In this document: piece after piece, positions 1 to 64,000 of the stretch
Position numbering within the stretch: the first letter of the stretch is position 1
How the letters are laid out: every line of letters starts with the position of its first letter
Assembly (NCBI RefSeq): GCF_029873635.1
Contig: NC_080423.1
Location: forward strand, 106,935,988 to 106,999,987
Source: Malania oleifera
Lineage: Eukaryota; Streptophyta; Magnoliopsida; Santalales; Ximeniaceae
DNA length: 64,000 nucleotides
Direction of reading: 5' to 3'
Notes under the pieces: generated by a model
The model's database searches: none
What the model was told of the DNA's origin: nothing
The model's input: only the letters and a program-made list of their open reading frames with translations
Program-made: the position numbers and the translations under genes

Positions 1-360
1 TGGGGCTGAATGTCAAAACAATAATAAATGAAACTAACTTGAGTTTTAAACAGTAGACTTCAACCTTGCTGCAGTATTTTAGGGGCTTAGGGCAGTCAGT
101 AGTCTCAAATTATGAGTTCCTCTATAACCATTCAAAATTGATTGACTTCACTTCCATTTATCATTAAGAAAAATATAATATATTTATACAGTGACCATCT
201 CCTTTTTGTTAATATTCTATTTAACAGTAGAGGAAAAAGATGAAAAAGGATTTCTGAAGAAATTTTGGGTAATCAACAGAACAAGATTTCTCGATGAACC
301 AGAAAAAATAGACACTATTATTCAACTCAAAAATAAAATGGGATGTTTTGATAATCAAAA

Positions 361-508
361 CACCCTCATGATCAACGAAGACCAGAACTCCAACCTAACT
401 AGATCCCAGGTGAATCTCTAAAAATTGACACACTTCTACAACAATAAGTGAAACAAAACAACACGATTCAAGGAAAATTCAGAGCTGAGTAACTAGTGCA
501 AGGGGGGG
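361..508. repeat. Diverged duplicate of the 608-742 segment
   Basis: This stretch aligns at an offset of about 247 bases with 608-742. Both carry the block CAGGTGAATCTCTAAAAAT and end near a purine run containing CAAGGG. The 608-742 copy spans the splice donor of the RID3-like exon. In this copy the donor bases equivalent to GTAATC read TTACTC on the minus strand, so no donor survives. It is probably an old tandem duplication of intron sequence. Confidence 0.6.
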
Positions 509-607
509 AAGCGTGAGCATTCTCAAAATAATTAGAAAACAAAAACAAGGGCACAAATGAACGATCAAATCAAACTGTTTTGAGACATTAACCACGATTT
601 GAGAACA

Positions 608-742
608 CACCCACATGATCAATGCCGAACAGAACTCCAGCCTAGTAAGAACGCAGGTGAATCTCTAAAAATATAAGAACTAAAACAAACCCACGAGATT
701 CAGGGAGAATTTGAATATTTGGGAGATTACCTTGTTCAAGGG
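608..742. repeat. Second copy of the duplicated exon-edge/intron segment
   Basis: Partner of 361-508. It contains the last few codons of the RID3-like exon, its GT donor and the start of the intron on the minus strand. Confidence 0.6.
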
Positions 743-961
743 CCAGGCCACGATCGACCCACCACCGAGGGATCCATGCCTGTTGATCTGAGAAGCCATA
801 AAGAAGCGATTTCTCAAGCACAAGAAGCCGTGGGGAGGGGAAGCACAGGTGGGAATGTGGAGAACGCGATCCCCTGTTTCAATGTCCCAGATTGTGATTC
901 CTGCGATCATGCTCTTGTCACTGCACACCGCCAAACCCTCTCTGCGCTCACCCATCTCCAT
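731..961 (-). CDS. RID3: First coding exon of a WD40 protein resembling ROOT INITIATION DEFECTIVE 3 (partial)
   Basis: A 77-codon exon read leftwards from an ATG at 961. It ends AACAAG|GTAATC, a consensus plant donor in phase 0. The product has a WD40-like first blade (GITIWDIETG), the block HIPTCASPPHGFLCLR, and a Gly-rich turn before VAWPLNK. This layout is what I recall of plant RID3-like proteins, homologues of the yeast Ipi3/WDR18 factor of the Rix1 complex in 60S pre-ribosome maturation. Only the first blade is present; a full protein has about 400-450 residues, so the remaining exons must lie left of base 1, and no second exon was recognised in bases 1-730. The start is the first ATG after a CT-rich leader. 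The WD40 class is fairly sure; the exact orthologue rests on memory of the family. Confidence 0.65.
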
Positions 962-1200
962 CTCTCTCTGAGAGGGGAAGAAAGAGAGAGAAGGGTAACA
1001 AGGGAGCTCTGGGACTCAGCAATTTTGGCAGCTGTTCCGCAGATTTCTTAGCTTTAATGAGCATGGAGACAGAGGGGAAGACGAGGGTGCGCCATGGGAA
1101 GGTGGTTAAGAGCTTAGTGCAGATTCAGTTGGGAGTTTATCACTCCGCTCCACCCAATCAGACGCCCACCATGAATGCTTCAGAGCTCAGACAAAAAACG
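962..1200 (-). promoter_or_regulatory. Probable 5' leader and proximal promoter of the RID3-like gene
   Basis: Non-repetitive, GC-richer DNA than the flanking intergenic region. It has a CT-rich tract on the minus strand directly before the ATG (about 962-1000) and a CCAAT motif near 1154. Two ATGs upstream in the leader (near 1060-1110 on the minus strand) would open short uORFs if transcribed. No clear TATA box is seen. It is called from position and composition. Confidence 0.35.
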
Positions 1201-3488
1201 TTGTCTCTTAATAATTGATTTCGAAGGATGAGCCAAACAAATTGATTGCTCCATGTGAGATTTTTGTTGAGAAATTTCACTTGGAGGTTTCTAACAAAGT
1301 TTGAAAATTAATGTCTAAAGAATTAATTTTTTAGTTCAAGTTGGTGCTTAGAATTAATAATTTTAAGTTCTGCATTCATTCTAGCGGCTTTATTTTATTA
1401 AGGTAGGTTAAATATTTTTAATTTGATTTTGGTGCGATAATACTAAACTTTTGTATCAAATATTTCATATTTTATTATTAAAAATGAATAAATGTGGCAT
1501 GTAGGTTTGGAATAAGAGTTTAATATTCATTGTTTATGATTCTTATTCTCAATTTAAAATTTTAGATTTGAACTTGTATAATTTAGATAAAATTAATATA
1601 AAAATATAATAAATTTCATCTAAATTCACAAAAATTCAAATCATCATGTTATATGAGACGAGCATAACACTATTTCATCTAATCAGGTCTTGTCATTTGG
1701 ATCTGTAATGACATGAGCCCGTGTCATCAAGCATTTTCTAAATTCAAATCTAAGATCACAATTTCACGCTACTTAATATTACCTTATTAAAATTAATTAT
1801 TATTATTTTTGTCAGATTTGTGATTCTCACAATATGCATTTTCTTTAATTATAATTTTAATACACTTTTTGTTCGTATCAAAGATTTGAGTTCTTTTGTT
1901 AAAAAAATCTACAAATGGTGCGATTATAAACTTTTTGTTACTATAAAAAATTTCATCATGATAATCAAAAGTTTTTATGCGTATAAGTCAAGCTTATCTG
2001 TGACTGGTACGTATGCATACCTATATGCGTATGTACTTACATATTAAATGTTTTATATTTAATTTGAATTTAGTAGGTTTTTATTATGCAAATTGAATGA
2101 CTAGTGCATTGTGCTTGGCTTTGTTTTTATGAAATTTAAGTAATTGATTTTATTAAATATATAAATGAAAATAAAAGGTTAGGATAAGTCATAAGTGGGA
2201 ATGATAACAAGGGGAGGAGAGGGAGGAACATCTCGGGGATCATTCAATGTATATTGTTACTTAAAGTTGCATTTAAGTTGAACATTTTTTAGAAAAAATG
2301 TATGTATTAAATGCTTTGTGGTTGGCGTGAGTTTATTTGTGCTTTTATTTTTTCTTTTAATTTATTATTCAATAGTTCGGTGTCAAATATATTTTTTATT
2401 AAATTTATAGTGTTTTTAACAACACGATTTGTTCTATTATGAAATTATCAACTCTATTTCCCGACTTATATTATGATTTTTACTATTTGAGCGAGAGGAA
2501 GAGAAGAATATGTTTTTCCTATATTGAACTGTTTCGGCGGAAGACCGTATTAATGTGATATAAATTAATCAAAATAATTACATTAGAAGGTAATAAACTA
2601 TTGGCATATTAATTTCCTCTCTCTTTTTTTAACATATATTTTCTATAAAGGTCACAATAAATAGCAAGCTTGTGGTAGAACTTGTGATGGATCTTGAAAC
2701 TAGCAAAGGGTATGGAGATGAAAGAGGCAAATTATTGTTTTTATTGTCTTACCATTTATACAAGGGAAAGCAATGAAGAAAACTTTATTTACCTTTATTA
2801 GTTCTTATGAAAATTGACACAATAAATGTGTCACAGTGAGGATGTTCATCATCAGAAGTGGATGAAAAGTAGCAATTGAATCTTTTTAAGCATATGATAT
2901 AAAAAAAGTTGGGCTATATAATGCAGTCTCATGATGATATAAGCTGACATTGCACAACATTAGTGAGTATAATATTTTGGGTCACACTATTGCATTCGCT
3001 AATGCCCTGCTACGTGAGCTTATATCATTACATACCCACATTACTAAGCATTTTTTAATAAAAAAAAATTGTAGGCAATCAAATATTTGCAATAAATGTC
3101 AAAAATGAAAGCATTGTCCTTAAAAAACTGTGTTTGAACAAAACTATCAATTATTGTGTTAGCGCATTTTAATGGTATATTTTAACGGTAAGGCAGGAGA
3201 TTTTAAATTAAAAGTCTCAAATTTTTTAATTTTAAAAAACAAAATAAATAAGGTTTTGAGATGGAAAACGACTCTACCACTACGTTGGTTAGACTCGATG
3301 AGTAATCCAATATAAGAACATGATCATTTTGCATTTTTCCCCAAATATTCTTTAAAAATCCCTCTTTTACGATCAAGTTAGATTTAAGCGATTGATTAAT
3401 TAGTAAGTTGATAAATTGTAGATAATTGAATGGACACATATTTTCCTGACACTGTGGTTGAATCACATTTAACTATATTTCAACTCAA
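1201..3488. other. AT-rich intergenic DNA
   Basis: Very AT-rich, with short low-complexity runs and only small ORFs that have no recognisable domain. No gene, LTR or terminal-repeat structure was recognised here. Confidence 0.5.
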
Positions 3489-4220
3489 TGTTGGAAAAAA
3501 TAATGGAATAACTAAACTTGTACAAAGTACTTGCACAACCTTTCTCACCTTATACCAATAAAACAGAACAATGGGATAGATATATAACCACTAAATTTCA
3601 ATTTCAAAATTGATTCGGCAATGTAACAATTAAATCACCAAATAAATTAACATAAAATTAGCAAGAATAGTAAAACAATGAAACACTCAAAAACGGAACA
3701 CAAAAAATTTACATGAAAAACCCCAAATCGAAGAAAAACTACAGGACCTCCGGTCTATGCCAAATCCATTATGTAAGAAAAATATAAGGGTCTATTAACT
3801 CTATAAAAACTCTCAATAACAATGGAAATTGCAAATATACTAAATAATCTTACTTGGGAGCCAATCTTACCAACAAGAACTCGAGATCAGTAAAAGATTG
3901 TCTAACAATAAAACAAAATTCAAAGAAAAATGTCATGATCAAAGTCAATCAAGTCAAAACCCTTGTCGTGTGATTGCACACCTAAAATTTCAAGTCAATT
4001 GGAGTTCGTTTGGTCGTCCAATCAAGTACCTAAGTGGGTTTCTTCTTGTCCATATTTTCTTTTTCATCAAACCGTCGCCAACCCTTTTTTTCTTATTTTA
4101 TTTTAATTTCTAGCACACCCACTCACACACGCAATCCTATTTTCCTTCTATTTATATATATATTTTTTAATTTACAAAACTGCCCCTCTTATTAATTTTC
4201 GTGAGGAGGGAAGCACAACA
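3489..4220 (-). repeat. 3' LTR of a decayed minus-strand copia element
   Basis: Read on the minus strand, the segment starts TGTTGTGCTTCCC at 4220, right after a purine tract (AGTGGGAGATTG), and ends CCAACA at 3489. This gives TG...CA ends. It lies immediately downstream of the copia RNase H frame, as a 3' LTR should. A sequence-matched 5' LTR was not found, so the left boundary is inferred from the terminal bases only. Confidence 0.55.
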
Positions 4221-4470
4221 ATCTCCCACTATAGACTCATGAGGAGAGGTCTTGAAGACCTACAACCACCCTGCAAAATTCAAGCTTCCTCTGACGTAAT
4301 GCTTTTGTCATCATGTGAGTCTTATTTTTATCTATGTGAATTTTCTCAATCTCTAACAATTCATCTCTAGTGCATCTCGAATCTAGTGATACCCCGCCTC
4401 AATATGCTTCAATCTCAAATGAAATGTTAAGTTCTTGCCAAATTGAATTGCACTCTGGTGTCACAATGCA
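4221..4470 (-). pseudogene. Copia polyprotein, C-terminal RNase H end (broken)
   Basis: On the minus strand the sequence translates in pieces to the end of a Ty1/copia RNase H domain, with an LAKN block and a degraded KHIEAGYH motif, then the basic tail and a polypurine tract. It carries stops and frameshifts. The upstream part continues across the LTR retrotransposon inserted at 4471-12393: the reading runs from 12399 straight into 4470. Part of one copia remnant scattered over 3489-20545. Confidence 0.7.
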
Positions 4471-4480
4471 TGTGATGACC

Positions 4481-4525
<45 letters not shown>

Positions 4526-6956
4526 GTATAATAATAATAGAATAATAAAAATTGTCATTAAGTTAATATCAATACAGAAGTGTTTTTCTGTAAAATCCTT
4601 AATTCCATGTTTGATGCCTAAGAAAGACCTTGTCTTAACGAGTGCTCAGAGACCATTGCGGTTCAGTCGCTTCCTGAAAGTTGGCCTAATCAAAATGGAA
4701 TTTCATAGGATAAACAAGATAGACACTGTTTGTACACGTAAATAAGTATATATACATAAAATAGTGTTTTGACAGACATAATTTGTAGAAATACATAATA
4801 AGATGATAATAATATAGGTATCATATGTGGGGTCCACATGAGTCCCGAAGCCACAAGACACTGTTTATATACGTAAATAAGTATATAAAATAATATTTTA
4901 ACTGATATAATTTGTAAAAATATATGATAAAATAATAATAATATAGGTATCATATGCGGGGCCCACATGAGTCCCGAAGCCGTATGGAGGTTTATACGAG
5001 TCTCAAAGTTATGTAGGATGCATAAAATCGTATGAGAATTATTCGAGTTACGTAAGATCCATTCGGATCTCGAAGTTGTGTGGGGCCCACAAGATCATGT
5101 GGGGCCCACATGAGTTTTTAAATTTTAAATTTAATTATTGCTAAAAAAATAAATAATAAAATAAATAAATACTAAAAATAGTTTAAAAGTAATAACAATG
5201 ATAATAATAATGATAATAATGATTAAGAAAAATAATAAAATAATAAAATAATTAATTAACTAATTGATTAATTAATTAGGTAAGTAGTTAATTAAAAATT
5301 TATTTAATGGGAATGGTGGCAAGCACTCCCACATGGCCTTCATCCCCATCCCATACTCAATCCATACCTTATCCATCCTTGCCCATTCTTTAATTTTAAA
5401 AAAATTATAATTTTACCCATCTCTTCACATTTTTATAAATTTCATTTCTTTTCCAAAATTTTCCTATAAATAGGGAGCTCTCAACCTTCATTTTTCACAA
5501 CAATTTTCAAGGAAGAGAAGGATTACTGAGTGAAAGAATTTATGGTGAAGAGATAATTTTTGAATGAATTCTCAATTACTCACTCTTTTCGATCTCATTT
5601 CTTAGAGATAGTTACAGTATTCGTAAGGAAGAAAGTAAGTAAATTTTAATTATATTAGTTTTTTTTTATTTAAAATTCATACCCGAGTTTATTTTATAAG
5701 TAAATTTCAATTATGTTAATTAGTTCCACAAAATTTGTATGAGTTTATTTTTACACATATTTAATTATATCAGTTCTATCTTTAATATACTTGCATCTAT
5801 TTTTGGGTTATGAAATGTTCTAATCTCCTTCGGATAAATTTTCAGCATTTTTTTCTATTCAAAAATAAAATTATATATACTTTTAACACAAAAATTGTCT
5901 GGCATGAGTTTATTTTTACGTTGTATTTTTTTATAAAAATATGAGTAAAGAGGAGATTTTTACGATATTATTATAAATTGCATAAATTATAATAAGATGA
6001 TTTTAAAACCCCTTATGGCAACGAAAGTTCAAAGTTACAGATGCTCGGTATCGCAGCTTAAAGTTTATACGGATCAGAGTGCACCCACACTGTTTATAAA
6101 GTGGTTATTTATGTTAGTATATTTATCATGAGTGCACACCTGGTCCGGACCAAAACTTAATAAGGAAAATCTCACTTAAAGTTTACGTACATTGATTTAG
6201 TTTGGTCGGCCAGCTAGCTAAGTCCAGTCTTCGGACCGCACAACCTAATCATGGGGGTAAACATGACTTACGGCAAACAGGCCTAAGGGTGGTTTTTACA
6301 ATATATATTTATACATAGTTAATTACGTATACAAAATCACTGATAATTTGAAGAAAAAGTGTAAGTTTACATAAAAAAGATCATTCTAGTGCTTAAATGA
6401 CGATCTAAAAAAAACGTATAAGGAAAAGTATATGTATATTTATTATTAAATATTTATACAATTTTAAAGTTAAAAGTTTAATTTAACAGTTATAGTTTAT
6501 GATTATAAAATTTTACTGTTATAGTTGATGGTAAAAGTTTTATACAAAAATTTTTAAATTTATATTTATTATAGAGACAGTTTTAAAGTTATAATATTAA
6601 ATATTGTTTTACGAAATTTTTAAAAAGCTCATTTTGGCTACACACTAATAATAATCTTATTTACTTACTGAGCGTTGTCTCACTCCAATAATATTTTTAT
6701 TTCGGATGACTCTGAAGAGCATGTCAGAAATCAGGCTTAGCAAACATGCGGGTGGGAATAGAAAAATAAAGATTGATTAGAAATATTAGTATGATGTCAG
6801 ATATTTATGTTGTGAAATTTTTTTTCTTTTGAAATAAATGATTGTAATATGGATAATTAGTGTTCTGGTTTAATAAAAATTGAGTTTATTTTGCTTCCGT
6901 TGTAAATTAGTAGTAAAAAGTTAATATCCCGGGCTCCTCGGGATCGGGGTGTTACA
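4471..6956 (+). repeat. 5' LTR of the WOX-carrying retrotransposon
   Basis: It aligns along its length with 9884-12393, with scattered substitutions and small indels. It starts with a (TA)n run. It contains repeated near-palindromes GTGGGGCCCACATGAG (about 4824-5110), a TATA-like CTATAAATAGG at 5463, a block shared with other LTRs here (about 6205-6300: GGTCGGCC, CGCACAACC, ATGACTTA), and the inverted motif near 6664-6686. Confidence 0.9.
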
Positions 6957-6957
6957 T

Positions 6958-6970
6958 TTGGTATCAGAAC
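6958..6970 (+). promoter_or_regulatory. Primer-binding site (initiator tRNA-Met type)
   Basis: TTGGTATCAGAAC begins one base after the LTR end. It matches the usual plant primer site TGGTATCAGAGC, complementary to the 3' end of initiator tRNA-Met, with one or two changes. Confidence 0.8.
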
Positions 6971-8150
6971 AATAGGTTATAGGTTCTGTAGACTTTAAGA
7001 AATAATTTTACTAGAGCATAAGATATAGGTTCTGCATAAATCTAATATATAAATTTTACCAGAGCATAGGTATAAAACATGGTTTGGGTATGAGTGGGTA
7101 GTTTAAAATATTTATTTTAGTTTGTTATATTATTATACGATAATAATAGATTTATGATTTTAAAATAATATTTGGTCATTGTTTAAGAATGGATCTTAAA
7201 GATAGTAGCATTAAAGGAAATGAGATTTATGTGAAGGCTCCCAAGGACAGGTAATAATTATAAATTTTTTAAGAAAAATAGTAGTATTATTGAAGACACG
7301 TTAATTAATTTAAATATGTTATTTATGTTTGTAGAAACACGTACCTATATTGATGATTCATAATTAATTGTCAAATGCATTAATAATTTAAAATTTATAT
7401 ATATATATATATATAAATATAATAATATAATAATATCCAAGATTTATTTATTTTCTCCGTTATTATTTTCACTAAATATATAAGAAATAACCCATTAGAC
7501 CCTACTGAGTTTAGAAATGCTACACATACAAATAGATATGAACAAACGGTCTATTATGAAATCTGAATTTACCCAAAAAATTTATTTGCATGCATAAGTT
7601 GGATACGAATATGTATTTTTACGTTACATATTCAGTTATCAACAAAACATTCAACCTTAATTTACAAATATATATTTTGACAAAATCTTTAATTTTAATT
7701 TTGTATCAGTTTATAAGGAATTAAATATAATTCAAATATTGCTTATTATATTTAAATTCAAAAAAAAAAAATATATATATATATATATATGTATAATCCC
7801 TTAGTATGTACAAGTTAAATATGTATATCTATTTTTTCCCATTACGTATTCAATTTCCATCAAGTATCCAAGTTTGATTTATGAGTACAAATTTTGACGA
7901 AATCTTTAATTTGGTATAAATTTATAAAAGTTAATACAACTTAATTTTTTTTATATAAAAAAAATACCATTAATGAAAGCAATATAAAAATTAACTAATT
8001 TCCTTTAAATAACTAACCAATGTCAAATCATCAATTAGCTAAACATGCCCAACATATATTTAATAATAATAATAATAATGTTAGTGGAATATATATATAT
8101 ATATATATATGCCCAACATATATTTAATAATAATAATAATAATGTTAATG

Positions 8151-8190
<40 letters not shown>

Positions 8191-8210
8191 AAAGGGGTAC
8201 TCTTGTAGTT
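6971..8210. other. AT-rich interior of the WOX-carrying element
   Basis: No coding capacity. It holds several (TA)n runs (near 7398, 7770, 8088 and 8155). At 8047 and 8111 a 64-bp unit beginning GCCCAACATATATTT, with a TAA repeat and a TA run, is tandemly duplicated. No gag or pol similarity was found on either strand. Confidence 0.6.
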
Positions 8211-8375
8211 AAAAAAAGAAAAGAAAAAGAGCCTCATGGGTGAAAATCATCGGCTATAGCGCACTTACCCCCGAAGCAAGGCCAGGGCATGAGACCACTT
8301 GGGCATAGTGGGGACTCGAACCCACGATCACATGGATGCGTGGCCGGTTCCTTACCACTAGGCCACCCACCCAAG
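8211..8375 (-). mobile_element. tRNA-derived SINE
   Basis: Read leftwards from about 8375 there is a pol III A box, TGGCCTAGTGG, and a B box, GGTTCGAGTCC, with tRNA-like spacing. A tRNA-unrelated body follows, then a tail rich in T (CTTTTTCTTTTC then a T run) at 8211-8230. This is the layout of plant SINEs. No clear target duplication was identified, so the ends are approximate. It lies in the interior of the WOX-carrying LTR element, upstream of the 81-bp array. Confidence 0.72.
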
Positions 8376-8460
8376 TAGTGATCTAAGGATGAAATTAATT
8401 ATAGTTAAAGCATTAATAAAGATGTAAAAACATAAAAAGAACCTAGAGTCTGCAAATTTT

Positions 8461-8757
8461 GCAACACGTGTCGCTATCCCTCGATTTGTGTAAAACGCGT
8501 TGTTCAATATCCGTGACACGCATCGCTCTCTCTTGATTCTCGCAACACACGTCGTTCTCCCTTGATCTGTGCAAAACGCGTTAATCGATATCCATGACAC
8601 GCGTCACCCCCTCTCGGTTCTCGCAACACACATCGTTCTCCTTCAATTTGTGCAAAATGCGTTGCTCGATATCCGTGACACGCGTCGCTCTCCTTCGATT
8701 CTCGCAATACACGTCACTCTCTTTCGATTTCCACAACACGCAGTCATTCCCTTATAA
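8461..8757 (+). repeat. 81-bp tandem repeat, 3.6 copies, upstream of the WOX gene
   Basis: Units start at 8461, 8542, 8623 and 8704, each opening GCAACACACGTC or a close variant. The period is exactly 81 bp, and the last copy is cut short at the TATA box. Units hold ACGT-core, CACGTG-like and ACGCGT-like motifs (for example AACACGTGTCG in unit 1, GACACGCGTC in units 2 and 3). The array ends where a core promoter begins, so it looks like a repeated upstream activating sequence. That function is inferred. Confidence 0.9.
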
Positions 8758-8760
8758 AAA
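8753..8760 (+). promoter_or_regulatory. TATA box of the captured WOX gene
   Basis: TATAAAAA lies directly after the 81-bp array and 119 bases before the WOX ATG, leaving a leader of roughly 90 bases. This is a normal plant core-promoter layout. Activity is inferred. Confidence 0.55.
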
Positions 8761-8878
8761 GGGTACGCCCTCCTCAAACTCTAAGCATCACAGTTTTCTA
8801 CCATTTTGAACAACCACATTTCGGTTTGAAGAGATTAGTTTTTCCCAACTTTTCTCTTGGTTGTCTCATTATTCAAAA

Positions 8879-9576
8879 ATGTTGCCAAATCACCCAACTC
8901 CTCAAGCTGCTGAGAGCGGCACTAGTTCGCCAATCCAAAGATGGAAACCTAGCAAGGCACAACTAGAGATTTTAGAGGAGGCCTTCCGCAGCAGTTAAGG
9001 GGAACTCCCTTCTGTGGAGCGAACTATCTTACTTGCAGCACAACTTCGAAGGTATGGTCCAATCGAGCTGAGGAATGTGCGCTTTTGGTTTGAGAACAGT
9101 AGGCGTAGGCAGGAATCAGTTGGAGAAACCACTATCTCAACTACTGCCCCATCAATTCTCCATATTACCTCCTCCGCCACTACCGACCCGAGCAGTGCCC
9201 TTGCCATTTTTCCAACCCTCTTCCCTATCGAGAATATTCTGACTATGAAACTTACGACTAATATCACACCAATGAGCCATATCCCTCACAATGGCAATAT
9301 CGCAGTCACCACACTAAGGGTTTCGGATAATGCTGGCCTACTACACCATTGCAAGGAAATTTGATGCGCATTGAGACTCATATACCGGCCACCAATAACT
9401 TGGGAAAAGGGCAGCTCTTCCTCCCTCGCCGAACAAACGGGCGTTCTCTCCCTTTTTCCGACCCAAGCCGGCGACATTAGAGAGGTCAACTATACCAAGA
9501 AAAAAAAAAAACCCCGGCGGTTAGCAGTGACACCGCTAGTACTTCGATAGATGTTGATGTTGATCTAAGGCTCTAA
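8879..9576 (+). pseudogene. WUSCHEL-clade WOX homeobox gene, intronless and broken, inside an LTR retrotransposon
   Basis: From the ATG at 8879 the frame gives a short Ser-rich lead, then a WOX-type homeodomain over about residues 21-80. It opens RWKPSKAQLEILEEAFRSS and ends LRRYGPIELRNV then RFWFENSRRRQ. The W-F-x-N core and the long YGxIExxNV turn mark WOX proteins. In the same frame further on is VLSLFPTQ (about 9450-9480), matching the WUS-box TLxLFPxx. After a 13-A run, one base out of frame, the end reads DVDVDLRL then stop, like the EAR-type tail of WUS. Lesions: TAA at 8996-8998 inside the homeodomain, TGA at 9362-9364, and the A-run frame shift. The helix-3 Gln is Glu and the usual FYWF is RFWF. 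Host WUS-clade genes normally have introns; none is seen here, suggesting capture from mRNA. WOX membership is firm; the subclade call rests on the WUS-box and tail. Confidence 0.85.
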
Positions 9577-9870
9577 AGGCCAGATTTCGTCTCATTTTTT
9601 TTTTTACATATATTTTTAATTTATAGGATATGTATAATATATACATATATATAATTATCCTTTTCCACATCTTCTAATTTCTTTTCCATTTCAACCTCTA
9701 TTAGACTGACGATTCACACTTCAATTCTCAAAATAAAATACTTCGCCAAATTGACCAACAATCTATTCTAAGACTTAATCAAATCGTTAATCAATGTACT
9801 CTTTTAAATAGCGCAACCAATTATATAGTACTCATTTTAAATTAGCCAATTTCGAGGACGAAATTTTTAT
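9577..9870 (+). other. Non-coding 3' interior of the WOX-carrying element
   Basis: No domain or repeat was recognised. The final bases (TTTCGAGGACGAAATTTTTA) are shared with the gypsy 3' ends near 41470 and 55503 in this window. Confidence 0.5.
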
Positions 9871-9883
9871 AAGGAGGGGAGAT
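9871..9883 (+). promoter_or_regulatory. Polypurine tract of the WOX-carrying element
   Basis: AAGGAGGGGAGAT lies directly before the right LTR and matches the tract before the Tekay LTR at 55536 (AAGGAGGGGAGGT). Confidence 0.85.
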
Positions 9884-9895
9884 TGTGATGACCCA

Positions 9896-9935
<40 letters not shown>

Positions 9936-12393
9936 GTACAATAATAATAAAATAATAAAAATGGTCATTAAGTTAATATCAATACAGAAGTGTTTTTCTG
10001 TAGGATCCTTGATTCCATATTTGATGCCTAAGAAAGACCTTGTCTTAACGAGTGCTCAGAGACCATTGCGGCTCAGTCGCTCCCTGAAGGTCGACCTAGT
10101 CAAAATGGAATTTCATAGGATAAACAAGATAGATACTGTTTGTACACGTAAATAAGTATATATGCATAAAATAGTGTTTTGACAGACATAATTTGTAGAA
10201 ATACCTAATAAGATGATAATAATATAGGTATCATATGTGGGGCCCACATGACTATGTGGGGTCCACATGAGTCCCGAAGCCACAAGACACTGTTTATATA
10301 CTTAAATAAGTACATAAAATAATATTTTAACTGATATAATTTGTAAGAATATGTGATAAAATAATAATAATATAGGTATCATATGCGGGGCCCACAAGAC
10401 TGTATGGGGCCCACATGAGTCCCGAAGTCGTATGGAGGTTTACACGAGTCTCAAAGTTATGTAAGATGCATAAAATCGTATTAGAGTTATTCGAATTACA
10501 TAGGATCCATTCGGGTCTCGAAGTTGTGTGGGGCCCACAAGACCATGTAGGGCCTACATGAGTTTTCAAAATTTAAATTTAATTATTGTTTAAAAATAAA
10601 TAATAAAATAAATAAATACTAAAAATAGTTTAAAAGTAATAACAATGATAATAATAATGATAATAATGATTAAGAAAAATAATAAAATAATAAAATAATT
10701 AATTAACTAATTGATTAATCAATTAGGTAAGTAGTTAATTAAAAATTTATTTAATGGGAATGATGGCAAGCACTCCCACATGGCCTCCATCCCCATCTCA
10801 TACTCAACCCATACCTTGCCTATTCTTTAATTTTAAAAAAATTATAATTTCACCTATCTCCCCACACTTTTATAAATTTCATTTCTTCCCCAAAATTTTC
10901 CTATAAATAGGAAGCTCTCAACCTTCATTTTTGACAACAATTTCTCAAGGAAAAGAAGGATTAGTGAGTGAAAGAATTTGTGGTGGAGAGAGAATTTTTG
11001 AATAAATTCTCAATTACCCATTTTTTCCGATCTCATTTTTTAGAGATAGTTACAGTGTTCGTAAGGAAGAAAGTAAGTAAATTTTGATTATATTAGTTTT
11101 TTTTTATTTAAAATTCATACCCAAGTTTATTTTATAAGTAAATTTCAATTATGTTAATTAGTTCCACAAAATTTCCATGAGTTTATTTTTACGCATATTT
11201 AATTATACCAGTTCTATCTTTAATATACTTGCATCTATTTTTGGGTTATGAAATGTTTTAATCCCCTTGGGTAAATTTTCAACATTTTTTTCTATTCAAA
11301 AATAAAATTATATATATTTTTAACACAAAAATTGTGTGGCATGAGTTTATTTTTACGTTGCATTTTTTATGAAAATATGAGTAAAGAGGAGATTTTTACG
11401 ATATTATTATAAATTGTATAAATTATAATAAGATGATTTTAAAACCCCTTATGGCAACGAAAGTTCAAAGTTACAGACGTTCGGTACCGCAGCTTAAAGT
11501 TTATACGGATCAGAGTGCACCCACACTGTTTACAGAGTGGTTATTTATGTTAGTGGATTTCTCCTGAGTGTACACTTGGTTCCGGACCAGGACTTAATAA
11601 GGAAAATCTCACTTAAAGTTTACGTACGTTGATTTAGTTTGGTCGGCCAGTCAGCTAAGTCCAGTTTTCGGACCGCACAACCCAGTCATAGGGGTAAACA
11701 TGACTTACGGCAAACAGGCCTAAGGGTGGTTTTTACAATATATATTTATACATAGTTAATTACGTATACAAAGTCACTGATGATTTGAAGAAAAAGTGTA
11801 AGTTTACATGAAAAATATCATTCTAGTGCTTAAATGACGATCTAAAGAAAACGTATAAGGAAAAATATATGTATATTTATCATTAAATATTTATACAGTT
11901 TTAAAGTTAAAAGTTTAATTTAACAGTTATAGTATATGATTATAAAATTTTACTGTTATAGTTGATGGTAAAAGTTTTATACAAAAATTTTTAAATTTAT
12001 ATTTATTCTAGAGACAGTTTTGAAGTTATAATATTAAATATTGTTTTACGAAATTTTTAAAAAGCTCATTTTGGCCACACACTAATAATAATCTTATTTA
12101 CTTACTGAGCGTCGTCTCACTCCAATAATATTTTTATTTCAGATGACTCTGAAGAACATGTCGGAAATCAGGCTTAGCAAACATGCGGGTGGGGATAGAA
12201 AAATAAAGATTGATTAGAAAGATTAGTATGATGTCAGATATTTATGTTGTGAAAATTTTCTTCTTTTGAAATTAATGATTGTAATATGGATAATTAGTGC
12301 TCTGGTTTAATAAAAATTGAGTTTATTTTGCTTTCGCTGTAAATTAGTAGTAAAAAGTTAATATCCCGGGCCACTCGGGGTCGGGGTGTTACA
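9884..12393 (+). repeat. 3' LTR of the WOX-carrying retrotransposon
   Basis: Pairs with 4471-6956. It differs by scattered substitutions and by an extra GTGGGG(C/T)CCACATGA unit near 10236-10272 and 10385-10420, so the palindrome array has changed copy number since insertion. The TATA-like CTATAAATAGG is near 10901, the shared LTR block near 11640-11740, and the shared inverted motif at about 12103-12122. It is followed by the target duplication ATGCA. Confidence 0.9.
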
Positions 12394-12398
12394 ATGCA

Positions 12399-12920
12399 AC
12401 ACATATTTTTCTTGCTTGATGCCTAGCTTAGAAACTTTTTCTTTCATAGAAGGTCCTTTGAAGCTTTAGTGATTGTGATATATTCAACCTTTGTACTTGG
12501 TAAAGCAACACATTTTTGCAATTTTGACTATCAAGACAGTGCGCCACCTATAAAGGTCATCATGCCCAAATGTTGACTTCTGGAGTCAACATATTTTGCC
12601 ATGTCAGAGTCAAGGAAACCATTTAACTCTTGTCATTAACAAAACATAAACAAACTCTAGATGTACCCCTGAGATATGAAGTATCCATTTCACTGTCTCC
12701 CAATGTTGTTTACCTAGATTAGAAAGAAATCGACTTACCACTCCAACTGCATGAGCAATGTCCAGTCTTGTACTTACCTTGACGTACATTAGGCCACCAA
12801 CATTTGAAGCATACGAAACCTTTTTTTGTGTACTCCTTCTCTTCATCACTTATATAGGACACTGTTTATTCACTTGAAGTGACCTACAAGTGGAGAACTC
12901 ACTAGCTTTGCATTACTTAT
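12399..12920 (-). pseudogene. Copia polyprotein, RT C-terminus to RNase H (broken)
   Basis: Minus-strand reading gives SYASNVGGLMYVKVSTRLDI and HAVGVVSRFLSN, the typical linker between the RT and RNase H of plant copia elements. Preceding it is a degraded copy of the PLASHFKLS region. It carries stops and frameshifts. It is joined across the WOX-carrying element to 4470 on one side, and across the solo LTR 12921-14994 to 15000 on the other. Confidence 0.85.
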
Positions 12921-14994
12921 TAATGGATTTTTGAGTCTAATCTCTGTTTTGATGCTGACAAAACACAAGTCACTCATACGTGTATTTAGTTATTGAACAG
13001 GTCCTTAATTCAAACACACACATAAGGGAAAGTGGAAGCCAAGAGGAACTTCAAGCTTATCATCATACTGGCATATTTTATGAAGAGAAGAGCAAGGAAG
13101 AAAAAAGACATTTGTTTATTTCAATTGTAATTGCATTTGGTTTTCATTATTTGGTCTGTAATAATGCATGCATTTGCTTGATATGTTTAAATACTCAGAT
13201 TAACCGTAAACTGACCTTAGGGCACCTACACTTTATACAAAACATTTTCATAAAAAGATAAAATCATACAAAGGTTTTCAAAATAAATTAAGGTCAAAAT
13301 TATGGCTTACAAAGATGGTCAACCAATGTTAGGTTTTAGGCTTAATTCAAAGCCTCGATCGACCGAACTCTTCAGTACAAATCAACTTGGTCGACCAAAC
13401 CAGCCCTAAGTCAAAAGTTTGACTGTCTCGATCAACCAAACCCTTGGCAGTATAAATGTCACGATCAACCGAACCGGTCAGAAGTCAACAAGTTGACTTC
13501 TCACGGTCGACCGTTCTAAAATGAAAATATCGTCCTAGGACGATCGAACTGACATGTGTCTGACCCCCAACTCTTTGGCTGACCATTTATGTAGTTCAAA
13601 TTGGCCATGGTCAATCGAACCATATGAGCGGTCAATCGAACCTTAGCCATGGTCAACCAAACCTACGAAGGGTTCAAAATTGCTCTGAGACAGTCGACCA
13701 AATTCGTAGTTCAAAATTGACACGGTCGACCGAACTTATTAAAGTGGTTGACTGAACCTCTCGGATTGAAAAATTTTTAAGGGCTAAAACGTCATTAATT
13801 TTTTAATTAAACTTTTCCAAAATACCCATTGTGTCCTCAACGGTCATAATTTTCGAAAAATCTATATATACCCCTTCATTTGCTTTTATTTGCAACTTTG
13901 ATTAACCCGAATTTTGTCTATAATTAATTGTTAATCAAAGTTCCCTCAAAACGTTTTTTATTGTCAAAATCTTTTTTTTGGTGCAAAATCTTTTATACAA
14001 ATCTCTCAAACTCTCTTTCATGCTTTTATTTCAAAATCATTTTTGATGAGAGTATTTTATCTAGGGCATTTTATTTACATATATTCTCACTTGTTATTTA
14101 TTTCCCGAAAATCATTTTTGAGAGTATTGCTTAGGTTTTCTCCCGATTATTTCTTTGATAAATATTTTTGAGAGAAAATTATTTACAACACAAATATTTT
14201 TTTGAGCTTAAATTCCTAAATTCTCCAAATATTCTTTATTTGCAAAAATATTTATAGGCGAACAATAATATTCATTTTTAATATATATTTTATTTGTGCA
14301 AAGTTATTTGATAGCACCCTTACTATACTGAGCATAATGCATATCATTAGAGAGTGCATATATTGGGTTTTAATGTGTACATCTTTATTTGTATTTCAGA
14401 AGCATGTTTTATGTACGAAAATATTTTAATGTATCGGTTGGGTTCAGCTCGGAATTGTACTGGAGAGTCTCAGCCCCGTCAATGAAACCAGTTGGGTTTA
14501 GCCTAGGAAATTGAATTGAGGAGTTTCTGCCCCATAAGGGAGACAAGTTGGGCTCAATCTTGTAATTGAGTTTTGGTTTACCTCACCTCATAAGGAGAGA
14601 TTGTAACAGCTTATGCTCTGCTCGTTTAAGTGAGTAAGGATAGTGGAATCCTTGGGGGGTATGCCCAAGGCGGGGACGTAAGCTGGTTTGACCGAATCTC
14701 GATAAAAAATATCGTGTGTTTCTCTCTCTTTATCTCATTTAATTTCCACACTTTAATTTTCATATGTTTATGTCTATTCATTTACAATTATAATTATTTG
14801 CATGCACACATTCAATTTAAATGAGATTTGTGGAACTTGTGTATGTGTATGTATTCATTGTTCAATTTTTTTACATACACATGTATATGTAGAATGAGAT
14901 ATGATATGTGGTGAATCGGCGCTTAGTTTGAATTAGCCAAAAAGTTTTGAAATCCAATTCACCCCCCCTCTTGGGATCACATCAATTCCAACAC
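12921..14994 (+). mobile_element. Solo LTR with a GGTCGACCGAAC-type minisatellite
   Basis: Flanked by the perfect 5-bp duplication CTTAT at 12916-12920 and 14995-14999. The copia frame reads on through this site once it is removed. The right end AATTCCAACA preceded by CACCCCCCCTCTTGGGATC is typical of plant copia LTR ends; the left end (TAATGG) has lost the usual TG. No internal coding region, so a solo LTR. A related fragment is at 63598-64000. The orientation is inferred from the conserved 3' end. Confidence 0.78.
13355..13770 (+). repeat. Degenerate GGTCGACCGAAC minisatellite inside the solo LTR
   Basis: At least a dozen degenerate copies of GGTCGACCGAAC and variants (for example GGTCAACCAAACC, CGGTCGACCGTTC), separated by irregular spacers. 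The core GGTCGACC is a palindrome. C-to-T and G-to-A differences dominate between copies. Confidence 0.75.
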
Positions 14995-14999
14995 TTATG

Positions 15000-15596
15000 T
15001 TGAATCTTTCTAACACCTTACACCTTTATTTAGAAAAATCAAAGCCTATTGTGTGTCTTGTCATGAGATATTCTCATGCCAAGAATTTGTTCTGCCAAAC
15101 CTAAGTCCTTCATTGCAAAAGACTTACTCAATTCTTGCTTTAAGTTAGTTATTTTCTTAGCATCATGACTACAATCAACATGTCATCCACATAAAGCAAA
15201 TGAATAATAAAACCATCACTCGAAAATTTCTTAATTAAGGAAAACACAATGATAGGAAGAAGTCTTAACATACCCATGTTGTGACATAAAAGATTCAAAC
15301 TTCTTGAACTATTGTTGTGGAGTTTGTTTCAGTCCATACAAGCTTTTTTCTAACTTGCACACAAGATGCTCTTTACCTTTCTCTTTGAATCCTTCAAGTT
15401 GCTCCTTGTAGATTTCCTCATGTAAGTCACCATGTAAAAAGGTAGCCTCCACATCAAATTGTTCAACCTCCAAGTTTTCAAACTTGCAACCAAGTTAAGA
15501 ATCATTCTAATAGAAGACATCTTGACCACGGGAGAAAAGATTTCCTCAAAATCAATGCCTTTTCTTTGACCAAAACCCTTAACCACCAATCTTGTC
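15000..15596 (-). pseudogene. Copia polyprotein, reverse transcriptase core (broken)
   Basis: Minus-strand reading starts LVVKGFGQRKGIDFEEIFSP then VVKMSSIR, the opening of the copia RT_2 domain. It continues through a degraded LDVKTAFLHG block to LLYVDDMLI near 15190, the catalytic YVDD motif. Stops and frameshifts interrupt it. It continues into the fragment at 19781 once the solo LTR 15602-19775 is removed. Confidence 0.9.
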
Positions 15597-15840
15597 GTGT
15601 ATCTAAAGACCCGAAAATTATAATAATTAAATAACAGAGAAGAGGAAAACTAAAAGGGTGACGAATACCCTGGTTTCGTCGACGAATTCCCAGAAGGATT
15701 CATGGAAGAAGTTCAGTATTCGTCGACGAAAAGATACCGAAAGGGGGTGATTTGAACCCATTGGTTCGTCGACAAACTCCCTTCTTCGCCTTGTCGACGA
15801 AGCCACGTGTCTCGTCGATGAAACCACGTGTCAAGTCGTT

Positions 15841-15848
15841 TATAAATA
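15841..15848 (+). promoter_or_regulatory. LTR TATA box downstream of a GTCGACGAA array
   Basis: TATAAATA follows about 170 bases of clustered TTCGTCGACGAA-like palindromes. The same order (palindrome array, TATA box, CT-rich leader, GGTAAG) recurs in LTRs at 34412, 53216, 55817 and, on the minus strand, 41186. Confidence 0.6.
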
Positions 15849-17398
15849 TGTGAAAAATCAGTTTTTGGTGAGAAATCAACTGCATTTTCCTTTCTCTATC
15901 TTGAATTTCGGTTGTTCTGACTTCTCTTTACAAATTCGGCTCCATTTCTCCCCGGTTCTATGATCAGAAGCTACCACGTTGATCTTGGGGAGATTCTCTA
16001 CAACTTAACCGGAGCGAAATTTCGATTTAAGAAGTTTAGGAATCATCCCAAAATCAGGGTAAGTAGGTTATTTAAGGGTTATTTGGCTTGTAGGTTTTTC
16101 TAAGCCCAAATTTGGTTATAGATGTTAGTATACTGGTGTTTGGGATGATTAATTTGGGTGTTGTGAATTCAGGATTTTGGGGCTTTTACTGCAGGCAGGT
16201 TAGAGAACTTAGAGGGTGTTCCCAGGAACCCAGGTAAGATGATGAATAGTTTATAATTTAGGAAATATGGGTATACAAATTATTCTGGGTATTTAGTTGA
16301 TTGATAGGGAAATATATATGATATTTTCAAGATTATGGAATTATAAATGCCAGGGGTGTAAGTTAGAAATTAGTAAACGAGCTTAGTTTGTCAGGTAAGG
16401 GAAATATGCTACGCTAGTAAATTATAGTATTTATTTATTAAGATACAGGGTATAAATTATACAGTTTTATAAATTTCAGAACATGAGTTTTATTAATTGT
16501 GTGGCATGAGTAGGTATTTGTTCAGTACAGAGTTTATATAGTTTTTTTTTTAGAATATCAAGATTTACAGTATTTTTGTGCAGAAATATGTTTTACTAGA
16601 TTTTAAAGAATTATGAATTTCAATGTACAAACAGACAGACATTTTACAGACAGATATTTTACCGACAGATATTTTACAGACATATATTTTACAGACAGAT
16701 ATTTTACAGTATTTGTAGAATACCATGATTTCCAAAATTTCAAAACCATAACACTCAGATATTACAGATTATTCAGTCAAATATTATAGATAAGATATTA
16801 CAATTATTTCAGTCAGATAATGCAGTATTTCAAATCAGTTTTACAGTGTTATGGTTATTTTGGAATCATGATGAAACGGTAAGATAATTATATATATTAG
16901 TATTATATAGTATTAGACCCTGATGAATTATTTCAGTCAGATTCAGTCAGCAGAGCACGACACCGTAGCTATTTCAGATCAGAGTAAAACCACATATCTC
17001 AGATAGTGTGTGGATTACCGTCAACCGTGCCTATGGAGGGATTGCAAGCTCCCCAGTATTATGGGTTGAGGAGGTCGGTTTGACGAGGGAGATACCAATA
17101 CCATGCCTTTGGAGGGATTGCAATAAGGTCGGTCTGAGGATTGATAGAGTATTCATGTGACTTATCCTGGTAGGCCAACCAGAGTTAAGTCCCCCTTATG
17201 GGCCACACAACCCTGTCATGAGGGGTTAAATCATGACATATAGATTTTCAGGGTAGTTTTCACAGTTATCTATATATACACATATTTACAGAATTACAAC
17301 GATTATATTATATTACTAGCAGTATGAATAAATAGAAAATTCAAATAATTTAGTTATGTTTTGTGTATGTATAATTTAGGGAGATACTGAATTCTAGT

Positions 17399-19626
17399 TG
17401 TAACGTCCCTCAATAAAATACAACATAATAAATACATAGTCAACCCGAACCCGTGGTTAACAGGGACTCCTGTCATACACAACGGAAAACCTAGCAGCAG
17501 TAAATATAAAAATCCATACATCCATCTATAAAACATAATACCAGAGCTTTCTATTAACGTCAATATACTGTTCATATGTGCAATCTCCAAAAAGTCAAAA
17601 TAATACTAGGACTATGCAACAAAAATCTCCTAGTCCTAGCTCAGGGCTTACCCTTCTAATAGGGAAGCACCAATCACTCAGCGGCGGCCCTGACCCATCG
17701 GTCTCTCTGGTTTCCTAAAAAATTTAATAATGTTGGGGGTGAGACACTTCTCAGTAAGAGAAAATAAACTAAATACAGCTGTGTGGTAACATGAATATTT
17801 AGAGTGCTTATACATGTGTAATATATTTCATAACTCTAGAAATAATCATAGTATCATACTGGACAATCATGTACTTTCATATTCGTTAATAAATCATAAC
17901 ATACATATATAAACATCTGTAATAACTCGTAATACTGAAAATCAACCTAGGATGAATAGCTAGCTAATGTCATGTATTACCTCCCATGACGGGTTGTGCA
18001 GCCCAAAGGCGGGACCCAACAACGGCTGGCCGACCACTGCCAAATCAAATATGTCTGTAAGTACAATGAGCCCGCCACACCCTAGTCCGGACTGCCAGGT
18101 GGATGTCCACACTCTACTGAAAGCCACATCGACTATCCATCTCCCATCCCCTCGTGGAATGGTTATCACTAATATGGCCTCGTGCCAAATCTGATCTACC
18201 CATAGCTACGGTACCGAGCTCCCGATCTGAACTAAACTAACATTCCGGTTGCAATAACATATAATACATGAACATACGTAACATCAACACGGCCTCGTGC
18301 CGAAAATATAGATACGACCTCACGCCGAAATCATACGTATGGCCTCGTGCCAAAATCATAGTAAATATATATATATGGCCTCGCGCCAATAACATAAATA
18401 CAGCCTCGTTCCGATAACATAATAATACGGCCTCGCGCCGATAGCATAATAAATACGGCCTCGCACCGTTAACATAAATAATACGGCATCGCGCCGATAG
18501 CATAATAAATACAGCCTTGCTCCGATAACATAAATAATACGACCTCGCGCCGATAGCATAATAAATACTACCTTGCGCCGATAACATAAATACGGCCTCG
18601 TGCCGAATCATTTCAGGTATTTACATTCTAAAAATAACTCTTTTATCATAAATTCGTCAAACTCAATATAGCATAACTCGTCTTTCCAAAATACCTAAAA
18701 ATGTGTTTTACATGTAAAAGCATACATATCATATCTCATTTCACGTAAAATCATATTCATGCCACACATGCTCTATTAAAAGTCATACTAAAATCATGAT
18801 TTTCTAACATCTTATACATACATATACATTTTAAGCATCATAGCAGTATTTTCCCAAATCATACATTTTATTCATAATAAACAAATATATCCTATGTTTT
18901 TCTGAAAATAAATCTATTCATAATCAATAATAATTTGCATGGAAAAGAACTGCTTTAGTTTACTCCCTTACCTGACTACTGAGAAAGCCCCTCAAATTTC
19001 CTAGCCTGACCCCCGTAGGATTTCCTACTCAACACCCTGAAACTCAAAATCTCCAGTACTAAACATCAATATTTTCATGCGTACATCAATTTCTATAACT
19101 ACCATGAAGTCTAATTTGGCTTAAAAAGTCTTACCTCAACTCAAGGATGATTTTCAACTCCGTTTTCCCAACGATCCGCTCCTACAAACTTGTAGGGAGC
19201 TTCGCCATGAGCATCGTAGTAGCCTCAGATCTTCGATCCGGTGTAAAACCAACCCAAAATCGAAGAGAGAGTGTGAGAGAGCCGAAGAGGAGAGAGAGAG
19301 AAGGAAGCTTATATGAAATAAAATCAGATTTTTTTCCTATTTATATAGACAACAGAATTCGTCGACGAGCCCGATCTTCGTTAATGAGTTCTTCATAAAT
19401 TTCATCAACGAGACCCTGTATTTGTCGACGAAATTCAGGCTACCTCAGAACCCTTCTCGGTATTTTCTCGTCGACGAAGCCCTGTGTTCGTCGACGAAAT
19501 CTTTAAAGCCTTCGTCGACGAAACCCTGTGTTCATCGACGAAGCTTGACAGCTTCCCTTCTTTTCCCTTTTTCAAATTTTCCTTTCTTTATTATTTAAAT
19601 TTCATTTAAAAATTCGGGTCGTTACA
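17399..19626 (-). mobile_element. Nested minus-strand LTR (Tekay-type family)
   Basis: Left edge TGTAACGTCCC, right edge GGGTCGTTACA. On the minus strand it has the same order as the LTRs at 39454-41450 and 49244-51252: palindrome array (19355-19545), TATA, minisatellite, shared core (about 17970-18045). No internal genes. The flanks (CTAGT and TCGGT) do not form a clear duplication, so the target site has decayed or the ends recombined. Confidence 0.8.
18288..18612 (-). repeat. LTR minisatellite (GGCCTCGCGCCGATA units)
   Basis: About ten units of roughly 28-32 bases built on TACGGCCTCGCGCCGATAG followed by CATAATAAA-like spacers. Counterparts with fewer copies are at 40360-40465 and 50150-50285 in related LTRs. 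The several ORFs here are products of the repeat. Confidence 0.85.
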
Positions 19627-19780
19627 TCGGTATTGTGTATATGGTTGTACAGTTTCATGTTTTCTGCTATATAGGCATTTTCAGTAGTCATTATAAGGGT
19701 ATCAGAGTAATATGATTATCAGTATATTTTATATATTATTTGAAAAAAAATTGTAGGAATTTTCAGGTCGTTATAGTGTA

Positions 19781-19837
19781 CCTAAGTTGTGAATTATTTC
19801 TATCATTCTTCAACCTAAATCCATTTGTCCTCAAGTG
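19781..19837 (-). pseudogene. Short copia fragment upstream of the RT core
   Basis: Minus-strand reading gives FRLKNDRNNSQLRY with a frameshift, the segment directly before YKARLVVKGF in plant copia RTs. It links the LINE insertion point to the RT core across the solo LTR. Confidence 0.7.
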
Positions 19838-20478
19838 TTTTTTTCATTTATTAGTAAGGGTAAATATATTGATAAAAAGGAATATGTGCAATACATACAC
19901 CTCACGGGAAGCACACAACTCCCCATAAAAAAAATAGTAAATACCACAACTTTTACATCAAAACCTGGGCATATCATATCCACTCCAATACAATATAATT
20001 CAAGCTAACATTACTAGCAAAAGAGAGTCCATTGTCATTATCCTATGGAGTGTAAATCAAATTTATCAAACACAACTTTGTAGATGTTCCTTTGGATTAC
20101 CTCAACAAGCTCCTTCGGGCCAATATCCTTGCCCTCAAACCTCTTCTTATTTTTGAAGTGAAATAAGAAGAAGACTGTAGTAGCAAAACCGACTCTTTTC
20201 CCCGTAGCATTGATGCCAGCCCCTCTAACTTCTTTGTGGAGCCATTTCACTGCTGCGTTCAAAGTTGTCATGGCCCTACATATTCCCAACCAGCTTCTAA
20301 TACTTCCCCAGACATGTGATAAGACTCTACATTTAAAGAAAAGATGGTCTATCGTTTCAATCTCATCTCCACATAACACATATTTTTGGTCATTGTTGCC
20401 CCAGCATATTTTGTCACTCGTAAGTAGCTTGCCTTTAATTCCCAACCATAGCGTAAATGCATACTTTGGAGTACCTCC
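19838..20478 (-). mobile_element. 5'-truncated LINE 3' end with zf-RVT domain
   Basis: On the minus strand an open frame of about 145 codons gives PKYAFTLWLGIKGKLL, then CWGNNDQKYVLC and IDHLFFKCRVLSHVWGSI, the zinc-binding region (zf-RVT) at the C-terminus of plant LINE reverse transcriptases. The stop is near 20040 and a 3' UTR of about 200 bases ends in an A-rich tail (T run at 19838-19845 on the plus strand). It is inserted in copia sequence. Flanks TCCTCAAGTGTTTT and TTCTTGAGTGTTTT form an imperfect target duplication. The start is set by the switch from copia residues KGKKTLKN to LINE residues. Confidence 0.82.
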
Positions 20479-20545
20479 ATTCTTGAGTGTTTTCTTGCCC
20501 TTAGGCAACTTTACTAGCTTATAGGTCTTGTTGTCACCTAGAGAT
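20479..20545 (-). pseudogene. Copia fragment, N-terminal side of RT
   Basis: Minus-strand NKTYKLVKLPKGKKTLKN is the standard lead-in to copia RT. It reads in frame into the LINE, creating a chimeric ORF. Copia similarity ends near 20545; the gag, protease and integrase were not found. Confidence 0.8.
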
Positions 20546-22260
20546 TTAATCTTTTATCTAATATAAAAGTTCAAAAGCAAAAAGAAAAAATTATAAAATA
20601 TATATATATTTTAAATGTAAATGGTAACCTGATGAGTATCTAATCCAAATGTATTTAACCCATTTATTAAATGAGTTGGGTTCAGATTGACTTGTTTATA
20701 AATGGATCGTCTCTTCTCAAACTTAAAAATCTAAAAGGTCCCAATGGACCACCCATTGAGTCTTGCCCTATTTTGCCACTCTTCCAAACGCATATGTAAT
20801 TAAAGACTACTTGTATTTGGTAGACAAATTTTTTTTAGCAATAATGCCCACAATAATTTGATGGTTTTGAAATTTACATTAGTTAAATTATACTCACAAT
20901 TTTAATATCACTTAGTTATGTTATAATTTAGATATTGTTGTTCTTATGCTGTCAATATTATTATTTTTACTGCAATATTAATCTCTATTTTTTTTTTCAA
21001 ATACCATTGAAATTATGCATAAGCAAGTATAGTTATTTAAAATTTGTTGAATTAATTAATAATTAAAGTTATTAAAATATTATATTGTTATCTGTTGTGA
21101 TTTGTGATTGTATTTTATGAAAAAAATAATAAAAGTAATATAAATAATGAGAATATGTATGAAAATAATGGGAGATATGTTAAAATGTTTTTAAAATTTG
21201 AAGATTATGATAGTGTTTGGAAGTATAAATATCGAATTTTAAATTTGAACTTTTATGAATTTGGATAAAACGTAAGAAAGTATTTGCAAGCATGAATTTT
21301 GAGGCTCGGATATGAATTTAAAAGAAATCCAATACAATTTTATATTATATTTTATCAAAATTCAGATAAATGCAAATTCAAATCCCAAAATCTATGCTCT
21401 TAAAGACAAGGTAATACAATTTTTCATTATATTTTTTTTCCAATCCATACAAAAACTTCAAATTGAAGGTGTGAAATCCAAGCACTCAAATATTTTATTA
21501 AATTATTTATGTACTAATGAGAGAAAGAGAATTGAAAATCAAGGTGTCTGATCAGCAAGTGAGAGAGAGGAACGACAAAATAATTTTTTTAAAATATATT
21601 TTAAATTAGTTATATATTTATGAGAGTTGATATAAAGGGGAAAGAAAAGTTAAAGGGGCTACTGGTGTAGGGCCACTTGTTCAGATCGATGAGAGAGAGA
21701 AGATGGAAAATGGAAAAAACAATAAAAATAAAAACAAAAGGCAAGTAAAAAAAATCTAGTGACAATATGTGTCCTACCAAAGTTGATATATAATATAGAT
21801 TTCGATATAGGTTTAATCTATAAAAATTAAATTTATAAATTGAAATACTATAATAATAAAGTGTCACTCTAATTGTAAATCATAAAATTTAACTCTTAAT
21901 TTCCCAAGTTGACAACAATAACAAAAATGAAAGTAATTTTATATTTTATTTATTTGCTATATATCAATAAAAATAAAATAAAAAGTATATCAAAGAACTC
22001 TAAATTATTAGTGTTCGGTTTAAGTGCAAAAAAAACAACAAAAAAAAATGGGGACATTTTTTATATTTCTCAAACTAGAGGGGTGTTTTTAAAATTACAA
22101 CATTTGAGCCCCAAAAATAATATATTAACGTAGCTCGAATCTTGAGGAGGGTTGGTAAGAACTTTTTAGATTTATTGCATTGAATGCAAATAAACATAAG
22201 TTGGCAGACATATGTGCAATAAAAAATAAATAATTTCTTTATTTAATTATTTTCTGCAAC
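20546..22260. other. AT-rich intergenic DNA upstream of CPI1
   Basis: Low-complexity AT-rich sequence with short ORFs lacking any recognised domain. Some short direct repeats, but no LTR ends, inverted ends or gene were found. Confidence 0.5.
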
Positions 22261-22490
22261 ACCTGCAGATTCTTCTTCACACTGATACGACGTCGTTTAG
22301 AGAAGACCGTAACCGAACCCCACGGCCTGCAGGCACCTACCTAGTCCAATAAGTCTCTGGTTGTGTCCGCCTGCGCTGACGGCGCAAAATAGAACTCTGT
22401 AGTTCGGAAATAGAGTGGGTGAACTTTGTCACTTCACACTCTCCCAAGTGGAGATCCGAATTCCTTGGCGGTCAGATCCGGACTCCAAAT
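22261..22490 (+). promoter_or_regulatory. Proximal promoter and 5' leader of CPI1
   Basis: GC content rises sharply from about 22255. An ACGACGTCGT palindrome (22287-22296) has an ACGT core typical of bZIP sites. No close TATA box is seen, as is usual for housekeeping plant genes. The leader runs to the ATG at 22491. The transcription start is not determined. Confidence 0.5.
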
Positions 22491-25400
22491 ATGGGCGGTA
22501 AACCCATCGTTGTCCTCGCCTAGGGTTTCAGTTCGTCGGATTTCGCCGGATTCGTCCGTCGGAATGCCTGATGCTGTTTGGGTTTGTGATTTGTGTCCGC
22601 AGGTACTGAAGTGGCGGCTCCGCATTTGGGTCTGTGGTTTGCCCCAAACCCGAGTAAGAGATGGGGCGAGATGTTCTTTCTTCTCTACACTCCCTTCTGG
22701 CTCACTCTCTGCCTCGGAATCGTCGTTCCCTACAAGCTTTACGAGGTCTGCTCTTGCTCGTTACTCTCCGTTTGTTAGCCGAGAAAACCGATGAAACGAA
22801 AAGAAAAAAATAGTCGCTAGATTTTTATGTGTTTGTCTTGTGCTGTTGAAATAAATCCCGAAAGAATTTTTTTCTTTCAAGATGTTTGATTTACTAGCTT
22901 TAAAGTTAAAAAATGTTGAGAAAGGAAAGAAATTCAAATTCTGAGAAAATTGTTGGACTTCAACTCGGTGGCGCCTTTTGATTTGGTTGCTCAGAAATGT
23001 TGCCAAAGAGTATATTTAAAAAAATAAATAAAAATTCCTCGAATTTTTGGTTATTGATGTAATCATGGACCAAGAAAATGTGAGAGCTTTGAACAATGTG
23101 GGACCTTAGCCCGAGCAGAGGTTTTATGCTTTAATATATTAAGTGGCCTCATGTAGGATACAAATATTTGTTTGTTCAGTGATTGAAATATATTACTAAG
23201 AAATAATTTCGAGTGATTCCCATTTCTGTATTTTTTTTGTTTTCTCTATGGATCATGGAGGTCCACCTATTGTGAATTTGAGCTGGTTTTGTATTCATAA
23301 CATGGAAGATGGAGTGAGGAAGCGATTTTTGAGGTTCACGAAACTTGGTTTCTCAATGCCGGGGCATTCGAGGGGTAAGCATAGATAAAAAAGTTCCAGT
23401 TGTTTACGTGCATTATGGGGCAAGAATAGCTAAAATCATTCCAGTTCTTTACCATGTTCCATCAAGTAATAGCTATTTAGTTCCATCTCCTGGGCTCTGT
23501 TTGCATGGATGTTAGCTGGTATTTGGATATTATTTGTATCAATGATTTGGCCAATCATTCATGATTTTGAGAAGGGTTTTTGATTGATCAAAAAGAAGAA
23601 TCTACTTCAACCGATATGCCCTTAAGCACACTATGGCTCTGATGTGTTCCCTTAACCAAGCCACTACCTGTGATTCGCCGGCTCACAGCTTGGGGAGGGG
23701 TTTTTATTTATTTATCCCGAAGCTATGGAACTTAGGTATGGGTCTTTTGTCGAAATGGGAAATGGAATGGCCTTACTTTTTTTTTTCTTTTTAATTCTTA
23801 TTTATCTTATAATTGATCTTATCGTGAATGATGGAATCTAAGTTTGATACCAAGGTTCCAATTATTTCTGTGATTGAATTAGTATGCTTAATCACAGGTT
23901 TACTAAAAAATTTCACTTGGCAGAGTTTTACAGAATTGGAGTACTTGCTTTTGGGACTTGCATCTGCAGTTCCTTCCTTCTTGATACCTATGCTATTTGT
24001 TGGAAAGGTAAATATTTGTGTTATCATACATTTCTTACAAATTTAATTGCTTAAACTGCATGAAATTGTAAAAAAGTCAATATCAGCCTCTATTCATGGA
24101 AATGAAATCCTAAATGCTGTCATATCAGTTGTCATATGCCCATCTTCAAAGTAATATTTGGATGTTCTTTTAGGTTTGTTTACAAAGTAAATTTTGGTTT
24201 TTTTTTTTTTGTTTTTTTTTCCTTATCGAATACTTCTAAGCCAATGTGAACTGTTAGTAAATTTGCATTTCTTTTGGATTATTCTTGCTTCTCAATTTGG
24301 CACTCCATATGGCTATATCTTTCACAAGCAACTAATGCCTCTCTTTCCTAGAGCTTTGATTTCAATAATTCATCATTTAGCTGCTTAAATGCTCAACAGG
24401 AAGGAAAATTTTAGTAGCTTGTGACTTTAATATGTTTATGACTGTCTTTGTGGGTTTTGATGTTTTTGGCAGGCCGACAGAAGCTTGTGTTGGAAGGATC
24501 GTTATTGGGTAAAGGCAAGTGTTTTTTTTTTTTTTCTCCAGTTTAAAGTCTAACATATGATAAATATGAAAAGGTTATTAGCTACCAACCCTGATAAATA
24601 AGCTATGCATTTATTTTTTTCCTGTTGTGTGTTTAGTCTTAAACTACAAGTTTGCCATTTAACCAACTGTCAAAGACAAACACATCAATTCTACCATATT
24701 TAAATTGTGTTTAGCTTGTAAAATTGGTCTTCTGCGTGGCTTTTTTGTGTAATTGTGTGGGAAGCAGGGTACATTGCACTTGATTGTGTCCAAAGTCGGT
24801 TTTAATGAGTTTGCATCATTTCATTCTAGGTTTTGACAGGGTGGACCTTTTTTTTTTTTATAGGGGCACCATGAGGAGAGGAGGAGGGCTAGGACAAGTG
24901 GGCTTGTATCAAATTATTTTCTTCAGAATTTTCATTCTAGAAAATTATTTACTTGAGGTAGAACAAAACCTAATTTTTGGACTAAAATCTGAAGAGGACA
25001 GGTTTAGTTTGTAAACATCATAGCAAGTTGTATGCTTACATACAATTTAGGCTCACTTTGAAATTTTGTTTCAGCATTTCCATATATGAGATGCTAACTA
25101 TCATGCAGTTTGTTGATTATCATTTGGTCATTAGTCCATGGTGCAAGACCAGTAGATCTATAATTATTTTTCCTAAATTAATACAGTTGTTTTTGAAAAT
25201 GTCTACTGCTGGGTATCACTGCTTTAGTCCCTCCCTTATTGGTCTAGGCTTTATGGCCTATTAAGAAGCCAGGTGCCCAATCTGCATATTTTGTTAAGAT
25301 AAAATTGAGTAAAGATACTATAGCATTTTTCTAAGAAGAAAAATTGAAAGGCCATAATTGGCCAGGTAAATCAATTTTGAGAGTGTTGTCTTCTTGTTTT

Positions 25401-28230
25401 CGGCAGTATTTAAAATTTTGTCTGATGAGTAATTCTTATAAATTCTAATGCAGTTTCTGGGTATTAGTTGTTCAACTTTTTTTCTTTCTTTGTTTTAAAA
25501 ACCAGTCTTCTTGTTATGTTTTTGTGCTTTCACAAAGTTAATATTTTGTTTGTAGAAACTTATTATAAGTCCAGTGGCATTTACCTCTGCATAGCATGTT
25601 GTCCCAAATTTTTATCTGATGAATAATTCTTATAAATTCTAATGCAGTTTTTGGGTATTAATCATTCAACCTTTATTTTTTATTTTTCTTGTTGTAAAAA
25701 TCAGTCTTCTTGTTATGTTTTTGTGCTTTCACAAAGTTAATATTTTGTTATAGAAACTTATTTATAAGCCTGACCTATGAAATTGTTATCGTGACAGGCC
25801 AGTCTTTGGATAATGATCTTTAGTTACGTTGGGAATTACTTTTGGACACATTATTTCTTCACAGTTTTGGGTGCTTCATATACCTTTCCCTCATGGAAGA
25901 TGAATGATGTAAGCTACTAAGCAAGTAATTAAACAAGTATTATTCTGTAGTCAGGTTGTGAGTTGTTTCGTCAGTTTACTAGTTTATTTATTTCTTGTAT
26001 CACAATATTTATATATGTTATTATTTCTTTGTAGGTACCTCACACAACTTTCCTTCTTGCATATGTATGCTTCCTATTTTACCACATGATATCAAATATA
26101 ACACTTCGCAGGCTACGGCATTCTCTTGCTGGCTTGCCTGAGAAAATTCAGTGGGTCATTGAGGCTGCTTGGATTTTGGCTCTTTCTTATTTCATAGCAT
26201 ACCTAGAAACCTTTGCTATTTCCAGTGTAAGTGGAAATTCAGTGCTAGACTGCTGTTTCTTTGAAAAGTTCTTAACGCATCCACTGGGCCACAAATGTTT
26301 GAATTAAAGCTGTGACAATGCTATTTTTGTTTTGATCTTTTGCAGTTCCCTTATTATGAATTTGTGGATCGGGCGTCCATGTACAGAATTGGATCCTTGT
26401 TTTATGCAATTTATTTCATCGTAAGCTTCCCAATGTTTCTGAGGTAAAGAATTCTGTTCTACGAATCAAGAAAAAGTATCTCTATTCTTGTCTAGAAGAG
26501 TGTGAGAACTCATACTATGTTTGTGAGAGTGTTATAAAATTTATGGGGCTCGCATTGTAGTATCCATGATTTTTACAACTATTTGTGCAAGTTTTCAGTG
26601 TTTAGGATGATATTCAGAGCTTATATGTTTTATCTTATGGGATAAAATTTATGAATCACCTCTCGAGTGCATGCTTGTACAATCAGCAGTGGTCTGTGGC
26701 CCATTTTCTGCTTATCTCTTGTCAAACATGATCTTACTATCAGAATATTTTTGCTATCTGATATGTAAGTTGTCAACTCTATCCCATTGTTTTGGATTGT
26801 GCGCATGTTTGGGGATGTACTTCATCATGTTCACTGTTGACTTTACACAATTGTTGGTGATGAGACAAAACTTGGTGTAAATACCAAGTTAGAATCACAA
26901 AGAGATGCTTTGGATCAGAAAGTATTTTAGAATGGTCTAAAATGGGAAGTGCAATTTGTGGTGTGAAGTAGAACTGGAGTTATATTAGAAGAATACATAA
27001 AATTATTGACTATATTATATACCTGAAGAGCAACTGTTTTTGTAATTACATTATCAACTAGGAGGGGGATCAACATTAATAATTGGCGTGGAGTAGGATA
27101 AAGTAGAGCGCTTATGAAGTTAAGTTATTGGTACATAACAAATTATTTACTAGGATGAAGTAGGACACTAATAATGACTTGCCTGCCTGATGCATATAGC
27201 TGGAGTCTTTATTAAATTTTCTCATGCTTTATTTTATTTCCTGAAAAAAATGTAAATTTTTTTCAGATGATCTATATATATTTTTTTCCCAAGATTTAAA
27301 CCATGCGGCTGTTTTGTTATCTAATGTTCTTTGAGGAAATTAAAAGAAATTTTTTGGCAAAGAATGTAGAAAGATAAGGAAGTGCTTCAAGTATGAGGAA
27401 ATTGCGGAACATTGTGGACTACACAAGAAAGGCTTGTTGTCCTATTAGTCTATTGTTAAAAAATAACGCGTATAGCCCTAAACATGCACAATGGTGAGAA
27501 GGTGCTATATTTTGGATATTTTTTTTGTTGAGTTGAGCTTTGATTGTCAAATTTTGGCTTTCGATCCTATTTATTATTATTTATTTTGGTTGTTGATAGA
27601 ATTGTAGTTCTTGATCCTTTTGTTAATGATGGTGACTTATTTTTTATAATCCTGACTAGACAATAATGAATGAGCATTTTGTATAGTTTTTGAGCCAGTA
27701 TAATAGTGGGTTTTGGTTTTTCTTAATGCTGGTATTAAAGACCCTACTTTGTCATTTGCGGCAAACAACATGGAATTTTACTTTTTCTAGACTGATTTAA
27801 GGTGTCTGCCTTGCTTTGGCCAATGGAAAAGAAAAAGTATATATATAATAAAAAAATCCAAACCAAATTAGATATAAAACACAGGAGTAATAAACACACA
27901 AACATGCACGCAATCACACGCGAGCTCATCAATATGTATTTGTTTGGTAAAATGCTCATATTTGCCTTTTGTGTTTATGTTTTTCACCTCTGGGAAATGG
28001 TATCCTTAATTTAAAGGGGTTTCACTGATATAAGCAGGGTCGGCGAGAAACCTGGGGATCCATGGGATCTACCCAGAGTAGCAGTGGATGCCCTGGGAGC
28101 TGCAATGCTGGTCACCATAATACTTGATCTCTGGCGCATCTTTCTGGGCCCTATCGTTCCGACTCCAGACTCCAAACAGTGCCTTCAACCAGGACTCCCA
28201 TGGTTTCCAGGACATGCCAGTGAAGCTTGA
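22491..28230 (+). CDS. CPI1: Cycloeucalenol cycloisomerase (cyclopropyl sterol isomerase), complete eight-exon gene
   Basis: The enzyme opens the 9,19-cyclopropane ring of cycloeucalenol to give obtusifoliol (EC 5.5.1.9) in phytosterol synthesis, after SMT1 and before CYP51, in the ER membrane. Exons: 22491-22497, 22603-22745, 23924-24007, 24473-24514, 25798-25908, 26035-26226, 26346-26443, 28038-28230. All phases join, giving about 289 residues against 280 in Arabidopsis. Family blocks in order: NPSKRWGEMFFLLYTPFW, FTELEYLLLGLASAVP, DRSLCWKDRYWVK, FSYVGNYFWTHYFF, NITLRRLRHS, FPYYEFVDRASMYRIG, VAVDALGAAMLVTIILDLWR, LGPIVPTPD. Several hydrophobic spans fit a membrane protein. A stop at 22587 in the exon-2 frame excludes an upstream ATG there; the 7-nt exon ATGGGCG restores an MGG start. 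Intron 3-side donor of exon 4 is AAG|GCAAGT, a GC-AG intron. No stops, so it is probably functional. Confidence 0.95.
25413..25771 (+). repeat. Direct duplication inside CPI1 intron 4
   Basis: Two copies of about 160 bases, 25413-25571 and 25606-25771, with a 34-base spacer. Both hold TAATTCTTATAAATTC and CAGTCTTCTTGTTATG, with a few substitutions and small indels. The second copy ends 26 bases before exon 5, so it supplies that exon's branch-point region. Confidence 0.85.
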
Positions 28231-28560
28231 CACTTTCCTTGTAGGCCACACCAAGTGTGCCTCCCCCTCGCTTAGGTTCTCTCAGCTGAAGCAGCCAACC
28301 CAGGTTTAATCTGGGGGATTCCATTGTTCATGCTGTACCAAATTTATTTGGTCATTACTGTATTGTACCATTTTCTGTCGAGGACATTGGTTCAATGGCT
28401 GACTGCACTTCCATAGGTGCATTGTTACATTTTTTTTGGGTCAATCTGTTTGTAGTGAAACTGTCTGTTTGATGGAACCGTGACTTCTGATCATTCCTTT
28501 TTTGTTCTCTATCTCTTGGAAAAAATTATTCTTTTCTTGTGGAATAATGTATTTAAAAAA
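28231..28560 (+). other. CPI1 3' UTR and likely poly(A) region
   Basis: T-rich sequence after the stop, with AATAATGTATTTAAA near 28543 as a possible polyadenylation element followed by an A run. The exact cleavage site is not visible. Confidence 0.45.
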
Positions 28561-28649
28561 AATGATTTATTCAATTGAAAACAAGGCGACAAATAAGATG
28601 TGAAAATTAGAAGAATAAATTTCTAATTTATTTCTAGATAAGTTATTTC

Positions 28650-28680
<31 letters not shown>

Positions 28681-29440
28681 AGATTTTTACCTGAATGCTA
28701 TCTTAAAATATTAGTTATAATTTTACCATTTTTTCAGGTGAAATTTTAAGTTTATATCTTGAATTTTATAAAATAAAACGAGAAATGCTTACAAGAAATG
28801 ATAAATTAGTAGGTTAGGTAGTTGGAGTATGTCACATTTATGTAACCAATCATATCTTGAAATTTGTTGGATGATTTTGAAATAAAATTAACCAATTACT
28901 TCAACTTTATAAGATCACTTAAAATCTTAAAAAAATTGGAGGTGTGATTGATTGTCTATCTTAAGGTTTGTTTGTTGATTTAAAATGTGATATAATTAAA
29001 ATGTATAGCCTAATAATTCCTCGAGTGAGTATGGTCGTGCATTACTTGAGTATGTTTTAAAATAAATAGAACTGAACTCTTTGCAAATACTTCTCATGTG
29101 TGTTGTTGCATAAGCTATTTAAACTTAATAGAGAACCAATTCTTCTCTAGGCCAAACGATTTTTTGTATCCGCTCTTTTATTTCTATTAAATAAAGTATA
29201 GAATAAGCTTCTCAATTTTTAAAGGGTTAGTGATACATAAGATTGACAAATTTTTTTTATTAAAAAGTTAGATATATTAACGAAATTGTTTATACTAAAT
29301 ATTTATATGTCAATTCATATCTTTACAAATTCATCTTAGTTGATATCAAATCAGTTGAGATTTTTGAGATTTTTGAAATCCTTGACAAACATGATTCGAC
29401 AAATTAGCATTAATAAAAGTGAAAATTAATCATAAATGGG
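28561..29440. other. AT-rich intergenic DNA downstream of CPI1
   Basis: Contains a (TA)n run at about 28656-28680. No gene or element boundary was recognised. Confidence 0.5.
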
Positions 29441-30600
29441 GAAACAATCCCAACATGACAAAGAAGTTTTCTTAACCATTCTTCCCAACTGAGTTTAATT
29501 ATTGGGACTATAGGGATGTTTCGACAAAAATCTTTTGTCAACAAAATAATGGGTACTCCTTTTCAAGGTTTATATATTTTGACAAAAAAAATATGACAAT
29601 TGAAGTCCCCCACTGACTTCATGAATGGTGAGATCAGTTTGGATCATTTGCGAACTTCTTTCCCTGTTAACTTAAACACAACTACAAGCTTTTGAGTGAC
29701 AATATTAATCTTCCGGACCATTGGTTTGAATTCTCATTATTGTTCATATTTTACAAAACCTTTTAGCTTAACTTGGAACTTAATGATGGAATATGATTCT
29801 CAATATAAAATTATTGGACAACACAAGGTTCCATATTTTAGAAGCCAAGTTAAGATAAAATGGTGGGGCTGTATCAATTTGATTAGTTTGACAAAATTTG
29901 CTATTGCAAAATGGGTTGAGCAAAATCTCTGATTAAACAAATCACATGACCAAACAAAAATTTTAATGACAAAAGCTCAAGTACAGGCAAGGTTAGTTGT
30001 GCCAAATCCAAAGAAGAAATAATTTTGATCTTGAACAAGACTATGTCTACTTGCTTAAATGATGACAATGTCTCTCAGTTGAACTGCCTTCAGGACAACA
30101 AGAATGACCACTATAAAATTAATTTTTACAAGAGTAATATTGCCGGTACAAGACAGACGACAATTTGCTAACCTATAAAGTTACGTGATGAAGACATACA
30201 AAATAAATAAAGATATCTGACAAGAAATAAAGTAAGGATGTCTGACAAGAAATAAAGTAAAGATGCTTGACAAGAGTTAAAGAGTGATGAAAAAAGAACA
30301 GTTGAGTTTAAAAGAAGAAAAGGTTCGAAGAACGATTGTGATTGCTTGAAAAAAAGGATATCTTGTCTATAAATTATAAAGAAGCAAACCATTCAAAGCA
30401 AATCGGTTTTGAAAAATCTCAGTACCCTTTACAAATCCTCTCCTAAATTTCTTCTTTGTACTCTCTTCTATTGTTGTAATCCCATCTTGATAATTGTTGT
30501 AATATAGTGATTAAGACTAATTATCAAACTTTGTATCAGACATTATACTATTCATCCAAAAATTAAAATAAGATCAATTTTGTTGCTGAATAAAAATTTC
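29441..30600 (+). pseudogene. Degenerate retroelement, possibly an endogenous pararetrovirus remnant
   Basis: A 78-codon open frame at 29696-29932 ends with a Lys/Trp-rich block (VKIKWWG) and an AKWVEQNL end. Frames before it (29480-29690) are broken by stops. Downstream, three 25-base repeats, a TATAAATTATAAAG box near 30370 and a leader precede CTTTGTATCAGAC (30530). The KWW block plus a strong TATA/leader downstream reminds me of the C-terminal and promoter regions of endogenous caulimovirid copies in plants, but I cannot show an RT or movement-protein motif. It could equally be a decayed LTR element. The call is tentative and no intact viral gene is present. Confidence 0.3.
30211..30284 (+). 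repeat. Three tandem 25-base units
   Basis: Three copies built on GACAAGAAATAAAGTAA (third copy changed to GACAAGAGTTAAAG), directly upstream of a TATA-like region. Confidence 0.8.
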
Positions 30601-31099
30601 GATGACCTCTGACGAATCTTCCAATCTCGATCACCTGAAAAGGATGTAGAAAAGATTGGCTTGGAGGACCCGGGGTGTACTCCGGGGGATCTTTCCAATG
30701 CCTAAGTCAGAGATTGGCTTTGAGAGGTATGAAGCAATAGTAAAGTATGGTTTAAAATGAGATACCTTTACTCTTCTATGTTACCTCCTTTTATAGTGGC
30801 GAGGTTTGACTCTTGGGGAGACCCGCCATTATGACGTCCGACGTGGATCTCTTTAGTCATTATTGGATTGGAGCTAAATGCTCTTACCAGAGCATTTGAC
30901 TTGGGCTATGATTGCCCTCATCAATGTTGAGTTTTGGCTTCCTTCTACTTTGGTGTTGATATATTTAGGGCATATCAGTTGCCCTCCCTAGTTTCGAATT
31001 TTCGGAACTTATTCTTGAAATTTCAAAAGTTGCCCTATCTTTTCCCCTTTTCTTCTTCTTCTTCTTCTTCTTCTTCCTTTTTTTTTTTAACACTGTGTA
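30601..31099. other. Unclassified repetitive-looking segment
   Basis: Contains GACCCGGGGTGTACTCCGGG (a partly self-complementary stretch) near 30669 and GCCTAAGTCAGAGATTGG near 30700, a style common in plant LTR and Mutator-like elements. A (TTC)n run is at 31042-31077. No coding frame or element ends were identified. Confidence 0.35.
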
Positions 31100-32160
31100 G
31101 GGAGGTTGGTTGGTCCGAGCTGATAATGGAGCCCGTCTGACTTTGCCGAGCCGATTTAGGGGCTAGTTCAATTTTTCCGAGCCGATTTCACAGGGGACGA
31201 CTAGCCTAAGCTGATAAGGGAGCCCATTTGGCTTTGTTGAGGTGGTTTAGGGGCCAATTCGGCTTTGCCAAGCTGATGTCATGGGGGATGGCTGGCCCAA
31301 GCCAATAATGGAGCCCATTCGGCTTTGCCGAGCCGCCGAACTACTATTCATTCAAAATTCTTGCCGAGGTGCCGAGATTCTCTTCATCGGCATTCTTGCC
31401 GAGCTGCCAAGCTGCTCTTCGTGGGCATTCTTGCCGAGCTATCGAGCTACTCTTTGTGGGCATTCTTCCAAGCTGCTCTTCATAGGCATTCTTGTCGAGC
31501 TGCCGAGTTGATCTTCGTAGGCATTATTGTCGAGGTACCGAATTGAACTTTGGGGGCATTCTTGCCAAGCTACCAAGCTGCTCTTCATGGGCATTCTTGC
31601 CGAATTGCGAAGCTACTCTTCGTGGGCATTCTCACCAAGCTGCTCTTCATAGGAATTCTTGTCGAGCTGCCAAGCTACTCTTCATGGGAATTTTGCCGAG
31701 CTATTCCTCATGGGAATTTTTGTCGAGCTGCTCTTCATGGCCATTCTTGTCGAGCTACTATTCATGAGCATTCTTGCCGAGCTGCCAAGCTGCTTTTCGT
31801 GGGCATTCCTGCTGAGCTACCAAGCTGCTCTTTATAGGCATTCCTGTTGAGCTGCCAAGCTGCTCTTCATGGGCATTCTTTTGGCCTCATGAGCTTTGCA
31901 CGTCAGTTGGGTTGATTTTGCCTAATGAGCTATGCTTATTTGTTGGGTAGTCTTCTGGCCTCATGAGCTTTGTTTTTTAGTTGGGCCGATTTTTCCTATT
32001 GAGTTGTTCTCATTTGTTAGGTAATCTTTTGGCCCCACGAGCTTTGCACGTCAATGGGGCCGATATTGCCTAATGGGTAGTGCTTATTTGTTGGGTAGCC
32101 TTCTGACCTCATGAGCTTTGCTCGTCAGTTGGGTCGTTGTTGTAGAGTTTCGAGGTCCTC
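31100..32160. repeat. Composite minisatellite (about 100-bp and 35-bp units)
   Basis: Three zones. 31110-31330: about 100-base units with GGAGCCCATTCGGCTTTGCC. 31370-31880: about 14 units of 35 bases built on GGCATTCTTGCCGAGCTGCC plus AAGCTGCTCTTCAT, some shortened by 9 bases (unit starts 31389, 31424, 31459, 31485, 31520, 31555). 31880-32130: units of roughly 100 bases with CCTCATGAGCTTTGC. The 35-base period is not a multiple of three, so reading frames stay open in all frames without coding. Confidence 0.88.
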
Positions 32161-32302
32161 CCATTATATATTGATTGCACCTATAGTGTAGTGACCTAGA
32201 GGAATTATAGTACTTAAATAATAAAGAGGAAGAAAAGGAAATTAAAAAGGAGGCACAGCTTCGCGTTCGTCAACGACGTGACATATTGGGCTTGTCGACA
32301 AA

Positions 32303-32651
32303 TGTAAGAACCCGACTCGTGATAAATGGATTAATTATATAAAAGAAGGGTAAATTGGTAATTGAGCAGAGTTTGTCGACGAAGCCAAAGTTCGTCGATG
32401 AAGTCTATGTGCTGCACGTCAACGAAATTTAGAGGCTCATCAACGAGGGAATGCTGAGAGGTTTAGAAAAATTGGAAATATCCGACTCGTCGACGAAACC
32501 GCCGTCTGGTCGAAGAGAAACCCGGTGAACTCGTCGACGAAGACGTCATCTCATCGACAAATTCACCTGAGTCAAAGGCCTTTAAAAGATCTTTGGGGTT
32601 GCTATGGGGCTAAGAAAACCCATATCTCTCTCCCTCTCTCTCTAGAACTCG

Positions 32652-32682
<31 letters not shown>

Positions 32683-34268
32683 TGATTTCTTTGTCGTTCA
32701 TCGCCTGATTCATGAATCGGACATTACTATGAGGATCAGGGAAGGATTCTCTACGTTTCTAACGGATCAGAATCTCATTTCGAGCAGTTTTGGGTTTTGA
32801 GCCAAAATCAAGGTAAGCCTCGGTTTTCCCTTCTGATTCGAAATATGTATAGTAGTATGAGTTGTAAGCATGTATTGTACTGTGGTTTATAGGTTTTGGA
32901 GTCTCGGTTCGTAGTTTTGGGGACCGCAGAGTTCGTAGTTGGAATTCGGGTTAATGTAAGAGGATTCAATTTATATCAGTTACTTTTTGAAATCGGGATC
33001 GGTAAGCTTGTAGGCTATAATCTTATGTATGTTTTGGTAGCTTATTTGGGGAAATCTATCAGGTAAAATATGAGATTTTTGGGTTACAATTTTTGGAAAA
33101 ATTTAGGGATTTCGGGTATCATCTCTGCTTTGTTTGGAAAATCGTTTGTTTTGTTTAAACTATATTATTGAGATGACTGTCATCCATATTTGTATAAAAT
33201 TGTTTGCTTGAATTGGAAAACGATATGATTTGTCTTAAACCAAATAAGTGTGGAATGTATGGTTGTATGCAATTGTTCCAGGTATTTGTAAAACAGCTAG
33301 TGGCGGCTAATTACCATATGCTGATACGTATAGGAGTGTAAGCTCCAAAATGATTCCAGGTTTTGTGAAATCGGCTAGTGGCGGCTAATTACCATACGCC
33401 GAAACAGCTATGTGGCGGCTAATTATCGTATGCTGCGCCATTTACTGGTGTCAAAATCGTGGGCGAGAGTGTCCGACTCTATATCCGAGGGTGTGAAATA
33501 TCACTTGTATCCCGGCTGGTCACCGAGGGGTGTGAGCTACACTATATTAGCAATATAATCGCTGTGAAATTTGGGGTTTCATGGAGTAGTTGCGTAATAG
33601 TGTGAGTTACATCGTATTGGCAACGTAATCACTATAAAATTTTGGGTTTCATAGAGTAGTTGCGTATTAGTGTGACGACACTGACCGTATGTTTGGGTAT
33701 CGTATGTACTGGAATGGATTTGTGAAAATACTGGAACTGTATGGAAATGTTTTTGAACTGTATCGTATTGTATGGTGTTATGTTTTACGTAAAATAACAC
33801 TGGTATGCCACACACTGATATAACCTATTTTCTTCCTTACTAAGAGGTGTCTCACCCCGAATGTACGTACAAATGTTTTCAGGTCCTTCACGTAGCTGTA
33901 ATTAGCATCCTAGCAATCAGAAGCAAGGGTGTCGTTAGATACTGTTAGTGCTTGTTTAGGTACGAGTTTTTGTAACCGAGTTGTCGTGATGGTTTTGTAG
34001 ACACCCGGGGTATGTTTTTGTAGCTATGGGTAATATATATCCTAGCCTTGTATAAACTCTGGTATTATACTATACATGTATAGAAAGACCGTATTTCGCT
34101 GTGTATTTGATGAGTATGGATGCATATGTGTTGTGTATAGGGCATCCGTATATCCCACATGGTCAGACCCTCTTATTGTATTGTATCATGTATGTTTAAA
34201 TTGATACTGAGACATGTTAGGTTACTATATTCACACCTGGGACCCATCTGCGTGTTCGGGGCGTGACA
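32303..34268 (+). mobile_element. Nested solo LTR (TGTAAGAACCCG family)
   Basis: TGTAAGAACCCGAC...GGGGCGTGACA, 1,966 bp. Flanks ACAAA (32298-32302) and ACGAA (34269-34273) are a 5-bp duplication with one C-to-T-type change (on the minus strand). The insertion lies within the host LTR's GTCGACGAA array. Contains its own array (32370-32560), a (CT)n tract at 32654-32682, GTGGCGGCTAATTACC repeats (33300-33440) and the inverted motif near 33837. Same family as 55536-63597 and 60823-62902. Confidence 0.87.
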
Positions 34269-34411
34269 ACGAAGGTGTGCTTTGTCGACGAGAAAATACT
34301 AAGAGGGGTTTTGGGTGATTCTGAATTTCGTTAACGAGGAGAGAGTTTGTCGACGAACTGTCTTCTTGACCTTGTCGACGAGGTGACGTGGCTCGTCAAC
34401 AAAGGCTAGTG

Positions 34412-34420
34412 TATAAATAG
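34412..34420 (+). promoter_or_regulatory. LTR TATA box
   Basis: TATAAATAG directly after the palindrome array of the 32187-36230 LTR; the same sequence occurs in the sister LTR at 53216. Confidence 0.6.
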
Positions 34421-35029
34421 GCGAAATCTTCATTTTTGGCCGAAACTCACACACAACTTTCATTTTCTCCCTCCTCTTCGGTTTCCCATCCTTCTCTCTT
34501 AGTTTCTGGGTCCGTTCTTCGCCGGATCGACAATCCGAAACCACCACGACACTCTTGGGGAAGTTTTCTACAAATCTATTGGAGTGGATCGTTGGTGGGG
34601 CGAGTTCGGAATTCGTCCCAAATTCAAGGTAAGACTTTCTACTCAATATTTGACTTATCGACAGTTGTAGAAAGCGTAGTATATGTAGAAATATTAAAGT
34701 TTAGTTCTGCGAAATATCATTTTCAGGGTGTTGAACCGGGTACCCTGCGGGTGCAGGACTGTTTTTCTTATGGGCTTTTCAGGATCAGGTAAGGGGATAA
34801 ACTAAGCTAGTTGCTTTATGAAAATTATAAGTAAAATTGTATAACATTTGATTTCAGGAAAATATATTTATATGTATATATATGCATTATGTTAGGAAAT
34901 ACTGTTGAAAATGATGATATGTTCTAGATATAAATAATACCCATTTTGTGTGGCATGAGTAGATTTTATGATGAATTACCGTTTTCTAGGAACATGATAA
35001 TATTATGAATTTTTATAATGGAAAATCGG

Positions 35030-35215
35030 CGTACAGGCTAAGAGTTTTATATGTTTTGCCGGCGTACGAGCTGAGCTGTGTATATGATTTGCCGGTGTAC
35101 GGGCTGAACTATGGATATGTTTTGCCGACGTACAAGTCGAGCTATGGATATGATTTGTCGGCGTACGGGCCGAGCTATGGTAAAAATATGAAATGCCGGC
35201 GTACGGGCCGATGAT
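35030..35215 (+). repeat. LTR minisatellite (GCCGGCGTACGGGC units)
   Basis: Five to six units of about 34-40 bases with TGCCGGCGTACGGGCTGAGC and a TATGGATATGAT spacer. The sister LTR at 52967-54822 retains only a trace (near 53770). Confidence 0.85.
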
Positions 35216-36230
35216 TTTCATGATATATATATATATATATATATATATGTAAAATGTTGTGATGATTAACTTGGCAATTGTTAGTATGAAATATTCATGT
35301 ATCACATTTTGATTATATGTTATATGTTATCAGAACCTGGTTGGCTTGGTCTAGGCTAGCACTTGCATGGTACCACTGCTATGTGTTGATGATCATCATG
35401 ATATTGTGTTAACGCTGCTGTACATAGTAGCGTGAGGATGGATAGTCGATGTGGTTTTAAGAAGTGTGGACGCCCTTGGTGTATAGACCAGGTCTAGCAG
35501 ATCCATCGGACTTACAGACTGTACTTTTGACTTAATAGTGGTCGGCCAACCATTGTTAGGTCCCGCCTTCAAGCCACACAACCCAGTCATATGGGGGTAC
35601 TACATAACAACAGTCAGCTAACTTACCAGGATTGTTTTCATATTATTATTATATGAGATGAACTATGCTATGAAAATCCAGTATGTTCTGCCACGTTATT
35701 ATTATACGTGTTTTTCCCATAAATGATACAGACATATTTACTAGATATGCTTACATATGCTTTTACGTATAACACAAATAAACTCATGTTGCCACACACT
35801 AGCATTAATTTATTTCCCTTGCTGAGAGGTGTCTCACCCCAAAATTATACAAACATTTTAGGAGCCCCAGGTAGGAGAGCGGATAAAGGTCCACAACATT
35901 AGAGTTCAACCGCTTTACCCTGTCTGAAGGGTAAGCCTTTTGTTAGGGTCTGACGGGTTTGTGGGCGACGACCCTGTGCTACTTTTGGACATTTTTGGGT
36001 TATGTGTATTTTATGATATTTGTAGTAAACTCTGGTATTATACTGATTTGGTGTTATGGTATGCATATGATGTTATGTTTCCTACTGTTTAGGCTTCCGT
36101 ACTGTATTTCTGATGTATCTCTAGTACCCCACAGGTTCAGGTTGATTATGATTTTCTGGATGGTTATATTGATTTTTATTTTATCAGGAAAATAAAAAAA
36201 ATTATTTATGGAAATAAGCAAGTTGTTACA

Positions 36231-39200
36231 TGCAGAGAATCAAAATTTTTGTTACTAGTGCCATACTTGGGGAATTTGAGATTTCTTGGGACTCGTGGCC
36301 ACATTTTTTGGGTGTCCCCTTTGGTTATGTGGGTATTTCTGTCCGATCTCCTCCTCAAGCTCCTATGAAGCTTCTTCCACCACGTGATTCCTCCACAGGA
36401 CTTTTACTAATGATATTTTCTTACTGCGCAATTCCTGTTCCTTCCTGTACAATCTACACTGGGGTTTCCTCATAAGCTAAGGTATCACTAAGTTCTATCT
36501 CTGCATAACTAACCACGTGGGAAGGATTTGGGACAGGCTTCCTCAGCATGGAAACATGAAATACATCATGTATTCTAGATAGAGCTGGTGGCAGAGCTAA
36601 CTTGTAGGCAACTGACCCCACTCTATCAAGTATCTTAAATGGGCCAATGTACCTAGAGCTCAGCTTACCTTTCTTCCTAAATCTCATAACTCCTCTTAGT
36701 GAAGTTACCTTCAAAAATACCCAATCTCCCATATCAAACTCTAACTCCCGACGGCGAGTATCTGCGTAACTTTTCTATCGACTCTGAGCTACACTAATTC
36801 TATATTCAATTTGTCGGACTTTACCGTACGTCTGTTGCACCAATTCTAGTCCTAGAACTAGCCTCTCACCCACGTCATCCCAGTGCAGTGGAGAATGACA
36901 CCTTCTACCATATAACGTCTCATATGGTGTCATGCCGATGCTGACCCGATAGCTATTATTATATGCGAACTCCACCAGCAGCAGATACTTGGTCTAGCTA
37001 CCCCTAAAATCCAGCACGTAAGCTCGTAACATATCCTCGAGTATCTGAATCGTTCTCTCAATCTACCCATCAGTCCAAGGATGAAAAGTTGTGTTGAATG
37101 CTAACTGTGTTCCCATAGCCTCCTGAAAGCTCTTCCAAAATTGTGAAATAAATCGGGGATCTCTGTATGAGACTATAGATATTGGCACACCATGGGAGCG
37201 AACTACCTCCTGAATGTACAACTTTGCTAGTATGTCCATAGAATAGCTGAATTTAATAGGGATAAAGTGAGCAGTTTTCGTCAGTCGATCTACGACCACC
37301 CAAATAGCATTCTGTTTTTGTCGCGCTGGCGGTAGCCATGCCACGAAATCCATAGAGACGTGATCCCATTTCCACTTAGGGATGTAGAGTGGTTTCAACT
37401 ACCCCGCAGGTCTCTGGTGCTCAGCCTTTACTTGCTGGCACGTCAAACACTACTTCACAAATTTAGCAATATCCCTCTTCATGTTGGTCCACCAGAAGGA
37501 TTCTCATAGATCCCGATACATTTTAGTACTACCTGGATGCACGGTGTATAGGGATCTGTGTGCCTCTTCTAAAATAGTTCTCCTAATCTCAGCATCTGTA
37601 GAAACACATAATCTGGTATGGAATCGTAGGGGTCCGTCATCTAATATGTTGAGATCCTCCTCCTATCCATCTTGTACTTTCTCTATCAACTCTGCTAATT
37701 CTACGTCATTCTTCTGAGTGGATTTAATTCTTTCTTACAAAGTAGGTTGTACCACCAGGTTGGCAATGAAAGCCTGGTGATCCCCCTTTATTGGCTCCAC
37801 GCCTAACGTCTCTAAATCCATCTGGATAGGGTGCTGAACTCCACTGTTGACACCACTACTCCTGCTGTTTTCTTGCTCAGTGCATCAGCCACCACGTTTG
37901 CTTTCCCTGGAAAATAGCTGATAATACAATCATAATCCTTGATAAGATCCAATCATCTTCTCTGTGGCATATTCAAATCTTTCTAGGTGAAGAAATACTT
38001 TAAGCTTTTATGATTAGTGAAAATCTCACATTTCACACCATATAGATAGTGCCTCCGAATTTTCAAAGCATACACCATTGTTGCTAATTCTAGATCATGC
38101 ACAAGGTAGTTTTTCTCTTATTCTTTAAGTTGTCTGAACGCTTAAGTAATGACTCTCTCATGTTGCATCAACACGCACCCGAGCCCACTCTGTGACGCAT
38201 CATTGTATATGACAAAACCATCCTCTCCTGATGGAACAGCTAACATCGGGGCGGTGAACAATTGCTGCTTCAACTCCTAGAAGCTCTACTTACATTTATC
38301 AGACCATTCAAACCTCGCATTCTTTCTCGTGAGTCGTGTCAAGGGACCTAATAGTCTGAAAAAACCATTTACAAAGTGTCAGTAATACCCTGCCAAACCT
38401 AGAAAGCTCCTAACATCCTAAACATTTCTCGGCCTTACCCAATCTATCACTGTCTCTATCTTGCCTGATCAACAGATATACCATCCCTGGAGATCACATG
38501 CCCCAGAAAGGTAACCTGTCTCAACCAGAATTCACATTTCTTGAATTTCGCGCATAGCTTTCTTTCCCTCGATACCTGTAACACCAACCTCAAATGATGC
38601 TTATATTCTTCAAAGCTCTTTGAGTAGACCAGTATATCATCTATAAATACCACAACAAACTGATCGATAAACATATGGAACGCCCGATAAACGTTGTCAG
38701 TGCATTTGTCAAACCAAATGGCATAACGAGAAACTCGTAGTGCCCATTCTAGTTCTGAAAGCCGTCTTCGAGATGTCCTCCGCTTTAACTTTCACCTGAT
38801 GATAACCTGACCTGAGGTCGATCTTGGAGTAAACTTGAGTCCCCTGGAGCTAATCAAATAGATCATCAATTATGAGAAGAGGATATTTTTTTTATCGTCA
38901 CTTCATTTATCTCTCTATAATCAATGCACATCCTCATGGTCTCATCTTTCTTTTTCACAAACAAGACTGGAACCCCCCCCAGGGCGACAAACTGGGCCTA
39001 ATAAATCCATTTATCTAATAACTCTTGTAGCTATTCTTTCAATTCAGCTGGAGCCATTCTGTAAGGCACTTTATATATCAGTGTCGTCCCTGGAAGCAGA
39101 TCAATTGCAAATTCTACCTCCCGATCTGGTGGTAATCCAGGAAACTCCCCTGGAAAGACATCTGAAAATTCTCTAACCACTAAAATATTAGCCTATTTCA

Positions 39201-39453
39201 GTTCCTCTTTTAGCAGCTCCTTTATGTAGGCAACATATCCCTAACAACCACCCTGAAGTAGCCTCCTCTCTTGAATAGCTGACACCAATTGTGGAGAGGC
39301 GCGGTGCATACATGCGACCCCATAAATCTGAATTCATGTTCTCCTGGAGGTCTGAAGATAACCTATTTCTAATGGCAATCAATGTTGGCATAATTAGCTA
39401 CCAGCCAATCCATACCCAAAATAACATCCAACCCCTGCATATCTAATACCACG
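36231..39453 (-). pseudogene. Older Ty3/gypsy (Tekay-type) pol: protease end, RT, RNase H, integrase, chromodomain region
   Basis: Minus-strand order from the right: protease end (MQGLDVILGMDWL across the insertion junction), RT with [12 protein letters not shown] (about 38630) and [11 protein letters not shown], RNase H, integrase (DRLTKTAHFIP, PISIVSYRDPRF, TTFHPWTDG at 37063-37398), and the C-terminal block [20 protein letters not shown] (36454-36732). Many stops and frameshifts. Interrupted at 39453 by the complete element 39454-51252; its 5' part continues at 51253-52125. The 3' LTR is missing, cut by the LTR ending at 36230. Confidence 0.92.
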
Positions 39454-41450
39454 TGTAACGACCTCAAAATCTTAATACAAAATGTAACATAATAAATAGA
39501 AAAGTCAACCTGAACCCGTGGGTAACGGGGAAACCTATCAATCACAGCAGAAACCTAAGCAGCAGTAAGTATAGAATCTCAATCATCAAACCATAAAACA
39601 TAATACCAAAGTCTATTTACACCAAAATAGCATACATATATTTTCAATCTCCCATAACGTTCCAATTACAACTAGGATCTCAAAACAAAATAATCTTGAT
39701 CTTAGAACAAAATCTTTCCCTCCTAGTAGGGTAACTCAATAAACTCAACGGCGGCCTTGACCCGCCGGTCTCTCTGGGTTTCCTGAAAAATTAATTAAGT
39801 TAGGGGGTAAGACACATCTCAGTAAAGGAAAATAAACTAAATACAGCTGTGTGGCAACATGAATATATAATGCAATTATATATATACAATACAATTCATA
39901 TATCTGTAAACATCCGTCAAAACATACTGAATCATTATATACTGTCATATTTTTCTAGCAACTCATATCATTCATAAATTTTCTGTTATATCTGATAATA
40001 CTGAAAACATACCCAGGATGAATAGTTAGCTGATGTCATGTATTACCCCCCATGACGGGTTATGCAGCCCGAAGGCAGGACCCGACAATGGCTGGCCGAC
40101 CACTGCCGAGTCAAAAATGTCTATAAGTACGATGGGCCCGCCACACCCTAATCCGGACTATCAGGTGGACGTCCACACTCTACTAAAAGTCACATCAACT
40201 ATCCATTTCCCACCCCCTTGTGGGGTGGTTAGCACCAATCTTATCATAGATATCTAATCTATAAGCTACGGTACCATGCTCCTGAACTAAACTAAACTAA
40301 CATCCGGGTTCTCATAATATATAATACATGATATTATAGCATCTTTCATCATTTCATAAATATGGCCTCGCGCCGAACATTTCATAAATACGGCCTCGCG
40401 CCAAACATTTCATAAATACGGCCTCATGCCGAAATCATACGTAAAATATGGCCTTGCGCCAAATAGCTCATACATATCATTTTGAAAATAAATCAATTAT
40501 CATGTATTTTCAAAACTATAATGTACTGCATTATTTCATAATTCCTGAAAACATGCTTTACTCGTAAAATCTTCCATATCATTATACTTCTTATGAGAAA
40601 TAACATTCATGCCACACAAAGCTGGGTAAATCATACATTTCATTCTAAAATCATAATTTCCGTACAACAGCAGTATTTTCTCAAATATGCATTTATTCCA
40701 TAATATTCAAATATCGTACATATTTTTTAGAAAATCAATTTGCTCATAAATAATAGTAATTTGCGTGAAGAGTAATTGCTTTAGTTTATTCCCTTACCTG
40801 ACGACTAAGAAAGCCCCAAAAATATCCTAGTCTAACACCCGCAGGATTTCCTGCTCAATACCCTGAAAATGAAAACTCCAGTACTAAACTTCATTATTTT
40901 CACGTGTATATCATTTCCTATAACTACCATAAGACCAAATTTGGCTTAAAAAGCCTTACCTAAACTCAAGGATGATTTTCAACGGAGTTCCACTGACGAT
41001 CCACTCCGGCATATTTGGAGAGAACTTCTCTAGGAGTGTCGTGGTGGCTTCAGATCCTTGAACCGGCGGAAATTTGGCCCGAAATCGAAGAGAGAAGAGA
41101 GAGAAACCGTAGGGAGAGAGAGAAACCGTAGGGAGAGAGAGAGAGTGAGAGGTTTCTTAATTTTGAAGTTAAAATCTAGATTTTTTATATTTATAGGACT
41201 GGATTCGTCAACGAGCCATGTCATCTCGTCGACGAGTCCTTTAATAATTTCATCGACGAAACCCACTCCTCGTCGATGAAATTCAGACTGCTCAAAACCT
41301 CTCTCGGTATTTCCTCGTCGAAGAATCTTGTCTTCGTCGACGAGGTCCTCTTATACCCTTGTCAACGAATCCCCTGTGTTCGTTGATGAGGCCCCGATAA
41401 TTTCCCCTTCCTCTTTATTTAAATTACATTATTTTATTCGGGTCGTCTCA
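39454..41450 (-). repeat. 3' LTR of the Tekay-type element
   Basis: Starts on the minus strand at 41450 (TGAGACGACCCG) and ends at 39454 (GGTCGTTACA). Palindrome array at 41210-41400, TATA-like at 41186-41195, minisatellite at 40360-40465, shared core at 40040-40110, inverted motif at 39804-39828. Pairs with 49244-51252. Confidence 0.93.
41186..41195 (-). promoter_or_regulatory. LTR TATA box (minus strand)
   Basis: Minus-strand TATAAATATA just downstream of the palindrome array; conserved in the 5' LTR near 50990. Confidence 0.55.
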
Positions 41451-41480
41451 TTCTCCCCTCCTTATAAAATTTCGTTCTCG
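41451..41480 (-). promoter_or_regulatory. Polypurine tract of the Tekay-type element
   Basis: Minus strand: AACGAAATTTTATAAGGAGG then GGAGAA directly before the 3' LTR. Confidence 0.85.
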
Positions 41481-41743
41481 TAATTTACTATTCATATAAT
41501 TCATCATCCCTTATTAGGCAAAATGGCCTACTTATTTTATTACTTACCCTCACTTATGGCGGAGGAATACCGTGGTTACATTTCAAGTCCTGGGAGATTA
41601 CATATACAAAAGAAAAATTTCCCCTAAAACTAAAATACCACTTACTACAACAGTATTACATGTACTTGCAAAAGAAACATTATATATTTACTTACATTTA
41701 AACTTTTTGGAATAGTTGCGGATATTTTTGTCTGATATGCTCC

Positions 41744-43876
41744 TTAAGCCTCTAAAGAAGCCTCTTCTACTGTATGATTCCTCCATAGGACCTTTACCAA
41801 TGGAATCTTCTTATTACGTAGTTCCTGCTCCTTTCGATCCAGAATCTGCACTGATACCTCCTCATAGACCAGCGAATTACTAAGCTCTAACTCACCATAG
41901 CTGATAATATGAGAAGGATCTGGAACGTACTTCCTCAACATAGATACGTGAAATATGTCGTGCATTGGCAAAGCTAGCTTGTAGGCCACCAGCCCCACTT
42001 TCTCTAAAATCTCAAACGGACCGATAAACTTAGGGCTAAGTTTACCCTTCCTACCAAACCTCATAACTCCTTTTAATGGGGTTATCTTTAGAAACACATG
42101 ATCACCCACCTCGAACTCCAAATTCCTACGGCGATTGTCGGCATAACTTTTTTGTCGGCTCTGAGCTACACTGATTTTATCCTTGATAAGCCAAACTTTA
42201 TCGCACACCTGCTGTACCAGCTTTGGCCTCACAACTTGCTGCTCACCCATCTCATCCCAATACAAAGGAGATCGACATCTCCTACTATACACTGCTTCAA
42301 ACGGTGTCATGCCAATACTAGACTGGTAACTGTTATTATACGCGAACTCTACCAGCGGCATGAACTGAGTTCAACTACCCCCAAAGTCTAATACACATGC
42401 TTGGAGCATATCTTCTAGTATCTGTATCATCCTCTCAGTTTGCCCATCTGACTGAGGATGAAATGTCATGCTGAAAGATAGCTGAGACCCTAAAGCTTCC
42501 TGCAAGCTTCTCCAGAACCGTGACGTGAAATGCGGGTCTCAATCTGACATAATATATACTTGCACCCCATGAGAATGAACTATCTTCTGAACGTAAATCT
42601 CCGCTAAAGGTTGAGGGAATAACTGATTTTGATAGGGAGGAAATGGGCGGTCTTAGTCAACCGATCTACTATCGCCCAAATCGCATTCTGGCCATACGAT
42701 GTCGACGTCAACCCTGAAACGAAGTCCATAGATATATGATCCCACTTACACTCTAGGATAAATAACAGCTGCAATTGACCCGCTGGCCTCTAGTGCTCAG
42801 CTTTTACCTGCTGGCACATCAAGCACTGGGCTACATATTCGACAATCTCCCTCTTCATACCACTCCACCAGTAAAACTCTCGCAGATCCCTGTACATTTT
42901 CGTACTGTCTGGATGAACCGTATACAAAGATCTGTGAGCCTAATCTAAAATAGTCTTCCAAATATTAGTATTGATAGGAATGCATAATTTGGAGCGGAAC
43001 CGCAAAGTTTCGTCATCTGAAATGCAGAATTCCTCTCCTTAACTACTCTGCACTCTGTCCATCACCTCTACTAATTCTAGGTATTTTTTATGAGCAACTT
43101 TAATTCTTTCCTGCAGTGTAGGCTGTACCACTAGGCTGGCGATACATACTGGAGTATTACTCTATCAATTCAATGTCGAGTCTCTCTAGATCCATCATGA
43201 TCGGATGCTGGATCTCCATAGCTACCAACGCTGATTCCCCAAATTTCCTGCTTAGTGCATCAACTACCACATTTGCTTTCCCTGGGTGGTAACTGATAGT
43301 ACAGTCAAGATCCTTAATCAACTCTAACCACCTTCTTTGTCTCATGTTCAACTCCTTCTGGTTGAAGAAATACTTTAAGCTCTTGTGGTCGGAGAAAATC
43401 TCGCACTACTCACCGTACAGATAATGCCTCCAAATTTTCAATGCATGTACCACTACAACCAACTCAAGATCATGGGTAGGGTAGTTCTTTTCATAATCTT
43501 TCAACTATCTAGACGCATATGCCACAACCCTACCATGTTGCATCAATACACAGTCAAGTCCCTTCAAGGACGCATCACTAAAAATAGTATAACCCTCACC
43601 CCTAGACAGGATGATCAATACAGGTGTTGTGACTAACCTCTGCTTCAGTTCCTAAAAACTCTGCTCACAACTGTCGTCCCATTCAAATATGGCATTCTTC
43701 ATAGTCAGTCATGTCAGAGGCCCTGATAAAACTGAGAATCCCTCGACAAAATGACGGTAATACTCGGCTAATCCCAAGAAACTTCTGATCTCCTAGACGT
43801 TCCTCGGTCTAGCCCAATTCATTACCGTCGCAATCTTACTAGGATCTACAGAAATTTCGTCTCCTAAGATAACATG
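41744..43876 (-). pseudogene. Tekay-type pol, second half: RT end, RNase H, integrase, chromodomain
   Basis: Continues the RT frame after the 43877-46635 insertion. RNase H region (FSDASLKGLDCVLMQHG, then [18 protein letters not shown]), RNase H/integrase linker ([20 protein letters not shown], then [11 protein letters not shown] at about 43270), integrase with TTFHPQSDGQTE-like MTFHPQSDGQTE and the GMTPFEAVYSRRCRSPLYWD block, and a 205-codon open C-terminus (41744-42361) ending in a chromodomain-like VKVLWRNH segment. Several in-frame stops in the first 1.5 kb; many fit C-to-T change at CAG, CGA or TGG codons. Confidence 0.93.
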
Positions 43877-46635
43877 TGTAAAAACCCCAAAAAGATATAT
43901 AAAAGATTAGCGGATTGATTTCCAAAAAATAAAATAAAATAAAATAATAAAAAAAATATTATTATTAATTAATTAATTAATCAAATTTTAAAAGAAAATA
44001 AAAATAATTATTTAAAATTATTTTTATTTTATTAATAAAATATATTATTATTAATATTAATTAAATATATTATTATTATTATAACATTACCTGAAGCTTG
44101 AAGCTTCAGGTAAGTCTCAGAAAAGTGCGCAGGCCCCCCCCACAGCATCTTCTTCTTCTTTCTTTTCTTTCTTTTCTTTTCTTTTCTTTATTCCTTCTCT
44201 GCAACTCCTGCAATCTCTCTCTCTCTCCTCACGTTCTCTCTCCCTCTCTCCTCGATTTCATGACGGATTTTCGCCCGATCGAAAATCCGAAGATACCACT
44301 GGACTCCATTCGCTGCTGCCGTCATTTCTATCGGAGCGGATCGGTGGTAGGAGCGGCGTAAGTGTATTCCCTGGGGTAAGCCATTTCCCCCTTTTTCTTT
44401 AATTTCTTGCAAAATATAAGCCCAATTGACGAACGGACACCACCACGAGAATCTACGGATGATTCTCTATAAGTCTAATGGGACAGAATTCTTGTGGGGG
44501 TGTCGGGCCAAAACTCTAAATTTGAGGTGCGGCGATTATTAAGGGGCTTATTTTTAATTAATTAACATTAATTTAGAAATACTAAAATATTAAGCATCTG
44601 AGACTGAAGTAGGATTTCTGAAATTTAGGGCTCGGGTGAGCGCCGCGGGTGTAATTTTGGGACCCACAGATAAAATTTAGAAAAATTAAGTGGGGGTATT
44701 AAATAATAGTTTAAATATTAATTTGAGGTATATGGAGTCTAGGGAAGGCTATATGGGTATTATTTTAGAGAAATAGATTAATTAATTTGAGGAAAATGTA
44801 AATTGCAGGAGTTGAATTTCAGACGTTAAGGGCGTAGAATTTGGGATTCTAGGGAGACTCTCAGTAAGCCAAGTAAGGGGAATAAATTATAGCAGTGTTT
44901 TTAGAATTATTATTTGAATGAATATGTGAAATTGAGCATATGATATTTTGTCTGAAAATTATTATGATATAAATATCAGATAAATTGTGTGGCATTTGAG
45001 TAATTGTAAATTGTGATATTTTGGAGTGTAAAATATAATAATGTGTAATTTCTGAGAAAATATTGAAATGAGAATTACTGATTTGATTAGTGAAAAATAA
45101 TGTAATATTGTATTATTATATGAGTAGAAATGTTTTGCCTGGAAAATGGGATTTTGTGAATTATTAATATTGAAAAATAATGAAATGTGGTAATTATTTG
45201 TGAGTGAAAATTATTTGCATGAGAAATGAGTATTTTGGGAAAATATGAAAAATACATGAAATATGATATATGATATTACGAGATGATGAAATGTGCACAG
45301 AAAATGATGAGAATATTTATATTGAACTGAATTGTGATATACTGGAATATAATTGATGAAATGGCAATACCGCATAATGATTGCGGGTATGTGGTGGTAA
45401 ACCCTGTTGGATGGTTATGATATTTAGCACGGTACCGTTGCGAGTGGTGTTAGTGCAACCACACAGACTCTTGGAGCATGTGGCGTGACAGTCGACTGTG
45501 CCATTGTGTAGGGTTGTTGGGCCCCCTGAGTCCGGATTAGGGTATTAGGCCGGCCAGTCGTACTACAGACGCGATATGTGATATGATATTTGATCTAACC
45601 GAGTCGGCCAACCGCGGTTAGATCCAGCCTTCAGGCCGCACAACCTTGACCATGGGGGGAAGCATGGCGTGTATAGAAAGATCCTTAGGGTGGCCATGAG
45701 TTACAGACGCGATGTTGGTATTTGATACCGAGGATACTCATAAGCTGGAAAGTAAAGTGGAAATGAAAAGTGGAAGAATGATAAAATTGGCTAAAATGAG
45801 AAATGAAAGAAAGAATGGAAATTGAGAAATAAAGAATGAAAAAATTGAGAAATGGAACAGTGTGAGTTAATAATATAAATAATTAAGGCGAAGTGAAACT
45901 CTCCGCCTGAGGGCTTACTGAGTAAGGTGAGTGCCCTGATGGGTATCAGATGTGGCCATACCCGGCTGCATAACGTGTTAGGGCAGAGGGAAGCTACCTG
46001 TATGGGCGGGTAATCTTCCCTATTCTCAGGAACTTCGCGTGTAAATATGTGTTGGAAATCATTAAATTTGATAAATGATTTTTAAGCTTATAAAAGCTTG
46101 TGTTGTATATCTATATGATTATGTGTTTGTGAATATCAGTGTATTTTCTCAAATGAAATGGTGATTTGAAAAGTAAAGTGTATTATAATTTTACTCATTT
46201 GGCCACACACTGTAAATAATCTATTCCTTCTTACTGAGATGTGTCTCACCCAAATTATCTAAATTTTTCAGGGAACAGAGATAGGCCAGGTGGTAGAGCT
46301 CCGTGATAATTGGGAACTGGGACCCTGAGATACAGGGTGAGTTTTGACTAGGGAGGTGTGGTTTCCTAGGATTGTATTATTTTTGGGTACGAGATAGGGT
46401 TGTGTATTTATGTATGTTGATACTCTGGGTATTGTATTCTGACTGATGTGTATATACTAGCTTCCGCTGTTAGGTTGTTTAATAAAATACTTTTTACCCG
46501 GTATCCAATGCGGGTCGGGTCGTATGAATGGTACTAGGATTGTTGACGTGGCCGATTTGTGGATGTTGTGGATTTATGACGTGATTATTTATTTATTAAA
46601 AGAAAAAAAAATTGTACGAAAATCGGGGCGTCACA
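43877..46635 (+). mobile_element. Solo LTR of a fourth family (TGTAAAAACCCC)
   Basis: Perfect duplication ACATG at 43872-43876 and 46636-46640; TGTAAAAACCCC...GGCGTCACA ends. The RT frame (FLGHV...) reads across once it is removed. 2,759 bp. It lacks GTCGACGAA arrays but keeps the shared core (45600-45680) and the inverted motif (46229-46252). A perfect 27-nt palindrome is at 44087-44113. Confidence 0.9.
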
Positions 46636-46640
46636 ACATG

Positions 46641-47579
46641 CCCCAAAAACACAACTTTCTCGAGCCAGAATTCACATTTACTAAATTTTGCATACAACTT
46701 CTTCTCCTTAAGCATCTGCAAAACTTGTCTCAAATGTATCTCGTGCTCCTCATAGCTCTTCGAGTAAACCAGTACATCATCAATAAAAATAACCACAAGC
46801 TGATCTAAATATGGATGAAAAATCCTATTCATTAAATCCATAAATATCGCAGGAGCATTCGTCAGACCAAATGGCATAACAAGATACTCATAATGCCCAT
46901 ATCTGGTCCTAAAAGTTGTCTTCGATACATCCTCTGCTCTCACCTTTACCTTATGGTAACATGACCTGAGATCGATCTTGGAATACACCCGTGTACCCTA
47001 TAGCTAGTCAAACAAATCATCAATACGAGGTAGAGGATACTTGTTTTTTGATGGTCACTTTATTAATCTCTCTGTAATCTATACACATCCTCATAGACCC
47101 GTATTTCTTTTTTCACAAATAGCATTGGAACTCCACACGGAGATACACTAAGTCGTATGAATCCCTTATCAAGCAAATGCTGCAACTGATCTTTCAATTC
47201 TGCCAACTCTGCTGGCGCCATTCGGTATGGTGCTTTAGAGATCGGCGCTGTACTTGGAAGTAGATCAATAGGGAAATCTACCTCACGATCAGGAGGCGAA
47301 CCTGGTAATTCATCTGGGAACACATCCGTAAATTCTTTCATCACAGACGTATTGATAAGCTTCAATTCATTTATGGACATTTCCTTCACAAAAGCCACGA
47401 ATCCCAAACAGCCATCTTGGAGCAGTATCCTTGCCTGAACAGTTGAGACCATCTGAGGTAAAGATTGCACTCGTGACCCTGTAAATCTGAATTCTGGTTT
47501 CCCTAAAGGTCTGAATATCACTTCTCTTGCACGACAGTCTATAATAGCAAAATTAGCTACTAGCCAATCCATGCCGAAG
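46641..47579 (-). pseudogene. Tekay-type pol, RT first half
   Basis: Minus-strand: [29 protein letters not shown], then [37 protein letters not shown] and [14 protein letters not shown], which carries the catalytic IDD (usual Y/F-x-DD). A frameshift near 47065 separates the two open parts. The frame runs into the solo LTR at 46635. Confidence 0.93.
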
Positions 47580-47974
47580 ATGATATCAAACTCGTGCATA
47601 TCCAGCACCACCAAATCAGTAGATAAAATTCTCCCCTAAACATCAATTGGACAACCCTGAAGTATCCTACTACATATCACCGCTAACCCGGTCGGTGTAG
47701 CCACTAATAACTCAACATCTAATGATTATGTTTCAACCCCACATAATTTAACACGTCCCAATGACACAAATGAATGTGTGGCACTAGAATCAAAAAGTGT
47801 AATAACTTTAAATGAAAACATATTAACCGTACCTATCACCACATCACCGGCCGCCTCAGCATCGCCTGGCGTCAAAGAAAAAACCCTAGCAGGGGCTATA
47901 TTCCTCTGCTGGCCTCCACGTGGCGCCTAGTAGCCTCCTTGAGCAGGTCTAGGAGTAGGAGTAGCACCAATCTG
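47580..47974 (-). pseudogene. Tekay-type aspartic protease
   Basis: Minus-strand reading VITLFDSSATHSFVSLG at about 47760-47810 is the retropepsin active site; the usual DSGA is DSSA, a Gly-to-Ser change likely to inactivate it. The flap/second half ends EFDIIFGMDWL (about 47560). It has in-frame stops. Confidence 0.85.
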
Positions 47975-48925
47975 TGTCGGATACTCCCTCATCATATGTC
48001 CTGGCTCCCTGCACCTGTAGCAAACACCTCGCCCGGCACGTCACTCCCCCAGGTGTCTCTTCCCTCAAGATAGGCAAGTTGGAGATGGCTGCACACCCTA
48101 GAAACTACGATTCCCGATCTTTTGTCTCCAGTTTCTATAATGGCCACCTCTCTTCCACGAAGCACGGCTAACTCCCTGCTGGGAACCGAAAGGTGCGGAT
48201 CTCTTCTTCTGCCTCTGCTCCTCAGCCTCCAACTGATCACCAATTTCTACTATAGTGGCTCGGTCAACTAGCTCAGCGAAGTCCTGCAACTTCAGTATCG
48301 ATTCTTGCTTGTATATTTCTCTCCTCATGCCTCTTTCAAATTGTCGTACCTTCTTCACCTCATTTGGAATGATGTACGGGACGAAGCGAGATAGCTTGAT
48401 GAACCTCGCCGCATACTGCTGCACTGACATCTATCCCTACTTCAGATTTAAGAACTCCTCAATCTTAGCCTCCCTAGACAAGGCTGGAAAATATCTATCA
48501 AATAATATTTCTTTAAACCGCTCCCTCGTCATCTCCACAGGCACAATCCTCTGCTGCTCTAATAATCTCACCGCCAACCACCATCTCTTGGCCTCTATAA
48601 TCAGTTTATATGTGGCAAATAGTACCCTCTGCTCCTCCGAACACTGTAGTACTGCAAACACTTTCTCTATCTCCTGCACCCAATTTTCAGCAACTGCAGG
48701 ATCTATCCCTCCTGAGAAAGTCGGAGAACTCATCTTAATAAACTTCTTTATTGAGCTACCGTGGCCTGCCGAGGGACCACCTTGTTCTTTCGAACTCCTA
48801 ACAATTTCTACCATAACCTGCTGTGCCACGCTTTGCGAGACGGCATTTGAATCGCTACCCATAGCTCCTGAGGGTCCAGCACCCTCACTCCCACTAGCGT
48901 GGGCACTACTGCCACCAGGGTCCAT
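47975..48925 (-). pseudogene. Tekay-type gag with zinc knuckle
   Basis: Start taken at the ATG at 48925 (MDPGGSSAHASGSEGAGPSG). A retrotrans_gag domain follows (FSGGIDPAVAENWVQEIEKV ... RWWLAVRLLEQ ... RFKEILFDRYFP), then, in the same frame after two stops (TAG GGA TAG near 48431), MSVQQYAARFIKLSRFVPYI. A further stop at 48098 precedes the zinc knuckle CYRCREPGHMMREYP, a CCHC box whose last Cys is Tyr-shifted/lost. It forms the capsid and nucleocapsid in intact relatives; broken here. Confidence 0.92.
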
Positions 48926-49228
48926 CCTGAAAAACAAATAACTTAACTCAAAAACCCTTCACTACATATATCCCTCAACCAATATAGTATTTATTCCCAA
49001 ATTAATTCATCTCTCCTTATCGTAATTCAAGGTTCAATCCTGTAACCTAGATACCCAACCTGACGATAGTTTACCATGACTTTCCTGAAATCGTCACCTC
49101 AGGAAAATCACACAAACCACCACGGAAGTTCTGCATTTAGACTACAAAATCAGACCTCAAATTCCCTTATCCTATACTCTAGTATTATTACTGCTACATT
49201 CTAGAGTCTACAGAACCTAGTATCCTAA

Positions 49229-49243
49229 CCTCTGATACCTAAC
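49229..49243 (-). promoter_or_regulatory. Primer-binding site of the Tekay-type element
   Basis: Minus strand GTTAGGTATCAGAGG directly after the 5' LTR; matches TGGTATCAGAG (initiator tRNA-Met) with one change. Confidence 0.8.
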
Positions 49244-51252
49244 TATAACGACCTCAAGATCTTAATATAAAATGTAACATAATAAATAGAAAAGTCAACC
49301 CGAACCCGTGGGTAAAGGGTACACCTATCAATCACAGTAGAAACCTAAGCAGCAGTAAGTATAGAATCTCAATCATCCAACCATAAAACATAACACTAGA
49401 TTCTATTTACACCAAAATAGCACACATATATTTTCAATCTCCCATAACGTTCCAAATACAACTAGGATCTCACAACAAAATAATCCTGATCCTAGAACAA
49501 AATCTTACCCTCCTAGTAGGGTAACTCAATAAACTCAACGGCGGCCCTGACCTGCCAGTCTCTCTGGGTTTCCTGAAAAATTAATTAAGTTCGGGGGTAA
49601 GACACATCTCAGTAAGGGAAAATAAACTAACTACAGTTGTGTGACAACATGAATATATAATGCAGTTATACATATACAATACAATTCATATATCTGTAAA
49701 TATCCGTCAAAACATACTGAATCATCATATACTTTCATATTTTCCTAGTAACTCATATCATTCATAAATTTTCTGTTATATCTGATAATACTGAAAACTT
49801 ACCCAGGATGAATAGTTAGCTGATGTCATGTATTACCCCCCATGATGGGTTGTGCAGCCCGAAGGCAGGACCCGACAATGGCTGGCCGACCACTGCCGAG
49901 TCAAAAATGTTTGTAAGTATGATGGGCCCGCCACACCCTGGTCCGGATTGCCAGGTGGACATCCACACTCTACTGAAAGCCACATCGGCTATCCATCTCC
50001 CACCCCCTCGTGGGGTGGTTAGCACCAATCTGATCATAGATATCTAATCTATAAGCTACGGTACCGTGCTCCTGAACTAAACTAAACTAACATCCGGGTT
50101 CTCATAACATATAATACATGATATTATAGCATCTTTCATCATTTCATAAATACGGCCTCGCGCTGAACATTTCATAAATACGGCCTTGCGCCGAACATTT
50201 CATAAATACGGTCTTGCACCAAATAGTTCATAAATACGGCCTCGTGCCGAAATCATACGTAAAATACGGCCTTGCGCCGAATAGCTCATACATATCATTT
50301 TGAAAATAAATCAATTATCATGTATTTTCAAAACTATAATGTACTGCATTATTTCATAATTCCTGAAAACATGCTTTACTCGTAAAATCTTCCATATCAT
50401 AATACTTCTCATGAGAAATAACATTGATGCCACACAAAGTTGGATAAATCATACATTTCATTCTAAAATCATAATTTCCGTACAACAGCAGTATTTTCTC
50501 AAATATGCATTTATTCCATAATATTCAAATATCGTACATATTTTTTCAGAAAATCAATTTGCTCATAAATAATATTAATTTGCGTGAAAAGTAACTGCTT
50601 TAGTTTATTCCCTTACCTGACTATTAAGAAAGCCCCCAAAATATCATGGTCTAACACCCGTAGGATTTCCTGCTCAATACCCTGAAAATGAAAACTCCAG
50701 TACTAAACTTCAGTATTTTCACGTGTATATCATTTCCTATAACTACCGTAAGACCAAATTTGGATTAAAAAGTCTTACCTCAACTCAGGGATGATTTTCA
50801 ACGGAGTTCCACCGACGATCCACTCCGACAGATTTGGAGAGAACTTCTTCAGGAGTGTCGTGGTGGCTTCAGATCCTCGAACCGGCGGAAATTCGGCCTG
50901 AAATCGAAGAGAGAAGAGAGAGAAACCGTAGGGAGAGAGAGAGAGAGTGAGAGGTTTCGTAATTTTGAAGTTAAAATTTGGATTTTTGATATTTATAGGA
51001 CTTGATTCGTCGACAAGCCACGTCATCTCGTCGATGAGTCCTTTAATAATTTCGTTGACGAAACCCACTCCTCGTCAACGAAATTCAAACTGCTTAAAAC
51101 CTCTCTTGGTATTTCCTCGTCGATGAATCTTATCTTCGTCGACGAGGTCCTTTTATACCCTCGTCGACGAATCCCCTGTGTTCGTCGACTAGACCCTGAT
51201 AATTTCCCCTTCCTCTTTATTTATATTACATTATTTTATTCGAGTCATCACA
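49244..51252 (-). repeat. 5' LTR of the Tekay-type element
   Basis: Pairs base for base over long stretches with 39454-41450. Carries five minisatellite units (50150-50285) against about four in the 3' LTR, the palindrome array at 51005-51190, the shared core at 49835-49905 and the inverted motif at about 49592-49618. Confidence 0.93.
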
Positions 51253-52125
51253 CCACGAGGTTGGCTGGTAATATTTTTTCCTAAATGCCCACTAAATATT
51301 TTTTTTAAGTTCCCTTCTACATCTCACCATTGATCCAGTCGCCATAACTACGGACAACTCAATATCTAGAAATTGTGTCTCAAATCTAGACAATCCAACA
51401 TATCCCGATGACACAAACGAGTGGGTGACACTTAAATTAAACAAAACAATAGATTTATATGGTAAATCAATAAGTGTACGTGTAATAATGTCTCCGGAAG
51501 CCTTGGCATCTCCTGGGTGTCAGAGCATAAACCCTCGCTAGGGCTACATTCCTCCGCTGGCCTCCACGAGGCGCTTGATAACCACCTCATAATGGTCTGA
51601 GAGCTGGGGCCTAGGTTGGCGGTCCTGGGCATGCTCGTACCATATGGTCGGGTCTCCCACAACAATAGCAGACGTATCTCCCTGCTTGACACTCTCCCAG
51701 ATATTTCTTCCCGCACATTTGACACATAGGATAGGTCTGCACATCTTGATTCTCACGAGGTCCCGTCATCTGCCTTTGACCTCCACTATAACGGTCTTCT
51801 CTCCATGGGCCATGGCTGGAACCCACCTAGAAACTCTAAGGCGAGGGTCTCTTCCTCTAACTCTAAGCTGCGGTACCTCTCTGCATGCCACTCTCAATAA
51901 TCACAGCTCTGTCCACAACCTTCGTGAATGTTTGAGCCCAAAAACTAATAACCTACTTAAACAAATTCTACCTTAGGCCTTCCTTAAAATTCCTCGCCTT
52001 CTTCTCCTCATTCGGTTCCAAATGTGGGGTAAACCGAGACAACTCTATAAAGCAAGTTGCATATTGTTGTACTGTCACTGTTCCTGAGTTAGGTATAAGA
52101 ATTCGGCTGCCTTCGCTCTCCTAGA
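51253..52125 (-). pseudogene. 5' part of the older gypsy copy: gag, zinc knuckle, protease
   Basis: Continuation of 36231-39453 upstream of the inserted element; the codons ILPANLVVLDMQGLDVILG run across the empty site. Zinc knuckle CYCCGRPDHMVRACP (about 51650) is intact in spacing. The protease active site reads LFNLSVTHSFVS, so the catalytic Asp is lost. The gag frame has stops and ends abruptly near 52125, where plus-strand integrase sequence begins: a rearrangement breakpoint. Confidence 0.87.
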
Positions 52126-52966
52126 AGAAACACATCGTTCTTTGTATACGATACATTCGGGTAGTACGAAGATGTATCCGAATTTGCGTGAATATTTCTG
52201 GTGGAGTGGCATGAAATGGGAGATTGCTCGATTTGTGGAGTTATGTCTGACGTGTTAGCAGGTAAAGGCTGAACATCAGAGGCCGCCAAGGCCATTGCAG
52301 CCATTGAGCATTCTAGAGTGGAGATGGGAGCTCATCTCTATGGACTTTATCATCGAGTTATCACCAGCACTACATGGGCATAATGTCATCTAGGTAATCG
52401 TGGATAGGTTGACTAAATCTGCTCACTTTGTACTGGTGAAGGTTAACTACTCCTTGAGTAGGCTAGCAGATTTGTACGTGCAGGAGATAGTCAGAATGCA
52501 CGGGGTATCGGTGTCTATTGTTGCAGATTGAGACCCGAGATTCACTTCTCAATTCTGAAAGAGTTTACAGGAGGCACTAGGGGCAAAGCTTACTTTTAGT
52601 ACAACGTTCCACCCCCAGACTGATGGACAGTCAGAGAAGACGATACAGATCTTTGAGGATATGTTACGGGCTTGTGTATTAGACTTCGGTGGTAGTTGGA
52701 TTCAGTTTCTACCATTGGTGGAGTTTGCCTATAACAATAGCTTCCAGGCTAGTATCGGGATGACACCGTTCGAGGCATTGTATGGTAGGAGGTGTTGTTC
52801 TCCTCTGTATTGGGATGAGATAGATGAACGGTAGGTATTAGGGCCTGAACTCGTACAATAGGCTTCTGAGAATGTCAGATTGATCAGGGATAGGATTAAA
52901 TGAGTTTAGAGTCGACAGAAGAGTTACACAGATGTTGGTCGTCGTGAGTTGGAATTCGACGTTAGG
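52126..52966 (+). pseudogene. Plus-strand gypsy integrase (broken)
   Basis: Reading on the plus strand: FWWSGMKWEIARFVELCLTC (zinc-binding HHCC region), ILEWRWELISMDFI, DRLTKSAHFV, TTFHPQTDGQSEKTIQIFED and GMTPFEALYGRRCCSPLYWD, then RRELEFDV. Several stop codons. No 5' half of this element is present. It continues at 54823 after a solo LTR. Confidence 0.9.
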
Positions 52967-53803
52967 TGTAGTGACCTAAAGAAATTATAATATTTAAATA
53001 ATAAAAGAAAATGAAAAAGGAAAAAGGAAAACAGAGCCTCGTCGACGAATTCAGGGGGTTCGTCAACGAGAGAGCATGAGGAGCTCATCGACGAGAAAAT
53101 ACCAAGAAGATGTTTTGGGCGATTCTGAATTTTGTAGACGAAGGGAGAGTTCGTTGACAAATTTCCTTCTTGACCTCATTGATGAGGTGACATGGCTCAT
53201 CAACGAAGGCCAGTGTATAAATAGGCAAAATCTTCATTTTTGGCTGAAAACTTACGTACAACTTCCATTTTCTCTCTCCTCTTCGGTTTCCCATCCTTCT
53301 CTTTAAGTTTCTGGGTCAGATTTACTCCGGTTCGGAGGCCACCACAACACTCCTAGGGAAGTTCTCTTCAACTCTGCTGGAGTGGATCGTTGGTGAGGCT
53401 AAGTTGGAATTCATCCCAAATCCAGGGTAAGGCTTTCTACTCAATATTTGACTTCCTGACAGTTGTAGAAAGCATAGTACGCATAGTAATACTGAAGTTT
53501 AGTTATGGGGAATATCAATTTCAAGGTGTTGAACGGGGAAACCTTGCGGGTGCAGGACCACTTTTCTTAGGGGCTTTTCAGGAATCAGGTAAAAGGATAA
53601 ACTAAACTATATGAAAATTATAAGTAAAATTTTATAGTATTTGATTTCTGGAAAATATATGTATACAAATATATATATATATATATATATATATGAGTAT
53701 TATGTTGGGAAATACTGCTAAAAATGATGATATGTTTTGAATATACATAATAATCATTTGTTATGGATATGTTTTGATAGCGTACGGACCGATGATTTTC
53801 ATA

Positions 53804-53852
<49 letters not shown>

Positions 53853-54822
53853 AATTGATGCGATGATATTGATTTGGCAATTAATATTATGAAATATCCA
53901 TGTATCATAGTTTGATTATATGCTATATGTTATCAGAACCTGGTTGGTTTGGTTTAGGCTAGCACTTGTACGATCCCAATGTTATGTGTTCATGATCATC
54001 ATGATATTGTGTTAATGCTGCTGTACGGAGTAGCGTGAGGACAGGTAGTCGATGTGGCTTTAAGAATTGTGGACGCCTCTGGTGTACGGACCAGGTCTAG
54101 CAGACCCATTGGACTTACAGACTGTACTTTTGACTTGGTAGTGGTCGGTCAACCATTGTCAGATCCCACCTTCGAGCCACACAACCCAGTTATGTTGGGG
54201 AAATATATGACAATAGCCAGCTAACCTACTAGGATTGTTTTCGTATTAGTATTATATGAGATGAATTATGCTATGAAAATCCATTATGTTCTGTCATGTT
54301 ATGATTATACATGTTTTTCCCAGAGATGTTATAGATATATTTATTGGATATGCTTATCTATGCTTTTAAATTTAATATGGAAATACTCATGTTGCCACAC
54401 CCTAATATTAGTTTATTTTCTCTTACTAAGAGGTGTCTCACCCCAAAATTATACAAACATTTCAAGAGCTCCTGATAAGAAAGCGGATAAAGCTTCATCG
54501 AGATAGACACAGCTGGTCTACCCTTTCTAAAGGGTAAAAGTTTTGGTAGGGTCAAATGGTTTTTGTGGGAAATGACCCTAGGACTCATTTGGGTTGTATG
54601 TATATTTACAATGGATGTAGTAGCTCTGGTATTGTGATGGTTGGTGTTATGTAATGGCTTTATGAGTTATTTATGATTTAATGTTTCCTGTTGCTTAGGC
54701 TTTCGTGCTATTTTCTGATGTATCCGTGGTACTCATGGGTTCAGGTTGACCATGATCTGTTGGATGGTTATATTGATTTTTAATTTTAAAAAAAATTTAT
54801 GGAAAATAAGCAAGTCGTTACA
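52967..54822 (+). mobile_element. Solo LTR in the gypsy integrase C-terminus
   Basis: TGTAGTGACCTAAAG...AGTCGTTACA. Flanks TTAGG (52962-52966) and TTGGG (54823-54827) are a 5-bp duplication with one G-to-A change; the codons for DVGGKIFL are restored on removal. Same family as 32187-36230. Two long (TA)n runs near 53667 and 53806; TATAAATA at 53216. Confidence 0.88.
53216..53223 (+). promoter_or_regulatory. LTR TATA box
   Basis: TATAAATA after the GTCGACGAA-type array at 53040-53215. Confidence 0.6.
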
Positions 54823-55195
54823 TTGGGGGTAAGATATTCCTGAGAATCATTCCGATGAAAGGGGTGATGAGATTTGGGAAGAAGGGCAAGCTGAGCCCAG
54901 GTATATCAGACCATTCGAGATACTAGAACGAGTGGGTCTAGTGACATATAGGATTGTACTACCGCCAACGCTCTTGAGGATCCATGATGTGTTCCACGTA
55001 TCCATGTTGAGGAGGTACGTGCCAGATTCGTTGCATGTAATTAGTTATGAATCCATAGAGATTGGGGATGCTTTGGCCTATGAGGAGATACCCGTTCAGA
55101 TTCTGGATCGTAAAGTTCATAAGCTGCGTACCAAGGAGATACCGTTAGTGAAGGTACTGTGGCGGAATCACGTGATTAAGGAAGTTGAGAGTTAG
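54823..55195 (+). pseudogene. Gypsy integrase C-terminus and chromodomain-like tail
   Basis: Open frame [15 protein letters not shown] region, then [40 protein letters not shown] and [17 protein letters not shown] before a stop. Same Tekay/Del type tail as in 41744-43876. Continues from 52966. Confidence 0.92.
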
Positions 55196-55520
55196 AGACA
55201 TAAATACACCGGAAACATCCACAGTTGTTTTGAGTAGTAGTTTTGATAGCAAGATCGGTATGGGTATGTATGTATGTAATATTCTGCTATTGTAGTAATG
55301 TTGAGTGGTTGGTCTCAGGGGGAGTGTGTAATATTGTGAGCTCCCGAGACAGTGTATGTATGTAACCATGGTATTCCTCCGCCATAAGTGAGGATATGAA
55401 TGTATGTGGGATGGGGCTGCTCTGTAGGTGGCCGCCAACTCTTTTTAGAGTTGGGTATGCATTTGGGTATGTAGTTGAGTAGGTAAAAGAGAGATTACAA
55501 ATTTCGAGGACGAAATTTTT
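55196..55520 (+). other. Gypsy 3' untranslated region
   Basis: Non-coding sequence between the pol stop and the polypurine tract. No gene seen. Ends ATTTCGAGGACGAAATTTTT, as in the WOX-carrying element. Confidence 0.7.
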
Positions 55521-55535
55521 GTAAGGAGGGGAGGT
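55521..55535 (+). promoter_or_regulatory. Polypurine tract of the plus-strand gypsy element
   Basis: GTAAGGAGGGGAGGT directly before TGTAAGATCC. Confidence 0.85.
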
Positions 55536-55860
55536 TGTAAGATCCTAACTCGAGAATTTCAAATTTAATAAATAACAAAAGGGTAGAAGGGTAAATTTAG
55601 CAGGCTTGGTTGACGAAGCCATTGTTCTCATCGACGAAGGCCCTCATACTCTTCGTCACCGAAATTCAGAGCCTCGTGGACAAAAAGGTATCGAACGAGT
55701 TGTAAAATATCAGAATAGGGTTCATCATTGAAGGAACCGGTTCGTCGACGAAATGTATAGATGATTCGTCGACAAAGGTGTCATCTCGTCAACGAATTGG
55801 ACCGAGTCAAAGGGCCTATAAATATCCTTCTTCATTGCTTAGTTGCTAAGAAATCTAAAT

Positions 55861-55895
<35 letters not shown>

Positions 55896-56805
55896 GAACT
55901 AGTGGAATCTCTCCTTCTCTCTTCAATTCTTCGTTGTTCGTCGCTTGATTCAACGATCCGATGTTACTACGTAGATCAGGGGAGGAATCTCTACGTTTAT
56001 AGCGGATCGAAAATTCATTTTTAGGATTTTTGGGTTTTGACCCAAAATCGAGGTAAGAGTTTGATTTCATTTTCGTTTCGATATATATGTAGTAGTAAGA
56101 ATTATAGTAAAGTATAACTCTTGGATGTTTAGGCTTCAGGAACTCGATACATAGTTTTGGAGCCGTAGAGTTTGTATTTTGGTATTCGGGAAAAGGTAGG
56201 CCTGGTAAACGGGCTGGCGGGCCGGGTTTAGGCGGGTCACTAATGGGCCGGGTCATAAACGGGTCAATGTTAAATGGATTACACACATGTCAACCCTAAC
56301 CCGCCCATTTAATAAACGTGCGGGTAACGGGTCACCCGTTTAAAAATATATATATTTTATTTTAAAATTTTTAAAATTTTCATATAAAATGACATTTTTT
56401 TAAAAAAAAACTGCATTTTATTTATTAATTTCTAAATGAAAAGAACATAAAATGTAAAAAATAATACATCCCTTTAATGAATACAATTTTTTTAAAATGT
56501 AAAATTAAAAAAATAATACATGCATAATACATGCATAAAATATTTATATATAAATCTAAATTTAAATGAGTCCCGTAATATTTACATATAGAGCTAAATG
56601 TAAAATATTTAATAAGTTCATTCATCATTCATATTTTTTAATTCATGCATTATGCATAACACATGAATCAAATATTCAAGTCCCACAATCAAAACATAAT
56701 CTTAAAAAATATAACAGTTAAATATTTAGAAACAAAACCAAATTTAAATGAGTTCCATAAAAATTCACAAGATTACAATTTTCAAAAGATAATAAAAAAA
56801 CTTAA

Positions 56806-59076
56806 TTAGCCATGATTGTTTGTCGAAACTTCTCCCAAATCATTAATCAAAAGATTTTCAAATTTGACTTCTAATTGTTCAACTTCTTCTCTTTCTTCAC
56901 TTGGATCCACTGCAATGACAAAATAAATAGATAACAAATAAGAAACAATAACAATTGACAAAGGATATGAAAGTAAATAAAATGTAAGTATTGAAATTAT
57001 TGAAATAATATTGGAAGAACTCAAAAAAAAAAAAATGCATACTTGCGTAACCAAACAACCAATTTCGAGTTGTTATCAATGCTCCTGCATTTTCCGACAA
57101 AAGTGATCTTCGATATTTGTTAAGAACCTGGGCTCCAATGCTGAATGCAGATTTTGATGCAATGCTTGTGATAGGAATAGTAAGTACATCACGCGCCATA
57201 AGAGATAAATCAGGATATCGAAATCGATTATCTTTCCAATACCGCAATATATCCATTTCAGCATTTTCCACACGATTTAGCCTAGGCTCTTCCAAATATA
57301 AATCTAATTGAGATTTTTCTGTAGTAGCACAATATTGGCTTTCATAAAATTCAAATTCCTGTCATATATTAGAATAGAAAAACAAACAATATAAATATAA
57401 CAACTAAAAATAATATATAAAATAAGAAATGAAAAATTAGAAAATATAAATGAAGTTACCGAAAGCTCATCTCTAATGAGATTGTCACCACCACCAGTAC
57501 CCCTAGTAGATGGAGCAGTAGATTCCAAAGAATTTTTTGATTTGTTTGCATAATCTTGGAATAGAGAGTACAACTTTTGGCGAAGGAGATTTAACTTTTG
57601 CCGAGTAGTGGATGAATCAATCTTTGAGTAACAAAACTAGACAAATTGAAGCTTGTAACGAGGATCAAGAACAATTGCAAATGCCAAAACAACACTATAA
57701 CACTTCCAATATTTATCGAACTTCTCTTTCATTTTTGCAGCCATACCATTAACAATGCAGTCCGGATTTTCCATTGTTTCGAGTAAATGCAATTGAATTT
57801 TCCATATATTTGAAAAATACAAATTAGATGTAGGATAATCCGAACCCGAGAAGAGTTTTGTCATGTCGTAAAATGGCTTCAAGAAATTGCAAATGACCTC
57901 AGCTCTATTCCACTCTTCATTTGACGGACAATACTTATAATTTGCATCAAGTAAAGCATAATGAATTAAAGCCCGTCGATATATGAGTGCACTTTCTATC
58001 ATCATGAAAGTTGAATTCCACCTAGTTGGTACATCCAAGCGCAAACTGATTGAAGCAAGTATACCAACTCGTTTAATGCACTCTTCAAACTTAAGTTTTC
58101 TTCCTTTTGAACCCTTAATGTACTTGACACTTTCTCTAATGTTATACACAACACGTTCAATCACTTTTAAACCTTCTTGAACAATAAGATTCAAAATATG
58201 AGCACAACACCTTACATGAAAATATTCACCGCCACTTACTAAAGGTGCTTGCAAAGACAATTGACTTGAAAGAATATCTTGCATACTATCATTAGCAGTT
58301 GCATTATCCAATGTGATGGAAAATATCTTCCTATCAATACCCCATTCCTTCAATACACTAAATGTTTTTTCTGACAAAGCAACTCCTGAATGTGGGGGTG
58401 GCATGTGAGAAAAGTTAATAATCTTACTATGCAATACCCAATTTTCATTCACGAAATGAACTGTAATGCATAAATATCCTTCAGTTGTAGGAGAAGACCA
58501 ACAATCAGAAGTCAAAGACACTCTACCAAAAGCACTCTGTAGTGTAAGTTTAAGTTTCTCCTTCTCCCTTTTATGTATTTTCAATACATCAGCTTTAGCA
58601 GTGTTCCTAGCAATTGGTTTAACATCAGGATTAAGATATTTATGCACATCTCGATTTCCTTCATGCTCAACCCATGAAAAAGGATAACAATGTTTTATTA
58701 CAGCAATTGCCATCTTCTCACGATAAACATCTTGCTCAATTTTTTTCGCATGAAGTTTGGTTCCGTAATCCATGTGCATCTGCTTCACATCATAGTTATC
58801 ACGTAATGGACAATTATTAATGTGGCGTCTCAAATTTGCCGTCCCAAGGGTTGAAGCATTAGCAACATATTCAGCCCCACATTTTTTACATTTTGCCTTC
58901 TGTTTTCCATCAACATCTATAGGTAACAAATAGAATTCATCCCAAGCAGCTGATGTCTTTCTACATTGTCTCTTTTTGTTAGTGCCATCATTGATAGAAG
59001 AACTGTTCTTTTTAGATTTATCTGAAGATGGAGTAATATTACACTCATCATCAAAATCCAAGTTTATGGAATCCAT
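56806..59076 (-). pseudogene. hAT transposase (BED finger, RNase H-like fold, hAT dimerisation domain), one nonsense codon
   Basis: Start at the ATG at 59076 (MDSINLDFDDE). Exons about 57460-59076, 57047-57358, 56806-56909. The N-terminus has a BED zinc finger (SAAWDEFYLL, CKKCGAEY, RRHINNC). The middle has the RNase H-like core (LTSDCWSSPTTEGYLCITVH; ITLDNATANDSM; CCAHILNLIVQ; PTRWNSTFMM) and FDKYWKCYSVVLAFAIVLDP. The C-terminal hAT dimerisation domain has ILRYWKDNRFRYPDLSLMAR, IPITSIASKSAFS and LLSENAGALITTRNWLFGY. About 670 residues, near family length. One TAG at 57637-57639 interrupts the first exon after KLQFV. The exon-2 donor is changed (TTACGCAAGT in place of a GT donor), leaving the last join one base out. 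Otherwise open, so a recent loss. Confidence 0.92.
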
Positions 59077-59582
59077 TATTTGCAATTTGTATTATCCCTA
59101 ACAAAGAATAGATACGCTGGGTGTCTTGGGCTTTCGCACCAGACTAATTCCCTAACAAAGAAAAATAGTTAAGACTCCGAAAAATAATAAAATAAACAAA
59201 ATAATGAAATATTTAAACAATAAACACAAATCTGTTATTGGGTGTGTGTGTGTGTGACAACAAATTATTTTTTTATTTTCTGTAGGGGAAACACAAAAAG
59301 CATTATTATAAAATTTCTTTTATTATTACTTGATTTTCATTCTACTTAGCTTCTGAACATGGTAGGATCCTTCTTGTTTTCTTAATTTATTTTATTTATC
59401 TACTATTTATTTATGTACTATTTATTCATCACAAATCTATTTATTCATCACAAATCCATCATGGCATCATCCATGAAACCCAACAGCCAACAAGCCAATA
59501 AATCAGTAACAGTAAGTAAGGCAGTAACAGTCTAACACAGATACAGTCATATAGAGACCCTAAAAAATAAAAAAATCTTGAC

Positions 59583-59990
59583 TCACCTCTGCAACTCACC
59601 TCTGGAGCTAATACAGTAACTGACAGTCGCTGTGGTCACTGGTCCGTGGAGCCTGGAGGAGACCTGGAGACGACGACTCGAGCAACTCACAGCACCGGCA
59701 GGTCCGGCAAGTAGCAGCACACCAGAGGAGAGGAGAGGAGACTCAGGAGAGGACAGGTCGAGGCCGTCCGGCACGTTGCAGTGCACCAGATCCAGAGAAG
59801 AGGAGAGGAGAGAATGAGATTTGAGAGAGTGAGAGTTGAGAGTTGAGATTTGAGAGGTCAGAGATGAGGACTGAGGAGACTCAGGAGAGGCCGAGAGGGT
59901 GAGAGCTTGAGAGTGGAGACTCGAGAGCCGTGGCGTGGGTTAGAGACTTAGAGCCCTTAGGGTTTTTTCGTGTTGATTGAGACTCTTGAG
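59583..59990. other. GA-rich region in the hAT upstream part
   Basis: GAGGAGAGGAGAGGAG-type and GAGAGTTGAGA-type degenerate repeats between the transposase start and the right terminal repeat. Possibly the transposase promoter and leader; ORFs here are low complexity. Confidence 0.4.
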
Positions 59991-60822
59991 TCTTGCTAGG
60001 CCTACTGTCTACTAAGTCTGAGTACTGAGAAGTGAGAATTGCTGAAGCCTGAAGCGTGATTCCGTGAAGCCTGAAGGGTGGCCGAAGGCATGTGCCGTGT
60101 GCGTGAAGTCATGACTGCAGTGCAACGTGCAGGCTGTAGCGTGAGTCTCTGAAGTGAAGGCTGAAGGCAAGCTGGGCTGGCGCTGGAAATAAGCCATTAA
60201 GGATTCAAAATAACGGGTCACCCGCCGGGTGACCCGCCCAAACCCGGATAACCCGTTTATAAACGGGTTAACCCGTGACCCGCCCAAATATTAAATGGGT
60301 TAACTTCTTCAAATCCGAACCCATTTTAAACGGGCGGATTCGGGTGACCCGATGGGTCATTACCCGTTTTTCCAGGCCTAGGAAAAGGTGAGGGGATTCT
60401 ATTTATATCAGTTATTTTTTAAATCGGGATCGGTAAACCTGTAGTTTACAATCGTATGTATCTTTTGGCTACTTATTTGGGAAAATCTATCGGGTGAAAA
60501 TATGGAATTTTTTTGTTAGAGTTTTGGGGTAAAATTAGGGGTTTCGGGTATCATCTATATTTCTATTGGAAAATCGTATGTTGTATAAAACTATAGTAAT
60601 GAGATGATCGTACCTGTATTTGTATTGAACTATATTTCTCGAATTGAAAACGATATGATTGTTGTATAAACAAATAAGTGTGGAATGAACTGTTGTATGT
60701 AAAATGTTCTAGGTTTTGTAAAATAGTTAGGAGCGGCTAATTACCGTACGCTGATGGGTATAGGAACATGAGTTCCAAAATTGTTTCAGGTCTTGTGAAA
60801 TTTTGCCATATCTTGGCTAATT

Positions 60823-62902
60823 TGTAAGAACCCGAACCGTGTGAGGTGGGTTTATATGTAAAAGAGGGATGGAAATGGAATTCTGTAGACTTCGTCGACA
60901 AGGCCATAATTCGTCGACGAAGGTAGAAGGCTTCTCGTTGACAAAATTCAGAGGTTCGTCGACGAGGAATAGCCAAGAGGTTCAGGAAAATTTAAATATC
61001 AGAGTTCTTCGACGAAATCTTTGCCTCGTCGACGAAATCTTTGCCTTGTCGACGAAATCTCTGAAGACTTCATCAACGAGGACACCAATTCGTCGACGAA
61101 GCCCCTCGGGTCAAAGGCTTATAGAAGATCTTTTGGGGGGGGGTAGGGGGTTGCTTAGTTTCTAAGTTTGGAAAAACTCTCTCTCTCTCTCTCTCTCTCT
61201 CAAACTCTCCTTACTCCTTCTCTCTAGATTTCTTTACCGATCGTTGTCAGAATCGGGAAACGGAAGTTACCAAGAGGATCGTGGAAGGATTCTCTACAAC
61301 TTCTACCAATCAGAATCTCGTTTCAAGCGTTTTCGAGTTTCAGGAAAAAATCGAGGTAAGGCTCGATTTTCCTTTCTGATTCAGTATATGTGTAGTAGTA
61401 CATATTGTAAGCATGTACTGTACTGTAAATTATAGGTTTTGGAGTCTCGGTTCGCAGTTTTGAGGATCGTAGAGTTCGTAGTTGGAATTCGGGTTAAGGT
61501 AAGGGTATTCTGTTTATATCAGTCCATTTTCAAAATTAGGATCGGTAAGCCTGTAGGCTACGATCATATGTATGTTTTGGCTACTTATTTGGGAAAATCT
61601 ATTAGGTAAAAATGCGGGATTTTTGGGTTACAATTTTCAGGAAAATTGGGGATTTCGAGTATTATCTCTATTTTGTTTGGAAATCTGTTGGTTGTGTTAA
61701 AACTGTATTATTGAGGTGACCGTAATCCATATTTGCATAAACTGTATACTTGGAATTGTAAATGATATGATTTGTCATAAACTAAATAAGTGTGGTATGT
61801 ATGGTTGTATGTATTTGTTTCAAGTATTTGTAAAACAACTATGTGGCGGCTAATTATCGTATGCTAAAATGTATAGGGACGCGAGTTTCAAAATGATTTC
61901 AGGTTTTGTGAAATCATCTAGTGGTAGCTAATTACCGTAGTGGTGTGAGCTATATGCTACATCGTATAAAGCAATGGATTCACTATGGGCCTAGGTCATC
62001 ACAGCGTAGTTTTGCATATGGCAATGTAATCGAGGTGAGACTAGGTGACCTTGTGTAGTTGCGTATGTAGCAATGTAATCACTATTGGGCCTAAGTCATA
62101 GATCTTCGTAGTTGCATGTGTAGTAATGTAATCGCTATGAGACTAGGTGACCTTGTGTAGTTGCGTATGAGGCAATGGATTCACCATTGGGCCTTGATCA
62201 TCGCAGCGTAGTTGCGTATGTAGTAATGTAATCACTGTGAGACGAGGTGACCTGGTGTAGTTGCGAACTAGTGTGATGACACTGACCGTATGTATGTATG
62301 TATGTATGTTGGGTATCGTATGAACTGGAATAGTTTTGTGAAAATATTAGAACTGTATGTATTTGTATGAAACTGTACGAATTGTTTCAAACTGTATCGT
62401 ATGTATAGTGTCATGAAGTATGTAAAATGACACTGGTATGCCACACACTAATATAAACTGATATCTTCCTTACTGAGAGGTGTCTCACCCCGAATGTACG
62501 TATAATGTTTTTCAGGTCCTTCTAGTAGTGGTAAGTAGCATTCTAGCGTTTGGAAGCAAGGGTGTCGTAGCTCCTGCTAGTACCTTTTAGGTACGAGTTT
62601 TGGTATCCAGGTTGTCAGGATAGTTTTGTAGACACCTGAGTATGTTTTGTGTTATGGGAATGTGTATCCTAGCTTGTATAGCATAGACTTTGGTATGGTA
62701 CCATTTATGTATAAAAGACCATTTTTTCGCTGCGTATCTGATGAGTATGGATTGGTATGAGTATGTATATAGGGCAACTGTGTACCCCACGGGGTTGGAC
62801 CCTCTTATTTGTATTGTATCATGTATGTTTAAATTGATACAAAGGCAAGTTAGGTTACTGAAATTCACCCCCGGGTCCCATTTCCGGGTTTGGGGCGTGA
62901 CA
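60823..62902 (+). mobile_element. Nested solo LTR (TGTAAGAACCCG family)
   Basis: Perfect duplication TAATT at 60818-60822 and 62903-62907. TGTAAGAACCCG...GGGCGTGACA, 2,080 bp. Inserted in a homologous LTR of the same family. Palindrome array at 60890-61105, (CT)n at 61179-61200, inverted motif near 62468-62490. Confidence 0.93.
61950..62260 (+). repeat. LTR minisatellite (TAGTTGCGTATG units)
   Basis: About five units of 50-60 bases built on GTAGTTGCGTATGTAGCAAT then GTAATCAC and GACTAGGTGACC. Only one or two units are present in the family members at 33590-33670 and 63010-63090. Confidence 0.8.
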
Positions 62903-63597
62903 TAATTACCATGGGCAAACGTCATGTCTCGACTAAATACTGTGGGTGAGAGTGTTTGGCTCTATATCCGAGGGTGTGAAATATTACTTGTTTGTTCCGA
63001 ATGGTCACTAATGGGTGTGAGTGGACACTGTACTGGCAACGATATTGCTGTGAGGCTTCGGTTATTGTAGGGTATCGGGTGCTTGAGTGTGATGAAACTG
63101 ACCGTATGTTTGGTATCGTATGTACTGGAACTGGATTGTGAAAATACTAGAACTGTATCATGTTATGTTTTATGTTGAAATAATACATGTATGCCACACA
63201 CTGATATAACATGTTTTCTTTCTTACTGAGAGGTGTCTCACCCCGAATTTACAAATGTTTTTCAGGTCCTTTGAGTAGCCAAAACTAGCATCCTAACGTT
63301 CGGGAGCGTGGTTGTCAGTTAGCTACGTTTAGTACCTATGTAAGTATGAGTTGAGTTTTGTAACCGAATTGTCATTGTTGGGTTTGGTAGACACCTAGAG
63401 TACGTATTGTATTTTAGAGCATAGGCTCTAGTCATGTATAGACTCTCGTATGGTACGTTGTATAGTACATTGTATGTACTAGAAAGAACATTTCTGTTGC
63501 GTATTTGATGTGTATGAATATGTATGTGAACGTGTATAGGGTGTACGTGTACCCCATGGGATCGGACCCTCACTCAGTGTAGCATCATGTATGTTTT

Positions 63598-64000
63598 TTG
63601 TCTGTTCGTGCGACCGAACTTCAGGTCAAATGCCCAAAACTCTCGGGTTGCTCATTTTTAACTGGGATAATTAGGGTTAAAAATTATTAAATTTTTTTAA
63701 TAATTCCAAGCATGTCCCCAACGGTCAAAATTTTCCCTAATTCTATATATACCCCTTTCATAACTCAAATCAACAACTTTGATTAACCCATTTTCTTTCT
63801 AATTTTTATCCTAATCAAAGTTCTCTCAAAACATGTTTTTATTGCAAAATCTTTTATGGGGTAGATTTTATACTCTCCCAACACTCTTTGTTACCTTTTG
63901 AAAATCATTTGAAATAGTATATTCATTTTAATTGGGCTTTTATTTTATCAAAGTGCATTTGCTCTCACCTAAACCTATATTTTTTGAAAATCATTTTGAG
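63598..64000 (+). mobile_element. Fragment related to the 12921-14994 LTR, running off the window
   Basis: From CGACCGAACTTCAGG the sequence aligns with about 13740-14110: CCCCAACGGTCA, TCTATATATACCCCTT, CAACTTTGATTAACCC and CAAAATCTTTTAT in order. The junction with the preceding LTR is abrupt. The right end lies beyond 64000. Confidence 0.75.

Follow-up and report, generated by a model that had tools for sequence, protein, structure and literature searches.

The locus analyzed here raises the question of how a homeobox gene of the WOX type came to lie between the LTRs of a retrotransposon, and whether the element gains from carrying it. The window, i.e., the whole 64,000-nucleotide stretch of DNA that was analyzed, is part of contig C7 of Malania oleifera (Ximeniaceae), for which 1.494 Gb of genome were searched. 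Positions 4471-12393 of the window are a 7.9-kb non-autonomous LTR retrotransposon. Its features, with the evidence for each in brackets, are as follows.

4466..4470, no strand: left copy of the TSD, ATGCA (sequence and TSD analysis)
4471..6956, + strand: 5' LTR, starting with TGTGATGACCC and ending with GGGGTGTTACA (LTR comparison)
6957..6976, + strand: primer-binding site region, TTTGGTATCAGA... (sequence; count of LTR-end junctions)
6957..8460, + strand: AT-rich leader with no gag/pol frame of at least 110 aa (ORF list)
8240..8378, - strand: tRNA-derived SINE-like stretch in the leader, A/B-box-like by eye (sequence only)
8461..8741, + strand: 81-bp tandem repeats, immediately upstream of the gene (sequence comparison)
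8752..8761, + strand: TATA-like box TTATAAAAAG, candidate internal promoter, by eye (sequence)
8879..9576, + strand: WOX-type homeobox gene, decayed (sequence, Pfam, and PDB search)
8936..9112, + strand: homeodomain, residues 20-78 of the read (Pfam and PDB profile search)
9443..9466, + strand: WUS-box-like VLSLFPTQ (sequence)
9547..9576, + strand: C-terminal IDVDVDLRL and stop, EAR-like, in another frame in the window copy (sequence)
9853..9883, + strand: polypurine-tract region CGAGGACGAAATTTTTATAAGGAGGGGAGAT (sequence)
9884..12393, + strand: 3' LTR (LTR comparison)
12394..12398, no strand: right copy of the TSD, ATGCA (sequence and TSD analysis)

Both LTRs are about 2.5 kb long, end in TG...CA, and are approximately 93% alike, with a Kimura divergence of 0.053. 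The earlier note on this DNA had read two LTRs with a perfect TSD, and exactly this was found, with ATGCA flanking the pair 4471-6956 and 9884-12393 on both sides. Along with these hallmarks of an LTR retrotransposon, a primer-binding site and a polypurine tract are both present; the former, TTTGGTATCAGA at 6957..6976, we take to resemble the complement of the 3' end of initiator tRNA-Met. No gag-pol was found: the only frame of at least 110 aa within 6957-9883 is part of the homeobox gene, the sole recognizable gene of the element. The Rfam search of the window gave no match, and ARAGORN reported no tRNA in it, including the SINE-like stretch; a stretch related to the latter is also present at an old locus on contig C2, described below. 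The element is probably of the Ty3/gypsy type, the one pointer to this being a 39-bp polypurine-tract region (9848-9886) with 95% identity to positions 55500-55538, where a gypsy-type element of the window has its 3' end.

Other mobile elements are also represented in the window. A gypsy-type piece is located at 54833-55195 on the + strand, the element ending near 55538 being the one with the common polypurine-tract region, and further gypsy-type pieces (gag, RT, and integrase-like frames by eye) are located at 37063-48958 on the - strand. Additionally, a 484-aa open frame at 57637-59091 on the - strand is hAT transposase-like by eye, with a BED-type zinc finger.

The earlier note had described the cargo as an intronless frame with a WOX homeodomain. 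The homeodomain gene is there and is intronless, but its frame is not open in the window copy. Two stops (TAA at 8996-8998 and TGA at 9362-9364) interrupt it, and DLRL lies in a different frame from the ATG, the frame changing after an A-run near 9498-9511; an intact gene in this copy is ruled out by these lesions. VLSLFPTQ and DLRL were found in the order claimed. Matches of PF00046 to the two halves of 8879-9576 were weak (E = 0.093 and 0.0065). The homeodomain match by profile search was obtained with the whole gene, read with X at the stops (5.7e-8, 32.9 bits, cut-off 22.9), as well as with the three complete copies tested from elsewhere (1.8e-7 to 2.1e-9). STENOFOLIA and WUSCHEL were the only matches when the window gene was searched against all PDB chains at E of at most 1. 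A chance match is ruled out by these Pfam and PDB matches, and also because copies elsewhere in the genome are conserved.

The genome search proposed in the earlier note returned about 300 scored copies, dozens of them with unbroken frames, a family larger than first thought. The DNA search yielded 700 candidates (best 40 scored, at 91-100% identity) and the search with a Malania protein 2318 candidates (best 150 scored), both totals being first-look numbers rather than confirmed copies. A third search, with the STENOFOLIA homeodomain, listed 150 matches, which we sorted into 130 element copies, most of them judged from the listing with their sequences not fetched, and 20 host-type genes or the old C2 locus. 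Merged, with overlapping entries removed manually, the three lists correspond to about 308 distinct places. The genome has 253 exact junctions of the LTR end with the primer site, none being found with the reversed control, and on contig C1 a listed homeodomain match lies 1.9-2.1 kb downstream of 12 of the 21 junctions. An assembly oddity or a single event is ruled out by the many genomic copies and the 253 junctions. No autonomous partner was found, the pattern of LTR end plus primer site being the one search that speaks to this point.

LTR sequence flanks the gene on both sides in 17 of the 20 further copies fetched with flanks, and the common order in these 17 is LTR, leader, 81-bp repeats, gene, short tail, LTR. 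In the remaining three, LTR sequence was found on the 3' side only (L009 and L012) or, on the 5' side, as only a 130-bp, 78% piece (L016). The 81-bp repeats were matched in all of the 20 except L012. TSDs of 5 bp were found in 12 of 21 copies, the window copy included; eight are perfect, four have one mismatch, and all are different, while eight of the other copies had ends out of reach and L018 gave only a wrong pairing. Since the copies have their own, different TSDs, the gene was moved by the element many times; the gene moves together with the element. Some gene copies, a number of them incomplete, are located 5.3-5.8 kb apart (C1:68237773-68249207, C7:96281037-96286976, C4:124242695-124248564, and others), and from their spacing they look like tandem LTR-internal-LTR-internal-LTR arrays.

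Divergence between paired LTRs is K 0.027-0.053 in the 16 copies measured, the window copy having the value of 0.053; the first 40 bases were omitted in the 15 others, and three pairs are partial. The Malania genome paper (PMC6377399) applied a rate of 1.3e-8 per site per year, at which the insertion age of these 16 copies is about 1-2 million years.

Complete frames in other copies have about 227-246 codons, mostly 230 or 243. Among the 150 matches listed in the STENOFOLIA-homeodomain search, ranked by likeness, 67 show a stop-free open frame with a length of exactly 236 codons; frames of this type take in six codons ahead of the 230-codon gene. Three subfamilies, A, B, and C, were distinguished, and each has complete copies. 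Frames of at least 220 codons were found in 7 of 21 copies of subfamily A (window copy included; one frame is without the initial ATG) and in 7 of 40 copies of subfamily B (in one of these, L033, the frame extends into a masked stretch). All eight fetched copies of the young subfamily C have 230 codons from the ATG, having been picked from rows without a stop (seven listed at 236 codons, one at 253). These copies differ by a mean of 1.7% over the gene, and by sequence divergence the subfamily is younger than the copies with measured LTR pairs. Where subfamilies differ in length in an alignment of five complete copies, by 3 and 10 codons, the differences are in frame, and no fixed difference between subfamilies creates a stop.

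Complete frames might be kept by selection on the host, if one or a few copies had been domesticated. Annotation of one copy by NCBI as a Malania oleifera gene, LOC131144967, would agree with this, but the 236-codon rows are spread over contigs C1 to C12 and C424 among the matches listed, which fits a recent burst. Moreover, in the annotated copy (protein P0001, locus L029; 99% match of its coding stretch to C1) LSLFPTQ is preceded by a stop, and the start of the gene model differs from the reading directly upstream in the genome. We consider a host-serving gene very improbable, and LOC131144967 is likely a misannotation of an element copy. The same P0001 was the only protein returned by searches for homologues; these searches need shared 5-residue words, and absence from other species is not shown by them.

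The encoded protein comprises a homeodomain, a serine/threonine-rich middle part, VLSLFPTQ, and a tail ending with DVDLRL or DVELRL. In a PDB profile search with five copies, WUSCHEL was ranked first (1.9e-11, gapless over 60 residues) and STENOFOLIA second, only these two reaching the threshold. By both PDB and Pfam, the homeodomain is nearer to WOX than to other homeodomains, as a member of the WOX family should be, and kinship with WOX is solid. The signature of WOX helix 3 is NVFYWFQN. It was seen in the host WOX1, 3, 4, 5, 9, 11, and WUS genes (subclade labels by eye) and is not present in the element homeodomains of the copies read. Helix 3 of the elements mostly reads N(V/I)RFWFEN; most copies retain W, F, and N, and glutamate replaces the glutamine of WFQN in almost every copy read. 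This substitution, together with the existence of three subfamilies, supports the distinct transposon-borne lineage that had been suggested for the gene.

Placement within the WOX family is less firm. When set against 15 host WOX-type homeodomains, the A and C copies in the comparison are 30-42% identical, with a WOX1-type gene (label by eye) as the best host match, and the B copy is 27-36% identical. In the homeodomain tree, the element does not fall within any host WOX group but lies on a long branch, joined with L088 from contig C2 at 77%. Host WUS has one extra residue in the loop between helices 1 and 2. The element homeodomain has the same length as that of WUSCHEL, the PDB profile alignment being gapless; the alignment used for the tree places the extra residue of the element elsewhere, and L088 is of equal length. 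The WUS box is known as TLxLFPxx. VLSLFPTQ keeps its LxLFP part with V for T, and host WUS has TLPLFPMH. Homology of the tail with host WUS was dropped: the alignment scores are at shuffle level, being reached by 503 and 203 of 2000 shuffles for two copies and, for the end piece, by 2982 of 5000. Thus the WUS-clade assignment of the earlier note keeps the top rank of WUSCHEL and the WUS-box-like motif in its favor, while the tree position and the non-significant tail alignment count against it; membership in this clade is plausible.

Capture by way of an mRNA, as had also been proposed, is in part consistent with the data. In host WUS (L072), TLPLFPMH and SLELSL are read in a different frame from the homeodomain and lie over 1 kb away from it, because of which this gene is probably split by at least one intron; the element gene is intronless. 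However, the tandem repeats upstream of the gene in 19 of 20 copies and the TATA-like box of the window copy are not expected of a plain mRNA copy.

Host WUS is accompanied by seven more WUS-like copies (L074-L080). Five of these lie within 33 kb on contig C1 (C1:44655700-44688400), approximately 0.9 Mb from L072, and the remainder at C435:34000-37300 and C13:48344900-48348200. Most have stops in or before the homeodomain, the picture being one of local WUS expansion with decay.

The earlier note had also named a finding that would speak against capture, namely the gene as host DNA outside LTR copies, with introns at the same locus. The gene sits inside LTR copies; for one old, decayed, intronless relative on contig C2, no LTR was recognized in the 6.2 kb fetched. 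There, at C2:73670600-73675000 (L097, L088, and L098), approximately 4 kb contain this gene relative, the leader segment, another, diverged homeodomain, the same repeat/TATA unit as in the element, and a LOG-like gene. At the DNA level, the gene relative is about 67% identical to five of six copies it was compared with, and the second homeodomain matches Pfam at 5.9e-5 (23.2 bits, cut-off 22.9). The LOG-like gene directly follows the repeat/TATA unit, and window stretch 8747-8791 recurs upstream of it. It has no apparent introns and is broken into two readings: the first piece matched no Pfam family, and the second matched PF03641 (1.8e-20) and LOG structures in PDB. Cytokinin, which is activated by LOG enzymes, works together with WUSCHEL in meristems. 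Ten LOG matches were found genome-wide (all 25 candidates scored), the nearest being 83% alike and about 190 kb away. Copia-type frames were seen by eye downstream of this locus.

The C2 pieces may be either one former multi-gene element or piled-up insertions. In the first case, the gene could be an additional ORF native to the element since a very ancient capture, the WOX gene, the second homeodomain, and LOG having once shared a larger element with a common promoter unit. The grouping of all these parts within approximately 4 kb, with LOG behind the repeat/TATA unit, is what such an origin would leave; against it, no LTR was recognized there, LOG pieces are few, and the grouping may be a chance nesting of separate insertions. 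We regard this origin as improbable.

Whether the protein matters to the element was approached through the pattern of substitutions. Singletons of subfamilies A and B comprise 340 nonsynonymous changes (21 of them stops) and 137 synonymous ones, a neutral-looking ratio, and the intact fractions of these subfamilies (7/21 and 7/40) are not above those in a neutral simulation of substitutions. As judged from these sequences, the older copies, the window copy among them, decay neutrally. The eight young copies have a ratio of 16:20 over the whole gene (p=0.0013); outside the homeodomain, their singletons are 15:18 vs 259:95 in the older subfamilies (p=0.002). In a codon-position test, 41 copies gave 2.31/1.77/1.98 on terminal and 0.185/0.193/0.281 on internal branches, leaning to constraint on the latter; with 69 copies (4.27/3.02/3.92 and 0.382/0.299/0.432) the lean was weaker. 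An earlier comparison of fixed differences with singletons in 41 copies had p=0.024, and with 69 copies no difference was found (36:23 fixed vs 356:157 singletons, p=0.24). For the gene as a whole, eight comparisons with the old C2 copy gave a raw omega of 0.43-0.57, and two comparisons of the homeodomain gave 0.19 and 0.28; calibrated on singletons, nothing in this comparison was significant (p 0.095 or higher). A claim of strong purifying selection was dropped in view of the non-significant 69-copy and calibrated old-copy tests. The conserved dN/dS looked for in the earlier note is hinted at by a shortage of amino-acid changes among young copies but not by the fixed-difference or calibrated tests, and constraint in the young lineage is suggested, not proven.

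The same data bear on a simpler account, in which the gene was captured once and hitch-hikes as a passenger of no use to the element, the young frames being intact because the founder of the burst was. It would explain why singleton ratios and intact fractions look neutral in the older subfamilies and why the calibrated comparison is not significant, and plant LTR elements often hold captured genes, of which many are in decay in rice (PMC3726574). It fits less well with complete copies in each of the three subfamilies, with indels between complete copies that keep the frame, and with the young-copy variation poor in amino-acid changes (p=0.002). Such a passenger is possible and to be taken seriously, though the odds are somewhat against it.

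We favor, with a probability of roughly 50%, the reading that an LTR element acquired an intronless WOX-type coding sequence and was amplified with it, and that the protein is made and helps the element. This builds on the structure, mobility, copy number, and many complete frames observed. A non-autonomous, probably Ty3/gypsy-type element would have taken up the coding sequence and reached hundreds of copies in Malania oleifera by means of the proteins of a putative autonomous partner. The protein would be expressed under the control of either the LTR or the internal repeat/TATA unit, enter the nucleus, and bind DNA via a homeodomain with altered helix 3 (E for Q of WFQN); LSLFPTQ and DLRL may recruit a repressor. 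The simplest benefits to the element would be raised expression of its own or a favored stem-cell state in cells leading to the germ line. Most single copies would afterwards decay neutrally, like that of the window. WUS-type sites are not enriched in the LTR; in the leader, TTAATSS occurs 5 times vs 1.9 expected (reached in 9 of 200 shuffles), a weak excess uncorrected for 21 tests.

A bolder form of the favored reading is that the element spreads by its own WUSCHEL-type regulator, which would act in the shoot or floral meristem to open element expression or to enlarge the pool of germ-line-feeding cells. The element would then be a plant counterpart of viral oncogenes, with relatives that perhaps once carried LOG. 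We offer this form only speculatively and consider it unlikely.

The family comprises hundreds of elements with a WUSCHEL-like gene in place of the usual element genes. It would be exceptional for a recognizable stem-cell regulator to stay intact across several subfamilies and in dozens of near-identical copies, and the case raises the testable question of a plant transposon gaining from action on stem-cell or germ-line fate. Families of this kind would escape surveys that require gag-pol; in the 2019 Malania paper, as far as its description of intact elements goes, only elements with gag-pol were counted as intact (PMC6377399). One copy already figures in the annotation as a host gene.

No report of a WOX or homeobox gene in an LTR element was found in the open-access literature, one set of papers being judged from its listing. 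The terms homeo and WUS are both absent from the main texts of a study on host genes captured by plant LTR elements (PMC3726574) and of a 2026 review (PMC13317346). The main texts of PMC7264820, PMC11963269, and PMC9289625 likewise lack the term homeo, and WUS is absent from all four of these five texts in which it was looked up.

Compared with WUSCHEL (PDB 6ry3), the element protein has an alignable homeodomain (60 residues, gapless), a WUS-box-like LSLFPTQ, and an EAR-like end. It differs from WUSCHEL and STENOFOLIA (PDB 6ry3 and 6wig) in helix 3, RFWFEN instead of FYWFQN, and from the genes of WUSCHEL/WOX proteins in being intronless, LTR-borne, and present in hundreds of copies. Additional ORFs (aORFs) are known in plant LTR retrotransposons, e.g., gene23 of maize Grande, which has its own promoter (PMC7264820). 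Like these, the element has an extra gene beside the 3' LTR, possibly with its own promoter and with a product that is likely nuclear, and, like Retand (PMC11963269), it has short tandem repeats near the extra gene. Unlike the aORFs described there, the cargo is a recognizable developmental transcription factor, located on the sense strand in the position of gag-pol. Orchid Ty3/gypsy elements carry an m6A RNA demethylase domain (PMC9289625). As in those elements, an acquired host-type domain is retained across several subfamilies, although theirs is an RNA-modification enzyme and the one found here is a homeodomain protein. The captured-gene LTR elements of PMC3726574 likewise contain host gene sequence within an LTR element, and next to them the scale and intactness found here appear unusual. 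Thus, gene-bearing non-autonomous LTR retrotransposons are already known, and it is the cargo and its intactness that are unusual in this family.
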